From Flavobacterium sp. 5 (GTDB lineage Bacteria; Bacteroidota; Bacteroidia; Flavobacteriales; Flavobacteriaceae): 64,000 nucleotides of DNA. The DNA lies in NCBI RefSeq assembly GCF_002813295.1, contig NZ_PHUE01000001.1:3968001-4032000 (forward strand), in the 5' to 3' direction. The translations under genes were made by a program, and so were the position numbers. Below the pieces are notes generated by a model that searched no databases, had not been told where the DNA came from, and saw only the letters and a program-made list of their open reading frames with translations. Shown piece after piece: positions 1 through 64,000 of the stretch. Every line of letters begins with the position of its first letter. Position 1 is the stretch's first letter.

Positions 1-305
1 GATAGCAGGCATTGCGAAATATGTAATCCCAAATCACTAAAATTCTCATGGTAAATGCGCATCAAGTGAGGCTGGCCAATAGATGCTAAAGCTTGCTTTA
101 CGAAAACATCTTTATCCTGATTGTCAAGCTTTACAAACTGTTTAGCAGCAGCAATAGCTCCTGAACTCACAATAATAAATTCATATTCATCGTTCAAAGC
201 CGCAATTTGCATCCCAATATCCTCAATCTTTCCTCTCGAAATATGATTGGTTTCTTTGGTTAAGGTGTTACTTCCTAATTTTAATAATATTCTTTTTTTT
301 GCCAT
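1..305 (-). CDS. proB: Glutamate 5-kinase, N-terminal part (cut by window edge)
   Basis: The reverse strand from 305 encodes MAKKRILLKLGSNTLTKE, followed by a stretch with IVSSGAIAAA and ASIGQPHLM. These are the N-terminal phosphate-binding KLGS(N/S) and SSGA(I/V)A motifs of glutamate 5-kinase, an amino-acid kinase that phosphorylates glutamate in the first step of proline synthesis in the cytoplasm. About 101 codons are visible and the reading frame stays open to base 1, so the C-terminal part lies outside the window. It follows proA in the same orientation, which supports the assignment because ProB and ProA act consecutively. The 110-bp spacer from proA contains repeated CGCAAAG words. Confidence 0.9.
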   Translation of the reverse strand, partial: MAKKRILLKLGSNTLTKETNHISRGKIEDIGMQIAALNDEYEFIIVSSGAIAAAKQFVKLDNQDKDVFVKQALASIGQPHLMRIYHENFSDLGLHISQCLL

Positions 306-415
306 TTTTTTTACCGCAAAGGGCGCAAAGTTTATATTTTGAATCTTTACAAACGCAAGGTCAAGGTTCGCAAAGCTAAATCTTAAATCGTTATTCTAAA
401 ATCTGCAATCTAAAA

Positions 416-1612
416 TTATCTTATCTGTCCGTCACCATAAATATACCATTTATTGGTTACAAGATGTTGTAATCCAATTGGTCCACGTTGGTGTAATTTA
501 TCAGTGCTTATAGCTAATTCTCCACCAAGACCAAATTGTCCTCCATCGGTAAAACGAGTTGATGCATTATGATATACAGAAGAAGCATCAACATTTTCCA
601 TGAATTCTTGTGCCAAAGTTTCACTTTTAGTTATAATAGAAGCGGAGTGACCGCCACAATATTTATTGATTTTAGCAATCGCTTTTTGATTGGAATTGAT
701 GGTTCCAATAACGATTTTATAATCTAAAAACTCTTCGTACCAAATCAAATCGCTTTCAATTGCTGGAACTCCAGTTGCTTCTGCGAAAGCATTATCTCCT
801 AAAATCGTCACTTTGAATTTCTCTAACTCAGTAACCAATTGTTTAGCAAAATCTTCCCAATTTGGCAAGTTTGTATCGATTAAAACTTTGTCCAAAGCAT
901 TACAAACTGAGATATTAGAGGTTTTTCCGTTGATGATAATGTTCATTGCTTTTTCTAAATCGGCATCGGCATTAACATAAACAAAATTATTCCCACGACC
1001 ACTTACAATCACTGGGCAAGTTGCGTGTTTTTTGGTAAATTCAATTAATTTTTCGCCACCACGAGGCACGATTAAATCGACTTTTTGTGTTGGTTTTTCA
1101 AGGAATTCTTGCGTTTGAACTCTATCGTAATTCAAATATTCAACCCAATCCGTCGAAACTCCATTGTTCTCTAAAGCTTGATGCCAAAGGCTCACAATCT
1201 TTTGATTTGAAAGCAACGATTCTTTTCCGCCTTTCAAAAGGATTTTATTTCCCGATTTAAAAGCAATTCCTCCAGCTTCAACAGTTACGTCTGGGCGAGA
1301 TTCGTATATGATTAAAATAGTTCCAAAAGCAGCCGTTTTGTTGCTGATTTTCATCCCGTTATCGTGAGTGAAAGTAAAACGAACCTGACCAACTGGATCT
1401 TCCTGACTGGCTAATTGCTGCAACGAAAGAATCATACCATTTACTTTGGCATCATCCACTAATAAGCGTTTTTCCATTGCCAAATCTTCACCATTATAAT
1501 TGGCTAAATCCTGCTGATTTATGGTTTTTAACGCTTCTCTTTCTTGCTCTAATAAAGTCGCCATTGTGGTTAAAACAGCGTTTCTTTTTTCGATTGGAAG
1601 TATTGTATTCAT
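416..1612 (-). CDS. proA: Gamma-glutamyl phosphate reductase
   Basis: This 398-residue protein has the aldehyde-dehydrogenase fold of ProA, which reduces gamma-glutamyl phosphate to glutamate semialdehyde with NADPH. Visible family signatures are YESRPDVTVEAGG near residue 100, ILLKGGKES near 125, the catalytic cysteine in SVCNALDKVLID near 240, and GLGGELAIST near the C terminus. Length is normal for the family. It starts three bases after the stop of the upstream membrane-protein gene and precedes proB, so it is cotranscribed with the arginine genes. Glutamate is the shared precursor of both pathways, which explains the mixed operon. Confidence 0.95.
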   Translation of the reverse strand: MNTILPIEKRNAVLTTMATLLEQEREALKTINQQDLANYNGEDLAMEKRLLVDDAKVNGMILSLQQLASQEDPVGQVRFTFTHDNGMKISNKTAAFGTILIIYESRPDVTVEAGGIAFKSGNKILLKGGKESLLSNQKIVSLWHQALENNGVSTDWVEYLNYDRVQTQEFLEKPTQKVDLIVPRGGEKLIEFTKKHATCPVIVSGRGNNFVYVNADADLEKAMNIIINGKTSNISVCNALDKVLIDTNLPNWEDFAKQLVTELEKFKVTILGDNAFAEATGVPAIESDLIWYEEFLDYKIVIGTINSNQKAIAKINKYCGGHSASIITKSETLAQEFMENVDASSVYHNASTRFTDGGQFGLGGELAISTDKLHQRGPIGLQHLVTNKWYIYGDGQIR

Positions 1613-1615
1613 AGT

Positions 1616-2233
1616 TTATTGGTTGTTTTTAATAGCATCAATTTCTTTTTGCATTTTTTCTCTCCAAAATTTTCCATTCCTTTTTTCAAGATATGGATTT
1701 GTGATTTTTTGATATTCTTTTTCTGCAATATCTAAATCCTTTGAAATATTACAGGTTGAAGATTTGTATAAGCCATATTTTTTATGAATGGAATCAGACT
1801 TTATGTATTTATTAAAATCATTTTCATTTTTAGGAGGCAACATTAATCCGTGACTAAAAGATTTTACACTATCCTTTTTAATATCCGTTTTTGCATCATT
1901 TTGATACCTTAATACAAGTTCATCTAATTCTTTTTTATTATTATAAAATCTATAAAAACCATTTGAAAGATTTAATATCGTTGCAAATATGTTAATGTAG
2001 ATTATAGATGTTATAAACTTTCTTGAAAAATTTACCTTTCTGTATAATAAAAAACTAAAAAAAGCGGTTGTTGCAATTAAAATTAAATAAATACTTAATA
2101 ATGGTTCCCATTCAACGTGTTGAGTTATAATATCAAACAATGAATAACTCTCGGGATAACAAAACAAATAGTAAACAAAAATGTTAGCTATCCAAAGAAT
2201 TAAAGTACTGATAAATAACTTTTTATTCATCAT
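1616..2233 (-). CDS. Unknown small membrane protein inside the arg/pro operon
   Basis: I do not recognise this 205-residue protein. It has three hydrophobic segments, at about residues 6-27, 45-63 and 74-92, and then a hydrophilic, lysine-rich C-terminal half rich in Asn and Asp, so it is probably an inner-membrane protein with a soluble tail. The argD stop and this start overlap as TAATG (one shared base), and its own stop lies three bases before the proA start, so it is translated as part of the operon. It is unusually AT-rich compared with argD and proA. A link to arginine or proline metabolism rests only on position. Confidence 0.75.
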   Translation of the reverse strand: MMNKKLFISTLILWIANIFVYYLFCYPESYSLFDIITQHVEWEPLLSIYLILIATTAFFSFLLYRKVNFSRKFITSIIYINIFATILNLSNGFYRFYNNKKELDELVLRYQNDAKTDIKKDSVKSFSHGLMLPPKNENDFNKYIKSDSIHKKYGLYKSSTCNISKDLDIAEKEYQKITNPYLEKRNGKFWREKMQKEIDAIKNNQ

Positions 2234-3369
2234 TATTTCAATTCAGCCAACGATTCTTTTAAAGCAACAATAAACGTATCAATTGCTTCAGTTGTAATCG
2301 TTAACGGAGGAAGAATTCTCAATAAGTTTTTATTGTTTGCTCCACCTGTAAAAATATATTTTTCAATAATCATTTTCTTTCTCAAAGCACTCACGTCAAA
2401 GTCAAATTCAACTCCCAGCATCAATCCTCTTCCTTTCACTTTGATGATTTCTGGAACAGCTTTAATCGCTTCCATGAAATAGTCCGAAACTTTATTAGTG
2501 TTTGCAATTAGATTTAGTTTTCCCATCACATCCAAAACTGCAATTCCAGCAGCACAAGCCAAATGGCTTCCACCAAAAGTAGTTCCTAATAAGCCGTAAC
2601 TCGCTTTGAATTTTGGCGAAATCAAAACTCCACCAATTGGGAAACCGTTCCCCATTCCTTTTGCAGTTGTTACAATATCAGGATTGATTCCGTGATGTTG
2701 AAAAGCAAAAAACTTTCCACTTCTTCCATAACCTGATTGTACTTCGTCTAAAATTAAAACTACATCATTTGCTTTACAAGCTTTTTCTAAACCTTGAAAG
2801 AATTCAGTTGTTCCTTGGTCTAAACCACCAACACCTTGAATAGGCTCAATGATTACAGCACAAACGTCACCTTTTTTCAATTCTGCTTCAACCAAATCAA
2901 TTTGATTTAGAGGCAAAAATGTAACTACTTGTTGTGCATTAAGCGGAGCAACGATTTTTTTGTTATCAGTTACAGCAACAGCTGCAGAAGTTCTTCCGTG
3001 GAATGAATTATCAAAAGCAATTACTCTTGATTTATTCGTATGGAAAGAAGCTACTTTCAAAGCATTTTCATTCGCTTCAGCACCAGAACTACATAAGAAC
3101 AAGTTGAAATCAGTCAAACCTGAAGCTTTCCCTAATTTATCAGCTAACTCTACTTGCAATGGGTTTTGAATAGCATTCGAATAAAAATTCAAATTATCCA
3201 ATTGTTCTTTTACTTTTGCTACATAATCGGGTTGTGTATGTCCGATTGAAATTACTCCGTGACCAGAGTATAAATCTAAATATTCAATTCCTTTATCGTC
3301 TGTAATTGTGCAATCTAAAGCTTTTACAGGAGTAATAGGATATAATGGGTAAACGTCGAATAAGTTCAT
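2233..3369 (-). CDS. argD: Acyl-ornithine aminotransferase (ArgD-type)
   Basis: This 378-residue protein belongs to the class III PLP-dependent aminotransferases. Visible marks are DLYSGHGVISIGH near residue 32, SSGAEANENALK near 93, the FHGRTSAA segment, the ILDEVQSGYGRSG segment with the cofactor-contacting Asp, and TTAKGMGNGFPIGG with the PLP lysine near 235. It converts N-acyl-glutamate semialdehyde to N-acylornithine in arginine synthesis. In several Bacteroidota the acyl group is succinyl rather than acetyl; the sequence alone does not decide this. It lies downstream of argC and its stop overlaps the next start by one base. Confidence 0.9.
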   Translation of the reverse strand: MNLFDVYPLYPITPVKALDCTITDDKGIEYLDLYSGHGVISIGHTQPDYVAKVKEQLDNLNFYSNAIQNPLQVELADKLGKASGLTDFNLFLCSSGAEANENALKVASFHTNKSRVIAFDNSFHGRTSAAVAVTDNKKIVAPLNAQQVVTFLPLNQIDLVEAELKKGDVCAVIIEPIQGVGGLDQGTTEFFQGLEKACKANDVVLILDEVQSGYGRSGKFFAFQHHGINPDIVTTAKGMGNGFPIGGVLISPKFKASYGLLGTTFGGSHLACAAGIAVLDVMGKLNLIANTNKVSDYFMEAIKAVPEIIKVKGRGLMLGVEFDFDVSALRKKMIIEKYIFTGGANNKNLLRILPPLTITTEAIDTFIVALKESLAELK

Positions 3370-3384
3370 TTTTTTAGTTTTTTT

Positions 3385-3450
3385 GAGGAAAGAGGCAAGA
3401 AGAAAGAGGCAAGATTTAGCCTTATTGTCTTTCTTCTTGTTTCTTTCTTC
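3385..3450. repeat. Imperfect inverted repeat between argC and argD
   Basis: Arms at 3385-3407 and 3428-3450 are complementary over 23 positions with three mismatches, which become G-U pairs in one RNA sense. The sequence is built of AAGA/GGCAAG words. In the operon mRNA it would form a long purine/pyrimidine hairpin just upstream of argD. It could stabilise or process the transcript, or simply be a dispersed element. Confidence 0.6.
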
Positions 3451-3465
3451 TTTTATTAATCTTTT

Positions 3466-4443
3466 TTAAAATCCAGATGGTTTCAAATGCAATCCTGTAG
3501 TTTCGTCCAATCCAAACATTAAATTCATGTTTTGAACGGCTTGACCAGAGGCGCCTTTGAGTAAATTATCAATAATAGAAGTTATCAAAATCCGGTTTCC
3601 TTTTTTCATTAAACTAATAATACATTTGTTTGTTTGTACTACTTGTTTCATATTGATGTTTGTAGTAGTAACGGTTACAAATGGTTGGTCAGCGTAAAAA
3701 GCTTCGTATTTGGCAACCAAATCCTCTAAACTTTCTTTTGACTTTGTATATAAAGTGGCGAAAATTCCTCTTGGAAAATCTCCTCTGTTTGGTATGAAAA
3801 TCAATTCATCATTATAAGAAGCTTGCAATTGATTCAAACTTTGGTTGATTTCTCCCAAATGTTGGTGTTCAAAAGCTTTATAATGCGAAAAGTTATTGTT
3901 TCTCCAGCTAAAATGTGAAGTAGCCGCTAATCCTACACCAGCTCCTGTACTTCCTGTTGTTGCATTGATGTGCACATCTTCACTTAATAATCCATCAGAT
4001 GCTAATGGCAATAAAGCCAATTGAATAGCAGTTGCAAAACAACCTGGATTAGCAATGTAATTTGCATTTTTAATACTGGTTTTGTTGAGTTCAGGCAATC
4101 CGTAAATGAATTGCTTTCCTTCGAAATTAGCATCAGCTGTTAGCCTGAAATCATTTCCTAAATCAATAATTTTAGTATGATTAGCAAATTGATTTTCCTT
4201 TAGAAAAGAAATTGATTTTCCATGTCCTAAACACAAAAAAACTACGTTTACATTTGGATTCACTTCATCTGTAAAATTCATTTCGATGTCGCCCAACAAA
4301 TCGTGATGCGCTATCGAAAGCGGTTTTCCAGCATTGGTTGTACTGTATACAAAATCCAATTTTGCATTCGGGTGAAACATCAATAATCTGATGAGTTCTC
4401 CCGCAGTATATCCCGAACCTCCAATTATTCCAACATTAATCAT
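3466..4443 (-). CDS. argC: N-acyl-gamma-glutamyl-phosphate reductase
   Basis: The 325-residue protein opens with the nucleotide-binding stretch INVGIIGGSGYTAGEL, followed by LLMFHPNA, as in ArgC. The catalytic cysteine is in ANPGCFATAIQLAL near residue 135, and the substrate-binding HFSWRNNNFSHYKAFEHQH region follows near 185. It reduces N-acyl-gamma-glutamyl phosphate to the semialdehyde with NADPH. Length is typical of the short ArgC class. It sits between argG and argD in the minus-strand operon, with hairpin-forming spacers on both sides. Confidence 0.95.
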   Translation of the reverse strand: MINVGIIGGSGYTAGELIRLLMFHPNAKLDFVYSTTNAGKPLSIAHHDLLGDIEMNFTDEVNPNVNVVFLCLGHGKSISFLKENQFANHTKIIDLGNDFRLTADANFEGKQFIYGLPELNKTSIKNANYIANPGCFATAIQLALLPLASDGLLSEDVHINATTGSTGAGVGLAATSHFSWRNNNFSHYKAFEHQHLGEINQSLNQLQASYNDELIFIPNRGDFPRGIFATLYTKSKESLEDLVAKYEAFYADQPFVTVTTTNINMKQVVQTNKCIISLMKKGNRILITSIIDNLLKGASGQAVQNMNLMFGLDETTGLHLKPSGF

Positions 4444-4461
4444 TTTTTAATTTTTTTTTTG

Positions 4462-4525
4462 AACCATTAAGAAATTAAGATTATTAAGTAATATGAGCTA
4501 AATGTTTCTTAATTTCTTAATGGTT
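4462..4525. repeat. Perfect 18-bp inverted repeat between argG and argC
   Basis: Arms at 4462-4479 (AACCATTAAGAAATTAAG) and 4508-4525 are perfect reverse complements separated by 28 bases. There is no T-run directly after the stem on the minus strand that would make it an efficient terminator, so it more likely acts on mRNA stability or partial attenuation within the operon, or is a dispersed palindrome. Confidence 0.7.
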
Positions 4526-4573
4526 AAATTTTTATATAAAACTTAAATTTTAATATTTTCTTTTTAATGAAAA

Positions 4574-5767
4574 TTACTCGTAAGTTTCGTTGTTTACAGA
4601 TGAAAATATGTTCTGTGCGTTACCTAAAATTTTAATAAATCCTTTAGCATCGTCTGATGTCCAAGCATTGTTCATTTCACCATATTGACCGAAACCAGTA
4701 TTCATCAAATCATTAGCAGATTCGATTCCGTCTAATGAGAAGTGATACGGTTTCAAAGAAACAGTTACTGTTCCGTTTACAGTCTTTTGAGTATCCTCAA
4801 GGAAAGTTTCGATGTTTCTCATTACAGGATCTAAAAATTGACCTTCGTGAAATAGCATTCCGTACCAGTTTCCTAGTTGTTCTTTCCAATATTGTTGCCA
4901 TTTTCCAAGTGTATGTTTCTCTAACAAATGGTGTGCTTTGATGATAATTAATGGAGCAGCAGCTTCAAAACCAACTCTTCCTTTAATTCCGATGATAGTA
5001 TCACCTACGTGAATATCCCTACCGATTGCATACGCATTAGCTAATTTTTCCAACACAACAATGTTGTTAGATGGTTTGTCTGCTACTCCGTTTACGGCAA
5101 CTAATTCACCTTTTTTGAACTCCAAAGTTACTTTCTCTTCACCTTCTTTTGTTAATTGAGAAGGATATGCTTCGCTTGGTAATGGTTTATCAGAAGTTAA
5201 AGTTTCTTTTCCTCCAACACTAGTTCCCCAAAGTCCTTTGTTGATAGAATATTGTGCTTTTTCCCAAGAATAGTGTACTCCGTTTTTAGCCAAATAATCT
5301 ACTTCTTCTTGTCTTGATAATTTCAAGTCACGAATAGGAGTAATGATTTCGATTTCTGGAGCGATAGTTTGGAAAATTAAATCAAAACGAATTTGATCAT
5401 TTCCTGCACCAGTACTTCCGTGAGCGATAGCAGTTGCACCAACAGATTTAGCATATTTAATTGCTTCAATTGCCTGAAAAACTCTTTCAGCGCTTACAGA
5501 TAAAGGATAAGTATTGTTTTTTAATACATTTCCATAAATCAAATATTTAATAGCTTTATCGTAATATTTATCTAAAATGGTAAGACTAGCGTGTTTTGCA
5601 CTACCTAATTCATAAGCTCTGTCTTCGATTGCTTTTAATTCAGCGTCATCAAAACCACCTGTATTGATTAATACAGTGTGAACTTCAAATCCTTGTTCAT
5701 TTTTTAAATATTTAAGACAATAAGAAGTGTCTAATCCTCCGCTATATGCTAATACTACTTTTTTCAT
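4574..5767 (-). CDS. argG: Argininosuccinate synthase
   Basis: This 397-residue cytoplasmic enzyme joins citrulline and aspartate with ATP hydrolysis to form argininosuccinate. The ATP pyrophosphatase loop VLAYSGGLDTSYCLKYL is at the N terminus, HGSTGAGNDQIRFDL lies near residue 115, and YSINKGLWGTSVGGKE near 170. The length matches the bacterial enzyme. It is the second gene of the operon, after the GNAT gene. Its position ahead of argC and argD is a known arrangement in Flavobacteria. Confidence 0.96.
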   Translation of the reverse strand: MKKVVLAYSGGLDTSYCLKYLKNEQGFEVHTVLINTGGFDDAELKAIEDRAYELGSAKHASLTILDKYYDKAIKYLIYGNVLKNNTYPLSVSAERVFQAIEAIKYAKSVGATAIAHGSTGAGNDQIRFDLIFQTIAPEIEIITPIRDLKLSRQEEVDYLAKNGVHYSWEKAQYSINKGLWGTSVGGKETLTSDKPLPSEAYPSQLTKEGEEKVTLEFKKGELVAVNGVADKPSNNIVVLEKLANAYAIGRDIHVGDTIIGIKGRVGFEAAAPLIIIKAHHLLEKHTLGKWQQYWKEQLGNWYGMLFHEGQFLDPVMRNIETFLEDTQKTVNGTVTVSLKPYHFSLDGIESANDLMNTGFGQYGEMNNAWTSDDAKGFIKILGNAQNIFSSVNNETYE

Positions 5768-5835
5768 TTTATTTGAACTATTATGGGCTATCTGCTATTG
5801 GTTTAAAACGACTAGCTTTTAGCTATTTATATTAA

Positions 5836-6453
5836 TTATTTCTTATCTAAGAAAGTTTGTTTAATTTCTTTCAATCTATTCCAAATCCTAACATTAAAAG
5901 GGTGTTTAGGTGGATCTTTTGGTTTCTCTGCTGGATCATATAGCATTCCTGTACACAAACACATTTTGTAATCTTTGCTTTTTAAGATTTCAAAGTTGGT
6001 GCAGGTTTGACAGCCTTTCCAAAAACTTGGGTCATTTGTAAGTTCAGAAAATGGTACTGGTTTGTAACCCAAATCAGAATTGATTTTCATTACCGCCAAT
6101 CCAGTTGTGATTCCAAAAACTTTTGCTTCTGGATATTTTTTTAACGAATAATCAAATACAAACGATTTTATTTTTTTGGCAAGCCCCAAATTTCTATAAT
6201 CAGGATGTACAATTAATCCTGAGTGTGCTACATACTGACCGTGTTGCCAGCTTTCTATGTAGCAAAAACCAGCAAAAATCCCGTTGTTAAGAGCAATAAC
6301 AGCATCTCCTTTTTCCATCTTTTTTTGGATGTATTCTGGTGTTCTTTTGGCAATACCAGTACCTCTCAACAGGGCAGACGATTCTATTGTGTCACATATT
6401 TCTTGTGCATATTTATAGTGTTCTTCCTGAGTTACTACTATAGAAATGTTCAT
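5836..6453 (-). CDS. GNAT acetyltransferase with C-terminal Cys cluster, first gene of arg operon
   Basis: The 205-residue protein has a GNAT fold: VHPDYRNLGLAKKIKSFVF, near residues 82-100, is the acyl-CoA binding segment, and YVAHSGLIV is the preceding strand. After the GNAT core comes a cysteine cluster, C-x2-C-x13-C-x-C, near residues 149-168, which could bind zinc. As first gene of the arginine operon it is a good candidate for the N-acylglutamate synthase that starts the pathway, since no classical ArgA or ArgJ is visible here. That role is an inference from context and family. The short cysteine extension is unusual for ordinary GNAT enzymes. Confidence 0.8.
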   Translation of the reverse strand: MNISIVVTQEEHYKYAQEICDTIESSALLRGTGIAKRTPEYIQKKMEKGDAVIALNNGIFAGFCYIESWQHGQYVAHSGLIVHPDYRNLGLAKKIKSFVFDYSLKKYPEAKVFGITTGLAVMKINSDLGYKPVPFSELTNDPSFWKGCQTCTNFEILKSKDYKMCLCTGMLYDPAEKPKDPPKHPFNVRIWNRLKEIKQTFLDKK

Positions 6454-6781
6454 TTCAAGAGTTAAATTTTAGGTTAAAAAATGTACTGCAATTGATATTG
6501 AAATGTTCTGATTTTGTACTGTCAAATATAGAATAAATGAAGCAAAGAACAATCCAATATATTGAATTACAGATAGATAAATTTTGTTTGGTAATTTCTT
6601 TAGGATGTATTAATCCAAATAAATATGGAAATAATTTCAAAACGATAAAATAAGAAATGAATAAATATATTACTAGAACACTATGGAAGCTATAATTATA
6701 GCATCCGTACTTCGGGAGAAGTAGTAGGTGTTATTATCCGAGAGATAAATGTTATATATGTTTCTATTTTTTTCATTAGTG
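6454..6781 (-). promoter_or_regulatory. Long structured leader of the arg/pro operon
   Basis: The stretch between the predicted transcription start and the GNAT gene is about 320 bases and holds no convincing full gene. On the minus strand it contains a hairpin at 6709-6722 (ACTTC, loop TCCC, GAAGT) and an almost perfect 22-base palindrome at 6685-6706 centred on GCTATAATTATAGC. TCGG and CCGA segments could pair alternatively with the first hairpin. A 26-codon frame at 6696-6776 contains two CGG arginine codons. These are ingredients of an attenuator, but the ATG lies at the predicted +1, so translation would be leaderless. Confidence 0.4.
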
Positions 6782-6809
6782 CAAAATTACAACTATTTTT
6801 TTAACCAAA
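6782..6809 (-). promoter_or_regulatory. Predicted promoter of the arg/pro operon
   Basis: On the minus strand a TAATTTTG -7 box (6789-6782) fits the Bacteroidota TAnnTTTG consensus, and TTTGG lies about 15 bases upstream (6809-6805). The spacing is a little shorter than the usual 19. Confidence 0.6.
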
Positions 6810-7113
6810 GGATAAATTTTTTGTAAAAGTCAAATTTTTAACAAATCGAACGTTATTTGTTTGGAAAAGAAAATAATTGATTCAAATGACTGTTTTTTAA
6901 TGATTCTTTTCTTTTTTAAAAACACTAATCGAGTCAAAAAATAAATCAAGTTTTTGAAAAATATTCATAAAAGAAGAATAAATTTTGCAATAGAAGAAAG
7001 AGTGAGGTAAATGTTGACTCCTAATTATTGGTTGTAAAGCATATTGTTTATATTTGAAATATTGAATAAAGGCACCCAATTTTTTAAGAATTTTTAAAAA
7101 CCAATATCTGAAC

Positions 7114-7548
7114 ATGGAAGAGAAAAGAAGAAAAAACAAAATACTCATTCGAAAAGTAATTAAAATCGTTTTTGTTCTGGTTTTGATATTTTTGGTGCAA
7201 CATTTTTATGTTAAAAATAAAATGATTGGGGATGAAATCACTCCAATGATAACTAATTATAATAGGGCATGTCCAATGATGATCAGTGATGACATTCGTA
7301 TGGAGAGTGTGAATTCTTTACCTGAAAATACAGTCCAATATGATTTTACTTTAGTACGTGTTCAAAAAGAAAATATAGATGTTAAGGTTTTAAAAACATC
7401 AGTAGAAAAAGAAATTTTAAGTACTTCAAAAACAAATCCAAGCCTTGAAGCTTTTAGAAATAATAATTCAACAGTAGTTTATGTTTATAGAGATACTAAT
7501 CAGAAAATGCTGTTTAAAGTTGTATTGACTCCAGAATTGTATCAATAA
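7114..7548 (+). CDS. Unknown membrane-anchored small protein
   Basis: I do not recognise this 144-residue protein. A basic N terminus (MEEKRRKNK) is followed by one hydrophobic segment at about residues 17-35, so the rest, about 105 residues, is probably periplasmic and anchored in the inner membrane. The soluble part has alternating charged and hydrophobic residues that suggest a small beta-rich domain, with VVYVYRDTNQKMLFKVVLTP near the end. It is transcribed divergently from the arginine operon and ends well before the carbonic anhydrase gene. There is no visible motif that gives a function. Confidence 0.7.
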   Translation: MEEKRRKNKILIRKVIKIVFVLVLIFLVQHFYVKNKMIGDEITPMITNYNRACPMMISDDIRMESVNSLPENTVQYDFTLVRVQKENIDVKVLKTSVEKEILSTSKTNPSLEAFRNNNSTVVYVYRDTNQKMLFKVVLTPELYQ

Positions 7549-7767
7549 ATGTAGCTGATTTGTCATGATTAAAGACGGTTTAATTTAGTTATTAATTCCT
7601 TCAAAGAAATTAAAAAAAAAGACTTCGCTTAAATCTAAGTGTGGTTGTTTTGTTATGAAATCTACTTACCTAATAAAGTAGATATTTCTCTCTTTTTCTC
7701 TGCTAATTTTTCTAAAATTAATGCATCAAATATGATATATATCAGTATTTTCATGTATTGATGTTTC

Positions 7768-7775
7768 TAATTTTG
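7768..7775 (+). promoter_or_regulatory. -7 box upstream of carbonic anhydrase gene
   Basis: TAATTTTG matches the TAnnTTTG consensus 76 bases before the carbonic anhydrase start. No good TTG is found at -33. The rest of the 302-bp gap 7549-7850 shows only AT-rich sequence and no other feature I can support. Confidence 0.4.
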
Positions 7776-7850
7776 CAACTTCATTGACAAGAATAAGTTC
7801 GTCTTAATGTTTTGATAAACTTAGGTTTGTTGCTAAATAGAAATACGATT

Positions 7851-8513
7851 ATGTATAAAAAAGGACTGCTTTATCTGCTATTTATAAGCGCATTTTTAGC
7901 TTGTAATTCCACTGAAAACACAAAACTCACGCCAATTCAAAAACTGGAAGAAGGAAACAAACGATTTACTACAGGGAAATCAATGCATCCAGATGAAACT
8001 CTTGAAAGAATTCGAGAACTTAAAAAAGGACAACATCCCTTTGCGATTGTTGTAAGCTGTTCAGATTCGAGAGTGCCTTCAGAACTTATTTTTGACCAAG
8101 GTTTAGGTGATATTTTTTCTATTCGTACTGCTGGAAATGTTATTGGAGACTATGAATTAGGAAGCATAGAATATGCGGTGGAACATTTGGATTGCAAATT
8201 GATTGTAGTTATGGGGCACAAAGGATGTGGCGCTGTAAAGGCGTTTATTGATTCAAAAGGGCATTATGGTTATCCAGATCATATTAAAAGTATTGTTGAA
8301 TATATTCAAAATGAAGACGAGGAAAAACAATTAATGAATTCTAATGGACTAACTTATGATAAATCAGTTGATGCCAATATAGTACATGGAGTTACTTTTT
8401 TAAAAACAGCTGAACCTATTTTAAAAGGATGTTTTGATTTAAACAAAGTTTCAATTATTGGCGCTTTGTATGATATTGAAACAGGTAAAGTGATTTTTAA
8501 AAATCTAAAATAG
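7851..8513 (+). CDS. Beta-class carbonic anhydrase, predicted lipoprotein
   Basis: The zinc site is complete: VVSCSDSRVPSEL gives the Cys and the Asp-Arg dyad, and MGHKGCGAVKAF gives the His and second Cys. The enzyme interconverts CO2 and bicarbonate. The frame is open from 7812, but I choose the ATG at 7851 because it opens a lipoprotein signal (MYKKGLLYLLFISAFLAC), so Cys18 would be lipidated and the enzyme exported. The mature protein has about 203 residues, normal for the family. A porin gene follows 67 bases later. An exported lipoprotein form of this usually cytoplasmic enzyme is noteworthy. Confidence 0.9.
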   Translation: MYKKGLLYLLFISAFLACNSTENTKLTPIQKLEEGNKRFTTGKSMHPDETLERIRELKKGQHPFAIVVSCSDSRVPSELIFDQGLGDIFSIRTAGNVIGDYELGSIEYAVEHLDCKLIVVMGHKGCGAVKAFIDSKGHYGYPDHIKSIVEYIQNEDEEKQLMNSNGLTYDKSVDANIVHGVTFLKTAEPILKGCFDLNKVSIIGALYDIETGKVIFKNLK

Positions 8514-8580
8514 ATTAAATAACACACTATTGTTATATGATGATTTTAATTCATTTATAGTAAATAATAAATACCACTTG

Positions 8581-9756
8581 ATGAAAAAGCACTTTATATA
8601 TTGGATACTTATCTTATTGCCTGTTTTTTCTTTTGGGCAAATAAAATCGCTTGAAGAAAATACTGGACAGCAACCATTGATCCCCACACCCAAATTAGCA
8701 TTGTTAAAAGATGTTGATATAATTTTTAATACCCGAATGGCTTTTGATAATTATTTTGTTGATGGAAATCATACGAATTCTCTTTTTTCTATGAATCAAT
8801 TTCGATTGGAAGTAAAAGGGAAGATTCATGACAAAATTTTCTTCAGATTTAGAAATAGATATACCAAAATTCCTGATCCAAATACTGCTGATAATATTAA
8901 TCGTTCTGTTGATATGGCATATTTGGTTTTTGATGTAACGCCTCAAGCAAAATTTAGTTTTGGAAAAATGATTGGTGATTGGGGAGGGTATGAACTTTTG
9001 ACCAATCCAATTGAAATATTATCCTATAATACAATCAATAATACTGCGGATAATTTTTTGGTAGGGGCTGCTTTTTCTTTTGCATTGGAAGACAAAAAAA
9101 ATATTTTCAATATTCAAGTGTTGAATTCCAGAACCAAAACATTTCAGGATCAATATGCAGCAAATTTGCCTTCAGGAATTGAATTGTCTGAAATGCCGCT
9201 TGTAGCAGTGGTTAATTGGAAAGGTCATTTGTTTGATAATAAATTGGAGACGACTTATAGTTACAGTTTTTTTAATGATGCTAAAAATGCCAAAGGAAAT
9301 TATGTGTCTTTGGGGAATAAATTCAAAGCCAACAAGTTAGTGCTGTATTATGATTTTCAGTATAGCAAAGAAGATTTGGATCGCAAGTTTATAGTTACTA
9401 ATATCATTAAGAGTAAGTATGCTTATGCCGCAGAAGATGTTAGTTATGTTGAAAACTGGATTAGAGCAGAGTATATGATTCGTCCAAAAGTAAATCTTTT
9501 GCTTACTATAATGAATAGTTGTGCGTATTGGAATGGAAATCCTGATACTAATCACAAAAGTAATTTATTGAAATCTTATGGTGTTATTCCAACAATAGAA
9601 TATTCTCCGTTTTCAGATATTAATTTGAAGTTTTACGCTGGTTATATTGCTAAGAAAAACAATTATTCTAATTATGCTCAGAACACATTCAATGCAGTTG
9701 ATGGAACAACAGGACAGATCAGTTTTGGTATAATTGCACCATTATTGGTTTTGTAA
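8581..9756 (+). CDS. Porin-like outer-membrane beta-barrel protein
   Basis: A signal peptide ends at VFSFGQ, with Gln as first mature residue, a common choice in Bacteroidota. I choose the ATG at 8581 rather than 8530 for this reason. The 391-residue protein is rich in alternating aromatic/polar strands such as FRLEVKGKIHDKIFFRFRNR and KLVLYYDFQYSKED, ending in a strand that closes with LLVL, as in phosphate-selective or generic Bacteroidota porins. It is probably cotranscribed with the carbonic anhydrase lipoprotein, so it may admit bicarbonate or another small anion; the substrate is not deducible from sequence. Confidence 0.75.
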   Translation: MKKHFIYWILILLPVFSFGQIKSLEENTGQQPLIPTPKLALLKDVDIIFNTRMAFDNYFVDGNHTNSLFSMNQFRLEVKGKIHDKIFFRFRNRYTKIPDPNTADNINRSVDMAYLVFDVTPQAKFSFGKMIGDWGGYELLTNPIEILSYNTINNTADNFLVGAAFSFALEDKKNIFNIQVLNSRTKTFQDQYAANLPSGIELSEMPLVAVVNWKGHLFDNKLETTYSYSFFNDAKNAKGNYVSLGNKFKANKLVLYYDFQYSKEDLDRKFIVTNIIKSKYAYAAEDVSYVENWIRAEYMIRPKVNLLLTIMNSCAYWNGNPDTNHKSNLLKSYGVIPTIEYSPFSDINLKFYAGYIAKKNNYSNYAQNTFNAVDGTTGQISFGIIAPLLVL

Positions 9757-9790
9757 TTTAATTAATAAATATTTTTGTTAATTCTAAATG

Positions 9791-9820
9791 AAAAAGCAAC
9801 TCAAACGAGTTGCTTTTTTT
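9791..9820. terminator. Bidirectional intrinsic terminator
   Basis: Stem 9791-9802 / 9807-9818 (AAAAAGCAACTC, loop AAAC) is a perfect 12-bp hairpin with T-runs on both strands. It sits between the convergent porin gene and the lipoprotein gene that ends at 9836 and can stop both. Confidence 0.9.
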
Positions 9821-9835
9821 GATTTGTAAAATTGT

Positions 9836-11020
9836 TTATTTTTTAAACTGATTGCGGGTAATAACCTCATTGATTTTGGCTTTCAAATCTTCGCCAGTGT
9901 CATAAACCATTTGTTCGCTAGTAGGGAATGGAACTGTTTTTTTGTCAAAATTACTATAATAATTATCGTCTGCAGCGCGTCGATCTCCTTTGTAAGTAGA
10001 GTAAATGTTTTCAAATACAAATTCGCTTGCAATTGGAAAAGATTCTAGTGGTTGATTTGTGTTTTTGTCAAAGTAGTCTACTTTGGCAGTAATTTGACAG
10101 GATTTAAATTGTTTAACTTCGTAAATTCTCACAGATGCATTGACAAGATTGTCTATCATTACCGGTTTTCCTTGTCTATCAACTACTACTTTTCCGTTTG
10201 TGTCAACTTGTTTTTTCTGCCCATCAACTATTTGACGTTCCTTTATAAACTCTCTTTCTTTTATTTGCTCAGGAGAAATAAAAATTGATTTAAAATTGAT
10301 GAGCATTCCGTAATCATATTGAGTGCCCTTTTGTTTTACACTATGATAAATAGTCCATTTGTCATTCAATTTATAGCTTTTAAAGTCTAGTAAATCATTT
10401 TGCAACTGAACAGGAATAATCATATTGGTTTCGTTTTGAGTATGTACAATTACAAAATCAGTTCCTTTGAATTGTGCCTCAGCCATGATTTTTGCAACAT
10501 CTTTATAGTTAGGATTTATTTTATCTAAATAAGCTAAATCATCATATACTCTGCGATAATTCATTTTGCTTTTGGTAAGCATTAAAGCTTTAGCATTGGT
10601 GTATAAATAGTTTGACAAGGCATTTTTACTACTAATAATCCCGTCGTTGTAATTGTCAAGAGGGAAAATTGCATCTCGTCCTTCTTTGATTAATTTTAGC
10701 GGAAGTAATGGTCTGATTTTTTCTTGACGATCATTTAGAGTCAAATAAGTATTGTATATTTTCTCCAGATTGTTTGGGTTATTTTCTTTGTTTAAAAAAC
10801 TGATGCTGTTTAGATCTCTCTCTTTAGCTTTAGCGAAAGCCTCCTCAAGCAAATAGATATAATCTTGCTTCCCTTTTTTGTCTTTGTTAGAACGTAAATT
10901 TGAAACAGCAATATCAATTGCGGCATCATAATTCCCAGAGGATAAATTGTTTTGGGTTTGTTTTACACCACAAGATGTAATTAGGGTAAAAAATGCAATT
11001 ATAAAAGTAATTTTTTTCAT
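9836..11020 (-). CDS. Unknown lipoprotein with helical repeats
   Basis: The frame is open from 11086, but the ATG at 11020 gives a clean lipoprotein signal (MKKITFIIAFFTLITSC), so I choose it; the product has 394 residues. The N-terminal half is helical and looks like degenerate TPR units (NYDAAIDIAVSNLRSNKDK, then AKERDLNS and later AKALMLTKSKMNYRRVYDD). The C-terminal half is beta-rich, with SVRIYEVKQFKSCQITAKV. It is probably a periplasm-facing membrane lipoprotein. I know no function. It is a single-gene unit between two terminators. Confidence 0.75.
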   Translation of the reverse strand: MKKITFIIAFFTLITSCGVKQTQNNLSSGNYDAAIDIAVSNLRSNKDKKGKQDYIYLLEEAFAKAKERDLNSISFLNKENNPNNLEKIYNTYLTLNDRQEKIRPLLPLKLIKEGRDAIFPLDNYNDGIISSKNALSNYLYTNAKALMLTKSKMNYRRVYDDLAYLDKINPNYKDVAKIMAEAQFKGTDFVIVHTQNETNMIIPVQLQNDLLDFKSYKLNDKWTIYHSVKQKGTQYDYGMLINFKSIFISPEQIKEREFIKERQIVDGQKKQVDTNGKVVVDRQGKPVMIDNLVNASVRIYEVKQFKSCQITAKVDYFDKNTNQPLESFPIASEFVFENIYSTYKGDRRAADDNYYSNFDKKTVPFPTSEQMVYDTGEDLKAKINEVITRNQFKK

Positions 11021-11112
11021 TTTATGGGGTAATGAATTATATGAATGGTAAGCTTTTAAAATAATTGTTGCAAACTTACTATTCATTTTAGAGTATTTGC
11101 TTAAAACGTGTC

Positions 11113-11144
11113 AAAAAAAAACCGACAAGTATAAATTGTCGGTT
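11113..11144 (-). terminator. Intrinsic terminator after fumarylacetoacetase
   Basis: On the minus strand AACCGACAA pairs with TTGTCGGTT around a seven-base loop and is followed by eight T residues, 19 bases after the stop of the fumarylacetoacetase gene. Confidence 0.9.
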
Positions 11145-11162
11145 TGTATAAAAAAAATGTTT

Positions 11163-12446
11163 TTATTGTCTTACAAATGGTGGTAGTAATTTACTAGAAC
11201 ATTCACCAAAACCAATACGCACTTGTCCGTTTTGACTGTATCCTTTCATTATTACAGTATCACCGTCGTTTATAAATTTACGTTCGCTACCGTCATTTAG
11301 ATGTATAGGATTTTTTCCGCCCCAACTCAATTCTAACATTGATCCATAACTATCTGGTGTAGGGCCTGAAATGGTCCCTGAGCCCATCATATCACCTGAA
11401 TTAACACGACATCCATTTGAGGTGTGATGTGCTAATTGTTGGCTCATAGTCCAATACATGTATTTAAAGTTGGTTCTTGAAACAACAGTTGGTTCAGTAT
11501 TTTCTGGAGCAATAGCTACCTCAAGATTAATATCGAATGTATGTTTTCCTTTTTGTTGTAAATAAGGAAAAGGTGTTGGTTCTTGCTTAGGTCCTTTGGT
11601 TCTAAAAGGTTCCAAGGCATCCATAGTGATGATCCAAGGAGAAATAGACGTAGCAAAATTTTTGGCTAGGAACGGACCTAGTGGTACATATTCCCATTTT
11701 TGAATGTCCCGAGCACTCCAGTCATTCATTAAAACCATTCCGAAAATATAATCTTCTGTTTCTGCAATAGGAATCGTTTCTCCCATAATGTTGCAATCTG
11801 TAGTGATGAACGCTGTTTCCAATTCAAAATCAACTGATCTCGATGGTCCGAAAACAGGAGAAGTTTCACCATTTGGCAGGATTTGTCCCATTGGTCTGTG
11901 TACTGGAATTCCTGATGGAATAATAGATGAGCTTCTTCCGTGATATCCTACTGGAACATGTAGCCAGTTTGGTAATAAAGCATTTTCGGGATCACGAAAC
12001 ATTTTACCTACATTGGTAGCATGTTCTCTACTGGAATAAAAATCAGTATAATCTCCTATTAGAACAGGAAGTTGCATTTCTACATCTTCCATGTTAAAAA
12101 TTACGATATTTATATGTTTTGGATTATCTCTTAATTCAGGATTTGTTGCATCAAAAATTTCGGCAATTCTATTTCGAACCAATCTCCATGTTTTTTGTCC
12201 ATCTGAAATAAAATCATTCAAGGTGTCTTGCATGAACATATCGTCAGTCAATTCGATACCTTCAAAATAATTTAATTGTTGTAAAGCACCTAAATCTATT
12301 GCGAAATCACCAATTCGAGTCCCTACTGTAACGATATTTTCTTTGGTAAGAAAAACTCCGAACGGAATGTTTTGAATAGGAAAGTCACTATCAGAAGGTA
12401 CTTCTAACCATGATTTTCTTGTAGTATCGTTTGCTGTTATTGGCAT
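11163..12446 (-). CDS. fahA: Fumarylacetoacetase
   Basis: This enzyme hydrolyses fumarylacetoacetate to fumarate and acetoacetate, the last step of tyrosine degradation. Visible family marks are NIPFGVFLTKEN at the N terminus, DFYSSREHATNVGKMFRD near residue 128, LPNWLHVPVGYHGRSSS near 150, the metal ligands in DFELETAF, and the NDWSARDIQKWEYVPLGPF stretch. I choose the ATG at 12446 (MPITANDTTRKSW), since the extra 12 residues from 12482 are low-complexity; this gives 427 residues, usual for the family. It is a single-gene unit divergent from glyA. Confidence 0.95.
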   Translation of the reverse strand: MPITANDTTRKSWLEVPSDSDFPIQNIPFGVFLTKENIVTVGTRIGDFAIDLGALQQLNYFEGIELTDDMFMQDTLNDFISDGQKTWRLVRNRIAEIFDATNPELRDNPKHINIVIFNMEDVEMQLPVLIGDYTDFYSSREHATNVGKMFRDPENALLPNWLHVPVGYHGRSSSIIPSGIPVHRPMGQILPNGETSPVFGPSRSVDFELETAFITTDCNIMGETIPIAETEDYIFGMVLMNDWSARDIQKWEYVPLGPFLAKNFATSISPWIITMDALEPFRTKGPKQEPTPFPYLQQKGKHTFDINLEVAIAPENTEPTVVSRTNFKYMYWTMSQQLAHHTSNGCRVNSGDMMGSGTISGPTPDSYGSMLELSWGGKNPIHLNDGSERKFINDGDTVIMKGYSQNGQVRIGFGECSSKLLPPFVRQ

Positions 12447-12498
12447 GATAATGTTATTGTTTGTTGAAAAATTACTTGTCAAATATATTATAATCTAA

Positions 12499-12528
12499 TT
12501 GTTTACCAAACGTTTTTTTGTATTTTTG
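12499..12528 (+). promoter_or_regulatory. glyA promoter
   Basis: TTG at 12499-12501, a 19-base spacer, and TATTTTTG at 12521-12528 are an exact match to the Bacteroidota sigma-A consensus, 26 bases before the glyA start. Confidence 0.8.
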
Positions 12529-12553
12529 CATCGAATTAACGAAAATCAAAGAA

Positions 12554-13828
12554 ATGCAACGCGACAAACAAATTTTTGACCTTATTTTAGAAGAACAAGA
12601 CAGACAAATTCACGGGCTAGAACTTATTGCTTCAGAGAATTTTGTAAGTGACGAAGTAATAGAAGCAGCTGGTTCTATTTTAACAAACAAATATGCTGAA
12701 GGATATCCTGGCAAAAGATACTATGGAGGTTGTGAAGTAGTGGATGTTGTTGAGCAAATTGCTATAGACAGAGCTAAAGAATTGTTTGGTGCTGAATATG
12801 CAAACGTTCAACCACACTCTGGTTCTCAGGCTAATGCTTCTGTATACCATGCTTGTTTGACTCCTGGGGATAAAATATTAGGATTCGATTTGTCTCACGG
12901 TGGTCACTTGACTCACGGTTCCCCTGTAAACTTTTCAGGACGTGTTTACAACCCGGTTTTCTACGGAGTAGATAAAGAAACTGGAAGATTAGATTATGAT
13001 AAAATTCAAGAAATAGCTACTAAAGAACAACCAAAATTAATTGTTGCAGGTGCTTCGGCATATTCTCGTGACATGGATTTTGAGCGTTTCAGAGTAATCG
13101 CTGATAGCGTTGGAGCAATTTTGATGGCTGATATTTCTCATCCAGCTGGGCTTATCGCAAAAGGTTTAATGAATGACCCAATTCCTCACTGTCATATCGT
13201 AACAACTACTACTCACAAAACATTGCGTGGGCCAAGAGGTGGTTTGATTTTGATGGGTAAAGATTTTGAAAATCCTTGGGGATTAAAAACTCCAAAAGGT
13301 GAAATCAGAATGATGTCTTCTTTATTAGACTTAGCTGTTTTTCCAGGAAATCAAGGTGGACCTTTGATGCATATTATTGCTGCTAAAGCTGTAGCTTTTG
13401 GAGAGGCTTTACAGGATGAGTTCTTTACTTATGCTATGCAATTGCAAAAAAATGCAAACGCAATGGCTGATGCTTTTGTAAAAAGAGGATACAATATTAT
13501 TTCTGGAGGTACAGACAATCACATGATGTTGATTGACCTTAGAAATAAAGGAATTTCTGGTAAAGAAGCTGAAAATGCTTTAGTAAAAGCAGAGATCACT
13601 GTAAATAAAAACATGGTTCCTTTTGATGATAAATCACCATTTGTAACTTCTGGTATTCGTGTGGGTACTGCGGCAATCACAACTCGTGGTCTTGTTGAAG
13701 AAGATATGGATACTATCGTTGATTTGATCGATAGAGTATTAACAGATCATACTAACGAAGACGTTATTGAAGCTGTAGCCAGTGAAGTTGACGAAATGAT
13801 GAGCGAAAGAGCTATTTTCGTTTTCTAA
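12554..13828 (+). CDS. glyA: Serine hydroxymethyltransferase
   Basis: The 424-residue PLP enzyme interconverts serine and glycine and loads tetrahydrofolate with one-carbon units. Diagnostic segments are [13 protein letters not shown] near residue 20, [17 protein letters not shown] near 50, [11 protein letters not shown] near 88, and [14 protein letters not shown] with the PLP lysine near 225. I choose the ATG at 12554 because the promoter -7 box ends at 12528, which leaves the alternative start at 12518 inside the promoter. A strong hairpin terminator follows. It is a single-gene unit, housekeeping. Confidence 0.97.
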
Positions 13829-13851
13829 TAAAAATAATTTCAAAAGTTTTT

Positions 13852-13893
13852 AAAATCGAAAGTCAAAAATTTTATTTTGACTTTCGATTTTTG
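13852..13893 (+). terminator. Terminator after glyA
   Basis: A 17-bp perfect stem pairs 13852-13868 with 13875-13891 around a six-base loop. Its right arm ends in a T-run. The miaE frame is open from 13877, inside this stem, which argues for the later start at 13934. Confidence 0.75.
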
Positions 13894-13933
13894 CTTTATG
13901 ACTTTTGATTTTCTAACTTTTAGACTAAAAAAA

Positions 13934-14527
13934 ATGGGTGTATTACGATTACAACTGCCAACCGATCCTAGATGGGTAAATATTGTAGAGAAAAATATAG
14001 AAGAGATTCTTACTGATCATGCTTGGTGTGAGCAAAAAGCTGCTACTAATGCGATAACGATTATTACCAATAATTCGGAGCATCAGGATTTGGTAAAGGA
14101 TTTATTGGCTCTAGCCAAAGAAGAAATTGACCATTTTGAGCAAGTGCATAATATAATCATCAAGCGTGGATTGAAATTAGGTCGTGAGCGCAAAGATGAT
14201 TATGTAAATGAATTGTATTTGTATATGAAAAAAAGCGGTGATGGAAGCCGAGTTTCTGGTTTGGTTGAACGTTTATTATTTTCGGCTATGATTGAAGCTA
14301 GAAGCTGTGAGCGTTTTAAAGTTTTATCTGAAAATATTCAAGATGAAGAATTGGCAATTTTTTACAGAGAATTGATGGAAAGTGAAGCGGGACATTACAC
14401 AACATTCATAACGTATGCAAGAAAATATGGTGTTGGAATCGATGTAGAAAAGCGTTGGAGAGAATGGCTTGCTTACGAAGAATCTATCATTGCTAATTAC
14501 GGTAAAGGAGAAACAATTCACGGATAG
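13934..14527 (+). CDS. miaE: tRNA-(ms2io6A)-hydroxylase
   Basis: The 197-residue protein has the diiron-carboxylate ferritin-like fold of MiaE, which hydroxylates ms2i6A at position 37 of tRNAs reading U-starting codons. Iron ligands are visible as AKEEIDHFEQVH, IEARSCERF and ESEAGHYTTF. DHAWCEQKAA near residue 30 is also typical. I choose the ATG at 13934 (MGVLRLQLPTDPRW) because the longer frame starts within the preceding terminator. It stands alone between glyA and guaC, in the same direction. Confidence 0.9.
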   Translation: MGVLRLQLPTDPRWVNIVEKNIEEILTDHAWCEQKAATNAITIITNNSEHQDLVKDLLALAKEEIDHFEQVHNIIIKRGLKLGRERKDDYVNELYLYMKKSGDGSRVSGLVERLLFSAMIEARSCERFKVLSENIQDEELAIFYRELMESEAGHYTTFITYARKYGVGIDVEKRWREWLAYEESIIANYGKGETIHG

Positions 14528-14699
14528 ATTTTAGTACTCAGTGTTTAGGTGGCAGTTTTTAGTCTTTGAGAGGAACAGGCGCCATCACACTAAAATGAGT
14601 TTTTAGTTTAAATTCTAAAATCAATATCTGAAATTATATTTGTTGATAAAAGGATAATTAGTTTTTATGAGCTTTTAATGAGTTCGCTTTCAAAAATCT

Positions 14700-14707
14700 T
14701 ATATTTG
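14700..14707 (+). promoter_or_regulatory. -7 box of guaC
   Basis: TATATTTG fits TAnnTTTG and lies 22 bases before the guaC ATG. No clear TTG is seen at -33. Confidence 0.5.
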
Positions 14708-14729
14708 AAAGTAACCAAAATATAAAGCC

Positions 14730-15770
14730 ATGAGAATAGAAACTGATTTGAAGTTAGGGTTTAAAGATGTAATGATCAGACCCAAAAGATCCACTTTGAA
14801 AAGCAGATCCGAAGTCTCTTTGGAACAGAATTTTAAATTTTTGCACAGTACGTCTGTCTGGACTGGAATTCCAATTATGGCGGCCAATATGGATACAGTT
14901 GGGACTTTTGAAATGGCAACAGTTTTGGCCAAAGAGAAATTATTTACAGCAATCCATAAACATTATTCCCCTCAGGAATGGAATGATTTTCTGCAAAAAG
15001 TTTCTCCAGATTTTTATAATTATATCGCAATAAGTACAGGAACAGGAAAAGAAGATTCTGTAAAAATTGCTACTATTATAAAGGTAAATCCATTGATTCG
15101 ATTTATCTGCATTGATGTTGCCAATGGGTATTCAGAACACTTTGTTCAGTTTTTGAAGCAAACCCGCAAACAATACCCCGATAAAGTTATCATTGCTGGC
15201 AATGTCGTTACAGGCGAAATGGTTGAAGAACTTTTATTAGCCGGAGCCGATATTGTAAAAGTTGGAATAGGACCTGGTTCTGTTTGTACCACTCGTGTAA
15301 AAACGGGAGTTGGATATCCGCAGCTTTCTGCAATTATAGAATGTGCTGATGCTGCTCACGGTTTAGGAGGGCATATTATTAGCGATGGAGGCTGTTCGAC
15401 GCCTGGAGATGTTGCTAAAGCTTTTGGGGCAGGTTCAGATTTTGTGATGTTGGGAGGAATGCTAGCAGGACATACCGAAAGTGGGGGAGAACTAATCGAA
15501 ATTAGCGGGCAAAAATTCAAGCAATTTTACGGAATGAGTTCTACAACCGCAATGGATAAACATGTTGGTGGTGTTGCCGAATATAGAGCAAGCGAAGGAA
15601 AAACAGTTCAGGTCCCTTTTAAAGGTTTGGTTATAAATACCCTATTGGATATTTTAGGAGGTTTACGAAGTACGTGTACTTATGTCGGCGCTTCAAGATT
15701 AAAAGAACTAACTAAAAGAACCACATTTATAAGAGTAAGTGAACAAGAAAATCAGGTTTTTACCAAATAA
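14730..15770 (+). CDS. guaC: GMP reductase
   Basis: The 346-residue protein is an IMPDH/GMPR-type barrel. It opens with [17 protein letters not shown], has [17 protein letters not shown] near residue 50, and the catalytic loop [18 protein letters not shown] near 180, then [15 protein letters not shown] and [11 protein letters not shown] near 265. There is no CBS-domain insert, which distinguishes it from IMP dehydrogenase. It deaminates GMP to IMP with NADPH for purine salvage. It is followed after 17 bases by a GNAT gene that may be cotranscribed. Confidence 0.95.
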
Positions 15771-15787
15771 TTTTTTAAAAATAATAA

Positions 15788-16288
15788 ATGATTACAATTT
15801 TAGAAGCAACTAGCAACGATATTAAAACAATTCAGGATATAGTTTATACTACTTGGCCACTAACGTATGGTGAAATTTTATCTTTAGAGCAACTGCAATA
15901 CATGTTAGATTTGTTTTATTCTGAGGATGTTTTAAAGAAACAAATGGTTGAAAAAGAGCAACTGTTTTATTTGATTCAAGATGACAACGACTCAGTATTA
16001 GGGTTTATTGGAATTGAACATAATTATCAGAACAAGGCATTCACAAAAATTCATAAAATATATCTTTTAACAGAAACTCAAGGCAAAGGAATTGGAAAAT
16101 TAACTATTGAAACCATTGGAAAATTAGCGAGAGAAAATAAATCTACTTCACTTTTATTAAATGTAAATCGATTTAATAAAGCTTTACATTTCTATGAAAA
16201 AATTGGCTTTAAAGTTATTGATGAAGTTAATATCGAAATTGGAAATGGTTTTCTGATGGAGGATTATATTATGGAGAAACTAATTTAG
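15788..16288 (+). CDS. GNAT family N-acetyltransferase
   Basis: A 166-residue GNAT protein. The acetyl-CoA loop is visible as ETQGKGIGKLTIETIGKLA near residue 97, preceded by the strand KIHKIYLLT, and FYEKIGFKVIDEV near the C terminus is typical of the family. The substrate cannot be read from the sequence. It lies 17 bases downstream of guaC and probably shares its transcript, but there is no functional reason to link them. Confidence 0.85.
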   Translation: MITILEATSNDIKTIQDIVYTTWPLTYGEILSLEQLQYMLDLFYSEDVLKKQMVEKEQLFYLIQDDNDSVLGFIGIEHNYQNKAFTKIHKIYLLTETQGKGIGKLTIETIGKLARENKSTSLLLNVNRFNKALHFYEKIGFKVIDEVNIEIGNGFLMEDYIMEKLI

Positions 16289-16434
16289 TTGGTTTTAGAT
16301 ATAATAGATTTAGAATTATTTTTTATTTCAAATAGTGCAATTATTTTTTTGGCTTTTGATGAATTACTATTACTTGTAGTTTTATATATGACTTAGTTTT
16401 ACAATAAAAGTAAACTACTAATTAATAACCTACT

Positions 16435-18180
16435 ATGAAACCACATACTATTTATCGTTTATTTAAAAATTGTTATTTGCTTTTAGTAGCAACCTCATTG
16501 TTTTCTTGCTCAAAAGATAATGGTAACGAATCTGAAAGCACTCCAACACCAACACCAGAAGAAGTAATTGTAAAACCAATTGATCCAGGGGTTGCCAGTA
16601 CTGTTGGTTTCTTTTTAGATAATTGGAAAGCTAAAGTTTATGCTGCACCAGCATATACTGTTGCGACTTTACCTGCTTCAATATCTGCGACCGTTACCGT
16701 CGATGCATCAAAAATAATTGCTAAAGTTCCGACTTCAATTTTTGGACAGAATGCTAACAATTGGTCTGGAAAATTAAATGAGTCCAGTTTTGTAACCGAT
16801 ATGACAAATTTAGAACCACATATAGTAAGATTGCCAGGAGGAAGCGGCAGTGATTGTTATTTTTGGAATGCTGTAGATGCTGCCTCTCCAGGTGTTCCAG
16901 ATGGCTATATTGACAAGGATGGAAACAAACAAGGATTTACATTTGGTAAAACAAACGAAAATTGGAGACCTACTATAGATGATTATTATACAATGTTATC
17001 TAATACAAAAAATAGAGGAATTATAACTTGTAATTATGGTTATGCTAGATACGGTACAGGCAAAGACCCCGTAATGGATGCTGCTAAATTAGCTGCAGAT
17101 TGGGTAACTTATGATAATGGCAGAACAGAGTATTGGGAAATTGGGAATGAAAATTATGCTGATTGGGAAGCAGGATATCGTATTGATATTTCAAGAAATA
17201 AAGATGGACAGCCAGAGATTTTAACGGGAAAGCTTTATGCACAGCATTTTAAGGTGTTTGCAAGAGAAATGCGAAAAGCGGCCAAAGCAATTGGGAAAAT
17301 AATTAAAATTGGAGCTGTTATGCAGGAATCTCCAACTCAGTCTTATCAAGTTGAAAATACAAAGACTTGGAATGCTAAGATGTTGCCTGAAATTAATTCA
17401 GATTCGGAAACTGCTCCTGATTATTATATTGTACACAATTATATAACGCCTTACAACGAAAATTCTACAGCAGCAACCATTATTAAAGCTGCTTCTACAG
17501 TACCTTCAGAAATGATGACGTTTGTAAGTAATGAATTGAAAATTAATAATGCAGTTTCAAAACCTTTTGCATTTACAGAATGGAATATGTGGGCTAAAGA
17601 CCAGAAGCAACAGGTTTCAAACGTGAGTGGTCTTTTTGCAGTAATTGTGCAGGCTGAAGCTATAAAAAACAAATATGGATTAGCTGCCAGATGGGATCTA
17701 GCAAATGGATGGGATAATGGAAATGATCACGGACTATTTAGTAGAGGAGAACCTGGAATAGCAGATTGGACACCCAGACCCTCTTTTTATCATATGTATT
17801 TCTTTCAAAAGTATTTGGGAGATAAGTTGGTTCCAACTACAGTTTCAGGAAATCAAGACATTAAGGCTTATGGTTCTGTATATGATACAGGACAATCGAA
17901 TGTTACTTTGATAAATGCTTCTGCTACAGCTCAGAATGTAGAAATTAAGACTAAAAATATTTCAGTGGGATCCCGTTTTTACTGGTATACTTTATCTGGA
18001 GAAAGTGATAACGGAGAATTTTCTAGAAAAGTAAAAGTTAACGATCAGGGAACAACTAATATTGCCGGAGGGCCAAAGGATTATAAGACTATAAAGGCAA
18101 AATCTGCAACTACAGATAAAGGTATAAAAGTTACAATTCCTGCATGGTCAAGTGTATTTTTAGTCATTGATAAAAAATAA
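16435..18180 (+). CDS. GH51-like glycoside hydrolase lipoprotein
   Basis: A lipoprotein signal (LLLVATSLFSC) and a linker rich in Thr, Pro and Glu lead to a catalytic barrel and a C-terminal beta-domain, 581 residues in all. The acid/base glutamate is visible in YWEIGNENYADWE near residue 239 and the nucleophile in FTEWNMW near 382. HIVRLPGGSGSDCYFW near residue 135 is also typical of alpha-L-arabinofuranosidase-like GH51 relatives in clan A. It should be surface- or periplasm-attached and act on plant cell-wall chains. It stands alone with its own terminator, about 38 kb from the PUL. The exact family (GH51 or a sister) needs a profile search. Confidence 0.75.
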   Translation: MKPHTIYRLFKNCYLLLVATSLFSCSKDNGNESESTPTPTPEEVIVKPIDPGVASTVGFFLDNWKAKVYAAPAYTVATLPASISATVTVDASKIIAKVPTSIFGQNANNWSGKLNESSFVTDMTNLEPHIVRLPGGSGSDCYFWNAVDAASPGVPDGYIDKDGNKQGFTFGKTNENWRPTIDDYYTMLSNTKNRGIITCNYGYARYGTGKDPVMDAAKLAADWVTYDNGRTEYWEIGNENYADWEAGYRIDISRNKDGQPEILTGKLYAQHFKVFAREMRKAAKAIGKIIKIGAVMQESPTQSYQVENTKTWNAKMLPEINSDSETAPDYYIVHNYITPYNENSTAATIIKAASTVPSEMMTFVSNELKINNAVSKPFAFTEWNMWAKDQKQQVSNVSGLFAVIVQAEAIKNKYGLAARWDLANGWDNGNDHGLFSRGEPGIADWTPRPSFYHMYFFQKYLGDKLVPTTVSGNQDIKAYGSVYDTGQSNVTLINASATAQNVEIKTKNISVGSRFYWYTLSGESDNGEFSRKVKVNDQGTTNIAGGPKDYKTIKAKSATTDKGIKVTIPAWSSVFLVIDKK

Positions 18181-18237
18181 AAATTATATTTTTCTTCGAA
18201 TATAAAAGTAAAAGAAGTGATATAGTTAATTAAAAAT

Positions 18238-18270
18238 AAAAAACCGAAGCAAATGTGTTTCGGTTTTTTT
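18238..18270 (+). terminator. Terminator after GH51-like gene
   Basis: AAAACCGAA (to 18248) pairs with TTCGGTTTT (from 18259) around a ten-base loop and ends in seven T residues. Confidence 0.85.
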
Positions 18271-18301
18271 ATGCTGACAAGGAAGCAATATGTTTGTGTT
18301 T

Positions 18302-18370
18302 AGCCCTGATCGCTCAATTGCCTTTCCTTTTTTTCTTTAGAAAAGGAAAGATTTAGTGTAGAGCAGGATC
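18302..18370. repeat. Dispersed imperfect palindrome, copy A
   Basis: An imperfect palindrome AGCCCTGATCGCTC ... GAGCAGGATC whose 36-base core (18321-18356) matches the reverse complement of copy B near 53440-53475 at 31 of 36 positions. Two of the changed positions in each arm are compensatory, so the stem is kept. It fills most of the 333-bp gap 18181-18513, which otherwise holds only the terminator and AT-rich sequence. Confidence 0.75.
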
Positions 18371-18513
18371 AACGTTTCTAAATATTCCTAATGTTAATGC
18401 TACTGAAATTAAGTATTAAATTTAAGTTATAGTGTTGTTTTACAGGTGTGTAATTTGTTTTTTTTAGTAATTTTAAATATCACTTTTATTAAAAATTTTT
18501 AAATCAGAACATT

Positions 18514-18966
18514 ATGGAAACTTCACATATTTATCCAAGCGCACATACATTAAATGCTTACATAACAATTAAAGGATGTATTGATGCTTTAGAATTTTAT
18601 AAAAATGCATTTGGCGCGACAGAACATGGCAAATTAATGATGCCAGATGGAAGTATTGGTCACGCAGAAATACTAATCGAAGGATCATTGTTGATGCTTG
18701 CTGAAGAAAATGAGGAATGGGGAAATTTAAGTCCTAAAACCATTGGTGGAAATCCAGTGAGTTTGATTTTATACGTTAAAGATGTCGATGTGGTGTTTCA
18801 AAAAGCTGTTGATACAGGAGCCACTATTTTGATGGCTATAGAAAATACATTTTACGGAGATAGAGTGGGGCAGGTTTTGGATCCATTTGGTTATAAATGG
18901 TCGATTGCAACTCATAAAGAGGATATGAGTTTTGAGGAAATGCAAAAACGACTTGATAAAATGTAA
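18514..18966 (+). CDS. VOC (glyoxalase/PhnB-like) protein
   Basis: The 150-residue protein has two beta-alpha-beta-beta-beta modules of the vicinal oxygen chelate superfamily: AYITIKGCIDALEFYKNAFG at the start of the first, HAEILIEGSLLMLAEE in its middle, and VKDVDVVFQKAVDTGA with DRVGQVLDPFGYKWSIATH in the second. This second module is the PhnB-like signature. Such proteins bind a metal and small substrates, or antibiotics; the actual ligand is unknown. Single gene. Confidence 0.85.
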   Translation: METSHIYPSAHTLNAYITIKGCIDALEFYKNAFGATEHGKLMMPDGSIGHAEILIEGSLLMLAEENEEWGNLSPKTIGGNPVSLILYVKDVDVVFQKAVDTGATILMAIENTFYGDRVGQVLDPFGYKWSIATHKEDMSFEEMQKRLDKM

Positions 18967-19155
18967 TGGATAAGATTCAAATACTATATTTTAATTAAAA
19001 CGACAATATTATCTTCTGAGATAGAAGTAAAATTGAAAGTATTTTAGTGTATTCATAATGTTAATTAAGGTAATCTTAGCAGCTTTAAATCGTAACTTTA
19101 CTAAGGATAGTAAGATATAGAATAGTGTTGAAATTAACTTAAAAACGGATATGTT

Positions 19156-19641
19156 ATGAAATCACAAATTGCTATTTATGATACCCACGAAAAAGCGGTT
19201 GATGCTATAAAAAAATTAAGTCATGAAAATTTTTCTATGGATCATGTTTCTCTATTAGGTAAAGCAGAAGTAGTAGAAAACCACATTCATATTAAATCTT
19301 TAGATACCATAAGAAAAACACCCGCAGTTATCGGTATGGGAGCAGGAACACTGCTCGGATTACTTAGTGGTATTGGTGTTTTTGCTATTCCTGGATTTGG
19401 TTTTTTATACGGTAGTGGAGCTCTTGTTGGAATTATAACTGGACTTAATATAGGTCTAGTTGTGGGTGGTTTGGTTTCACTTTTATCTTTTAATGGAATA
19501 AAAGAAGAAGAAGTGGTAAAATGCGAAGAACATATAAAATATGGAAAATTTATTGTAATTGTTAAGGGTGCAATTCAAGAAATTGAAAGAGCTAAACAGA
19601 TTTTAGATACAGAAGGAAAACATTTGGAAATTATTGGTTAA
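19156..19641 (+). CDS. General stress protein 17M-like membrane protein
   Basis: The 161-residue protein begins with QIAIYDTHEKAVDAIKKL, a ferredoxin-like alpha/beta fold seen in 'general stress protein 17M' families. It then has a glycine-rich hydrophobic hairpin (GMGAGTLLGLLSGIGVFA and GLNIGLVVGGLVSLLSF, residues about 62-115), and closes with a second half of the alpha/beta domain (GKFIVIVKGAIQEIERAKQI). The glycine spacing suggests membrane insertion by a glycine zipper. Function is unknown beyond a likely stress role. Single gene. Confidence 0.75.
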   Translation: MKSQIAIYDTHEKAVDAIKKLSHENFSMDHVSLLGKAEVVENHIHIKSLDTIRKTPAVIGMGAGTLLGLLSGIGVFAIPGFGFLYGSGALVGIITGLNIGLVVGGLVSLLSFNGIKEEEVVKCEEHIKYGKFIVIVKGAIQEIERAKQILDTEGKHLEIIG

Positions 19642-19655
19642 ATGTTTTTTAGGTA

Positions 19656-20225
19656 TTAGTTTACGATAATTTCGTGTTTATAAAGCAAACCTTTTAATCC
19701 TTGTAAAGAAAAAATAGCTTTCTTCAATTTAGTTGTTTTTGGATCAATCGTATAATTAAAGCTGGTTTTAAAATTGGTTTTATTGGCAATTGCTTTTGCA
19801 AATTCAGCACGATATAAATCACAATTTTCAAAAACTACTTCCGTCAAATCGGTGGCCATAAAATCGACTGCGATTAAGCTACAATTGATAAAAGGGGTCC
19901 CCTTTATTTTTAGGGTATAAAATTTTGAAAAATCAAGAATACAATCGTAAAAATGTACTTCAAAAATAAGTTTGCTACACATGGCAAAATTAACTTCTTT
20001 TATTTTGCATCTATTGAATGTTACAGTTCTCAAACCGACATGATTGATTTTAGCTTCGTTAAAAATACAATCATTAAATACACAATCGATAAAGATGATA
20101 TCCATGAAGTTACAGGCAGAAAATGTGCAATGATTAAATATACAACGCTCAAATTCTTTGAAATTGATTTCATTCACATCATATATGTGATTGTTGTATT
20201 CTAAATCGAAGAAATATTCTGGCAT
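19656..20225 (-). CDS. Pentapeptide repeat protein
   Basis: The 189-residue protein consists mainly of five-residue repeats with an aromatic or Leu centre and Cys/Asn neighbours, for example CIFNHCTFSACNF, CVFNDCIFNEAKI and VVFENCDLYRAEF. These fold as a right-handed quadrilateral beta-helix. Some family members mimic DNA and protect gyrase, most have no known role. There is a non-repeat tail of about 35 residues ending in LLYKHEIIVN. It converges with the 17M-like gene, 14 bases apart. Confidence 0.8.
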   Translation of the reverse strand: MPEYFFDLEYNNHIYDVNEINFKEFERCIFNHCTFSACNFMDIIFIDCVFNDCIFNEAKINHVGLRTVTFNRCKIKEVNFAMCSKLIFEVHFYDCILDFSKFYTLKIKGTPFINCSLIAVDFMATDLTEVVFENCDLYRAEFAKAIANKTNFKTSFNYTIDPKTTKLKKAIFSLQGLKGLLYKHEIIVN

Positions 20226-20489
20226 GAAGAAATTTTAGTTGTTCATTTCGACAAAGAAACGAATTTCTATTGCTTAAAATAAAGAGGGTGCTAATAATTT
20301 TTTTGGATAATTAGAACCATTTTATTGAAAATACATTAGTATTTGTAAGTTAATACTTTTTTTTATTCTTAAAATAGTGCTTGAATTTATAAAAAATGAT
20401 CCTATAAAGTTTGTTTTATAGTATATTTAGTACTAAAATATGAAATGTATATGTTAACAAAGTATGAATATTGCTAAATATATATTAAA

Positions 20490-20501
20490 GAAAACGTTTT
20501 C
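20490..20501. promoter_or_regulatory. 12-bp perfect palindrome upstream of efflux region
   Basis: GAAAACGTTTTC, with flanks AA..GC, has the central CG of LacI-type operators. It lies 73 bases before the small exported protein at 20574, near a weak TATTTTTA box. The rest of the 348-bp gap 20226-20573 is AT-rich with nothing else I can support. Confidence 0.35.
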
Positions 20502-20573
20502 GCTTTTATTTTTACATTTAAATACTGAAAAAAGGTTTTTTTGTTTCAATCTTTTATTAATTTTGGCAACAAT

Positions 20574-20972
20574 ATGAAAAGAGTAATTGTATATTTTATG
20601 TATTTATGGATTCTGCTACTAGGTGGTGGACAATTGATGCATGCAACTACATTACCTAAAAATATATGTGAATCTCCTTCTTGGGATTTTGTCAAAAAAC
20701 ATCAAATAAAATATAAAACACTAGAATCAAGCAGTGTTTTAATAGAGGATGCTGATATAGATTTAGACGAAGAGTTTCATAGTGGTGATAATCTTAATAA
20801 TGGTCCATTCAATAATTTTGTTGCAAGTAAACAAAGTTTATTAGACAATTGGTATTTGTCATTTTCAAGTCAATTCATTTTCAAGGATTACACTAAAAAT
20901 AATAAAATTTCAGCCACACCTTGTGGTTATTCAAACCCTATTTATCTTTCAATAGGAGTTTTAAGAATTTGA
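20574..20972 (+). CDS. Unknown small exported protein
   Basis: I do not recognise this 132-residue protein. The ATG at 20574 opens a signal peptide (VIVYFMYLWILLLGGGQLMHA), so I prefer it to 20541. The mature part is short, acidic in the middle (IEDADIDLDEEF) and ends with ATPCGYSNPIYLSIGVLRI. It lies about 190 bases upstream of the efflux operon in the same direction; a weak TCACATC/GATGTGA hairpin follows it. A leader or accessory role for the efflux genes is possible but not shown by the sequence. Confidence 0.6.
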   Translation: MKRVIVYFMYLWILLLGGGQLMHATTLPKNICESPSWDFVKKHQIKYKTLESSSVLIEDADIDLDEEFHSGDNLNNGPFNNFVASKQSLLDNWYLSFSSQFIFKDYTKNNKISATPCGYSNPIYLSIGVLRI

Positions 20973-21162
20973 TTCTATTTCACATCAATTACTAAAGATG
21001 TGATTTATAGATGTCCAATGTTTTTTTATGTTAATGTTGGTTTGTTAATCATTTTTCATCTTCGACAACTTAGATTTCATCTTGGTAGCTGATGGTCATT
21101 TCTTGACTTAAGGAATTTCTGTATTCCTAATTTTCAATAGCTTAATTACCAATTTTTATATT

Positions 21163-22245
21163 ATGAAGAGAATAATCATGTTCACTGGCATACTTGCCGT
21201 GCTGTCACTTGCTAGCTGTGCAGACAAGAAAGAAGAAAAAGAAGAAGTTGAAACTTTTGCAGTTACCAATCCTGTAAAAATTGATACTGTGTTTACTAAA
21301 CAATATGTGGCACAAATAAAGTCATTCCGGAATATTGAGATTCGGGCTCAAGAAAAAGGTTTTTTGCAAAATATTTATGTTGATGAAGGTCAGTTTGTAA
21401 AAGCAGGCCAAGTGTTATTCCGAATTATGCCAAAAGTGTATGAGGCTGAATTATTAGGAGCACAAGCTGAAGAAAAAGCGGCTGAAATTGAATTAAAAAA
21501 TGCTAAAACTTTGGCAGACAAAAATATAGTTTCTAAAAATGAACAGGCTGTAGCTCAAGCTAAATTAGACCAAGCTAAAGCTGAAGTTGCTCTTGCTAAA
21601 GTGCATTTGTCATTCACTGAAATCAGAGCTCCGTTTGATGGAACTATTGACAGAATCCCAAAAAAACTAGGTAGTCTTATTGATGAAGGAGAGTTACTTA
21701 CGAGTCTTTCTGATAACAGCCAAATGTTTGCTTACTTTAATGTTTCTGAGCCTGAGTATTTAGACTATGAAACCAATGTTAAAGGTAGAGCTCAAACCAA
21801 GGTAGGTTTACTTTTAGCTAATGGCAACACATTTAAAGACAAAGGAAATGTAGAAGTTATTGAAAGTGAATTTGATAATGAAACAGGAAATATCGCCTTT
21901 AGAGCGCGATTCCCTAATCCAGGTAAATTATTGAAACATGGAGAAACAGGAAAAGTGTTGATGGATGTTCCTCTTCCTAACGTAATTGTGATTCCACAAA
22001 AAGCTACTTACGAAATTCAAGATAAAAAATATGTTTTTGTAGTTGATAAAAATAATGTAGTAAGTTCTAGAGAAATTACGATTAAAGGAGAAATACCTGA
22101 TTTGTATATGATTGATAGTGGAATATCTGTAGACGACAAAATCTTATTAGAGGGTGTTCAGAAGGTTAAAGACAATGATAAAATTAAATTTAACTACATA
22201 AAACCTCAAGAAGTTATTACTCATTTGCGATTAAAAGCAGAGTAG
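21163..22245 (+). CDS. RND efflux periplasmic adaptor (MFP) lipoprotein
   Basis: The lipobox is LASC near residue 19. The 360-residue protein has the HlyD/AcrA order: a biotinyl-lipoyl half-motif (IEIRAQEKGFLQNIYVDEGQ), an alpha-hairpin rich in Ala, Lys and Glu at about residues 95-150, the second lipoyl half (LSFTEIRAPFDGTIDRI) and a beta-barrel ending in DKILLEGVQKVKDNDKI. It bridges the inner-membrane pump and outer-membrane channel encoded next to it. It is the first of three tightly spaced genes. Confidence 0.92.
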   Translation: MKRIIMFTGILAVLSLASCADKKEEKEEVETFAVTNPVKIDTVFTKQYVAQIKSFRNIEIRAQEKGFLQNIYVDEGQFVKAGQVLFRIMPKVYEAELLGAQAEEKAAEIELKNAKTLADKNIVSKNEQAVAQAKLDQAKAEVALAKVHLSFTEIRAPFDGTIDRIPKKLGSLIDEGELLTSLSDNSQMFAYFNVSEPEYLDYETNVKGRAQTKVGLLLANGNTFKDKGNVEVIESEFDNETGNIAFRARFPNPGKLLKHGETGKVLMDVPLPNVIVIPQKATYEIQDKKYVFVVDKNNVVSSREITIKGEIPDLYMIDSGISVDDKILLEGVQKVKDNDKIKFNYIKPQEVITHLRLKAE

Positions 22246-22282
22246 TTTCAAGTTTGGTATAATCATTAAAAAATAGAAACAA

Positions 22283-25200
22283 ATGTTTGATAAATTTATA
22301 CAAAGACCTGTTATGGCGATAGTTATATCGCTTATGATTGTCTTTTTAGGGGTGTTGTCGGTGATGAATTTGCCAATCACCCAGTTTCCGTCCATATCAC
22401 CACCAATGGTGAATATTACTGCAGATTATCCTGGTGCTAACGGTGAATTAATGATCAAATCGGTTGTTATTCCTTTAGAAAGAGCTTTGAATGGAGTTCC
22501 AGGAATGAAATACATGACTTCTGATGCAGGAAATGATGGTGAAGCAAGTATTCAAGTTGTATTTAACTTAGGTACAGATCCTAATCAAGCTGCGATTAAC
22601 GTTCAAAACCGTGTAGCATCTGTTACCAATAAGTTGCCTCCATTAGTAGTAAGAGAGGGTGTAAAGATTACTCGTGAAGTTCCAAGTATGTTGATGTACG
22701 TTAACCTTTTTAGTACGGATAAAAATACGGACCAAAAGTTCCTATATAATTATGCCGATATCAATGTTTTATCTGAATTAAAAAGGGTAAACGGGATTGG
22801 ATCTGGAGATATTTTAGGAACTCGTGAATATGCTATGCGTATTTGGTTAAAACCAGATCGTATGTTAGCATATAAAATTTCTGCTGATGAGGTAATGGAA
22901 GCATTATCAAGTCAAAGTTTGGAAGCTTCACCAGGAAAAACAGGAGAAGCATCTGGAAAACGTTCTCAGTCATTTGAGTATGTACTGAAATATTCTGGAA
23001 GGTTTACCACCAAAGAGCAGTATGCTAATATTATATTGAAATCCAATCCAAACGGTGAAATTTTGCGTTTGAAGGATGTTGCCAATATAGAGTTTGGTAG
23101 TTCGATGTATGATATTTATTCGAATTTGAATGGGAAACCATCTGCCGCAATTGTATTAAAACAATCTTTTGGTAGTAATGCAAATCAAGTTATTGAAGAT
23201 TTAAAGGCTAAATTAGAAACTATCAAGAAAAAATTCCCAAAAGGAATGGATTACGAAATTTCATATGACGTTTCTAAATTCTTAGATGCTTCTATCGAAA
23301 AAGTTATCCATACTTTGATTGAAGCTTTTATTTTGGTAGGATTGGTAGTGTTTCTTTTCTTAGGTGATTGGCGTTCTACGATAATCCCAGCCATTGCGGT
23401 ACCCGTTTCGTTAATTGGAACGTTCGCGTTCATGCAGTTTTTTGATATTTCATTAAACTTAATTACGTTGTTTGCATTGGTTTTGGCAATTGGAATTGTC
23501 GTCGATGATGCCATCGTGGTTATTGAGGCTGTCCATGCCAAGATGGAAGAAAAGCATCTTTCGGCCTTAAATGCGACTAAAGAAGCTATGCACGAGATTT
23601 CAGGTGCTATTATCGCGATTACTTTCTTGATGGTAGCTGTGTTTATTCCTGTTACATTTATGTCTGGTCCTGTTGGGATGTTTTATAGACAATTCTCGAT
23701 TACAATGGTAACTGCAATTGTTCTTTCAGGGGTTGTGGCATTGACATTAACACCAGCACTTTGTGCAATGATGTTAACAAATAATCATGGTAAACCTCAA
23801 AAGAAAACACCTATAAATAAATTTATAGATGGTTTTAATAATTTCTTTAACCTTACACAAACTAAATATCAAAATGTACTTGCAAAAATAGTAAACAGAA
23901 GAGCGGTTACTATTGTAGTGCTTTTAGGATTTTGTGCAGGAACTTGGTTGATTAGTAGTACAGTTCCTTCTGGATTTATTCCAAATGAGGATCAAGGAAT
24001 GTTTTATGCCATTATTCAAACACCTCCAGGTTCTTCATTAGAAAGAACAAATGATATTTCGTTGAAATTGCAAAAAATTGCCGAAGGTATGGATGGAGTA
24101 AAATCCGTTTCTTCATTAGCGGGTTATGAAATTTTGACTGAAGGGACTGGATCTAATTCAGGAACATGTTTGATTAATCTAAAGGATTGGAATGATAGAA
24201 AGCAATCTGTTCAAGAGATTATGACAGAATTGGAAGAGAAATCTAAAGTTATTCCAGGTGCTAATATCGAATTTTTCCAACCGCCAGCAGTACCAGGATA
24301 TGGAGCAGCAGGAGGATTTGAGCTTCGTTTATTGGATAAAACGGGTTCAGGGGATTACAAAAAAATGGAAAAGATTAATTCTGATTTTGTAAAAGAATTG
24401 AACAAACGTAAAGAATTATCTAATGTCTTTAGTTTCTACAGTGCAAGTTTCCCTCAGTATATGATGAAAGTGGATAATGACTTAGCACAACAAAAAGGGG
24501 TATCTATTGAGAATGCGATGAATACTTTATCTACGTTGGTGGGAAGTAACTACGAAATTAGTTTTATTAAATACGGAATTAATTATAAAGTTATTGTTCA
24601 GGCTGCTCCAGAATATCGTGCTTTACCAGAGGATATTTTAAAACTTTATGTAAAAAATAGCCGCGATGAAATGGTACCTTTTTCTGCCTTTATGAAATTA
24701 GAAAAAGTGTATGGACTGTCTGAAATTACAAGACATAATATGTACACTTCTACTGAGATTAGTGGTGCTGCGGCTCCAGGATATAGTTCTGGTACTGCCA
24801 TTAAAGTAATTCAAGAAGTTGCTGCCGAAAAATTACCTAGAGGATATGATATTGACTGGGCGGGCATTTCTGCTGATGAGGTTGCACAAGGTAATCAAGC
24901 TATTTGGGTTTTCCTTATCTGTTTAGGATTTGTTTACTTGGTTTTAGCTGCTCAATACGAAAGTTTTATATTGCCTTTTTCTGTGATCTTATCATTACCA
25001 GCGGGTATATTTGGAGCTTTCCTTTTACTTAAATGTACAGGTTTAGAGAACAATATCTATGCTCAGGTTGCCATGGTAATGCTTATTGGTTTGCTAGGTA
25101 AGAATGCCGTATTGATTGTAGAGTTTGCAATTCAGCGTCATGCCGCAGGAAAATCGGTGTTAGAGGCAGCAATGGAAGGCGCAAAAGCCAGGTTCCGTCC

Positions 25201-25453
25201 TATTTTAATGACTTCATTTGCTTTTATTGCAGGTTTACTTCCGTTGGCGTTTGCAACAGGACCAGGTAAAATTGGTAACAGAACTATTGGTACTGCAGCT
25301 GCAGGGGGAATGTTGATAGGAACTATATGTGGTGTATTTATTATTCCCGGATTGTATTATGTTTTCGGAAAAATTTCTGAAAGATTTAAATATACAAATG
25401 AACAAAAAGAGAATCCATTAACTGAAGAATTTGACGATCATCATGCTGTATAA
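22283..25453 (+). CDS. RND multidrug efflux pump, HAE1 type
   Basis: The 1056-residue protein opens with FIQRPVMAIVISLMIVFLG, typical of AcrB-like pumps, and has NLPITQFPSISPP in the first porter region. The proton-relay Asp pair is in GIVVDDAIVVIEAVH near residue 408. Two six-helix halves with large periplasmic loops are evident, the second half closing with GLLGKNAVLIVEFA and ARFRPILMTSFAFIAG. The HAE1 class exports hydrophobic and amphiphilic drugs. It is followed by the outer-membrane channel gene, whose frame overlaps or abuts its stop. Confidence 0.95.
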   Translation: MFDKFIQRPVMAIVISLMIVFLGVLSVMNLPITQFPSISPPMVNITADYPGANGELMIKSVVIPLERALNGVPGMKYMTSDAGNDGEASIQVVFNLGTDPNQAAINVQNRVASVTNKLPPLVVREGVKITREVPSMLMYVNLFSTDKNTDQKFLYNYADINVLSELKRVNGIGSGDILGTREYAMRIWLKPDRMLAYKISADEVMEALSSQSLEASPGKTGEASGKRSQSFEYVLKYSGRFTTKEQYANIILKSNPNGEILRLKDVANIEFGSSMYDIYSNLNGKPSAAIVLKQSFGSNANQVIEDLKAKLETIKKKFPKGMDYEISYDVSKFLDASIEKVIHTLIEAFILVGLVVFLFLGDWRSTIIPAIAVPVSLIGTFAFMQFFDISLNLITLFALVLAIGIVVDDAIVVIEAVHAKMEEKHLSALNATKEAMHEISGAIIAITFLMVAVFIPVTFMSGPVGMFYRQFSITMVTAIVLSGVVALTLTPALCAMMLTNNHGKPQKKTPINKFIDGFNNFFNLTQTKYQNVLAKIVNRRAVTIVVLLGFCAGTWLISSTVPSGFIPNEDQGMFYAIIQTPPGSSLERTNDISLKLQKIAEGMDGVKSVSSLAGYEILTEGTGSNSGTCLINLKDWNDRKQSVQEIMTELEEKSKVIPGANIEFFQPPAVPGYGAAGGFELRLLDKTGSGDYKKMEKINSDFVKELNKRKELSNVFSFYSASFPQYMMKVDNDLAQQKGVSIENAMNTLSTLVGSNYEISFIKYGINYKVIVQAAPEYRALPEDILKLYVKNSRDEMVPFSAFMKLEKVYGLSEITRHNMYTSTEISGAAAPGYSSGTAIKVIQEVAAEKLPRGYDIDWAGISADEVAQGNQAIWVFLICLGFVYLVLAAQYESFILPFSVILSLPAGIFGAFLLLKCTGLENNIYAQVAMVMLIGLLGKNAVLIVEFAIQRHAAGKSVLEAAMEGAKARFRPILMTSFAFIAGLLPLAFATGPGKIGNRTIGTAAAGGMLIGTICGVFIIPGLYYVFGKISERFKYTNEQKENPLTEEFDDHHAV

Positions 25454-26876
25454 AAAAATGTCTTATAAATATATTGTTCCGCTAGGTATTTGCCTGGCGG
25501 TGGCAAGTTGTACACCAGCTTTAGCACCATTGGCAGAAACTAAAGCAGTTCCAGAATCTTTCGGTAAAACTGCCGATACGATGAACACATCAAATACCTC
25601 TTGGCGTACTTATTTTAAGGATCCAAATTTGGTAAATTTGATTGATACTGCCTTGAAAAATAATCAGGAGTTGCAAATCACTTTGCAGGAAATCGAAATC
25701 GCAAAGAACGATATCCGAGTAAAAAAAGGGTTACTATTGCCATCTGTTGGGATTGGAGCAGGTGCAGGAGTAGAAAAAGTGGGAAGATATACAAGTCAAG
25801 GTGCTGGTGATGCTACTACAGAAATAAAACCCGGCATTGAAACTCCAGATCCACTAGGTGATTTTAAAATTGCAGCTTATGCACATTGGGAAGTAGATAT
25901 CTGGAAAAAATTACGCAATTCGAAGAAAGCTGCCGTAAGCCGATATTTAGCTACTGTTGAAGGTAAAAACTTTGTAATAACGAATCTTATTTCGGAGGTT
26001 GCTGAATCGTATTACGAATTGTTAGCTTTGGATAGTCAATTGGATATCGTAAAACAGAATATCACTTTACAAAGTAACGCTTTGGAAATTGTAAAAATTC
26101 AAAAAGAAGCGTCAAGAGCAACTGAATTGGCTGTTCAAAAATTTCAGGCTGAAGTTATGGCTTCTAAAAGTATGGAGTTCGATATTCTTCAAAGCATAAA
26201 AGAAACGGAGAATAAAATTAACTTTTTACTAGGTCAATATCCACAGGAAATTAAGAGAGATAAATCTAATTTTATGGATTTGTTGCCTTCTGAAGTTAAT
26301 TCTGGGATTCCTTCTCAACTTTTAGCGAATCGTCCAGACGTTAAGCAAGCTGAATTAGAGTTGGAAGCTGCAAAGCTAGATGTTAAAACAGCACGTGCTG
26401 AATTTTATCCATCACTTGATATTACAGCTTCGGTAGGACTTAACGCTTTCAAACCTGCTTATTTGTTTACGCTTCCTGAGTCATTATTGTATTCATTAGC
26501 GGGAGATATTGCGGCTCCTTTGATAAACAGAAATGCTATTAAAGCGGAGTATAGTTCGGCAAACGCAAGACAAATTCAAGCTTTGTATAATTATGAACGT
26601 ACTATTTTAAATGCTTATATAGAAGTTTCAAATCAGCTTTCTAAAATCAGTAATTTAGAAAAAAGCTATGATTTAAAATCTCAACAAGTATCGGCTTTGA
26701 ATCGTTCGATTGATGTCGCAGGAGATTTATTTAAATCTGCCAGAGTTGATTATTTTGAAGTTTTGATGACCCAACGGGATGCTTTAGAATCTAAACTTGA
26801 ATTAATAGATACCAAAAAAGAACAACTTGATGCCTCAGTCTTTGTTTACAGAGACCTAGGTGGAGGTTGGAAATAA
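25443..26876 (+). CDS. TolC/NodT-type outer-membrane efflux channel
   Basis: The 477-residue lipoprotein has its lipobox at AVASC. It carries two repeats of the outer-membrane efflux domain, with NLIDTALKNNQELQITLQE near residue 60 and LLANRPDVKQAELELEAAK near 295, as in NodT-like channels. The ATG at 25443 overlaps the pump gene; the ATG at 25458 is equally plausible because it lies five bases after the pump stop and still gives a good signal. It completes the tripartite pump. A terminator follows 24 bases downstream. Confidence 0.92.
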   Translation: MLYKKMSYKYIVPLGICLAVASCTPALAPLAETKAVPESFGKTADTMNTSNTSWRTYFKDPNLVNLIDTALKNNQELQITLQEIEIAKNDIRVKKGLLLPSVGIGAGAGVEKVGRYTSQGAGDATTEIKPGIETPDPLGDFKIAAYAHWEVDIWKKLRNSKKAAVSRYLATVEGKNFVITNLISEVAESYYELLALDSQLDIVKQNITLQSNALEIVKIQKEASRATELAVQKFQAEVMASKSMEFDILQSIKETENKINFLLGQYPQEIKRDKSNFMDLLPSEVNSGIPSQLLANRPDVKQAELELEAAKLDVKTARAEFYPSLDITASVGLNAFKPAYLFTLPESLLYSLAGDIAAPLINRNAIKAEYSSANARQIQALYNYERTILNAYIEVSNQLSKISNLEKSYDLKSQQVSALNRSIDVAGDLFKSARVDYFEVLMTQRDALESKLELIDTKKEQLDASVFVYRDLGGGWK

Positions 26877-26900
26877 TACTATTTTTTTTTTTTACTAAGA

Positions 26901-26938
26901 AGTCTTAAACATTACAAAGTGTTTAGGGCTTTTTTTTT
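26901..26938 (+). terminator. Terminator after the efflux operon
   Basis: A stem of type AGTCTTAAACA / TGTTTAGGGCT is followed by nine T residues. The same AGCCYTAAACA stem recurs at 34895 and 50760. Confidence 0.85.
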
Positions 26939-26964
26939 GTGGTTAAACTAATTATTTTTTAGGA

Positions 26965-27078
26965 GCAGAACATTCTAGCTAGTAGCAACAGTTGTCCCGC
27001 TGTCCATTATATCTTTTTATCCCGATGAAAAAATCGGGACAAAAAGGATGCCATTTCCATCGGGGCTAGGCGAGAACA
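26965..27078. repeat. Dispersed imperfect palindrome, copy C
   Basis: Read on the minus strand this has AGCCCCGATGG...ATCC, a central hairpin (ATCCCGAT/ATCGGGA) and a downstream arm AAAAAGATATAATGGACAGCGGGA. It has the same layout as copies A and B but a different inner stem. Together with the terminator it fills the 270-bp gap before the HAD gene. Confidence 0.6.
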
Positions 27079-27146
27079 ATCCGTTTTTTTAGAAAGTTTT
27101 GTTTTGTTTTTCAATTTGCTTTTACTTTTTTACAAACCACAAAATA

Positions 27147-27806
27147 TTAACCCTTTAATAAATCCAAAATTTTATCCACATTTACTTCACTATAATCGTT
27201 GATATAAAAGTGACATGGCGGTAATTCTTCTTTTGTATGCGAACTCAATACACCAACTACTTTCATTCCGGCATTAAGACCAGCAGTAACACCCGAAAAC
27301 GAATCTTCGAAAACAACACAGTCAGCTGGATCAGCACCAACACGCTCTGCAGATTTTAAATAAACTTCTGGATTTGGTTTATGAGACGTTACATCTTCGC
27401 TTGCCATCATAGAATCCATTTTATCGGCGATTTGTAAAGCACCAATAATCAGGTCAAGATTAGCGCGTGGAGCAGAGGTAGCAACAGCTGTTTTAAAATT
27501 TCGGGATTTCAATGCTGACAAAAACTTCAAATAATGTGGAATAGTTTCTACTTTATCTTTGTAAACCTCACGAAACATTGATTCTTTTTCGTCTTCCAAC
27601 TTTTTAAGTTCCTCTCCGGTAACAGAACGCTTAAAGAAATGCGTCATGATATAACCATTATGTTTTCCGTACATATGCTCTTCAAATTCTTTTTCTGAGT
27701 GTGGAATTTGGTATTTATCGAAAAATGCTTCGAAAGCTTTTGCATGATGTGGATTTGTGTGACAAATCACGCCATCCATATCAAAAATAACACATTGTTG
27801 TTTCAT
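27147..27806 (-). CDS. HAD hydrolase, beta-phosphoglucomutase-like
   Basis: The 219-residue protein has all HAD motifs: nucleophile FDMDGVICHTNP (motif I), VATSAPRAN (motif II), KPNPEVYLKSAERVG with the motif III Lys, and VFEDSFSGVTAG (motif IV). The alpha-helical cap inserted after motif I is of the beta-phosphoglucomutase or sugar-phosphate phosphatase class. It probably dephosphorylates or isomerises small sugar phosphates in the cytoplasm; the substrate is not identifiable. Single gene. Confidence 0.88.
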   Translation of the reverse strand: MKQQCVIFDMDGVICHTNPHHAKAFEAFFDKYQIPHSEKEFEEHMYGKHNGYIMTHFFKRSVTGEELKKLEDEKESMFREVYKDKVETIPHYLKFLSALKSRNFKTAVATSAPRANLDLIIGALQIADKMDSMMASEDVTSHKPNPEVYLKSAERVGADPADCVVFEDSFSGVTAGLNAGMKVVGVLSSHTKEELPPCHFYINDYSEVNVDKILDLLKG

Positions 27807-28062
27807 TGTAAATTTTATTTTTTAATGGTTGCAAGATACAATCATTTATATTGTTTTGCAGAATTTAGAAACTGATTTTGACTTTTAGGAGCTTATTTTA
27901 CTTAGTTATATTTCTTTAGAGAGATTAGATATTGTAAAGTATTCAGGGTTTTTTATCGATGAAATTTTAAAATTATCAGAACCTTAACAACAAATACAGA
28001 TCAGAATCAGTATTTTCATAGATTATGAAAAATCTAGTTCCAAATTGAAATATTCTTAATTT

Positions 28063-30315
28063 ATGACAACTACTAAATTACAAACGTTTATTCCTCTTTT
28101 TTATATTGTATGGTCTGATGATTTACTGACTGAAAAAGAGTTTGTGACTTTACAAGGATTTATTGATTCGCAGGATTGGCTTTCGCCAGATGAAAAACAA
28201 CTATTGCTTTCTAAAATAAGTATTTCAAATCCGCCTTCTCGTCAGGATATTGCTGATTGGAAAAGCAAAATTGAGCAGACTATTCAGCAAAATCCTGCCA
28301 TAAAATCTATTTTTGAAATTGCTGTTGCACTTTCAGAAAAAGATGCTTCTATTCAAAAATTAGAAACTTCTTTTGTAAAACTCGAAAATGATTTGGGAAT
28401 TCTAGGAGAAGAAGCCATTAGTAATTTCAAAACAAAAGCAAAAACTTTTACAGTTACACACCAAACGGAGGCTAGTTTTGATATCCAAAAAATAACCGAC
28501 GTTTTAGATGGAAATCAAGCTCCGATTATCAATAAAGTAAAATCCATTATTTCTGGACCTGAATTTAAATTAGAAACCATAACAAATGTTGAAGCATATC
28601 GCCAAAAAGTATACGATTGGTGCAAAATTTTAGCGAAGGAAAACCTAGGGAATATGGCATATCCAAAGCAATACGGAGGCGGTGAAAATCCATCTGATTA
28701 TTTTGCTATTATGGAGACGCTGAGTTATCATGATCTGAGTCTGGTTATCAAATTTGGAGTGCAATTTGGACTTTGGGGAACGAGTGTCATGTCACTTGGA
28801 ACTGAAAAGCATTACATCAAATATTTAAAAGGCATTGGTACTCTGAAAATACCAGGATGTTTTGCGATGACCGAAACACATCACGGTTCTAATGTAAAAG
28901 GATTGGAAACAACTGCGACTTATAATCGCGAAAACCAAACGTTTACGATTCATACGCCACACGAAAAAGCACAAAAAGAATATATTGGAAATGCGGCACT
29001 GCATGGACAAATGGCAACTGTTTTTGCCAAACTGATTATTGCAGGACATGATTATGGTGTGAATGCTTTTATTGTACCGTTACGTGATGAAAACGGTACT
29101 GTTTTAAAAGGGATTACGATTGGAGATTGTGGTCATAAAATGGGACTGAATGGCGTGGATAATGGTACAATTCGTTTTGATAACGTTAATATTCCAAAGG
29201 AAAATATGCTGGATCGTTTTGCTTCGGTAAATGATAAAGGTGAATTCGAAAGCCCTATTCCAAGTGATAACAGACGTTTTTTTACAATGCTAGGAACCTT
29301 GGTAGGAGGCAGAATTGGAATTCCGCGTTCGGCTCTGGCTGCTGCCAAAACAGGACTCACCATTGCCATAAAATACAGTGACCAGCGGAAACAATTTGGA
29401 CCAGAAGAAGGTTCAGAAGTTCCCATTTTGAATTATCGCATGCACCAGCGAAGATTATTAATTCCATTAGCCAAAACATATGCGGTACATTTTGCATTGC
29501 AATATTTAACCAAGCGGTTTTTGAATAAAACGGAAGCAGAAATGCAGGAAATAGAAGCTTTAGCGGCAGGTTTAAAATCGTATTCTACATGGAGTACTAC
29601 GGCAATTTTACAGGAATGTCGTGAAGCTTGTGGCGGAAAAGGCTATTTATCCGAAAACAGAATAGACGCTTTGAAAAATGATACTGAAATTTACACCACT
29701 TTTGAAGGTGATAATACCGTTTTGATGCAGTTAGTAGCCAAAAATCGTTTGTCAGAATTTAGAAAATCATTTGGTGAAATGGGTTCTTTTGGAATTATCA
29801 ATTATGTCTATGAAAATGCCAAATCGGCTGTAGCTCAAAAAAATCCAATCGCAATCCGAAAAACAGACGAAGTACATTTACTGGATAGTGAATTTCATTT
29901 GCAGGCTTTTGAACATAGGGAAAAAACAATTTTAGCTTCGGCTGCCAAGCGTATCAAAAAATTAATTGATAGCGGTATGGATGCCTATGATGCTTTCAAT
30001 GTGGTGCAGCACCAAATGATAGATATGGCTCAAGCGTATTTAGAAAGAGTAGTTTTGGAACAATTCCAAATGGCTATTGCAAGTGTTGAAGATAAAAACA
30101 GCAGAACTATTTTGACTAAACTGTGCCAATTATACGCGCTTTCGCAAATAGAAAAAAACAAAGCTTGGTATTTAGAAGATAATTATATGGAAGCTATAAA
30201 AACAAAAGCTATTCGGACAATTGTTAATCAGCTCTGTTGGGATATTAGACCAGATGCTGTTGCTTTGGTAAATGCTTTTGCTATTCCAGATTCTTGTTTA
30301 GGAGAGTTGGTTTAG
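28063..30315 (+). CDS. Acyl-CoA dehydrogenase/oxidase family protein with extra N-terminal domain
   Basis: This 750-residue protein has an acyl-CoA oxidase-type core from about residue 170: CFAMTETHHGSNVKGLETTA, the FAD-binding region, QFGPEEGSEVPILNYRMHQ, and the GGKGYLSENRIDALKNDTEI stretch with the TFEGDN catalytic region. About 150 residues precede the core, starting with YIVWSDDLLTEKEF, which resembles the TerB-like helical module, and then predicted coiled helix. It oxidises acyl-CoA to enoyl-CoA in fatty-acid breakdown. The gene is single. The N-terminal assignment is weaker than the core. Confidence 0.88.
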   Translation: MTTTKLQTFIPLFYIVWSDDLLTEKEFVTLQGFIDSQDWLSPDEKQLLLSKISISNPPSRQDIADWKSKIEQTIQQNPAIKSIFEIAVALSEKDASIQKLETSFVKLENDLGILGEEAISNFKTKAKTFTVTHQTEASFDIQKITDVLDGNQAPIINKVKSIISGPEFKLETITNVEAYRQKVYDWCKILAKENLGNMAYPKQYGGGENPSDYFAIMETLSYHDLSLVIKFGVQFGLWGTSVMSLGTEKHYIKYLKGIGTLKIPGCFAMTETHHGSNVKGLETTATYNRENQTFTIHTPHEKAQKEYIGNAALHGQMATVFAKLIIAGHDYGVNAFIVPLRDENGTVLKGITIGDCGHKMGLNGVDNGTIRFDNVNIPKENMLDRFASVNDKGEFESPIPSDNRRFFTMLGTLVGGRIGIPRSALAAAKTGLTIAIKYSDQRKQFGPEEGSEVPILNYRMHQRRLLIPLAKTYAVHFALQYLTKRFLNKTEAEMQEIEALAAGLKSYSTWSTTAILQECREACGGKGYLSENRIDALKNDTEIYTTFEGDNTVLMQLVAKNRLSEFRKSFGEMGSFGIINYVYENAKSAVAQKNPIAIRKTDEVHLLDSEFHLQAFEHREKTILASAAKRIKKLIDSGMDAYDAFNVVQHQMIDMAQAYLERVVLEQFQMAIASVEDKNSRTILTKLCQLYALSQIEKNKAWYLEDNYMEAIKTKAIRTIVNQLCWDIRPDAVALVNAFAIPDSCLGELV

Positions 30316-30349
30316 TTTCTTGATATACCTACAACTGTTATTGTAATTT

Positions 30350-30775
30350 TTATTGGTTCAGAATCATTAATATTGCTAATATCCCGATAATTAAACATAA
30401 CGGTGAATAATATTTTGTATCATTTTTGCCAAATTGAGTGTGTTTGATTTTCTTAAAAAAACCCAAATAATTGAATTCTCCAATAGCTCGGACAATAAAA
30501 ATTCCTGCAATAACCCATAATCCATATTTGTCAAGCCAAGTAGGAATCAAGAAGTTTAGAATAGCACCTTTTTGTAAAATAAAAAGACAAATCACTAATA
30601 GTCCAAAAGCAACAATCAAAGTAGGTATAATTCCAGGCATTTGTAGTTTTATGCTATCGTCTTTTGTGGGGAAAACGGCTTGGCTTCCCCAACGCCCGCC
30701 AAATCCCCAATAAAAATGAATTGCTGACAAAAAAGCAAAAATGAGGAATAGAATTGCTGAAATTATAGTTGTCAT
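30350..30775 (-). CDS. Small DUF3995-type membrane protein
   Basis: The 141-residue protein has four hydrophobic segments and the conserved N-terminal stretch HFYWGFGGRWGSQAVFPT with a FY WGF-GG core, which I recognise as the DUF3995 family. It ends with LIIGILAILMILNQ. The function is unknown; members are small inner-membrane proteins. Single gene, converging with the acyl-CoA gene. Confidence 0.75.
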   Translation of the reverse strand: MTTIISAILFLIFAFLSAIHFYWGFGGRWGSQAVFPTKDDSIKLQMPGIIPTLIVAFGLLVICLFILQKGAILNFLIPTWLDKYGLWVIAGIFIVRAIGEFNYLGFFKKIKHTQFGKNDTKYYSPLCLIIGILAILMILNQ

Positions 30776-30901
30776 TATTTGTAATTAATTATTGTTAGTT
30801 TTACATTTTTTGGCTGATTTTAGCTTTTTTCATTATTAAAATTTTTAATTTTTTTGAATTACAAAACAATATTAAATTCAGCCTATAATTTCATTTTAGT
30901 T

Positions 30902-31516
30902 TTATTTTTTTGATTGCCAAAATCGATCTTTGCCTTCTGCTATCCATTCTAGAGACTGATCAATTCGTTTTTGCAGTGTGCCTTCCGTTTTTGCATCTGC
31001 AAGCCAAATGATATAGTTCTTGCGAAATGAAGGCGATTTGCTTTCGAAAATTTCGGTTGCTTTTTTGTCATTTTTTAATGCATCAAGAAATGCTTTTGGC
31101 GCAGTAACTTCAACTGTTGATTTCTCTTTTATAGGTTTAGGTTTTGCAATACTGTTAGCATTTAGTTCCATTGCTTCTCTGATATATGTAACTAATATTT
31201 TCTCGTTGGGCAATTCAGTTATGTCTTTTAATTTGTCCATGTATCCAAACTTTTTTCCTGCTTTTACGCTATCTTGAATGGTTTTATCTTTCATTAATTC
31301 TGCTTTATAAAGACTAAACGAACAATGTTGCTTAAAACCTCCCATCATACACAAATGGTCACCTTTGTATGAATAATGAGGTGTTCCCCATTTTATACTT
31401 TCTTGCACATCAGGACAGGTGCTATATATTATTTCTCTTAAGCGGTTAAGTATAGGCTTTGCAAAATCTGCCATTTTATCGATATAGGCAGTAACTTCTT
31501 TATTGTAATTTTCCAT
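30902..31516 (-). CDS. DUF1801/YdeI-like protein
   Basis: The 204-residue protein has the DUF1801 fold at the N terminus (DVQESIKWGTPHYSYKG, FKQHCSFSLYK) and a YdeI/OmpD-associated tail (FESKSPSFRKNYIIWLADAK). Such proteins are widespread and uncharacterised; structures resemble the SufE/NifU or iron-binding frataxin-like fold, but function here is unknown. It lies near other small genes with no clear operon. Confidence 0.78.
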   Translation of the reverse strand: MENYNKEVTAYIDKMADFAKPILNRLREIIYSTCPDVQESIKWGTPHYSYKGDHLCMMGGFKQHCSFSLYKAELMKDKTIQDSVKAGKKFGYMDKLKDITELPNEKILVTYIREAMELNANSIAKPKPIKEKSTVEVTAPKAFLDALKNDKKATEIFESKSPSFRKNYIIWLADAKTEGTLQKRIDQSLEWIAEGKDRFWQSKK

Positions 31517-31578
31517 TGTATAAGGGATTTAATTTATGGTAAGAAAGACTAAAACTTCTGTTAGCGGTTCGTTATTTT

Positions 31579-32031
31579 TTATTCCACCAACTCTTGATAA
31601 ACTCCTCTTTCAAGTTTTATATTTAGGCGTTGATAAAATTCAGTAGGATTGAAATGTGCTCTTTTGAATTCAGCTTGAATCATTGATTTTGCATTGTCCA
31701 AGTATTCTTGATTCTCCCAAGTCGCGATGGTTAGTATTGTCAAGTTGCCTAATGTGTCAGTTTGTTCAAAGGCTTCTCCGTTTATATAACCTGCAAGTGT
31801 TTTGATAAAAGTTCTGTTATAATTCGCTTTTTGTTTGAACTCATTGACAGAGCTTTTGGGAACATAAAATTTGTCGATAAAATAAACTGTGTTTGTTGTT
31901 GTATCTTGGTTTTCCATTTCGGTTGCATTTGATTTTTTTACGCTAGTTTTTTCTTTTTGTCCATAGATTTTAGATTGTGTAAAGAGCAATACCAGAACTA
32001 TGATAAATGATAAGTTGCAATATGATTTCAT
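31579..32031 (-). CDS. Exported antibiotic-biosynthesis-monooxygenase-like protein
   Basis: I choose the ATG at 32031, which opens a signal peptide (YCNLSFIIVLVLLFTQSKIYGQ); the upstream extension from 32103 is low complexity. The mature part, about 125 residues, has an ABM-type ferredoxin-like fold: VYFIDKFYVPKSSVNEFKQK, ILTIATWENQEYLDNAKSM. ABM proteins are usually cytoplasmic quinone or haem monooxygenases, so an exported one is unusual. It lies just downstream of an AraC gene in the same direction and may be in its operon. Confidence 0.65.
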   Translation of the reverse strand: MKSYCNLSFIIVLVLLFTQSKIYGQKEKTSVKKSNATEMENQDTTTNTVYFIDKFYVPKSSVNEFKQKANYNRTFIKTLAGYINGEAFEQTDTLGNLTILTIATWENQEYLDNAKSMIQAEFKRAHFNPTEFYQRLNIKLERGVYQELVE

Positions 32032-32107
32032 TGTCTTAATTTTTTTGATTATTACTATTGTAAAATTCTCAAAATCAAAAACTAAATCCTTGTAAAAAAT
32101 CATTGAA

Positions 32108-32875
32108 TTACCAAAAGGAATTTATTTTATAAAAATCAGTTGGACTTTGCCCAGTAAATAATTTAAAATCTTTATTAAAATGGGGTTGGTCATAATATCC
32201 AGTTTCAAAAACCCTTTCAAGTAAATTTATATCACCTTGTTTTGCGAGCGAAGATAACTTTACAATTGTCGAATATTTTTTTGGTGTTGTTCCAACAGTT
32301 TTTCTGAACCTTTTTTCAAATGCATCATTACTTATGTATAATGATTTTGCCAGTTCAGTAATTTTCAAACTTCCTTTTGTAGAATTGATTTTGTCAATTG
32401 CTGCTGTTATTAAGTCATCTCTTCCTTTTACTTCTAGTTTTGATAATAGAAAATTTTCGATTATTGAAATTTTTTGTTCAATTCCTTGATTTTCAAATAA
32501 CAGAGATTCAATCTGATGAATTTCTTTCTGATTGAAAAAATTGTCAAGCGAAACCGTTTTTTCGAATAATTCGTGAGCCGGCATTTTTGAAAAAGCAGAA
32601 ATTCCTGTTTCCGTAAATAATATAATAATGGCAGAAGTATTTTCAGAATAATTGATAAGTCTTACAGATTTTCTTAATCCTGAAATTGTAGATGATGGTA
32701 AGGACTCACAATTATTATCGGATATATAACTTATCTGCCCATTAATTCGAAACGAAATTGCAAGAGAAGTCATCGGTAAGACCCTATTTATTATTTCATT
32801 CCCGCTTTCAATAAGTCTGAATGTTTTTATATAAGGTCTTAAAATTACTTTTGGTTTATAGTCTGTAACTTTCAT
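32108..32875 (-). CDS. AraC family transcription regulator
   Basis: The 255-residue protein has a cupin-like N-terminal half (about residues 1-150) and a two-helix-turn-helix C-terminal DNA-binding domain: ITELAKSLYISNDAFEKRF and then FETGYYDQPHFNKDFKLFTGQSP. The second helix-turn-helix is intact, in contrast to the protein at 35672. It is oriented with the ABM gene and diverges from the arsR-type operon at 33156. The ligand is unknown. Confidence 0.85.
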   Translation of the reverse strand: MKVTDYKPKVILRPYIKTFRLIESGNEIINRVLPMTSLAISFRINGQISYISDNNCESLPSSTISGLRKSVRLINYSENTSAIIILFTETGISAFSKMPAHELFEKTVSLDNFFNQKEIHQIESLLFENQGIEQKISIIENFLLSKLEVKGRDDLITAAIDKINSTKGSLKITELAKSLYISNDAFEKRFRKTVGTTPKKYSTIVKLSSLAKQGDINLLERVFETGYYDQPHFNKDFKLFTGQSPTDFYKINSFW

Positions 32876-33090
32876 TATATAAAGGGTTTATAACGTATTG
32901 TAATTTGCAGTGACGCCTAATTCGTGTATATTCCGATATCATAAAAGGCGTCTTTAATATTCAAAAATTAGGGTAACGTTCTATTATTTTGCTAAATTAT
33001 AAATAAATAATTACAAATTATTAAATAGTTTTTTGATTTGTTTGATGTAGAATATTTTAAATCAGATGTTTAAAAAAAACTTCAAAAAAA

Positions 33091-33137
33091 TTGCGAAACC
33101 GAAAAGTTGCATGTATATTTGCAACCAATTGGTTTCG
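33091..33137 (+). promoter_or_regulatory. arsR-type promoter with nested symmetric operator
   Basis: TTG at 33091-33093, 20 bases, then TATATTTG at 33114-33121 make a good promoter. Across it lie two concentric inverted repeats: CGAAACC (33094-33100) with GGTTTCG (33131-33137), and GTTGCA (33106-33111) with TGCAAC (33120-33125). The spacers between the two arms are five bases on each side and both pairs share the same centre at 33115.5, so the operator is symmetric and covers the -7 box. Autoregulation by the ArsR protein is likely. Confidence 0.75.
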
Positions 33138-33155
33138 TAAAAAAAAGAAAAGGAA

Positions 33156-33476
33156 ATGAGGAGAGATATATTTCAGGCGATAGCCGATCCCACAAGGAGA
33201 GCAATTATTACGCTCATTGCATTACAGGCTATGACGCCAAATGCGATTGCAGAACATTTTGATACAACACGACAGGCAGTTTCAAAACATTTAAAAATAT
33301 TAGCAGAATGCGAGCTGGTAAAACAAGAACAGCAAGGACGAGAAATTTATTATAGTCTTGAAATAGACAAAATGAAGGAAATAGACAAATGGTTGGAGCA
33401 ATTCAAAAAGATTTGGGAAACTCGTTTTAACCAATTGGATGATTTATTATTAACAATTAAAAACACGAAAAAGTGA
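33156..33476 (+). CDS. ArsR family repressor
   Basis: The 106-residue protein is a winged helix regulator: IADPTRRAIITLIALQAMTP at the start, with the recognition helix in TTRQAVSKHLKILAECELVK and the wing REIYYSLEIDKM. There are no metal-binding Cys pairs of the ELCVCDL type, so it is probably of the SRPBCC-associated ArsR class. Its stop and the next ATG overlap as TGATG. It heads a four-gene operon and probably represses its own promoter. Confidence 0.9.
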   Translation: MRRDIFQAIADPTRRAIITLIALQAMTPNAIAEHFDTTRQAVSKHLKILAECELVKQEQQGREIYYSLEIDKMKEIDKWLEQFKKIWETRFNQLDDLLLTIKNTKK

Positions 33477-33976
33477 TGAACAGCAATTTACAATTCGACT
33501 TTCTTGTAGACAAGGAGAAGAATACGATTACAGTAAGAAGAGAATTCCTTGCCGACCAACAATTAGTTTGGGATTGTTATACAAAAAAGGAACTCCTGGA
33601 TCAATGGTTTGCACCAAAACCACTAACGACCAAAACCAAAGTAATGGACTTTAGTAATGGTGGTCAATGGCATTATGCAATGATAGAACCTAATGGAACT
33701 GAATATTGGGGTTTGACTACCTATCTTGAAATAAAGCCAATTGAATATTACAAAGCATTAGATGCATTTTGTAATGAAGCTGGGGAAATTAATTCTGATT
33801 TTCCACAGGCAAAGTGGCTGGTTAGCTTTGCAAGTAAAAAAGAAAACACAGTTGTTGAAACTATTGTTACCTACGATTCACTTCAAGATTTAGAAGCAGT
33901 GATCCAAATGGGAATGAAAGACGGATTGACTTCAACACTTGAAAGATTAGACGATTTATTATTAACTTTAAAATAA
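33476..33976 (+). CDS. SRPBCC (AHSA1-type) protein 1
   Basis: The 166-residue START-like protein has VRREFLADQQLVWDCYTKKELLDQWFAP, then the beta-strand GGQWHYAMIEPNGTEYWGL and the C-terminal helix IQMGMKDGLTSTLERLDDLL. I place the start at the ATG overlapping the arsR stop, not the GTG at 33473. AHSA1-type proteins bind hydrophobic ligands or chaperone clients. It is paralogous to the next gene (about one third identical by eye). Confidence 0.85.
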   Translation: MNSNLQFDFLVDKEKNTITVRREFLADQQLVWDCYTKKELLDQWFAPKPLTTKTKVMDFSNGGQWHYAMIEPNGTEYWGLTTYLEIKPIEYYKALDAFCNEAGEINSDFPQAKWLVSFASKKENTVVETIVTYDSLQDLEAVIQMGMKDGLTSTLERLDDLLLTLK

Positions 33977-33981
33977 AAGTA

Positions 33982-34479
33982 ATGAATACTAATCTGACAT
34001 TCGATTTTACTGTGAACAAAGAAACGAATACAGTTCATGTAAAAAAAGAATTCGCAGCTGGTTTGGCGTTGGTTTGGGACGCTTATACCAAACCAGAATT
34101 GCTTGATCAATGGTGGGGGCCAAAACCTTGGTTTACCAAAACCAAATCAATGGAATTCATAGAAGGTGGGCGAAGGTTATATGCTATGTGTGGACCAGAA
34201 GGGCAAGAACATTGGGCATTGGCCGATTTTACTTCTATCTCTCCTAAAACTAATTTTAAGTTTTTGAGTGGTTTTTGTGATAAAGACGGTAATATAAATA
34301 AAGAAATGCCACGTTCTGTGTGGAATATTGATTTTGTTGATAAAGAAAATACTACTTTTGTAGATATTGCGATTAAACACGAAACATTAGCCAATTTGGA
34401 ACAACTACTTGTTATGGGCTTCAAAGAAGGATTTACCATAGCTTTAAATGGATTGGATAAATTATTTGCTAACACTTAA
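33982..34479 (+). CDS. SRPBCC (AHSA1-type) protein 2
   Basis: The 165-residue protein has the same fold and layout as its upstream neighbour: VKKEFAAGLALVWDAYTKPELLDQWWGPKP and MGFKEGFTIALNGLDKLF. Five bases separate the genes. A tandem pair with ArsR upstream and DoxX downstream is a recurrent arrangement in Bacteroidota. It could handle a hydrophobic or oxidised compound, but there is no direct evidence. Confidence 0.85.
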   Translation: MNTNLTFDFTVNKETNTVHVKKEFAAGLALVWDAYTKPELLDQWWGPKPWFTKTKSMEFIEGGRRLYAMCGPEGQEHWALADFTSISPKTNFKFLSGFCDKDGNINKEMPRSVWNIDFVDKENTTFVDIAIKHETLANLEQLLVMGFKEGFTIALNGLDKLFANT

Positions 34480-34492
34480 AAATCAGATACTA

Positions 34493-34870
34493 ATGAAAAA
34501 CAAAATCTTCTTCGTTTTGAGTCTTTTATTCGGACTTCTATTTATCAATGCAGGACTCAACAAGTTCTTTTATTATATGCCAATGCCAGCGAATTTGCCT
34601 GAAAAAATGCAAAAAGCAATGGCTGCATTTACCGAAATAGGTTGGATTATGCCACTTACTGGTGCGGTCGAAGTTTTGGGAGGATTGTTAATTATCATTC
34701 CAAAGACTAGAGCATTAGGAGCTATCATGATATTACCAGTTATGGTTGGAATTCTTTTAACGAATATTGTGCAGGACACTAGCGGTTTGCCTTTTGCTGC
34801 GGTCTTATTTATTATTTTGATTTCAATAATGCTTCAAAATAAAGAAAAGTATTCGCCTTTGTTTAAATAG
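34493..34870 (+). CDS. DoxX-like membrane protein
   Basis: The ATG at 34493 opens the hydrophobic segment KIFFVLSLLFGLLFINAGLNK, so I choose it; the product has 125 residues and four membrane segments. The family signature GAVEVLGGLLIIIPKTRALGA near residue 60 is the DoxX/SURF4-type motif. It is likely the last gene of the arsR operon. It may couple quinone or redox state to the operon, but no function is established. Confidence 0.82.
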   Translation: MKNKIFFVLSLLFGLLFINAGLNKFFYYMPMPANLPEKMQKAMAAFTEIGWIMPLTGAVEVLGGLLIIIPKTRALGAIMILPVMVGILLTNIVQDTSGLPFAAVLFIILISIMLQNKEKYSPLFK

Positions 34871-34894
34871 AAATCAATTTAAAAATGCCATAAG

Positions 34895-34932
34895 AAAGCC
34901 CTAAACATTATAAAAAATGTTTAGGGCTTTTT
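34895..34932 (+). terminator. Terminator after the arsR operon
   Basis: A 15-bp perfect stem AAAGCCCTAAACATT / AATGTTTAGGGCTTT with a six-base loop and a T-run. Its core equals those at 26901 and 50760. Confidence 0.9.
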
Positions 34933-35078
34933 ATTTTATTGACTACCAATGTGAAAATTATATAATTAATTCTAAAAGTTTTATAAAATAGTAAAATAGG
35001 GGATTTATAAATTTGGAATATCATTAAAACGCAAGTTGAAATTAGTAAAATGCATTTTATAATTTAAAATAAAGTAGT

Positions 35079-35261
35079 ATGCCTTGGTCCTATAAAGATT
35101 ATCCGCCAGCGATGAAAAATCTTCCAACCAAAGTTCGTCACAAAGCTATTGAAATAGCCAATGCAATATTAGTAGATGGAAAATTGGACGAAGGTGCTGC
35201 TATAGCTATCGGTATTAGCAAAGCTAATGACGTGATGACTGATGGAACAAAGAAAAAGTGA
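35079..35261 (+). CDS. YdaT-like small protein
   Basis: The 60-residue protein has MPWSYKDYPPAMKNLPTKVR, then AIEIANAILVDGKLDEGAAI, a pattern I recognise from small YdaT/DUF2188-related stress proteins of Gram-positives and Bacteroidota. It is basic at the C terminus and may be a histone-like or general stress protein. The name rests on memory of that pattern, not on a search. Confidence 0.6.
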   Translation: MPWSYKDYPPAMKNLPTKVRHKAIEIANAILVDGKLDEGAAIAIGISKANDVMTDGTKKK

Positions 35262-35293
35262 TTTCAAAAAATAAATTCTAAAATAAATCTAAA

Positions 35294-35467
35294 AGATATG
35301 GGGGGTATCTATGATTAATTGCATCTAGGAATTTATGAATTGAAATGGCTAAATACCATCAATAATCAAAGCCAAGTAGGTATGGCTTTGATTAGGATGC
35401 AAAATGATGACTTGTACTTAACAAGTCAATAAAAAAGGGTTAGAGTATTATATTCTAACCCTTTTTA
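35294..35467 (+). ncRNA. Candidate structured RNA with intrinsic terminator
   Basis: This 410-bp gap (35262-35671) has no gene but a run of hairpins: AGATA/TATCT with a G6 loop (35294-35310); TTGCATC (35319-35325) with GATGCAA (35396-35402), which encloses ATGG/CCAT (35345-35359) and an 11-bp stem TAATCAAAGCC/GGCTTTGATTA (35363-35394); GACTTGT/ACAAGTC (35409-35427); and a 13-bp terminator stem (35432-35444 with 35453-35465) ending in a T-run. No TAnnTTTG box is obvious, so it may be a processed 3' end of the small upstream gene. Confidence 0.45.
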
Positions 35468-35671
35468 CTATTAAAAATTTTAAGTAATCGAATTGTTGAG
35501 ATTTGGTTTGTACTAAAATTATAAAAATTATGAAACTTTATACAAAAATTATATAACGCTATTTGTGAGTGTATTACGAAATTTGAATATGTCAAAAATG
35601 AAAAATAAAATCATTTTATAATTCCTTTTAAGAGTGAAAAAAACTGAGATCTATTCTAAAATCCATTAAAA

Positions 35672-36538
35672 ATGAAAAGTATATACTTGAAGGCTGGAAA
35701 AACACAAGATGTTTTTAATGATTTGAAAGATAATTTCAATGGTATATTAACACTATGTAATGATGAATTCAATTTGGTAGTAGAGTCTTACTTTGCCAGA
35801 GGAAACATTAAGGGAATAACATTTCCTGATGGAATGACCTTTCTAGAATTTGATATGATTTTTCATGATGATGTTAGACTAAGTATGGAATTATTGAAAA
35901 CATCACCTATTTTCTTTGCATACTGTTCTCAAGGAACTATTCAACATAGTTTTGGTGAGCAAGGGGAAAGAAAAAGCATTAAGAAACAGCATACAGGTAT
36001 TCTTAAGAGTGCATCTAGTGTTAATAGTATACTACATTTTGCAAAACATACTCCGACTAAATTTTATGTAATTGAAATAGGTATTGATGTTGTTAATAGT
36101 CAAAATGCAGAATTAATTAAGAAATTAAAAAATACATTTTTCCAAACAAAAGAGAATTATTTGGATATAAGCTATCAAAGTCTAAAAATCACTCAGAAAA
36201 TTGAAGAATTGAATATGTTGATTCAAAAAGGTAATGTTGGGAAATTATTAAAAAATCAAATCCTGGAGGATATTATAGAATTGGAAATAGGGAAAAATAC
36301 GGATGTATTTACTGAAGTAGCGCAGAGAATAAACTCTTTTAGATTAAAACAAATTGATGAAATAGAAAGAGTATTAAATTTTGTTATAGATGTTACTTTT
36401 GAATTATTCACCAGTGATTTTATTATCCAAAAAGCAAGATTATTTGTAAATAATATGCAAAAAGAATTCAAATTGATATTTAATAGAACAGTACATCATT
36501 TTCTAATTTATTTCAGAATTGAAAGAGGAAGAATTTAA
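35672..36538 (+). CDS. AraC-like protein truncated after the first helix-turn-helix
   Basis: The 288-residue protein has an N-terminal ligand-type domain (residues about 1-190) of the kind seen in Flavobacterium AraC regulators (FFAYCSQGTIQHSFG). Near the end comes NNMQKEFKLIFNRTVHHFL, matching the first helix-turn-helix stretch. The stop follows directly after RIERGRI. The second helix-turn-helix (usually some 45 more residues) is missing, and I find no continuation in another frame before the terminator at 36575. It may be a DNA-binding-impaired regulator, a ligand-binding protein, or a decaying gene. Confidence 0.7.
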   Translation: MKSIYLKAGKTQDVFNDLKDNFNGILTLCNDEFNLVVESYFARGNIKGITFPDGMTFLEFDMIFHDDVRLSMELLKTSPIFFAYCSQGTIQHSFGEQGERKSIKKQHTGILKSASSVNSILHFAKHTPTKFYVIEIGIDVVNSQNAELIKKLKNTFFQTKENYLDISYQSLKITQKIEELNMLIQKGNVGKLLKNQILEDIIELEIGKNTDVFTEVAQRINSFRLKQIDEIERVLNFVIDVTFELFTSDFIIQKARLFVNNMQKEFKLIFNRTVHHFLIYFRIERGRI

Positions 36539-36574
36539 TTTGAGTTAGCTGGAACAGCACGAAATATATAGAGA

Positions 36575-36601
36575 AAACAGCTTCTTCAAGCTGTTTTTTT
36601 A
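36575..36601 (+). terminator. Terminator after the truncated AraC gene
   Basis: AAACAGCTT (36575-36583), loop CTTC, AAGCTGTTT (36588-36596) and a T-run. Confidence 0.85.
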
Positions 36602-36736
36602 TTTTTATGAAACACAGTAATAACTCGATTTTAATAAAAGAGAGGATTATGCGAACTGTAGAATCAATATTTTTAACAAGACTAAATATTTTCCTTAAAA
36701 AATAATTAAACTCAAATTCAACTAAATTATTTTAAA

Positions 36737-36772
36737 AATCAGAATTAATTCAAAATTGATTCTGTAATTTGG
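36737..36772 (+). promoter_or_regulatory. PAP2 promoter with 11-bp direct repeats
   Basis: AATCA at 36737-36741 and ATTCA at 36748-36752 lie 11 bp apart; an ATTCT follows at 36759. The weak -7 box TAATTTGG begins at 36765, 12 bases after the second repeat. The stretch from AAAAATCAG to TTG is nearly identical to that before the LTA-synthase-like gene. No TTG is present at -33, as expected of an activated promoter. Confidence 0.5.
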
Positions 36773-36794
36773 ATTGGTTTTTAAATAATTAAAA

Positions 36795-37562
36795 ATGAAA
36801 TGTCTTAATCTCTTTGGTATATTTTTATTTGCCCAATGTGTAATAGCTCAAAACAATGTATCCGATACTATTGTTTTAAAAGATACGGTACAAAATTTAA
36901 AGTTTAATTACAAACAATTAATTATTCCGACTGTATTAATTGGTTATGGATTTATTGGTCTTAATAGTGATCAGCTCAAGAGTTTTAATTCCGAGGTTAA
37001 AGAAGAGGTTAATGAGCATATTGACGAAAAAGTTACGATTGATGATTTTATGCAATATGCTCCAGCTGCTTCGGTTTATGTTTTAAATGCTTGTGGTGAT
37101 GCGGGAAAAAATAATCTTAAAGACAGATCGATTATTTTGGCTAGTTCTTATCTTATGATGAGTGTTGCAGTTCTAGCTTTAAAAGATATTACTAAAGAAG
37201 AAAGGCCAGATGGCTCTTCCAACAATTCTTTTCCTTCGGGACATACGGCAACTGCTTTTGCTGGAGCCGAGTTTCTTTGGCAGGAATACAAAGACAAATC
37301 TATTTGGTACGGAGTAAGCGGTTATATTGTGGCTACAGCAACAGGTGTTTTTAGAGTTGTAAATAATAGGCATTGGGTTACAGATGTGGTTGCAGGAGCA
37401 GGAATTGGAATTCTAAGTACTAAGGTTGCTTATTGGATTTATCCTTATGTAAACAGAAAAATTTTTACTTCTAATAAAACTAAAGAAAATAAAGTTTCTT
37501 CGATGATTATGCCGTATTACAATGGTAAACAAATGGGATGCGGGTTAGTAATGCAATTTTAA
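36795..37562 (+). CDS. PAP2-family phosphatase
   Basis: A signal peptide ends at CVIAQ; the 255-residue protein carries the full three-part PAP2 signature: KDITKEERP near residue 130, NSFPSGHTATAFAG near 146, and RVVNNRHWVTDVVAG near 190. These give the histidine nucleophile and its partners. Such membrane-bound acid phosphatases dephosphorylate lipids like undecaprenyl diphosphate or lipid A. Its promoter shares direct repeats with three other transcription units in this block, so it may belong to their regulon. Confidence 0.85.
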   Translation: MKCLNLFGIFLFAQCVIAQNNVSDTIVLKDTVQNLKFNYKQLIIPTVLIGYGFIGLNSDQLKSFNSEVKEEVNEHIDEKVTIDDFMQYAPAASVYVLNACGDAGKNNLKDRSIILASSYLMMSVAVLALKDITKEERPDGSSNNSFPSGHTATAFAGAEFLWQEYKDKSIWYGVSGYIVATATGVFRVVNNRHWVTDVVAGAGIGILSTKVAYWIYPYVNRKIFTSNKTKENKVSSMIMPYYNGKQMGCGLVMQF

Positions 37563-37625
37563 AAGTGCATATAATTTCCTTTATTCTGTAAATGATATCA
37601 TTTTATAGGATATGATATGATGTTA

Positions 37626-37790
37626 AAACATATAAGTCATGTAAGTTTTTAATTTGGATAAAATCAAATAAAAACATAGTTCATTTAAGTAAAACCAATA
37701 GCTTTATAAAGAGAGTTACTAACTTATATCCTCTTTTAATTACTATTTGATAATCTACTTCCTTTTTTAGCTTATATGACTTATATGTTT
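37626..37790. repeat. 20-bp inverted repeats between convergent genes
   Basis: Arms 37626-37645 and 37771-37790 are inverted repeats of each other at 19 of 20 positions, separated by 125 AT-rich bases without a gene. The unit fills the gap between the convergent PAP2 and RND genes. A small non-autonomous element or a dispersed palindrome pair is possible; no target-site duplication is evident. Confidence 0.55.
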
Positions 37791-37794
37791 AAAA

Positions 37795-40700
37795 TTATAG
37801 CTCTAAATCAAAATGCATAAAGTGTTTTTCATTTTTATAAATCAAAGCCAATAAAGTTGGTAATACGATTAAGAGCAAAGGAAGAGCAATAATAAAACCT
37901 CCAATAACTGCTATCGCAAGTGGTTGATGCAATTCAGAGCCAGTTCCCATTCCAATAGCCAAAGGCAACAAGGCAATTATAGCTCCTAAAGCTGTCATTA
38001 ATTTGGGTCTCAATCGGGTGGAAATCGAATAGATTATAGATTCGTTTACATTTCTGGTCAATTTAAAGGTTTCTCTAAATTGTAAAAAGGTAAATATGGC
38101 ATTTTCGCTTATAATTCCAACAATCATAATAATTCCTGTGTAGCTTCCCACGTTTAAAGGAGTCTGAGTTATAAAAAGTAAAAGATAACTACCAGAAATT
38201 CCTAAAATCGAAATCAAAAGAATCACCAAAGCAATACGAACATCTCGGAATAGAAATAAAATCACACCAAAAACCAATAAAGAAGAACTAATTAAAATTA
38301 TCAACAATTCTTTAAAGGATTGTTGCTGTTCTTTGTAAGCTCCAGCATATTCGACATAATAACCACTTGGTAAATGAATCTCATCAGTTACCTTTTGCTG
38401 AATTTCCTGCATTACACTTCCTAAATCTCTATTGTCCAACCTCCCAGTAATCACTCCCATCATTTGTAAATTTTCACGCTGAATTTCAGCAATTCCTTTT
38501 TGAACAGAAATATCAACCAAACTGGAAATCGGTACAACTTGTCCATTAGGTAAGAACAATTGCAATTTTTTTATATCAGCCAATGTTCGGTTTTTAGAAT
38601 TTGTATAGATCAATCTTATGGGAGTTGTTTGCTCATTTTCTAACAAACTACCCACAACATTTCCTTCGAGTGCCGTTTGCATTTGAAATTGTAAATCAGT
38701 AGGTGTAATTCCGAATTGTGCCAATTTTGTATAATTGGGTTCAATATTTATTGCAGGTCCCGCCAAAACGATTCCATCAAAAACGTCTGCGGTTCCTTCT
38801 ACATTTTCAACAATTGCATTTACTTTTTTTGCTATTTTTTGTAATTCTGCCTGACTCGTTCCATAAATTTTCACTTCAATTGGCGAAACAGAACTCATCA
38901 AATCGCCAAGCATATCTCCAATTACCTGACCGAAATCAATTCGCAAAGCAGGTTGTGTAGCTTCAACTTTTTGACGAATTTCATCTATAACATCATTACT
39001 GGTTTTTGTTCTCTCTTTCTTTAATTGAATTAAATAATCACCGCTATTTGGTTCGGTAATAAAAAATCCCATTTGAGTTCCTGTTCGGCGACTATAGGCT
39101 TCCACTTCTGGAATTTGTACTATGATTTTTTCTACTTCTTTCAGCATTCTGTCGGTTTCTTCCAATGAAGTCCCTGGTGGACTCTCATAATCCAAAACAA
39201 TGCTGCCTTCATCCATTTCGGGTAAAAAACCAGTTTCAAGATTGGGAAGAATTAGTATAATAGAAAGAATCAAAATGAGACAAAATCCAATACTGATAAT
39301 GGGTTTGGCTATAAAATAAGCCACCCAATTCTGAGTTTTTACTTCATGAATTGGTTCTGTCTCTTTAGTAATAGTTGATTTTTTTTCATTTTTAGAAAGC
39401 ACTAAATAAACAACAGGTAACAATAACCAGGTAACAAAAAAAGAACATACCAAAGTAATTATCATTGTATCTGTAAGTACTTTGAAATAAGAGCCTGCCA
39501 CGCCACTCATCAATACAAAAGGAATAAAAATAACGATGGTACTTATTGATGAACCAACCATTGCCAGAAATAAATACCGAATTGCCTTTTGCAAAAGCGA
39601 AGTTGTTGGTTCTTCTGGATGTTCTTCGTGCGTTCTGTGAATTTGTTCGACAACAACAATCGCATCGTCAATAATTAAACCCAAAGCAGCAGCAATTGCT
39701 CCCAAAGTCATGATGTTAAACGTTTGCCCAGTCAGGTACAAAACAATAAGTGTTAATCCCAAAGTAACTGGGATAATAATTAAAATTGTGACACTGGCTT
39801 TTGCTGATTTCAAAAATAAAACAGCTACAATTATCGCTAATAATAACCCGATGAGTAAACTATCTGTGACACTTTTTACAGCATCATTTACAAAACTAGC
39901 TTGTTCATAATAAGGTTTAATTTTGATGGTTGACGGCAGAATTTTTTTTAAAGCTTCCACTTTTTTATTCATCTCATCGGTAAGAGTAATCAAATTCGAA
40001 TTTGGTTGTTTGATCACCGCAATTAGTATGCTTTCTTTACCATTTGCATTGACTTTTATGTATTCTTTAGCTTCCCGAATTTCAACGCTGCAAATATCTT
40101 TTAGCGTTACAATTCCTTTACCATTATTGAGAATAACAAGGTTTTCGAGTTCTTCTTTTTTATCAACCTGAGCATTGGTAATGGTGAGATACAAATAGCG
40201 ATAGTCTGATAAATACCCATTTGATTTTATAAAATTGGTTTGACTCATCACTTGAGTAATTGTATTTGGACTAATGCCAAGTGTTCTCATTTTATCAAAA
40301 TCCAAAGACAACCAATATTCCTTTTCTTTACCACCAATTATTCTAATTTCGGAAACACCGCCAATCTGAGAAAGGAATGGTTTGATAGTATAATTGGCAA
40401 TTTTCTTGAGTTCAATCGCCGACATTCCTTTTCCCTCCATAGCATAACCAATAACAGGAAGGATGGAAGGATTCATTTTTTCGACCGTAATTTGCGTATC
40501 AGGTGGAAGATCATTTTTTATTTGTTCGATTTGTTCTGCAATTCGGGTTTTTGCCAAATCAATGTCAGAATTCCAGTCCATAAAAGCCGATATTTCGCAA
40601 CTTCCTCTACTTGTTGTACTACGAATATTTTGTAAATCAGGAACTTTTTTGATCACATTTTCTAGCGGTTTGGTAACCATAATCATCATTTTGTCGACAG

Positions 40701-40857
40701 GTTGTTGTCCTGCATCGGCTATGATTTTTATTTTAGGAAAAGTTATTTCTGGAAATAAACTCGTTTGCATTTTTGAATAAGCAAAAAAACCACCCAAAAT
40801 AATTAGGAAGATAATAGTGCTTAAACCATGCTTATGTCGAACAAAAAAGTTTTTCAT
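37795..40857 (-). CDS. RND efflux pump (second, substrate unknown)
   Basis: The 1020-residue protein is an inner-membrane RND pump with two repeated halves. Its relay motif reads GLIIDDAIVVVEQIH near residue 397: the Asp pair of hydrophobe exporters, not the DFG...DGAV motif of heavy-metal pumps. The N terminus is FFVRHKHGLSTIIFLIIL, and the second half has GIISENAIFTFLQF in the corresponding helix. It is the last gene of a six-gene minus-strand operon that starts with a two-component system, suggesting signal-controlled export. Confidence 0.9.
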   Translation of the reverse strand: MKNFFVRHKHGLSTIIFLIILGGFFAYSKMQTSLFPEITFPKIKIIADAGQQPVDKMMIMVTKPLENVIKKVPDLQNIRSTTSRGSCEISAFMDWNSDIDLAKTRIAEQIEQIKNDLPPDTQITVEKMNPSILPVIGYAMEGKGMSAIELKKIANYTIKPFLSQIGGVSEIRIIGGKEKEYWLSLDFDKMRTLGISPNTITQVMSQTNFIKSNGYLSDYRYLYLTITNAQVDKKEELENLVILNNGKGIVTLKDICSVEIREAKEYIKVNANGKESILIAVIKQPNSNLITLTDEMNKKVEALKKILPSTIKIKPYYEQASFVNDAVKSVTDSLLIGLLLAIIVAVLFLKSAKASVTILIIIPVTLGLTLIVLYLTGQTFNIMTLGAIAAALGLIIDDAIVVVEQIHRTHEEHPEEPTTSLLQKAIRYLFLAMVGSSISTIVIFIPFVLMSGVAGSYFKVLTDTMIITLVCSFFVTWLLLPVVYLVLSKNEKKSTITKETEPIHEVKTQNWVAYFIAKPIISIGFCLILILSIILILPNLETGFLPEMDEGSIVLDYESPPGTSLEETDRMLKEVEKIIVQIPEVEAYSRRTGTQMGFFITEPNSGDYLIQLKKERTKTSNDVIDEIRQKVEATQPALRIDFGQVIGDMLGDLMSSVSPIEVKIYGTSQAELQKIAKKVNAIVENVEGTADVFDGIVLAGPAINIEPNYTKLAQFGITPTDLQFQMQTALEGNVVGSLLENEQTTPIRLIYTNSKNRTLADIKKLQLFLPNGQVVPISSLVDISVQKGIAEIQRENLQMMGVITGRLDNRDLGSVMQEIQQKVTDEIHLPSGYYVEYAGAYKEQQQSFKELLIILISSSLLVFGVILFLFRDVRIALVILLISILGISGSYLLLFITQTPLNVGSYTGIIMIVGIISENAIFTFLQFRETFKLTRNVNESIIYSISTRLRPKLMTALGAIIALLPLAIGMGTGSELHQPLAIAVIGGFIIALPLLLIVLPTLLALIYKNEKHFMHFDLEL

Positions 40858-40863
40858 GTATAA

Positions 40864-41790
40864 TTATTTTGCTATCACTTTAACCTGAATAGTATCTTCA
40901 ACGCCATAATTCCCAGTAAGTAAAATTTTATCATCATGAGTCAAAATTGGCGAAACAATCTCCACTCTGTCTAGAGTTTCAATTCCTTTTTTGATTGGAA
41001 TTTTTATGGCTGTCGATTCGTTGATCAATTCCATAATCCAAAAATCAGTTTCCGTTTCATCAGTCAAAACAGCAGCTTTTGGCAGCGAAATTGTTTTTGT
41101 ATTTGAACTTTTATGAATCCTAACTTTTACAATCAAATTCTCGGGTATATTTTGTTTGGCATTAATTTTTAAAACCACATTTTGGGTTTGAGACGTGGCA
41201 TCAACAGTTGGCATAAATTTTTGAACGCTTGCTTTTATTGATGAATTGTCTGGAAGCAACACTTCCAATTGGTTTCCGATAGCAATATATTTTTTTAATT
41301 CATAAGGTAAACTCAAAACTATAGCAAAGCTTTTGACATCATTTATTGTTACCAAAGCATCTCCATCCTGAACGTAATCTCCTTGCTGAACATTTACAGA
41401 AGTAACATAACCAGTTGTATTTGCTCTAACTTTTAGTGCTTCACCAAAATGTAAACTTGGGTCAATATTATTTACTGTATTTCCTAAAACTTTTGATTCT
41501 CTAGTTTTTATCGAAAATAGAACAGCTCCCTTTGAAACAAAATCATTGGTTGCAACATTTACAGAATTTAAATAACCAGTGGCGTTTGCTTTAATTACAT
41601 TTTTTACCAAATAAGTAGCAGTTGCATTCAAATCAGTATAACTAACAATTGCCGTTGTATCAATCGTAGTTAAAGTAACTGGAATCTTTTTCTCAACTTC
41701 TTTTTCGGCTTGAGGTGTTTCTTTACATCCAATAAAAAAGGGGAGTATTAGGGTTAAAAGCAATGTTTTTTTTTTCATATTATTAGTCAT
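40864..41790 (-). CDS. HlyD/MFP-type adaptor lipoprotein
   Basis: A lipobox (LPFFIGC) follows a short signal; I choose the ATG at 41790, which overlaps the end of the TolC gene (the ATG at 41778 is the alternative), giving 308 residues. The lipoyl-type half-motif NVIKANATGYLNSVNVATND and its counterpart TTGYVTSVNVQQGDYVQDG are visible, but the alpha-hairpin between them is unusually short, as in compact adaptors. It should bridge the RND pump and TolC channel. Confidence 0.85.
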   Translation of the reverse strand: MTNNMKKKTLLLTLILPFFIGCKETPQAEKEVEKKIPVTLTTIDTTAIVSYTDLNATATYLVKNVIKANATGYLNSVNVATNDFVSKGAVLFSIKTRESKVLGNTVNNIDPSLHFGEALKVRANTTGYVTSVNVQQGDYVQDGDALVTINDVKSFAIVLSLPYELKKYIAIGNQLEVLLPDNSSIKASVQKFMPTVDATSQTQNVVLKINAKQNIPENLIVKVRIHKSSNTKTISLPKAAVLTDETETDFWIMELINESTAIKIPIKKGIETLDRVEIVSPILTHDDKILLTGNYGVEDTIQVKVIAK

Positions 41791-43021
41791 TAAAACTCCA
41801 ATAATTAATTTCATTAATAATTTGAAGTTTGTTGATGTAATTTTGAGTGATAGCACTTTTAATAGAAAGTAAATTCCCAACGGCAATAATATACTCGGTG
41901 ATTTGTGCATCGCCAGTAACAAATAACTTTTTGTCGGCTTCTATTAGGGCATCAGCTATTTTGAGTTGTACTTGTAGTTGCTTTTCGACGTCATTAACTT
42001 GATTTAATTTCTGATTCAAAATCAATAGTTGTTGCCTAAATTGTTTGTTAAAATTGTTTTTGTAAGCCAAATTGGTAGCCAAAGCCGTTTCGTTTTTCTG
42101 ATGTTGCAAACTGCGTTGATTGCCATCATAAATAGGAATTGATAATCCAGCGCCAACACTGAAGCCAAAATTTTTATATGGTTGATAATAAAGACTTGAT
42201 AAATATCCCGCATCAGCAAGCAAAGAAATTGAGGGTTTGTAGGCATTGTCAATCAGTTTACTTTGGTTATCAATTTTTAGACTATCTACTTCAAATTGTT
42301 TTAAAAATATAGTTTTATCTGATGAAGTAATTGTTTTGAGTTCTACTTCAGGTTTTTTCAAATTCACAAAAGTAGTATCAGTTTCACCTGAAAGGTAGTT
42401 TAGCAAAGCTAAATCATTTTGGTATTGTTGTTTCAATTGCAACAGAGTCAATTCTTGTTGCTTTACTGCCGCATTAAAAATCAAATAATCGGTTTGTTTA
42501 TAAATGGAATTTTGTGTCAACTTTTTTAGAATAGAAGTTTCATCTTTTAAAAGCGTTGCTATTTTTTGATTGTAGTCGATTTGATCTGAAGTTCCAAAAG
42601 CAGTTATATATTGAGAAATAATTGATTTGTTTAAATCCTTTGTGGCCACTTTTTGATTTAAAACCAAAGCATCCTTTATTATTTTAAATGTTTCTGATTG
42701 TGAATTGATTTGATTTTTACTCATTATGCGCTTATTCACACCCAATAATCCCGAAATAGACTGACCATTAGTTATTGCTTCGTCATAACCAACATGATTA
42801 ATAATTGGAGCATACATAGCATTTAAATTCCCTGTAACCAATGGTTTTTGATTAGCACGAAACAACAAACTATCAATAGATGTAGCTTCGATTTGATTGT
42901 TATAATCTTTTAGTAATGGAGAATTCTTCTGTGCTTTCTCGAGGAAATAGTTTAAATTCTTTTCTTGGGAAAAGGACTTAAAAAAGCAGAGAAAAAGTAT
43001 GGTTAAAAGCCTGAATGTCAT
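41783..43021 (-). CDS. TolC-like outer-membrane channel
   Basis: The 412-residue protein has a signal peptide ending FKSFSQ and two coiled helical repeats typical of TolC: NYFLEKAQKNSPLLKDYNNQ near the start and YKNFGFSVGAGLSIPIYDG near residue 270, where a barrel strand leads into the second hairpin. It completes a pump with the two downstream genes and overlaps the adaptor start. It does not show a lipobox. Confidence 0.85.
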   Translation of the reverse strand: MTFRLLTILFLCFFKSFSQEKNLNYFLEKAQKNSPLLKDYNNQIEATSIDSLLFRANQKPLVTGNLNAMYAPIINHVGYDEAITNGQSISGLLGVNKRIMSKNQINSQSETFKIIKDALVLNQKVATKDLNKSIISQYITAFGTSDQIDYNQKIATLLKDETSILKKLTQNSIYKQTDYLIFNAAVKQQELTLLQLKQQYQNDLALLNYLSGETDTTFVNLKKPEVELKTITSSDKTIFLKQFEVDSLKIDNQSKLIDNAYKPSISLLADAGYLSSLYYQPYKNFGFSVGAGLSIPIYDGNQRSLQHQKNETALATNLAYKNNFNKQFRQQLLILNQKLNQVNDVEKQLQVQLKIADALIEADKKLFVTGDAQITEYIIAVGNLLSIKSAITQNYINKLQIINEINYWSFND

Positions 43022-43047
43022 TGTATAAAATTAATCAAAATTATAAA

Positions 43048-44070
43048 CTATTGAGCAGTATTTTCAATAACTAAAACTGCAAAAGAATTGGGCTTAATTG
43101 TAGCTCTTGGATTAGGGATTTCTACTGTTGCTTCAGGTTTTGTTCCAAATTCAGCCGTCGGCGAATACAATTGATTTGTCGTTTTATTCAAAGTAATAGT
43201 TCGTGCCCCTTTTTGTGTTGCAATAGTCTCTACAACAGAAAATTTATCGGCGCTATATTCTTTTACAACCGTAATAGTTCCTTCACCATTAGAGCTAAAA
43301 GCAAGTTTCTTTTTAGCATCAAAAGCAACACCATCACAACCATCTCCAATAGGCAAAGTCGTTATGATTTTACCATTTAAAGCATTTACAACAATCATTA
43401 ATTTATTACCACAGACAGAAAATAATCTATTTGTTTCTAAATCTAAAGCCAAACCTGATGGCTCGTCTCCTGGAGCAATACTCCATGTATTAACTACTGT
43501 TAATGTACTGGTATTTATTGTTTTTATTTGATTTTTATCTTCTATGTTTACATAAATTAACCCTTTAGTATTGGTGACTGAGAATTCCGGTTTTCCACCA
43601 AGCGGAATCGACTTTATTTCTTTATTGGTATTGGCATCAATGACTGTAGCATTTTTACTAGTTGCATTGTAGGTAAAGACTTTTTTAGAAAAAGAATCAT
43701 ATAAAATAGCGTCTGGTTTAACGCCACTAATTTTTACTTTTTCAATTAATTCAAAAGTCTTTAAATTGATTATGGTTACTGAATTGTCTTTTCCATTGCT
43801 AATAAACGCTTTATTTAAATCATTGGCAATCGCAATACCGTGTACTCCCTTAGTATCTGGAATTGTTGTAATAGTTACATCTGATTTTAAATCAATAACA
43901 TTTACAACGTTACCGTGAGAAACAAATAAATGTTGATTTACTTCGTCAACAGCAAGATAATCCCAACCTTCATTTCCAATTATATTTATTTTTTTTGAAA
44001 CTGAATAATTTTGCGAATTTGAATGTTGGATAAAAAAAACGAACAAGAATAAAAGGATAGTGTGTTTCAT
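43048..44070 (-). CDS. YncE-like beta-propeller protein
   Basis: The 340-residue exported protein (signal to FIQHSNSQ) has about seven repeats of the YVTN type: HLFVSHGNVVNVIDLKS, AFISNGKDNSVTIINLKT, VFTYNATSKNATVIDANT. These form a beta-propeller of the YncE/surface-layer class, for binding or sensing in the periplasm. It sits between the histidine kinase and the TolC gene, so it may sense or handle the substrate of the pump. No catalytic motif is seen. Confidence 0.8.
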   Translation of the reverse strand: MKHTILLFLFVFFIQHSNSQNYSVSKKINIIGNEGWDYLAVDEVNQHLFVSHGNVVNVIDLKSDVTITTIPDTKGVHGIAIANDLNKAFISNGKDNSVTIINLKTFELIEKVKISGVKPDAILYDSFSKKVFTYNATSKNATVIDANTNKEIKSIPLGGKPEFSVTNTKGLIYVNIEDKNQIKTINTSTLTVVNTWSIAPGDEPSGLALDLETNRLFSVCGNKLMIVVNALNGKIITTLPIGDGCDGVAFDAKKKLAFSSNGEGTITVVKEYSADKFSVVETIATQKGARTITLNKTTNQLYSPTAEFGTKPEATVEIPNPRATIKPNSFAVLVIENTAQ

Positions 44071-44142
44071 TTGTATTGTGTTTTATTAGATTTAAAATAC
44101 AGTAACAAATTTAGTAGTGGATTCTGTAGGAAGTTTGAATTT

Positions 44143-45405
44143 TTAAAATTTTATACTAAAAACATGAAGGTTATTGTCAAAAGCATAATTGATTTGCCAT
44201 TGGTTGAGTTCGGTTATTTTTTTTATAATGGCAAGACCAAGACCATTTCCTTGTGAGGAAGGATTTGTTTTGGAAAAGCGATTGAATAATTTGTCAATTA
44301 CCATTAGTTTTGGTTGTCCAGTGTTCAAGAATGTCAACATGTTGTCTTCTATACGAATAATGATTTTTCCGTTCATTACATTGTGACGAATGGCATTCAA
44401 AAACAAGTTATTGATTAATACTTCTGTTAAAGAAGAATTTCCAGTAATGCTAAGCTCAGTATTGAATTCAGTAACAATGCTAAGGTTTTTTGCTTTGGCT
44501 TGTTCTGTAAAAAAGTCAAGGTGCTTATTTATAAAGTCATTTAAAATTATAATGTTCTTTTCAAGATAGTTTCCATTATCAATTTTTGAAAGCAATAAAA
44601 GATTTTTGTTGAGTCTGTTAAACCTAGAGACATCATTATTTAAAGAACTTAGAATAGAAGACTGTTCTTTGCTGAGTTCAAGTTGAAGTAATGTGTCAAT
44701 TTTAGTTTGAAACAAGGCTAGCGGCGTTTGTAATTCATGTGCTGCGTTTTCTACAAATTCTCTTTGGCTCTTATAAATACTAATGTTTTTCTCTATCAAT
44801 TTAGAAAGGCTTTTGTTAAGCTGATCGAATTCATCGATTTTTGTAGAGATAAAGACAGGCGTTTTGTTTTTATCCAATTCAAAACCCTGAATTTGTTGAA
44901 GTGTATCGTAAAAAGGTTTCCAAAGTCTTTTGGATGAAATTTTAACGATGATTAAAATACCAAGCATCAGAATGATAATTATTATAAAAAAAAGTTTTGC
45001 AATACTTCTTACCAGATGTTTGTTTTTAATGATATTTATTTTAACCGTATATGTATAAGGTTTACCTTCGATAAAAATAGGACTATTAAGCTCACGAAAG
45101 GGTTGTTTTTCTTCTTCTATTTGGACATAATAGATTTTAGTAAAATAAGTATCTTTTGTAACTCTGTGTGATGGTATTAGAATTTCATTTTTGTTATATT
45201 TATTCCACAGAGAAACATCCGAAATTTTAAAAGTAGGGAGTTGGTATTTTACAAATTCCTTTTTGTGGTTTTCTATAAATTCATCTGTTTCTTCAATATA
45301 AAAATAATTGGTAATATAATAGAAAATAAGCCCTGAAATTAACAACACTATGGCTGAGAAAAGCAAGAATTGATTTGTAGTTTTTTGTAGTAATTTTTTA
45401 GTCAT
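44143..45405 (-). CDS. Sensor histidine kinase
   Basis: The 420-residue kinase has two membrane helices (about residues 13-33 and 134-156) around a periplasmic sensor of some 100 residues. The H-box is FVENAAHELQTPLALFQ, with the phospho-acceptor His near residue 223; the N-box is NNLFLNAIRHN, and the G-box SSQGNGLGLAIIKKI. Its frame overlaps the response-regulator gene by eight bases, so the two are cotranslated. The periplasmic part has no recognisable ligand-binding signature. Confidence 0.92.
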   Translation of the reverse strand: MTKKLLQKTTNQFLLFSAIVLLISGLIFYYITNYFYIEETDEFIENHKKEFVKYQLPTFKISDVSLWNKYNKNEILIPSHRVTKDTYFTKIYYVQIEEEKQPFRELNSPIFIEGKPYTYTVKINIIKNKHLVRSIAKLFFIIIIILMLGILIIVKISSKRLWKPFYDTLQQIQGFELDKNKTPVFISTKIDEFDQLNKSLSKLIEKNISIYKSQREFVENAAHELQTPLALFQTKIDTLLQLELSKEQSSILSSLNNDVSRFNRLNKNLLLLSKIDNGNYLEKNIIILNDFINKHLDFFTEQAKAKNLSIVTEFNTELSITGNSSLTEVLINNLFLNAIRHNVMNGKIIIRIEDNMLTFLNTGQPKLMVIDKLFNRFSKTNPSSQGNGLGLAIIKKITELNQWQINYAFDNNLHVFSIKF

Positions 45406-46075
45406 CTTCCCATTTATATCCTAAACCATAAATTGTCTTGATGTAGTCACCGCTTCCCGCAGTATTCAGTTTCTTTTTTAAATTTTTGATATGTGCATAT
45501 ATAAAATCGTGATTGTCGAGCATATCAGCCATATCGCCCGAAAGATGTTCTGCAATAGCTCCTTTTGATAAAACTTTATTATTGTTGCCAATTAAAAACA
45601 GCAGTAAATCTATTTCTTTTTTGGTTAAATCTAGTTTTTTGTTATTGATAGTTACTGTTTTTGATAAAATATCAATATTGATTTCATTGAAAATAACATT
45701 GTTGTTTCCTTTGAAATTCTTTCTTCGAATAAGTGCCTGCATTCGAACTAAGAGTTCTGATAGATGAAATGGTTTAGTTAGAAAATCATCTGCACCGAGA
45801 TTGAAACCCTCAATACGACTATCAAGAGTTTCTTTTGCAGATATAATGATGACACCTTCTGTTTTGTTTTTGTTTTTTAATTCCTTTAAAATATCGAAAC
45901 CATCACCATCAGGCAGCATTAAGTCTAATAATATACAATCGTAGTTGTAGTTATCTATTTTATCAAGTGCCAGTGCATAATTTTCAGCTGTTTCACATTG
46001 AATGCCGTTAGTCTTAAAGTAGTCTTTAATACTTTTTGCAATTTCTTGCTCATCTTCTATGATTAAAATTTTCAT
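45398..46075 (-). CDS. OmpR/PhoB-family response regulator
   Basis: The 225-residue protein has a receiver domain with the acceptor Asp in CILLDLMLPDGDGF near residue 51 and the switch Lys in DDFLTKPFHLSELL near 101, and a winged-helix effector domain ending IKTIYGLGYKWE. OmpR-type regulators bind direct repeats with an 11-bp period, exactly what is found upstream of this gene and three neighbouring units. It is the first gene of the six-gene operon. Confidence 0.94.
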   Translation of the reverse strand: MKILIIEDEQEIAKSIKDYFKTNGIQCETAENYALALDKIDNYNYDCILLDLMLPDGDGFDILKELKNKNKTEGVIIISAKETLDSRIEGFNLGADDFLTKPFHLSELLVRMQALIRRKNFKGNNNVIFNEINIDILSKTVTINNKKLDLTKKEIDLLLFLIGNNNKVLSKGAIAEHLSGDMADMLDNHDFIYAHIKNLKKKLNTAGSGDYIKTIYGLGYKWEDD

Positions 46076-46078
46076 AGT

Positions 46079-46114
46079 GCAATTTAATGATTCAAATTTG
46101 AATGAAATTTGAAT
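46079..46114 (-). promoter_or_regulatory. Promoter of the two-component operon with direct repeats
   Basis: On the minus strand ATTCA (46114-46110), ATTCA (46103-46099) and AATCA (46092-46088) recur with an 11-bp period. A weak box TAAATTGC follows, 12 bases after the second repeat, and the ATG at 46075 is close enough that the mRNA may be leaderless. Autoregulation by the response regulator is likely. Confidence 0.5.
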
Positions 46115-46198
46115 TTTTTATTTTAAACTGTAAAATAATTAGTTTTAATTACAACTTCTTTCTTTTGAATTTGTTTGTTAAGGAATAATCAATTTATA

Positions 46199-46236
46199 TT
46201 TATTCAGGATTTATTCAGATTTAAAATTTAGTTTTG
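46199..46236 (+). promoter_or_regulatory. Promoter of the TonB-type barrel gene with direct repeats
   Basis: TTTATTCAG at 46199-46207 and again at 46210-46218 are exact direct repeats at an 11-bp period. TAGTTTTG (46229-46236) lies 11 bases after the second ATTCA. No TTG is present at -33, as expected for an activator-dependent promoter. Confidence 0.6.
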
Positions 46237-46252
46237 CGTCATAAACTAAATT

Positions 46253-48706
46253 ATGCGTTACTTTTTTTTTATTTCTATACTTTTTTTATCCCTTATTTCA
46301 ACAGCTCAAACTACCAAAAATAAAGGAAGTATTACTGCCAAGGTTATCGATTCACAAACAAGAGTTCCAATCGAAATGGCTATTGTGTCTATTTATAAGG
46401 CAGAGGAAAACAAACCTTTTAATGGAGTAACTACAGATCAAAAAGGGCATTTTACTTTTAATAATCTATCCGAAGGGACTTATCGAATTGGTATTGAATT
46501 TATTAGTTACAAAGTGTTTTTTATAGAAAAGGTTACTATTAATACTTCATCCAATAATTTAAATTTTGGAGAGGTTTTACTTGTTCCGATTGCTAATGAG
46601 TTAAGTGGTGTAACAGTTACTTCAAAAGCTGCTAGTGTACAAAGTAAGATAGATAAATTGGTTTATAATCCAGTTAATGACCTCAGTAGTCAGGGTGGAG
46701 TAGCCACTGATATATTGAAAAATGTACCAATGGTTAGTGTTGATATTGATGGAAAAGTTGAATTACAAGGAAGTCCTAATGTTCGGTTTTTAATTAATGG
46801 AAAACCTTCGAGTATTTTTGGAGCCAGTGTTTCGGATGCTTTACAGTCTATACCTGCCAGCCAGATTAAAAATATAGAAGTAATCACAAGCCCAGGAGCT
46901 AAATATGATGCTGCAGGAACAGGAGGAATTATCAATATTATCTTAAAAGAGAATAAGGTTCAGGGAATCAACAGTAGTGTTAATTTGTCGCTTGGCACCC
47001 GTTTAGAAAATGGTAGTTTTAATTTAAATGCTAAGAAAGGAAATTTTGGCTCGGGTATTTATTTTGGTGGCAACAAACAATTAAATACGATAACAAGAAA
47101 TAGTAGCGATCGTACCTCATATAATCCGACTCGCGACACGATTAGCAGTCTTCATCAAAATGGTAAAAACCCTTTTACAAGAAGTAGTTATCAGACTGGA
47201 TTAAATTTAAATTGGAGTATAACTGAAAAGGATGAATTATCAGCGACTTTAGGATTTAATCATTTCGAAAATAATTCAACTGGAACTACTTTACAGAATC
47301 AGCAATCATATTTGACAGATGGTTCTCTATTGTCAATACTAAATAGTGAAAGAAAATCAGCAGGAAGTTTTAAAAATGATGCAACAGATTGGAGTATTTC
47401 GTATAAGAAAACATTTGATAAGAAGGATCAAGAATTGAATGTATTAGTTACTTCTAGCTCTGGAAAAAGCATCAATAATAGTTCTCAGGAAACCATTATT
47501 CAAGAAGATAATTCAGTATCAGGAAATCGAAATTACAATCCTGGGAAAAATCATGAACTTAACCTTTCCGTTGATTTTACCTATCCATTAGCTGAGGGTT
47601 TTACTTTTGAAACCGGAGCGAAATCAACTTTTGAAAATATTGAAAGTCAGGTGGTTTCAGATACTTTGTCAAATGGAAATGTTTATATAAATGATTTAGG
47701 ACAGAGTTACAATTTTATATACAAGAGAAATATTTATGCTGTGTATTTTTCAAGTTCTTATACCTTGTTTAATGGTTTTTTAGAAGGACAAGCTGGCTTG
47801 CGTTACGAAAAAACCAATACTACAGCTGATTTTGCTGGAGTAAATATTCCTGATTACGATACTTTTGCTCCTTCTTTTGTTATGCAACATAAAATTAGCG
47901 ATAGCCAGTCTATTAAGTTTTCTTATACCTTTCGTATTGAGAGACCCGATTTTGAAGACCTAAATCCTTTTTTTAATATAAGTGATCCGCATAATATTAG
48001 CACTGGAAACCCTTTTTTGAAAACAGAGAAAGGCAATAGATATGAGTTGGGGTATAGTAAAAATTTCGATAACAATGCCAATTTCTATTTTTCGGGTTAT
48101 TATCGTTATAATACTGAAGATATTCAAAACCTTACTACTTTTTATAATGAGTTTGGTGTAGGGAAAACTACTTATACCGATGTTACTTTGACAAGACGTT
48201 ATAATATTGGCTCTGAAACTACCTATGGTGCTAGTCTTTTTGGTTCGCTTCCTGTGAATAAAAAGGGTACTATTAAAGGTACATTTGACTTTGGTGAAAG
48301 GACAAATTCGACTCCAGGCTTTGCGAGTGTTAACAGCTTTATTTATAGAGCAAATCTAAATTTGTCTTATAAATTTAGTCCAGATATGATGGGAGAAATA
48401 GTCGGAAACTATCGTTCTACTCAAAAAAGCATTCAAGGTGAACGTCCTGCATCATTCTTTTACAACATTGCATTTAGAAAACAATTTTTAAATAAAAATG
48501 CAAGTGTAGGAATAACGATGGCAAATCCTTTTAATAACTACTTGAATCAGCGATCAAGTAGTTATGGAGACAGTTTTTATCAAGTAAACAATAAAGATAT
48601 ACCAGTACAATCTTTCGGTATTTCTCTTAGTTATAAATTTGGTAAACTTGATTTCAAAAAAGGAGAATCAGAGAATCATGAAGGTCCTCTTCAGCCTGAA
48701 ATTTAA
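46253..48706 (+). CDS. TonB-type outer-membrane receptor (OMP beta-barrel family)
   Basis: A signal ending LISTAQ leads into a carboxypeptidase-regulatory-like beta-sandwich (SITAKVIDSQTRVPIEMAIV, residues about 25-115), a plug region (TDILKNVPMVSVDIDGKVEL, then IEVITSPGAKYDAAGTGG) and a long beta-barrel to residue 817. The final strand is FGISLSYKFGKLDF. It is divergent from the two-component operon and probably controlled by it. It imports an unknown ligand or serves as an outer-membrane maintenance factor; the ligand is not deducible. Confidence 0.88.
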   Translation: MRYFFFISILFLSLISTAQTTKNKGSITAKVIDSQTRVPIEMAIVSIYKAEENKPFNGVTTDQKGHFTFNNLSEGTYRIGIEFISYKVFFIEKVTINTSSNNLNFGEVLLVPIANELSGVTVTSKAASVQSKIDKLVYNPVNDLSSQGGVATDILKNVPMVSVDIDGKVELQGSPNVRFLINGKPSSIFGASVSDALQSIPASQIKNIEVITSPGAKYDAAGTGGIINIILKENKVQGINSSVNLSLGTRLENGSFNLNAKKGNFGSGIYFGGNKQLNTITRNSSDRTSYNPTRDTISSLHQNGKNPFTRSSYQTGLNLNWSITEKDELSATLGFNHFENNSTGTTLQNQQSYLTDGSLLSILNSERKSAGSFKNDATDWSISYKKTFDKKDQELNVLVTSSSGKSINNSSQETIIQEDNSVSGNRNYNPGKNHELNLSVDFTYPLAEGFTFETGAKSTFENIESQVVSDTLSNGNVYINDLGQSYNFIYKRNIYAVYFSSSYTLFNGFLEGQAGLRYEKTNTTADFAGVNIPDYDTFAPSFVMQHKISDSQSIKFSYTFRIERPDFEDLNPFFNISDPHNISTGNPFLKTEKGNRYELGYSKNFDNNANFYFSGYYRYNTEDIQNLTTFYNEFGVGKTTYTDVTLTRRYNIGSETTYGASLFGSLPVNKKGTIKGTFDFGERTNSTPGFASVNSFIYRANLNLSYKFSPDMMGEIVGNYRSTQKSIQGERPASFFYNIAFRKQFLNKNASVGITMANPFNNYLNQRSSSYGDSFYQVNNKDIPVQSFGISLSYKFGKLDFKKGESENHEGPLQPEI

Positions 48707-48723
48707 AGAGTTTCTATTAAAAA

Positions 48724-48758
48724 AATCAGAATTAATTCAAAGTTGTAGTATAAATTTG
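48724..48758 (+). promoter_or_regulatory. Promoter of the LTA-synthase-like gene with direct repeats
   Basis: AATCA (48724-48728), six bases, ATTCA (48735-48739), eleven bases, TAAATTTG (48751-48758). This is the same geometry as at the TonB-type barrel gene and nearly the same sequence as at the PAP2 gene. No TTG lies at -33. Confidence 0.6.
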
Positions 48759-48803
48759 TTTTAATTTGCACTAATTATAAAGTCTGATAGACATATCTAA
48801 AAC

Positions 48804-50729
48804 ATGAAAAAAATTCAGTTCTTAAAACCGCTTATAAATTTTCTTCTAATTGGTTTAATAATTCTTAACGTTAGTCGATTTCTTCTTTTTTTACTTTTTA
48901 AAACCCGTATCGTTGAGACCCAAGATTATGGCTTGCTTTTTCCTATTGGGTTACGAATAGATCTTATCATTTTATGTTATCTTCTGTTTTTGCCTTTGGT
49001 TTTAATTACTTTAATACCAGATTCTTTACTGAAGAAAATTCAAGGCTTTTTTACTGTTTATTTTATCTTATTTCTAAGCCTTATTTTATTTATGGAATTG
49101 TCAACTCTCGATTTTATTAAAGAGTATGACACTAGACCTAATAAATTATTTATTGACTATCTGATTTATCCGAAGGAAGTTTTAGGAACTTTATTGAAAA
49201 GTTATCTGGTATCAATTATAATTACTACAGTAGTTATGTCTGGGTTTATTTTCAGTCTAATACGATATAGAAAGCAGCTTTTTGGAATACAAATTTCAGG
49301 GTACAAAACAAAATTGATAGTGTTTCCTTTTGTTGCATTTTTCGTGTTTTTTGGCGCAAGGTCAAGTCTTACTTCAAAACGACCTATTAATGCTAGTATA
49401 GCTGTTTTTTCTACAGATCACCTTACCAATTCTCTAGGATTGAATTCATTTTACACGGTTGCTTTTGCTTTTTATTCAATGAAAAATGAAAAAAATGCAG
49501 AGAAGATGTATGGAAAAATGGATTATGCTGAAGCTATTTCAAGAGTGAAAAAATACATGAATGTAAGACCAGATGAATTTTCAAATGATTCTATTCCATT
49601 TTTGCACACTCAAAAATCAGATACTGTTATAGACAGACCTTACAATGTTGTAATCATTCTTGAAGAAAGTTTAGGTTCAGAATTTGTAGGTTCGCTTGGA
49701 GGATTACCATTGACACCAGAATTTGATAAACTAACAAAAGAAGGAACTTTATTTACCGATTTATATTCAACCGGTACCCGAAGCGTGCGAGGTATTGAAG
49801 CTGTTGTTACGGGCTTTCTTCCTTCTCCATCAGAAAGTGTAGTAAAATTAAATAATTCGCAATCTAATTTCTACACTATTGCGGCCTTATTGAAAGAAAA
49901 GGGATATGACACTAGTTTTATTTATGGTGGAATGGCCAATTTTGATAATATGGGGTCTTTTTTTAGTGGTAATGGTTTTGATAAAATTATTGATGAAGAT
50001 GATTTTGATTCAGATAGAAGCGTTTTTCACGGAACATGGGGTTGGTCTGATGAAGATGTGATGGCAAAAGCTAATAATTATTTTAAAAGTCTTGGGAAAA
50101 AACCTTTTGTTTCTTTAATGTTTTCTTCTTCCAATCACGAACCTTTTGAATTTCCTGATGGAAAAATTACGCTTTATGATAAGAAAAAAAATACCGTAAA
50201 TAATGCTATCAAATATGCAGATTACTCAATTGGTAAATTCTTTGAATTAGCTAAAAAAGAAGCGTATTATAAAAACACTATTTTCTTGGTGATTGCCGAC
50301 CATAATACCAGAACTTATGGGAAACATCTTGTGCCAATACATAAATTTCATATTCCAGCTCTGATTATTGGACCTGGAGTTTCAAAAGGAGTTAGATACG
50401 ATAAATTATGCAGTCAAATTGATATACAACCAACTTTGTTGAGTAAAATTGGAATGGATGTAAAAACACCAATGGCAGGAAGAAATCTCTTTAATTTTCC
50501 CGATGCGATTGAAGGACGAGCCATAATGCAATTTAATGATATCAATGCATTTCGTGTTGGAAATGAAGTAGTGATTATGCAACCTAATAAAAAAGCATTG
50601 CAATTTCATGTCGAAAAGGACACTATTTTTACACCGAAAAAACTTAATGAAGATCTAGCCAAAGATGCATTAGCTCATGTGATTTCGGCATTCTATTTGT
50701 ACAATAATCAAAAGTATAAGCTTAAATAA
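48804..50729 (+). CDS. LTA-synthase-like sulfatase-superfamily membrane enzyme
   Basis: The 641-residue protein has about five N-terminal membrane helices and an extracytoplasmic alkaline-phosphatase-fold domain: NVVIILEESLGSEFVGSLGG near residue 277 with a metal-binding Glu, the nucleophile Thr in LYSTGTRSVRGIEAV, and VIADHNTRTYG with the Asp-His metal ligands near residue 497. Gram-negative members of this group are thought to transfer phospho-headgroups, such as phosphoethanolamine or glycerol phosphate, to envelope glycans or lipid A. Its promoter carries the shared direct repeats. Confidence 0.85.
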   Translation: MKKIQFLKPLINFLLIGLIILNVSRFLLFLLFKTRIVETQDYGLLFPIGLRIDLIILCYLLFLPLVLITLIPDSLLKKIQGFFTVYFILFLSLILFMELSTLDFIKEYDTRPNKLFIDYLIYPKEVLGTLLKSYLVSIIITTVVMSGFIFSLIRYRKQLFGIQISGYKTKLIVFPFVAFFVFFGARSSLTSKRPINASIAVFSTDHLTNSLGLNSFYTVAFAFYSMKNEKNAEKMYGKMDYAEAISRVKKYMNVRPDEFSNDSIPFLHTQKSDTVIDRPYNVVIILEESLGSEFVGSLGGLPLTPEFDKLTKEGTLFTDLYSTGTRSVRGIEAVVTGFLPSPSESVVKLNNSQSNFYTIAALLKEKGYDTSFIYGGMANFDNMGSFFSGNGFDKIIDEDDFDSDRSVFHGTWGWSDEDVMAKANNYFKSLGKKPFVSLMFSSSNHEPFEFPDGKITLYDKKKNTVNNAIKYADYSIGKFFELAKKEAYYKNTIFLVIADHNTRTYGKHLVPIHKFHIPALIIGPGVSKGVRYDKLCSQIDIQPTLLSKIGMDVKTPMAGRNLFNFPDAIEGRAIMQFNDINAFRVGNEVVIMQPNKKALQFHVEKDTIFTPKKLNEDLAKDALAHVISAFYLYNNQKYKLK

Positions 50730-50759
50730 GAACGAATAGTAAGTGATATAAAGTCAAAG

Positions 50760-50790
50760 AGCCTAAACATTACAGTGTTTGGGCTTTTTT
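50760..50790 (+). terminator. Terminator after the LTA-synthase-like gene
   Basis: AGCCTAAACA (50760-50769) pairs with TGTTTGGGCT (50776-50785) and is followed by T residues. The stem shares its core with terminators at 26901 and 34895. Confidence 0.8.
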
Positions 50791-50842
50791 GGGAACAGAA
50801 TGTTCTGTTATTAACTAGAGTAGTTTATTTTTACTATATAAA

Positions 50843-50890
50843 AAGAAAAGCTCTTTCCGATAGTATATTTACTATTTGAAAGAGCTTATT
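50843..50890 (-). terminator. Terminator after the YegP-like gene
   Basis: AAGCTCTTTC (50848-50857) pairs with GAAAGAGCTT (50878-50887), with an inner ATAGTA/TACTAT stem. It has T-rich stretches on both sides and can act on either strand. Confidence 0.75.
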
Positions 50891-50959
50891 TTTTGAATCA
50901 GTAAGGCTTGGGACTTCTTTTAAAATATTGTATTTAATTATATAATTTATTGAATGCAA

Positions 50960-51292
50960 TTAATCGGTTTGATCATCTGTAGTTGCCTCTGGTGCATTTT
51001 TCTTAACCGACTCAATTCCGTTTTCTCTGGCGGCTGTACTTTCATACATTTCACTAGTGCCAATAATTTGACCATTCGTAGCTTTTAAATTAAAATATTC
51101 TTTGCCATTAGAGGATGTTTTTCTGTCAAACTTACCATCATCCTGAGAATTGGTTTTTACAGATTCAATGCCATTAAGGCAACCTGCTTTTGCTGTATAA
51201 CCTTCACTAGCCAGAATTATTTGACCATTAGCAGCTTTTAAATTAAATTGAAATTCACCATTTGTTCTTTTAGTAACTACAAATTTTCCCAT
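50960..51292 (-). CDS. YegP-like (DUF1508) duplicated-domain protein
   Basis: The 110-residue protein consists of two tandem copies of one ~48-residue unit. The first has GEFQFNLKAANGQIILASEGY and the second FNLKATNGQIIGTSEMY, each followed by NGIESVK. This is the YegP (DUF1508) layout, with an acidic tail. Structures of the family form a dimer-like fold; the function is unknown. Single gene with terminator. Confidence 0.85.
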   Translation of the reverse strand: MGKFVVTKRTNGEFQFNLKAANGQIILASEGYTAKAGCLNGIESVKTNSQDDGKFDRKTSSNGKEYFNLKATNGQIIGTSEMYESTAARENGIESVKKNAPEATTDDQTD

Positions 51293-51441
51293 TATTGTTT
51301 AAATTAAGTTATGTATTCAGTCAGTATTGTTTTATAAATATAATAAAATTTATTTAATGAATTGCATCAAATACAGAAATATTTGTAAGTAAATTAATAA
51401 GTAATAAGAGTGAAGGGAATTTAATTCGTGTGTATAAGTGA

Positions 51442-52287
51442 TTAAGCACTAATTCGGATTATTTTTCTAAATTCTGATGGACTGTTTCCTCTTTGTTTTT
51501 TAAAGAATTTATTAAAATGGCTTTCATCAGTAAAACCAAATTCATAAGCAATTTCATTGATACGTTTTTCACTAAACTGCAAACGATGCTCAATTAATTT
51601 TGTTTTATAATTACTAATATACTGTTGCATAGTTTCATTGGCGTGTTTCTTGAAATAACGTCCCAAATAGGTATTTGAAATTCCAAAATGCCCACTAATC
51701 GATTCGGCTTTTATTTTCTCAGGATAATAAATGTTATTCTGAATGTATTGCAAAATATCCATCGCTTTTGCCTCACTGTCAATATTTACCTGCTCAGGCA
51801 AATATTTCGCGATATTTCTTGCCACAATAATTATCAAAGTATTCACTAATTGCTGAATTAGTTCTTTGTTATAAACGTCTTTATCTTCATGCTCCCGAAT
51901 AATAGCTTCGACCATCACTTTTACCAGACATTTATCGGTATCATTTTTTAAAATACAACCTGGCTGGTGATTGGCATTTTGCAAAATATATTCCAATCGC
52001 TGAATATTTTCATTTTGTAAACTCGAATTTTTCAAATAAATATCATTGAACCTCAAAAAGAAAAAAGTCGTTTTAGTTTCAATTGTAAAGTTGTGACAAT
52101 CCTCGGGTGTTAGCAAAAACAAATGTCCAGCATCATACTCAAAAATGTTTTTGTTGATACATTGTGAACCCGTTCCACCTAAAATATAGACCAATTCAAA
52201 AAAATTATGACTGTCGCCAACATCTGGATATTCATCCAAAGTTTCAAATGAAACTGTAAAAGGTTCATATAAGTTTTCTTTTTTCAT
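51442..52287 (-). CDS. AraC family regulator
   Basis: The ATG at 52287 is chosen because the promoter -7 box covers 52312-52319, so the longer frame from 52314 would start inside the promoter. The 281-residue protein has a cupin-type N-terminal domain (SHNFFELVYILGG, then the FLLTPEDCHNF strand) and a complete two-helix-turn-helix C-terminal domain (HFGISNTYLGRYFKKHANET and NEIAYEFGFTDESHFNKFF). It diverges from the aldo/keto reductase operon and probably controls it. Confidence 0.9.
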   Translation of the reverse strand: MKKENLYEPFTVSFETLDEYPDVGDSHNFFELVYILGGTGSQCINKNIFEYDAGHLFLLTPEDCHNFTIETKTTFFFLRFNDIYLKNSSLQNENIQRLEYILQNANHQPGCILKNDTDKCLVKVMVEAIIREHEDKDVYNKELIQQLVNTLIIIVARNIAKYLPEQVNIDSEAKAMDILQYIQNNIYYPEKIKAESISGHFGISNTYLGRYFKKHANETMQQYISNYKTKLIEHRLQFSEKRINEIAYEFGFTDESHFNKFFKKQRGNSPSEFRKIIRISA

Positions 52288-52311
52288 TTTGCTATATTTA
52301 GTTTGAAGTTG

Positions 52312-52343
52312 CAAATATACCTAAAAAGAGAAAATATGTACAA
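52312..52343 (-). promoter_or_regulatory. Promoter of the AraC gene
   Basis: On the minus strand TTG (52343-52341), 21 bases, TATATTTG (52319-52312). It supports the choice of the 52287 start. Confidence 0.65.
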
Positions 52344-52365
52344 TATAAATGTGTTAAAAATGGTA

Positions 52366-52373
52366 TATTTTTG
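52366..52373 (+). promoter_or_regulatory. -7 box of the aldo/keto reductase operon
   Basis: TATTTTTG fits TAnnTTTG, 33 bases before the ATG. No TTG is at the expected -33 site, consistent with dependence on the divergent AraC protein. Confidence 0.5.
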
Positions 52374-52405
52374 CTAAATAATTATTCAACATAAAAAAAT
52401 AACTC

Positions 52406-53392
52406 ATGGAATATAGAAAATTAGGCACTACCGAATTTGAATTATCTGCTATTACATACGGCGCATTTGCTATTGGAGGATCAATGTGGGGTGGAAACGA
52501 AAAGAAAGATTCAATAGCTTCAATACATGCTTCAATTGACAATGGTGTAACCACTTTAGACACGGCTCCTTTCTATGGTTTTGGTTTAAGCGAAGAAATG
52601 ATAGGTGAAGCTTTAAAAACACAAGATCGATCAAAAGTACAATTGCTTTCTAAATTTGGATTGGTTTGGGATGGAAGTAATAATGGTAAAGGTGATTTTT
52701 TCTTTGATGCCGATAATAACGGAATAAAAACTCCTGTTTATAAATTTTCATCCAAAGAAAACATCATTAAAGAAGTAGAAGAAAGTTTAAAGAGACTGCA
52801 AACTGATTATATTGATTTATTACAAATTCACTGGCCAGATTCTACAACTCCGATCAGTGAAACGATGGAAGCTATGGAATTATTGATAAAGCAAGGAAAA
52901 ATAAGAGCTGCGGGAGTTTGTAATTACAGTGTTACTCAATTGGAAGAAGCACAAAAAACAATTCAAGTCGCATCAAATCAAGTTTCATATAGTATGTTGA
53001 ATCGTAAAATCGAGGCTGATTTGATTCCGCTTACAATAGCAGAAAACATCGGCATTATTGCTTACAGTCCAATGGAAAGAGGATTGCTTACAGGTAAATA
53101 TTTCACTGATGCAAAACTAAAAGATAACGATCATAGAAATGGTTATTTTGGTCAGTTTGATCTTCAAAAAGTTAAGACTTTGGTTGAAGAATTGAGTTCA
53201 TTAGCACAAGCAAAAGACGCAAGTTTGGCACAATTAGTTTTACGCTGGACAACTTTACAAAAAGGAATTACAATTGTTTTGGCCGGAGTTAGAAATGCAG
53301 AGCAGGCAATCTCTAACGCAAAAGCAATGGATTTTGATCTTTCCAATTCTGAATTAGAATTTATCAATCAAGTAATTTCAAAAATAAAATAA
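52406..53392 (+). CDS. Aldo/keto reductase
   Basis: The 328-residue protein has the AKR barrel marks: LDTAPFYGFGLSEEMIGEAL near residue 52 with the catalytic Asp-Tyr, KVQLLSKFG with the Lys, YIDLLQIHWPD with the His near residue 135, and QLVLRWTTLQKGITIVLAG near 275. It reduces aldehydes or ketones with NADPH. The substrate is unknown. The gene is divergent from an AraC regulator and followed, after a repeat, by two quinone-cycle-type genes. Confidence 0.93.
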   Translation: MEYRKLGTTEFELSAITYGAFAIGGSMWGGNEKKDSIASIHASIDNGVTTLDTAPFYGFGLSEEMIGEALKTQDRSKVQLLSKFGLVWDGSNNGKGDFFFDADNNGIKTPVYKFSSKENIIKEVEESLKRLQTDYIDLLQIHWPDSTTPISETMEAMELLIKQGKIRAAGVCNYSVTQLEEAQKTIQVASNQVSYSMLNRKIEADLIPLTIAENIGIIAYSPMERGLLTGKYFTDAKLKDNDHRNGYFGQFDLQKVKTLVEELSSLAQAKDASLAQLVLRWTTLQKGITIVLAGVRNAEQAISNAKAMDFDLSNSELEFINQVISKIK

Positions 53393-53406
53393 TAAGAATA
53401 ATTTGA

Positions 53407-53499
53407 GTGTGACCCGCAGAAAAAGCGGGTCGGGTCATCCGCTAAATCTTTTGTTTTTTAAAGAAAAAAACAAAAGGATATCGCTGCTACCCCTCACAC
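53407..53499. repeat. Dispersed imperfect palindrome, copy B
   Basis: GTGTG at 53407 and CACAC at 53495-53499 bracket an imperfect palindrome. Its reverse complement matches copy A at 31 of 36 core positions, with paired changes (CC with GG in A, TG with CA in B). It occupies the 131-bp gap between the aldo/keto reductase and MdaB-like genes. Confidence 0.75.
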
Positions 53500-53523
53500 A
53501 AAACAAAACTAGAAACATTAAAC

Positions 53524-54129
53524 ATGAAAAAAGTATTTATCATTAACGGCGGGCAAAAATTTGCTCATTCAGGAGGAAAATTCAATCAAACTGTCGAAAA
53601 TTGGACAATTGATTTTCTTTCTAAAAGTAACAATTACGAAATAAAAACAACCAATATTAACGACGAAGTCAGCCTGAAAGAAGAAGTTGAAAAATTCGTT
53701 TGGGCAGATTTAATCATTTACCACACACCAGTTTGGTGGTTCCAATTGCCAAACGGTTTTAAAAAATACATTGACGACGTTTTTACCGAAGGACACAACA
53801 ACGGAATTTACAGAAGCGATGGAAGAAGTCGTGTCAATCCAGATATCAATTACGGAACTGGTGGACTTTTACACGGACGAAAATACATGTTGACCACAAG
53901 CTGGAATGCACCAAAAACTGCTTTTACATTGCCAGGAGAATTCTTCGAAGAAACATCTGTTGATGATGGGGCAATGTTTGGTTTTCATAAAATGAATAAA
54001 TTTACAGGAATGGAAAAGTTAAATAGTTTTCATTTTCACGATGTCGAAAAAGGAGCAACCTCCGAAAATATTAACATTTTTCAGCAAGATTACACACAAC
54101 ATTTAGAACAAACTCTTAAAACTTTATAA
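53524..54129 (+). CDS. NAD(P)H-quinone oxidoreductase, MdaB-like
   Basis: The 201-residue flavodoxin-like protein has KVFIINGGQKFAHSGGKFNQ at the N terminus, the phosphate-binding loop of the FMN domain, and IIYHTPVWWFQLPNGFKKYID near residue 75, typical of MdaB/KefF-type two-electron quinone reductases. It is followed after two bases by a YgiN-type monooxygenase. The two form the quinone-quinol cycle described for E. coli MdaB-YgiN, which protects against oxidised quinones. Confidence 0.88.
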   Translation: MKKVFIINGGQKFAHSGGKFNQTVENWTIDFLSKSNNYEIKTTNINDEVSLKEEVEKFVWADLIIYHTPVWWFQLPNGFKKYIDDVFTEGHNNGIYRSDGRSRVNPDINYGTGGLLHGRKYMLTTSWNAPKTAFTLPGEFFEETSVDDGAMFGFHKMNKFTGMEKLNSFHFHDVEKGATSENINIFQQDYTQHLEQTLKTL

Positions 54130-54131
54130 TT

Positions 54132-54410
54132 ATGATAGCCATCACTGCTATAATAAAAAGCAAACCCGATAAAACTCAACAAGTTTTATCAATGCTTAAC
54201 TATGTAATTACCGAAACCAGAAAAGAAGCAGCTTGTAAACGTTATGATTTGCATTATAACGAAACTGAATTCGTTCTTTGGGAAGAATGGGAAAATCAGG
54301 ATGGATTAGATTTGCATAATAAAGCACCTCATTTGCTAAATTTCATTGATGAAATTGGTGATTTAGTAGATGAAGGAATTCAGGTTTATAAAACTTCTTC
54401 ATTTTTGTAA
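54132..54410 (+). CDS. YgiN-like quinol monooxygenase (ABM domain)
   Basis: The 92-residue protein has the ABM ferredoxin-like fold: IAITAIIKSKPDKTQQVLSM, then EAACKRYDLHYNETEFVLWE and WENQDGLDLHNKAPHLLNF. It pairs with the MdaB-like gene two bases upstream, as in the E. coli mdaB-ygiN pair where YgiN oxidises the quinol. It is the last gene of the unit. Confidence 0.85.
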   Translation: MIAITAIIKSKPDKTQQVLSMLNYVITETRKEAACKRYDLHYNETEFVLWEEWENQDGLDLHNKAPHLLNFIDEIGDLVDEGIQVYKTSSFL

Positions 54411-54492
54411 TTTGTTTTTAAGTATTTAGAATAATATAAAAAGAGTATAAATAACTTATCTATAATTAGTTATTTAACTTGTTCCAATATAT

Positions 54493-54523
54493 AAGTACCA
54501 GTTCATTTTTACTGGTGCTTTTT
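54493..54523 (+). terminator. Terminator after the YgiN-like gene
   Basis: AAGTACCAGT (54493-54502) pairs with ACTGGTGCTT (54511-54520), with one G-U pair, followed by T residues. The rest of the 640-bp gap 54411-55050 is AT-rich until the susC promoter. Confidence 0.8.
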
Positions 54524-54936
54524 ATCTTGAAATAACAATCCTGAAAAAAATATTTTATTTACATATAAAATAAATATTTTTTCATTCCCTTAACCGTCAA
54601 ACTAAATTTTAAAAGTATTAAAATTACAAGGCTGAGCCATTCAATCACGAAGTTTTTAATATCAATTTTAGTATCAAGTGCTAATATTTTTTCTAAAAGC
54701 TCTTAATTCAGACAATCGATTGCATGATTTTTTATATAAAATCATTTGAAAATGAATTTTACTTCAAAATTGTTGAAATTTAGTTTTGTTTAGTTTTTTT
54801 GGCAAAAGACTAACTTATTAGCAAAACATTATCAAATTGAAAATAATAAACTATTAATAGTTTATTATTTTATCAAAAAAAGTACATTATATATTTTTAT
54901 TAATAGGTATTTTTTAGATATTCGTAAAAAATATTT

Positions 54937-54976
54937 ACACAACCGATTGTGTATTTAGGTTTTTTATTTACATTTG
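54937..54976 (+). promoter_or_regulatory. susC promoter with overlapping dyad
   Basis: TTG (54947-54949), 19 bases, TACATTTG (54969-54976) is a consensus promoter 75 bases before susC. The perfect dyad ACACAA-CCGA-TTGTGT (54937-54952) overlaps the TTG, which is a good position for a repressor or activator. Confidence 0.7.
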
Positions 54977-55050
54977 TACTTATTACACTTATATAATTAT
55001 TTAAGTAGTAAATAAAAACTAACCAATTTTAATTATTTAAATTAACTTTT

Positions 55051-58000
55051 ATGACTAACTATTTTGTTGCAAGCAAATCAAAGCATTTTAAGTGTTTTGT
55101 TTTTTTGATCTTAATGTTTGTGGTATCACTTCAATCGAGTGCACAAACAACAGTTACAGGAATAATATCAGATATGCATGGTCCTGTTCCTGGAGCTAAT
55201 GTGAATTTAAAAGGTTCTAATAGCGGAGTAAGTACCGACTATGACGGTAAATATTCAATTAATAATGTTCCTTCAAACGGTGTACTTGTTTTTAGTTTTT
55301 TAGGATATAAAAACAAAGAGGTATCAGTAAGTGGTCGTAATACAATAAATGTGGTTCTCGAAGAAGAATCAAATTCTTTAAAAGAAATTGTTGTAATCGG
55401 ATATGGAGCTCAACGAAAGGAAGCAGTAACTGGATCGGTATCGTCGATTAGAGGTGCTGATATTAGAGAAGTACCTTCGGCAAACGTTACACAGGCGCTA
55501 CAAGGAAGATTAGCAGGTGTGCAGATATCGCAAACGTCTACAAAACCAGGTTCTACTATGCAAATACGAGTTCGTGGAACGCGCTCTCTTACTGCAGGAA
55601 ATGATCCATTAGTAGTATTAGATGGTATACCTTTTTCTGGAACTTTAGCCGATATTAGTCCTGAAAATATTAAAAGTATTGATATTCTAAAAGATGCATC
55701 TGCTACAGCAATATATGGTTCACGTGGAGCTAATGGAGTTATTTTAGTTTCAAGCAACAGAGGAACCAAAGGGCAAAAGGTTGCAGTGGCTTATAATACG
55801 TACACAGGTTTGAAAACGGCAGTGAAGTATCCAATGATGGAGGGACCTAAATATGCTGAATTTCGTAAATATGCAGGAAAGAACCTTGTGAATGGTGCAG
55901 ACGAGTCTGATGATGTAAATACTGATTGGCAAGATTTATTTTATAGAGATGCAATTGTTACGAATCATGACGTTGCCGTTACTGGTGGAACTGAAAATGG
56001 TAATTATAGTGTAGGTGTAAACTATTACAAAGATCAAGCAGTGATGCCAGGTTCAGAATATAATCGTTACGCTATACGTGCTGCGATAGATCAAGAGTTA
56101 GGTATTTTACGCTTAGGTTTTTCTACAAATAGTAATTTTAGTATTACAGATGGTGCTGGATTAGGAATGTACGGAGTATTGAGCATGTCTCCAATCGCTA
56201 ATCCTTACAATGAAGATGGTTCACAAAAGAGAACGGTTAAAATGCCACAAGATGAACAATGGGTTTATACAAGAGAAAGTATGAACAATTTAGGGGATAA
56301 ATGGGTGGATAGAAGTAAAGCTTTTGGATCTTATAACTCACTTTATGCAGAATTGAAAATTCCAGCAGTAGATGGTTTAAAAGCACGCGTTAACTTAGGA
56401 GGGAATTACCGTAATAATAATTCAGGTACTTATACAGGAATTGGGGTTTTTAGTTCGGATCCTAAAAATCCAAATAATGCTTCGGTAGGAAATTCATTGT
56501 CAACTAGTTGGACAGTTGAAAGTTTGTTAACATATGATCATACATTTGCAAAAAAGCATAAAGTAAATGCTCTTGCAATGTATTCTTCTGCACAGGATAG
56601 TTATAATAGCTCTTTAATTTCAAGAAAAAATATTGCAGGTGATAATTTTCAATATTTTAATTTAGCACAAACTTCGACAGGAAGTAGCGACGATATATCA
56701 ATTAAAAGTGAAGATCAAACTTATACGCAAAGTGGATTACTTTCTTATATGGCTCGTGCGATGTACTCTTATGATGATCGTTATATGGTAAGTGCTACAG
56801 TTCGTTCAGATGCTTCATCACGTTTGGCTCCTTCTAATCAATGGCATACTTATCCTGCATTTTCTGCTGGTTGGAATATCAGTAAAGAAGGATTCATGCA
56901 AAATGTCAAATGGATTAATTCATTAAAATTACGTGGTGGTTATGGAGAAACTTCAAATCAGTCTGTTGCTCCTTATGCAACGCTTGGAGTTTTGAGCACT
57001 AGACCATATAATTTTGGAAGTACTAATGCGATAGGAAATTATGTGACTACGCTTCCTAATTCTAATTTGGGATGGGAATATTCAATTACTACTAATTTAG
57101 GGTTAGATTTTTCAATTTTAAACAATCGTTTGTCTGGTACGGCTGAATACTACACTACAGATACAAAAGACTTACTTTTAAGTGTTGGTCTTCCTGTAAC
57201 TTCAGGTGTTAATTCATATGTTGGAAACGTTGGATCAACTCAAAATAAAGGTTGGGAACTTTCATTAAATGGCGTTATTTTAGATAATTACAATGGATGG
57301 ACTTGGGATGCCGGAGTTAATTTTTATGGTAATAAAAATAAACTTGTATCTCTTGCTTCTGGGCGAATGGAAGACAAAGACAATTGGTGGTTTGTTGGAA
57401 AACCTCTTAACGTAATTTATGATTATGAAAAGCTTGGTCTATATCAAACCGATGCTGAAGCCAAATTGTATGAAGGTGCTGGAGGTGCTGCTGGTATGAT
57501 TAAAGTTAAATACACAGGAGATTATAATGCTGATGGTACGCCAAAAAGATTGATTGGGGCTGATGACAGACAAGTTCTAAATGCTGATCCAGATTTTCAA
57601 GGTGGTTTTAATACTCATGTTGGTTATAAAGGATTTGATTTAAGTATAGTTGGGCTTTTTCAAAGTGGTGGAATTTTAAACAGTACTCTTTATGGTTCTA
57701 ACGGATATTTAAACATAAATGATGGACGTAGAGGACAAATTGATGTTGATTACTGGACACCAACTAATACAGATGCGCAATTTCCTAAACCAGGTGGGCC
57801 AACAGAAAGTAATAATCCAAAATATGGTTCAACTCTAGGGTATTTTGATGGTTCATTTGTTAAATTGAAAACAATTACTTTAGGGTATAGTCTTAATAAA
57901 GAATGGATTAAAACTGCTGGTATGGAAAAATTAAAACTGTATTGCACTATTCAAAATCCATGGGTAATTTATTCTCCTTATCACAAATTATCAGGATTGG

Positions 58001-58140
58001 ATCCAGAGACAAATTCCTATGCAAATGATGGATCCAACATGGCGGTTGCTTATGATAAAAAGTTGAGCCGTTTATTAACTGTAGGATACAATACTCCTCA
58101 GTCCCGTAATTTAATTTTAGGTCTTAATATAATATTTTAA
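55051..58140 (+). CDS. SusC-type TonB-dependent glycan receptor
   Basis: A signal ending SLQSSAQ is followed by a carboxypeptidase-regulatory-like domain (TVTGIISDMHGPVPGANVNL), the TonB-box region, the plug (VTGSVSSIRGADIREV, then AVATSIRG-like TATIYGSRGANGVILV) and a barrel to residue 1029. The segment SVLKDASATAIYGSRGANG, in its usual SusC form, is visible near residue 215 as ILKDASATAIYGSRGANG. It imports oligosaccharides with the SusD partner encoded next. First gene of the PUL. Confidence 0.95.
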   Translation: MTNYFVASKSKHFKCFVFLILMFVVSLQSSAQTTVTGIISDMHGPVPGANVNLKGSNSGVSTDYDGKYSINNVPSNGVLVFSFLGYKNKEVSVSGRNTINVVLEEESNSLKEIVVIGYGAQRKEAVTGSVSSIRGADIREVPSANVTQALQGRLAGVQISQTSTKPGSTMQIRVRGTRSLTAGNDPLVVLDGIPFSGTLADISPENIKSIDILKDASATAIYGSRGANGVILVSSNRGTKGQKVAVAYNTYTGLKTAVKYPMMEGPKYAEFRKYAGKNLVNGADESDDVNTDWQDLFYRDAIVTNHDVAVTGGTENGNYSVGVNYYKDQAVMPGSEYNRYAIRAAIDQELGILRLGFSTNSNFSITDGAGLGMYGVLSMSPIANPYNEDGSQKRTVKMPQDEQWVYTRESMNNLGDKWVDRSKAFGSYNSLYAELKIPAVDGLKARVNLGGNYRNNNSGTYTGIGVFSSDPKNPNNASVGNSLSTSWTVESLLTYDHTFAKKHKVNALAMYSSAQDSYNSSLISRKNIAGDNFQYFNLAQTSTGSSDDISIKSEDQTYTQSGLLSYMARAMYSYDDRYMVSATVRSDASSRLAPSNQWHTYPAFSAGWNISKEGFMQNVKWINSLKLRGGYGETSNQSVAPYATLGVLSTRPYNFGSTNAIGNYVTTLPNSNLGWEYSITTNLGLDFSILNNRLSGTAEYYTTDTKDLLLSVGLPVTSGVNSYVGNVGSTQNKGWELSLNGVILDNYNGWTWDAGVNFYGNKNKLVSLASGRMEDKDNWWFVGKPLNVIYDYEKLGLYQTDAEAKLYEGAGGAAGMIKVKYTGDYNADGTPKRLIGADDRQVLNADPDFQGGFNTHVGYKGFDLSIVGLFQSGGILNSTLYGSNGYLNINDGRRGQIDVDYWTPTNTDAQFPKPGGPTESNNPKYGSTLGYFDGSFVKLKTITLGYSLNKEWIKTAGMEKLKLYCTIQNPWVIYSPYHKLSGLDPETNSYANDGSNMAVAYDKKLSRLLTVGYNTPQSRNLILGLNIIF

Positions 58141-58148
58141 ATAAGATA

Positions 58149-60113
58149 ATGATGAAACATATAAAAATAAAAAAATATATTACCACTGTAGTAGCTTCTG
58201 CTTTTTTAGTAAGCTGTACAAATGTGTTGGAGGAAAATCCGCGAGCAATTTTTACACCTGATTATTTTTCAACACAAGAAGGAGTAATGGGAGGAATTAC
58301 ATCAATGTATGGACATTTGCGATATATGTATGGCAATGGTTATTTTTTGAATACAGGTCAAATTGCTACTGATGAATCTACTTGGGGACAAAATTCCGAT
58401 GGAAATGTTAAAAACCTTGATTTTTCTGGCGTTGGAACAATTAATCCAGATACTAGTAATACTGGAATAGTATGGAATAATACTTTTCCTAATATAAATA
58501 CGGCTAGTGGGGTTATTGAAAATGCAACAAAAATTGGAACAATTTCAACTGGATTAATTGCAGAAGCAAGATTTTTCAGAGCTTTTGATTATTTTTTATT
58601 GGTACAGACATTTGGAGGGGTACCATTAGATTTAGGTGCAGGAGAATTGAAGTTCAATTCTTCTACTGTAAGGACTTCTGTTCGTAACACAGTTCCAGAA
58701 GTATATAGCAAAGCGATATTTCCTGATTTAATACAAGCTGTAAATGATTTACCAGTAGCTGGTCGTGTTACTGGTGGGGTAACCAAAACAGTTGCACGCC
58801 TTTATTTAGCAAAAGCATATTTGACTTTCGGATGGTGGTTGGAAAACCCAAATAGTATCCCTACTTATCCTGCATCAAGTAGAACTGATTTGGATGGACA
58901 TAATGCAGCGTGGTATTTCCAACAAGCTTATGATATTGCTGCTGCGGCTATTGATGATCCTGGATCTTTTGGATTAGTGCCTTCTTTCTATGATGTTAGT
59001 GTAGCAACAAAAGATCGTAATAAAGAAATGTTATTGTACGCAGATCATACACAATCAAGTGCTATTTACAATGGTGGAGATTTGAGTTATAGTGGTGGTG
59101 GTTTTAGTACGGATTATTTTGCAGGGTGGTTCGAACAATTTAATTACACTGGAGTTAGGAGTTCAACTAGTAGTTCTGAATGGAAGTCAGTAAGTTCAGT
59201 TCAACGTGAAGCAGAACAGCATTTAGGTCGCCCTTGGACAATGTTAGCTCCTCCTATTGAAGTTTTTAAAAACACTTTTGCGGATAAAGTTAATGATTCT
59301 CGTTATGATGGTACTTTTACAACAGTATATCGTGGCAATTGGGCTAAAGCTGGTATTGCTCAATCCGTACTATACAATGCTAACTATTTGCCTGTAGCTA
59401 ATGGAGAAGCTATTTTAACTTTCTTAGATGATGATACTGCTGGAATTGATTATTCAAATTCTGCTTTTAATAGCTCTATTGGAGCAGGTGTTTTACCAGG
59501 TAGAGCTGATTATGTTGTCGAACCAAGTGTTTTTTCAAGAATTTGTTATCCTGGAGTTTGGAAACTTGGACCATACCGTACAGATAATGGTACTGGTTTG
59601 GGGTCACCAAATGGAAGTAGTACTAGACCGTTCCCGGTAGCTAAATTTTCGGAATTATATTTTATTGCTGCTGAAGCTGCTGTGAAAGGAGCTATGGTGC
59701 AAGGAGGTAAAAGTGCAAGAGATTTAATTAATGTTATTCGTGCACGTGCAGGGAAATGGACTTTTAATAATAATGGAAATGTTGTCAAAGTACAGGACAA
59801 TAGTGCAGCAATGATGGCGGCTACTCCAGCTGTAATTACTATTGATTATATTCTGGCTGAACGCTCTCGTGAATATTTTGGAGAAGGATACAGATGGTAT
59901 GATTTAGCTCGTACTCAAAAATGGATTCAATATGCTAATTCATTTACAATTGCTGGAGCAACTAATCCAAACGATTGGAAAGATCATACAGTAAAAACAT
60001 TTACCCGTACGATTACAACTGCTAATTATCTTCGCCCTATTCCAGTGAGTCAGCTTAATGCTTTAGAAATGAGTGCAGAAGAGAAAGCTGTTTATCAAAA
60101 CCCTGGATACTAG
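58149..60113 (+). CDS. SusD-type glycan-binding lipoprotein
   Basis: A lipobox AFLVSC leads into the helical SusD fold of 654 residues; NVLEENPRAIFTPDYFSTQEG is at the N terminus, RFFRAFDYFLLVQTFGGVPL near residue 145, and the C-terminal RSREYFGEGYRWYDLARTQKW near 570. It caps the SusC barrel and binds the glycan at the surface. It begins eight bases after susC (ATG at 58152 is an alternative). A terminator at 60222 separates the pair from the enzyme genes. Confidence 0.93.
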   Translation: MMKHIKIKKYITTVVASAFLVSCTNVLEENPRAIFTPDYFSTQEGVMGGITSMYGHLRYMYGNGYFLNTGQIATDESTWGQNSDGNVKNLDFSGVGTINPDTSNTGIVWNNTFPNINTASGVIENATKIGTISTGLIAEARFFRAFDYFLLVQTFGGVPLDLGAGELKFNSSTVRTSVRNTVPEVYSKAIFPDLIQAVNDLPVAGRVTGGVTKTVARLYLAKAYLTFGWWLENPNSIPTYPASSRTDLDGHNAAWYFQQAYDIAAAAIDDPGSFGLVPSFYDVSVATKDRNKEMLLYADHTQSSAIYNGGDLSYSGGGFSTDYFAGWFEQFNYTGVRSSTSSSEWKSVSSVQREAEQHLGRPWTMLAPPIEVFKNTFADKVNDSRYDGTFTTVYRGNWAKAGIAQSVLYNANYLPVANGEAILTFLDDDTAGIDYSNSAFNSSIGAGVLPGRADYVVEPSVFSRICYPGVWKLGPYRTDNGTGLGSPNGSSTRPFPVAKFSELYFIAAEAAVKGAMVQGGKSARDLINVIRARAGKWTFNNNGNVVKVQDNSAAMMAATPAVITIDYILAERSREYFGEGYRWYDLARTQKWIQYANSFTIAGATNPNDWKDHTVKTFTRTITTANYLRPIPVSQLNALEMSAEEKAVYQNPGY

Positions 60114-60221
60114 CCTTTAAGTTTTAAAAAACAGATTTAAATTTAAAATTTTGGTTAACAATTATAAGTGTCGTTTTTACAGAATTCCTCATAATTGGTC
60201 TTTAAGTTTGTTTTAGTTAGG

Positions 60222-60250
60222 AGCCGAGAGTAAATTACTCTCGGTTTTTT
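60222..60250 (+). terminator. Terminator after susD
   Basis: CCGAGAGTAA (60224-60233) and TTACTCTCGG (60235-60244) are followed by six T residues. It lets susCD be expressed at a higher level than the downstream enzymes. The rest of the 339-bp gap 60114-60452 shows no gene. Confidence 0.9.
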
Positions 60251-60452
60251 AACTTCTAAATTTAAAGCGAAGTATTAATTAAATGGTTTAGGATTAAAAT
60301 ACTTAATATTAAATTTCATAGATGCTTTGGAATTTCATCATGATGATAAAATATTTTATGCATAAAAATACTCCGTTGAGTAAGTAATGGTTCAGTTTTT
60401 AATAAACAAATTAATTTTTTAAAGAGCTATAATTTCAATAATAGAAATCAAA

Positions 60453-62183
60453 ATGAAAAAGAGATATATAATTTTTTTATTCTCAGTAATGGGGCTAGTT
60501 TCATTTACAGGAATAGGGGATAAAGATACGCTTAACGCAAAAAAAGGAAAAAAAACAGCTGTTTTTTCTAAAGTGGTTTACAAAGGAGATGACCAAATTT
60601 ATAAAGACAATCCATTGCAAGCTAATGAATTTTACAATCCTCTATTGCAAGGATGCTATCCAGACCCTGCGATAACTAGAAAAGGAGGCGATTATTATAT
60701 GGTTTGCTCTTCATTTGCAATGTTTCCGGGAGTACCAATTTTTCACTCAAAAGACTTAGTAAATTGGACAGATTTGGGAGGCGTTTTAAACAATGTCGCC
60801 GAATTTAATCCAAATGACACACGTATTAGTGGAGGAGTTTATGCTCCGGGGATTACATACAATCCTCATAACGAAACTTTTTACATGATTGTAACGGCGT
60901 TTTCAGGGAATCTTGGAAATATTATCGTAAAAACTAAAGACCCCAAAAAAGGTTGGGGGAGTCCAATTAAACTAGATTTTAATGGAATCGACCCATGTAT
61001 TTTCTTTGATGATAACGGAAAAGGGTATATTGTTCACAATGATGCTCCTGATAAAGGTAAAGAACTTTATGAAGGACATCGTGTCATTAAAGTTTGGGAA
61101 TATGATGTAGAAAATGATAAAGTAATTCTGGGAACTGATAAAATTATCGTTGATGGAGGTATTGATCTGTCTAAAAAACCTATTTGGATTGAAGCTCCTC
61201 ATTTGTATAAAAAAGGAGGTAGTTATTATTTAATGTGTGCAGAAGGAGGAACTGGAGGCAATCATAGTGAAGTCATTTTTAAAAGTGATAGTCCGAAAGG
61301 ACCTTTTATACCTGCTCCGAGTAATCCTATTTTAACGCAGCGTTATTTTTCAAAAGATAGAGCTAATAAGGTTGATTGGGCTGGCCATGCCGACATATTT
61401 AAAGGACCAAATGACAAATATTATGGTGTATTTCTTGGTGTTCGTCCAAACGAAAAGTCCAGAGTAAACACAGGACGTGAAACTTTTATTTTACCAGTTG
61501 ATTGGTCTGGAGTGTATCCGGTTTTTGAAAATGGACTAATCCCATTAGAACCAAAATTAAAAATACCAAACGGTGTGATTGAAAATAAAACGGGTAAAGA
61601 AGGATTCTTCCCTAATGGAAATTTTACATTTGAAGAGAATTTCACCAATCAGAAATTAGATTATCGATGGATTGGTCTGAGAGGTCCTCGCGAAAATTTC
61701 ACTACAATTACTAAAAAAGGATTAGAAATTACTCCATTTGAAGTTAATATCAAGGAAATTAAACCTACTTCTACACTTTTTTACAGACAGCAACACAATG
61801 CATTTTCATTTGAGACGAATGTAGATTTTATCCCAACATCCGAAAAAGATTTGGCAGGGATTGTGTGCCTGCAAAGCGAGAAATTTAATTATGTTTTTGG
61901 TATAACAAAAAAAGGTAAGGATACCTATATTTTGTTGGAAAGAACAGAAAAAGGGCAGTCAAAAATTATTACAAGCACTAAAATCGATATTAAAAAATCA
62001 ATTCGTTTACAGGTAAAAGCAACAGGAGATAATTATCAGTTTAGTTATTCTCTTAATAATGTTTATTTTGAAAATTTAGGAGGAACAGTTTCAGGAGATA
62101 TTCTTTCAACTAATGTGGCAGGTGGTTTTACAGGAGCTTTGATAGGTCTTTATGCGACTGCAGCAAATGATGCAAAACCTTGA
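60453..62183 (+). CDS. GH43-type beta-xylosidase/alpha-arabinofuranosidase
   Basis: The 576-residue exported enzyme has the five-bladed propeller of GH43: catalytic base Asp in GCYPDPAITRKGGDYYM near residue 72, the pKa-modulating Asp in NGIDPCIFFDDNGKGY near 180, and the general acid Glu in WIEAPHLYKKGGSYYLM near 250. A beta-sandwich domain (FEENFTNQKLDYRWIGLRG, from about residue 395) follows, as in GH43 xylosidases. It probably cleaves xylose or arabinose side units in the periplasm. Third gene of the PUL. Confidence 0.9.
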   Translation: MKKRYIIFLFSVMGLVSFTGIGDKDTLNAKKGKKTAVFSKVVYKGDDQIYKDNPLQANEFYNPLLQGCYPDPAITRKGGDYYMVCSSFAMFPGVPIFHSKDLVNWTDLGGVLNNVAEFNPNDTRISGGVYAPGITYNPHNETFYMIVTAFSGNLGNIIVKTKDPKKGWGSPIKLDFNGIDPCIFFDDNGKGYIVHNDAPDKGKELYEGHRVIKVWEYDVENDKVILGTDKIIVDGGIDLSKKPIWIEAPHLYKKGGSYYLMCAEGGTGGNHSEVIFKSDSPKGPFIPAPSNPILTQRYFSKDRANKVDWAGHADIFKGPNDKYYGVFLGVRPNEKSRVNTGRETFILPVDWSGVYPVFENGLIPLEPKLKIPNGVIENKTGKEGFFPNGNFTFEENFTNQKLDYRWIGLRGPRENFTTITKKGLEITPFEVNIKEIKPTSTLFYRQQHNAFSFETNVDFIPTSEKDLAGIVCLQSEKFNYVFGITKKGKDTYILLERTEKGQSKIITSTKIDIKKSIRLQVKATGDNYQFSYSLNNVYFENLGGTVSGDILSTNVAGGFTGALIGLYATAANDAKP

Positions 62184-62265
62184 GAAAGGAATTGTTATTA
62201 ATTTTTAAGGTGTATAAGAATTTGATATTTTTATAGAACCATTTTAGAATAAATAAAATGTAAAT

Positions 62266-63498
62266 ATGGAAACAAAAATGAGGTCAGTTTTATTGTTAAT
62301 TCTGCTTGTATTTTTTGGATGTAAATCCGATCAGGCATCAATAAAAGTAGCTGAAAAATCAAACACTGAAAATTGGGTTGGTACATGGGCTACAGCTCAA
62401 CAGTTAGTAGAGCCAAATAATATGCCTCCGACTCCAGGTCTTTCAGATAATACACTTCGACAAATTATTAGAGTTTCAATAGGGGGAAAGCAAATGCGAT
62501 TGCGTTTTTCAAATATTTTTAGTGATCAGCCGACATTTTTGAAATCAGTAAGTGTTGCAAATGTTGTTAATGGAGCAATTATCGATGAGAAGACTCAAAA
62601 ACAACTTAGTTTCAAAGGAAACTCAGCAATAACATTAAGTCCTGAACAGGAAATGTTTTCTGATGCTTTTGATTTTCCGTTGCAGGCTGGTCAGCTTTTA
62701 GCGATTACTATTCATTATGGAAAAACATCGCAAAAAGTTTCAGGACATCCCGGTTCCCGTACAACATCATATATTTTGGAGGGCGATAAGCTTAACAATG
62801 AAACTTTTTCAGGAGCAATAAAAACAGATCATTGGTATACTATCATTGGTGTCGATGTGAAGGCTGTCAAAAATACAGCTAATGTAGTTTGCTTAGGAAA
62901 CTCTATTACTGACGGGCGAGGATCTGGAACTAATAAGCAAAATCGATGGACAGACATATTATCTGCACGCTTATCTGCAAATAAAAGCACAGAGCGTATT
63001 GGTGTGTTGAATTTAGGAATAGGTGGAAACTGTGTAGTCCAAGGTGGTTTAGGACCTACTGCACTGAATCGTTTTGATAGGGATGTACTTTCTCAAGCTG
63101 GGACAAAATGGTTAATTATTCTTGAAGGAATAAATGATATTGGAGGCATTAAACGAGCTGAGGACGGACCAATTCGAGCACAAGAACTAATTGATGCTTA
63201 TAAAGTGATGATAGATAAAGCTCATGCTAAGGGAATAAAAGTGTATGGTTGTACTATTTTGCCATTTGAGAAATCATTTTATGATACGCCGTATCGACAA
63301 AATGCAAGAGATATTGTAAATGCATGGATTCGAAATGATAGTAAATATGATGCAATCATTGATTTTGATAAAATAATGGCTTCAGATATTGACTCTAAAA
63401 TTATATTATCCAATATGCATGATGGAGATTTTTTACATCCTAATGAACTGGGTTATTGCAGAATGGGTGAAGCAATAGATTTAGATTTATTTAAATAG
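62266..63498 (+). CDS. SGNH/GDSL carbohydrate esterase lipoprotein
   Basis: The 410-residue lipoprotein (lipobox LVFFGC) has the full SGNH set: CLGNSITDGRGSGTNKQNRW near residue 211 with the nucleophile Ser, the Gly block GIGGNC, the Asn block ILEGINDIGG, and the Asp-His pair in DGDFLHPNELGY near 395. An N-terminal beta-domain (about residues 40-190) precedes it, as in several xylan acetylesterases. It likely removes acetyl groups from xylan. An ATG at 62278 is an alternative start. Confidence 0.88.
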   Translation: METKMRSVLLLILLVFFGCKSDQASIKVAEKSNTENWVGTWATAQQLVEPNNMPPTPGLSDNTLRQIIRVSIGGKQMRLRFSNIFSDQPTFLKSVSVANVVNGAIIDEKTQKQLSFKGNSAITLSPEQEMFSDAFDFPLQAGQLLAITIHYGKTSQKVSGHPGSRTTSYILEGDKLNNETFSGAIKTDHWYTIIGVDVKAVKNTANVVCLGNSITDGRGSGTNKQNRWTDILSARLSANKSTERIGVLNLGIGGNCVVQGGLGPTALNRFDRDVLSQAGTKWLIILEGINDIGGIKRAEDGPIRAQELIDAYKVMIDKAHAKGIKVYGCTILPFEKSFYDTPYRQNARDIVNAWIRNDSKYDAIIDFDKIMASDIDSKIILSNMHDGDFLHPNELGYCRMGEAIDLDLFK

Positions 63499-63555
63499 AA
63501 ATAATTTGAGATGCTATTTTATAAAGCAATCATAATATAATTAAAAAGAAGTGCA

Positions 63556-64000
63556 ATGAAAGTTTTTCCAAAATACATAGTAGCAATTATTACAGTTTGT
63601 TTGTTTAATACTCTACAAGCAGCAGAACCTTTTATCACGATCGTAAAGAACTCGGATGTGCTGGTTCTAAAGGAAAAATCGTTAAAACTTTCTTTGTTTG
63701 TGAATAATAACGTAGACAAAGGTATTGTACGTGCCATAACCAATCTGCAATCTGATTTTGAAAAAGTGACAGGAGATAAACCGACCATTTTTAATCAAAT
63801 TACAAATACTTCATCACCTCTTATTATCATTGGAACAATAGGTACCAACTCTGTTATTGATGAGTTAATAAAACAAAAGAAAATTGACGGTAGAGAACTG
63901 AAGGGTAAAAATGAAAAATTCATCATTCAGAGCATTAAAAATCCTTTCAAAGGAGTAGAAGATGCCATTGTAATTGCAGGAAGTGACAAACGGGGTACGA
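63556..64000 (+). CDS. GH115-type alpha-glucuronidase, N-terminal part (cut by window edge)
   Basis: From the ATG at 63556 a signal peptide (YIVAIITVCLFNTLQAA) leads into a first domain with FITIVKNSDVLVLKEKSL, then SPLIIIGTIGTNSVIDEL and, at the window end, AIVIAGSDKRGT. The last stretch and the domain order are those of GH115 xylan alpha-1,2-glucuronidases. The rest of the protein, usually some 850-1000 residues, lies outside the window. It would remove (methyl-)glucuronic acid from xylan. It is oriented with the SGNH and GH43 genes. Confidence 0.8.
   Translation, partial: MKVFPKYIVAIITVCLFNTLQAAEPFITIVKNSDVLVLKEKSLKLSLFVNNNVDKGIVRAITNLQSDFEKVTGDKPTIFNQITNTSSPLIIIGTIGTNSVIDELIKQKKIDGRELKGKNEKFIIQSIKNPFKGVEDAIVIAGSDKRGT

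Follow-up and report, generated by a model that had tools for sequence, protein, structure and literature searches.

A response regulator (RR) gene and its sensor kinase gene lie among genes for envelope proteins in a 64,000-nucleotide stretch of the Flavobacterium sp. 5 genome (the window), and pairs of short direct repeats stand in front of several of these genes. The question raised by this locus is whether the RR acts through the repeats on its own gene and on its neighbors. The RR carries a receiver domain and a Trans_reg_C winged helix, both above cut-off (PF00072, PF00486), and belongs to the OmpR/PhoB family by this domain test. We hold with considerable confidence that the RR binds the repeats and activates itself and the envelope units.

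Results

Operators in the window

The original prediction had placed 11-bp direct repeats in front of the PAP2, RR, barrel and LTA-synthase-like (LTAS) genes. All four sites are present in the letters exactly as described, with 11-12 nt between the second repeat and the -7-type box, and at the barrel gene TTTATTCAG is an exact repeat. The half-site pattern is also present, but the first half site reads AATCA rather than ATTCA in two of the four. Likewise, -7-type boxes are found at all four starts, but those of the RR promoter (46087-46079, minus strand) and the PAP2 promoter (about 36764-36771) are imperfect; the PAP2 promoter has in addition a weak third half site, ATTCT, at 36759. The conserved operator unit approximates TTCARAWTT-NM-TTCARAATT.

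A 21-bp matrix was trained on 43 non-redundant RR promoters of relatives, and only the background base composition was taken from the window. This matrix ranks the RR, barrel, PAP2, propeller and LTAS promoters of the window first to fifth (Table 1). The four predicted promoters are within the top five, but a fifth site had been overlooked, which heads the efflux genes; the beta-propeller, OEP, MFP and RND genes presumably form one operon downstream of it. The LTAS protein falls far short of the cut-offs of its top two NCBIfam models, which are phosphoglycerol transferase I and lipoteichoic acid synthase. The score of 12.9 for a site at 54751, which precedes a SusC-like gene by about 300 bp, is within chance.

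Table 1. Genes and operators around the two-component system (window coordinates; scores and ranks from the 21-bp matrix)
Feature	Position	Strand	Evidence or sequence
PAP2 operator	36737..36757	+	AATCAGAATTAATTCA at 36737; two half sites 11 bp apart; score 19.7, rank 3
PAP2 phosphatase-like gene	36795..37562	+	PF01569, E 4.5e-18
Beta-propeller protein, OEP, MFP, RND (AcrB-type) genes	37795..44070	-	Pfam/NCBIfam
Fifth operator	44120..44140	-	directly 3' of kinase stop codon; -7 box TAAATTTG 44113-44106; score 16.7, rank 4
Sensor histidine kinase	44143..45405	-	NCBIfam PorY family NF052314, 416.1 bits (cut-off 350); PF00512, PF02518
Response regulator, OmpR/PhoB type	45398..46075	-	PF00072, E 3e-28; PF00486, E 4.9e-16
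RR operator	46114-46094	-	ATTCAAATTTCATTCA at 46114-46099; score 22.9, rank 1
Barrel-gene operator	46202..46222	+	ATTCAGGATTTATTCA at 46202; -7 box TAGTTTTG 46229-46236; score 19.9, rank 2
Outer membrane beta-barrel protein, CarboxypepD_reg and TonB plug domains	46253..48706	+	PF14905, E 8.6e-79; PF07715, E 4.8e-6
LTA-synthase-like operator	48724..48744	+	AATCAGAATTAATTCA at 48724; -7 box TAAATTTG 48751-48758; score 13.8, rank 5
LTA-synthase / phosphoglycerol-transferase-like membrane sulfatase	48804..50729	+	PF00884, E 2.5e-49

Conservation in related loci

The repeats are kept in orthologous promoters. At a matrix score of at least 16, a related set of 80 loci (1.608 Mb; the loci are not independent) contained 220 matches, whereas a first-order Markov model of the window predicts about 1.6; 75 lie at RR genes, the class from which the 43 training sites were drawn in these same loci, and 145 lie elsewhere. 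A gene start follows within 300 bp in 209 of the 220, and the genes preceded by strong sites include those for the RR, LTAS-like, PAP2, barrel and PepSY-like proteins. When sites scoring at least 12 within 300 bp upstream were counted in the 80 loci, with second copies and paralogues included, they were found at 75 of 79 RR genes (absent from 4), 39 of 42 LTAS-like genes (absent from 3), 29 of 53 PAP2 genes (absent from 24) and 28 of 52 barrel genes (absent from 24); with twenty column-permuted matrices the mean number of genes per family ranged from 0 to 0.08. By the same count none of the 29 homologues of the propeller-efflux group carried such a site (OEP 0/9, MFP 0/2, RND 0/17, PROP 0/1). 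Near the last kinase codon, 64 of the 80 loci have a site scoring at least 12, beginning at -2 to +73 nt relative to that codon. In loci L209 and L141 the PAP2 operator is kept while the flanking DNA diverges, and the site upstream of the LTAS-like orthologue in L209 scores 21.1.

Promoter geometry and the direction of control

Among non-redundant promoters, the distance from the operator to the -7 box is nearly invariant, and one T of the box occurs in 86/86 non-RR and 37/38 RR promoters. Only 58 of the 220 strong matches are followed by a near-consensus box (5 or 6 of 6 points); the box is therefore often imperfect, and its position is fixed. The RR transcription start is predicted at the ATG (46075) or no more than 1 nt from it, so that the RR mRNA would be leaderless; of the 75 related RR promoters with the site, 58 have a predicted leader of -1 to +2 nt.

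The absence of TTG at -33 had been read as the sign of an activator. This argument is weak and has no diagnostic value, since a study of Flavobacterium johnsoniae promoters describes the -33 motif as "much less evident" in general (PMC6847099). It is conceivable that the RR binds the sites and represses by covering -39 to -19, with a signal lifting the repression: the operator overlaps the polymerase site, its position would suit a repressor equally well, and the missing TTG gives no diagnosis of activation. Better evidence comes from the constant distance to the -7 region. Several gene families show it in their non-redundant promoters, as expected of an activator that touches sigma, and it would be unneeded for a repressor. 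The precedents of PhoB and PmrA also favor activation, and we regard repression as unlikely.

Co-occurrence of the sites with the regulator

Composite matches (operator plus -7 box) were counted in 150 genomes of the genus. At least three were present in 16 of the 26 genomes with the RR compared to 1 of the 124 without it (Fisher p 6e-14, a value that ignores relatedness), and of the 92 composite matches listed for the RR genomes, 69 are no more than 20 kb from the RR. The density of composite matches in genomes without the RR is 0.152 per Mb, compared to 0.088 per Mb for the reversed control. Three genomes with relatives of the kinase (G040, G042 and G010; E 1.0e-97, 1.2e-67 and 4.4e-62) gave zero composite matches. 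In loci L060 and L039, the distant RRs (45-48% identical) have the recognition region YSQIKNLRKKL instead of YAHIKNLKKKL, and the repeat is altered to about TTCCnAA, both as judged by eye.

These results bear on whether the sites belong to some other regulator, such as an orphan factor or the genome's third two-component system, with the RR as only one target. A paralogue of the kinase (27%; G000:C1:1548639-1549847) is flanked by matches to TTCA-N7-TTCA with a -7 box at 1548514 and 1551086, and 48 of the 124 genomes without the RR contain at least one composite match. The sites at the paralogue, however, run TTCAT and not TTCAR, multiple matches track the RR over the 150 genomes, and the repeat changes along with the RR subfamily; ownership by another regulator is accordingly quite improbable.

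Pattern frequencies in the window and the genome

The originally predicted pattern alone gave 5 matches in the window against 1.77 +/- 1.58 expected, with at least 5 in 6 of 100 shuffles, and 21 against 19.8 expected when one mismatch was allowed. By itself it is near chance and not significant, and significance comes from comparison.

The genome of this strain (4.97 Mb) carries a second, paralogous block with the site at all five of its promoters (matrix scores: RR 29.4, PAP2 17.9, PepSY-like 16.7, LTAS 15.4, barrel 12.1). With up to two mismatches, the operator plus -7 box matched ten times in the genome, nine of them in the two blocks, and the reversed control once; these ten do not include the LTAS site from the paralogous block. 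The barrel operator is the sole zero-mismatch match in the genome to the 34-bp composite pattern. In contrast to this clustering, the operator alone at up to two mismatches was not concentrated (217 matches compared to 129 for the reversed pattern) and is usable at zero or one mismatch only. Among the matches listed, all three without a mismatch lie inside the two blocks, and 14 of 18 with one mismatch lie outside them. A first operator pattern at two mismatches (81 matches, 26 reversed) was dropped as too loose. The pattern TTCA-N7-TTCA-N(11-16)-TAnnTTTG gave 6 matches in the genome, one from the window block, because the remaining sites there differ from it by at least one letter.

An origin of the repeats by chance in A+T-rich DNA, or by functionless inheritance from duplicated promoters, would fit the near-chance frequency of the initial pattern and the paralogy of the two blocks, but is extremely improbable given the clustering in blocks, the co-occurrence with the RR, the sites that stay while flanks diverge, the recovery of non-RR sites with a matrix whose training set was RR promoters, and the yield of the permuted matrices.

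Discussion

The locus is best accounted for by a regulator of the OmpR/PhoB type that acts through 11-bp direct repeats, judging from the conserved orthologous promoters and the concentration of the operator plus -7 box in two blocks. The RR very probably switches on its own gene and the envelope genes jointly, since a repeat pair at a fixed distance marks them in Flavobacterium and its relatives. The kinase encoded downstream would phosphorylate the RR, and a dimer of the RR may then occupy a head-to-tail pair of half sites (about TTCARAWTT, spaced by 11 bp) at roughly -39 to -19. There it would activate RNA polymerase, whose sigma factor would read the -7 box at a fixed distance. The RR would turn on its own gene, whose transcript would be leaderless, and would also activate the genes 3' of the kinase and the PAP2, beta-barrel and LTAS-like genes. 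The output is probably remodelled envelope lipids and export, as an envelope-stress response.

Several known systems resemble this one. PmrA binds 11-bp direct repeats with the half site TTAA, and a sulfatase-fold transferase is among its targets. The RR is similar to PmrA/PmrB (BasR/BasS) in that the PmrA model is second in its NCBIfam list and BasR (8jo2) is its second-best solved structure. In contrast to PmrA, the half site here is TTCA, the target is LtaS/phosphoglycerol-transferase-like and not EptA, and the RR mRNA is predicted to be leaderless; the RR score of 152.8 bits lies below the PmrA equivalog cut-off of 330 (NF007928).

The operator is nearly identical to that of CreB, with TTCA repeats 11 bp apart, the cre/blr-tag being given as TTCACnnnnnnTTCAC in PMC3660660. 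The spacing fits this tag, but TTCA is followed by A or G and not by C in both half sites of all 43 training sites, and the RR scores 124.6 bits compared to the CreB equivalog cut-off of 273 (NF008296). ColR of the Pseudomonas ColR/ColS system is reported (PMC2689224) as an OmpR-subfamily activator of a PAP2 gene and the diacylglycerol kinase gene dgkA; here the site is borne by PAP2 genes and, in one locus (L063), by a DAGK gene. By eye, the ColR consensus given there, (T/C)(T/C)NA(C/G)NN(T/C)TTTTT(C/G)AC, has one weak repeat, compared to the two similar TTCARAWTT units here.

The kinase scores above the cut-off of the PorY family, known from type IX secretion in Porphyromonas gingivalis (PMC4800418), but here it adjoins an OmpR-type RR with its own operators. 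No secretion genes came up among the annotated targets, whose annotation included a comparison of ten proteins with Pfam. One other paper describes an OmpR/BaeS pair as a Riemerella two-component system (PMC5399024), and another mentions an OmpR-family mutation in F. johnsoniae (PMC10197871). No Bacteroidota RR with such an operator or regulon was found in the open-access titles and beginnings of abstracts searched.

Control of this type is known, and the locus adds a well-supported new example. A broader reading, which we put forward tentatively as somewhat less than probable, is that the locus belongs to a widespread system in Bacteroidota, the counterpart there of PmrAB/ColRS, which has three distinctive traits: a -7-phased operator that replaces the -33 element, a leaderless mRNA for an autoregulated RR, and a portable operator-promoter 2-5 nt behind the kinase stop codon, with cargo that varies by genome (barrel, PepSY-like, LTAS-like, PAP2, efflux). 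In this reading the PepSY-like protein may act in the periplasm, giving feedback to the kinase as its partner. For annotation, caution is needed, as the PorY family name alone does not imply control of secretion. If the RR does activate these units as proposed, then for a large group of environmental bacteria we would have a regulon that can be tested, a matrix for scanning and a regulator mRNA predicted to be leaderless, and also a hint as to how envelope remodelling and efflux are coupled to a single signal.

The operator in the window and in related loci

A search with the kinase gene (window 44143-45405) as the query gave 90 confirmed relatives, of which the best 80 supplied the loci compared here, all from named genome records. 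Most are Flavobacterium; also included are records titled Pustulibacterium, Yeosuana and Pedobacter, and MAGs titled Bacteroidales, Chlorobiota and Melioribacter. The response regulator-kinase pair lies near PAP2, LTA-synthase-like, TonB-plug beta-barrel or efflux genes in many of the 80 loci, and in most of 79 loci the regulator ATG is immediately preceded by TTCA-N7-TTCA and then a TAAATTTG-like box. A 21-bp matrix of this operator was trained on sites from 43 of 54 non-redundant regulator promoters, with only the background base composition taken from the window. The TTCA lies 37-40 nt ahead of the ATG in 42 of the 43 training sites and at 51 in one, and 7 of the remaining 11 promoters have a site scoring at least 12 within 300 bp.

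The original prediction was that A(A/T)TCA-N6-ATTCA repeats at the PAP2, regulator, barrel and LTA-synthase-like promoters are bound by the adjacent OmpR/PhoB-type regulator. The four repeats exist as described. This pattern has 5 matches in the window vs 1.77 expected, and at least 5 occur in 6 of 100 shuffles; therefore, the window by itself is weak proof of it. The top five matrix scores are those of the regulator (22.9), barrel (19.9), PAP2 (19.7), a newly found site behind the kinase (16.7) and the LTA-synthase-like gene (13.8), where a first-order Markov model of the window predicts 1.1, 0.38 and 0.06 chance matches in 64 kb at thresholds of 12, 14 and 16. By score only, the LTA-synthase-like site is borderline. 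The sixth match (12.9) was rejected as an operator, being at chance level because 1.1 matches of at least 12 are expected; TAGTTTTG lies downstream of it, and the match is about 300 bp upstream of a SusC-like gene at 55051.

The related loci (1.608 Mb) contain 220 matches of at least 16 vs about 1.6 expected, 75 at regulator genes (partly training data) and 145 elsewhere, and 209 of the 220 have a gene start at most 300 bp downstream. Conservation in orthologous promoters was borne out, as a site of at least 12 lies within 300 bp upstream of 75 of the 79 regulator genes at least 55% identical (none in L119, L125, L127 and L139), and of 0 of 3 below 55%. By the same measure, sites precede 36/38 distant and 3/4 close LTA-synthase-like genes, 6/9 and 23/44 PAP2 genes, and 26/50 and 2/2 barrel genes; none precedes the genes expected to be operon-internal (RND 0/17, OEP 0/9, MFP 0/2, beta-propeller 0/1). 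These counts leave out kinase hits, hits below 30% query coverage or starting past query residue 60, and genes of which the retrieved sequence covers fewer than 200 bases. With twenty column-permuted matrices, the family means were 0 to 0.08. Judged by the downstream gene, the predicted targets also include another PAP2 family and 21 PepSY-like proteins forming one BLAST cluster; one or two loci add an Omp85-type protein and a diacylglycerol kinase. Pfam searches with two of the clustered PepSY-like proteins, and with the copy in the paralogous block of the own genome, all found PF11396.

A putative docking site behind the kinase gene

A site of at least 12 is present near the end of the kinase gene in 64 of 80 loci; counted from the last kinase codon, it starts between -2 and +73 nt, and in 55 of these loci at +5 to +8 (2-5 nt beyond the stop codon). 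The gene that follows is labelled as a barrel (25), PepSY-like (13), LTA-synthase-like (4), PAP2 (3) or other gene (17), with none in 2. Of the remaining 16, 7 carry a site of at least 12 at about +108 to +120, L134, L108 and L126 have a weaker one (7.3-7.8), and the matrix scan found nothing notable behind the kinase in six of the 80. In the window, the site heads the propeller-OEP-MFP-RND genes. The mechanical ORF of MFP shares 140 bases with the OEP gene, and the true MFP start is probably a later start codon.

Locations of sites and related features (window coordinates unless a contig or locus is named)
Feature	Location	Remark
Site behind kinase	44140-44120	newly found
Sixth matrix match	54751-54771	weak operator-like site
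MFP/OEP overlap	41783-41922
Second, paralogous copy of whole block	G000:C1:4324883-4337162 (L141 6883-19162)	own genome, ~0.3 Mb from window copy
Sites flanking third kinase	G000:C1:1548514-1548547; G000:C1:1551086-1551119	own genome
Matches resembling TTCAGAATTGATTCAGAATTATCAAATCAATTT	G125:C17:104144; G065:C1:3375776; G015:C9:356560; G008:C1:682514

A paralogous block in the same genome

The own genome (one contig, 4,973,516 bases) holds a second copy of the block, with barrel, PAP2, RND, MFP, OEP, propeller, PepSY-like, kinase (63%), regulator (90%) and LTA-synthase-like (81%) genes. Its order differs: the barrel gene adjoins PAP2, the LTA-synthase-like gene is divergent from the regulator, and a PepSY-like gene, missing there in the window copy, lies behind the kinase. 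The sites score 29.4 (regulator), 17.9 (PAP2), 16.7 (PepSY-like), 15.4 (LTA-synthase-like) and 12.1 (barrel), the last being at chance level by score only. Zero-mismatch operators number three in this genome (RR1, barrel1, RR2) and one-mismatch operators 18, 4 of them inside the two blocks. The scan for operator plus -7 box with at most two mismatches (composite matches) bore out the prediction, with 9 of 10 matches in the two blocks and one match for the reversed control; the paralogous LTA-synthase-like site is not among the ten.

A third, distant kinase gene (27%) is flanked on both sides by TTCA-N7-TTCA plus a -7 box, one of the sites being about 90 nt behind the gene; here the repeat continues as TTCAT, not TTCAR.

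Co-occurrence of regulator and operator

In a sample of 150 genus genomes, 26 with the regulator (E ≤1e-75), 97 composite matches were found in 127 Mb with it vs 62 in 408 Mb without; the reversed control gave 10 and 36. With kinship ignored, at least one match occurs in 26/26 genomes with the regulator vs 48/124 without, at least two in 22/26 vs 13/124, and at least three in 16/26 vs 1/124. Among the 92 matches listed for regulator genomes (97 in all), 69 lie within 20 kb of a regulator gene. In locus L209 (genome G135; regulator 88% by tblastn), the sites score 22.5 (regulator), 21.1 (LTA-synthase-like), 18.2 (barrel) and 17.9 (PAP2), and the flanks have diverged.

At least 95% conservation is seen at 10 of 11 recognition-region positions among the 79 regulators. 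In L060 and L039 (regulators 45-48% identical), the region reads YSQIKNLRKKL vs YAHIKNLKKKL and the repeat resembles TTCCnAA with its period unchanged; regulator and repeat thus appear, by eye and in two cases, to change together.

Composite matches resembling TTCAGAATTGATTCAGAATTATCAAATCAATTT recur in four genus genomes, three of which lack the regulator at the cut-off used; these matches are perhaps another regulator's site. Seven near-identical matches in G047:C1 (other family, same order) are probably a repeated element.

Promoter geometry and predicted leaders

When 38 regulator and 86 other non-redundant promoters were aligned at the operator, the -7 region lay at a constant distance. 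The -7 box is often imperfect, reaching 5 or 6 on a 6-point score in only 58 of 220 strong matches. In the F. johnsoniae numbering excerpted from PMC6847099, the box occupies -12 to -5 and the operator spans about -39 to -19. This fixed phase suggests contact with polymerase, and activation is predicted for that reason. The lack of TTG at -33, originally taken as a sign of an activator, is a weak one, as the -33 motif is described as much less evident in general (PMC6847099, excerpt).

With start codons from simple ORFs, the predicted regulator leader is -1 to +2 nt in 58 of 75 cases; 14 others are 82-146 nt and 3 negative, perhaps because of start-codon choice. Median predicted leaders are 16 (LTA-synthase-like), 22 (barrel), 27 (other) and 83 nt (PAP2). 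A leaderless regulator mRNA would be unusual, because excerpts report predicted leaders above 10 nt in 87% for F. johnsoniae (PMC6847099) and leaders below 10 nt in about 3.7% for Bacteroides thetaiotaomicron (PMC7366714).

Probable function of the regulon

The operator is conserved and real, and the regulon is coherent. The originally proposed regulon was both supported and enlarged. The kinase passes the curated PorY-family cut-off, whereas the regulator meets neither that of PmrA nor that of CreB. In excerpts, Pseudomonas ColR reportedly activates dgkA as well as a PAP2 gene (PMC2689224), and Xanthomonas raxRH reportedly adjoins eptA, lpxE and arnT (PMC8306577). The predicted targets of the regulon (PAP2, a sulfatase-fold transferase, PepSY-like proteins, the barrel and RND export) suggest that it serves to remodel the envelope.
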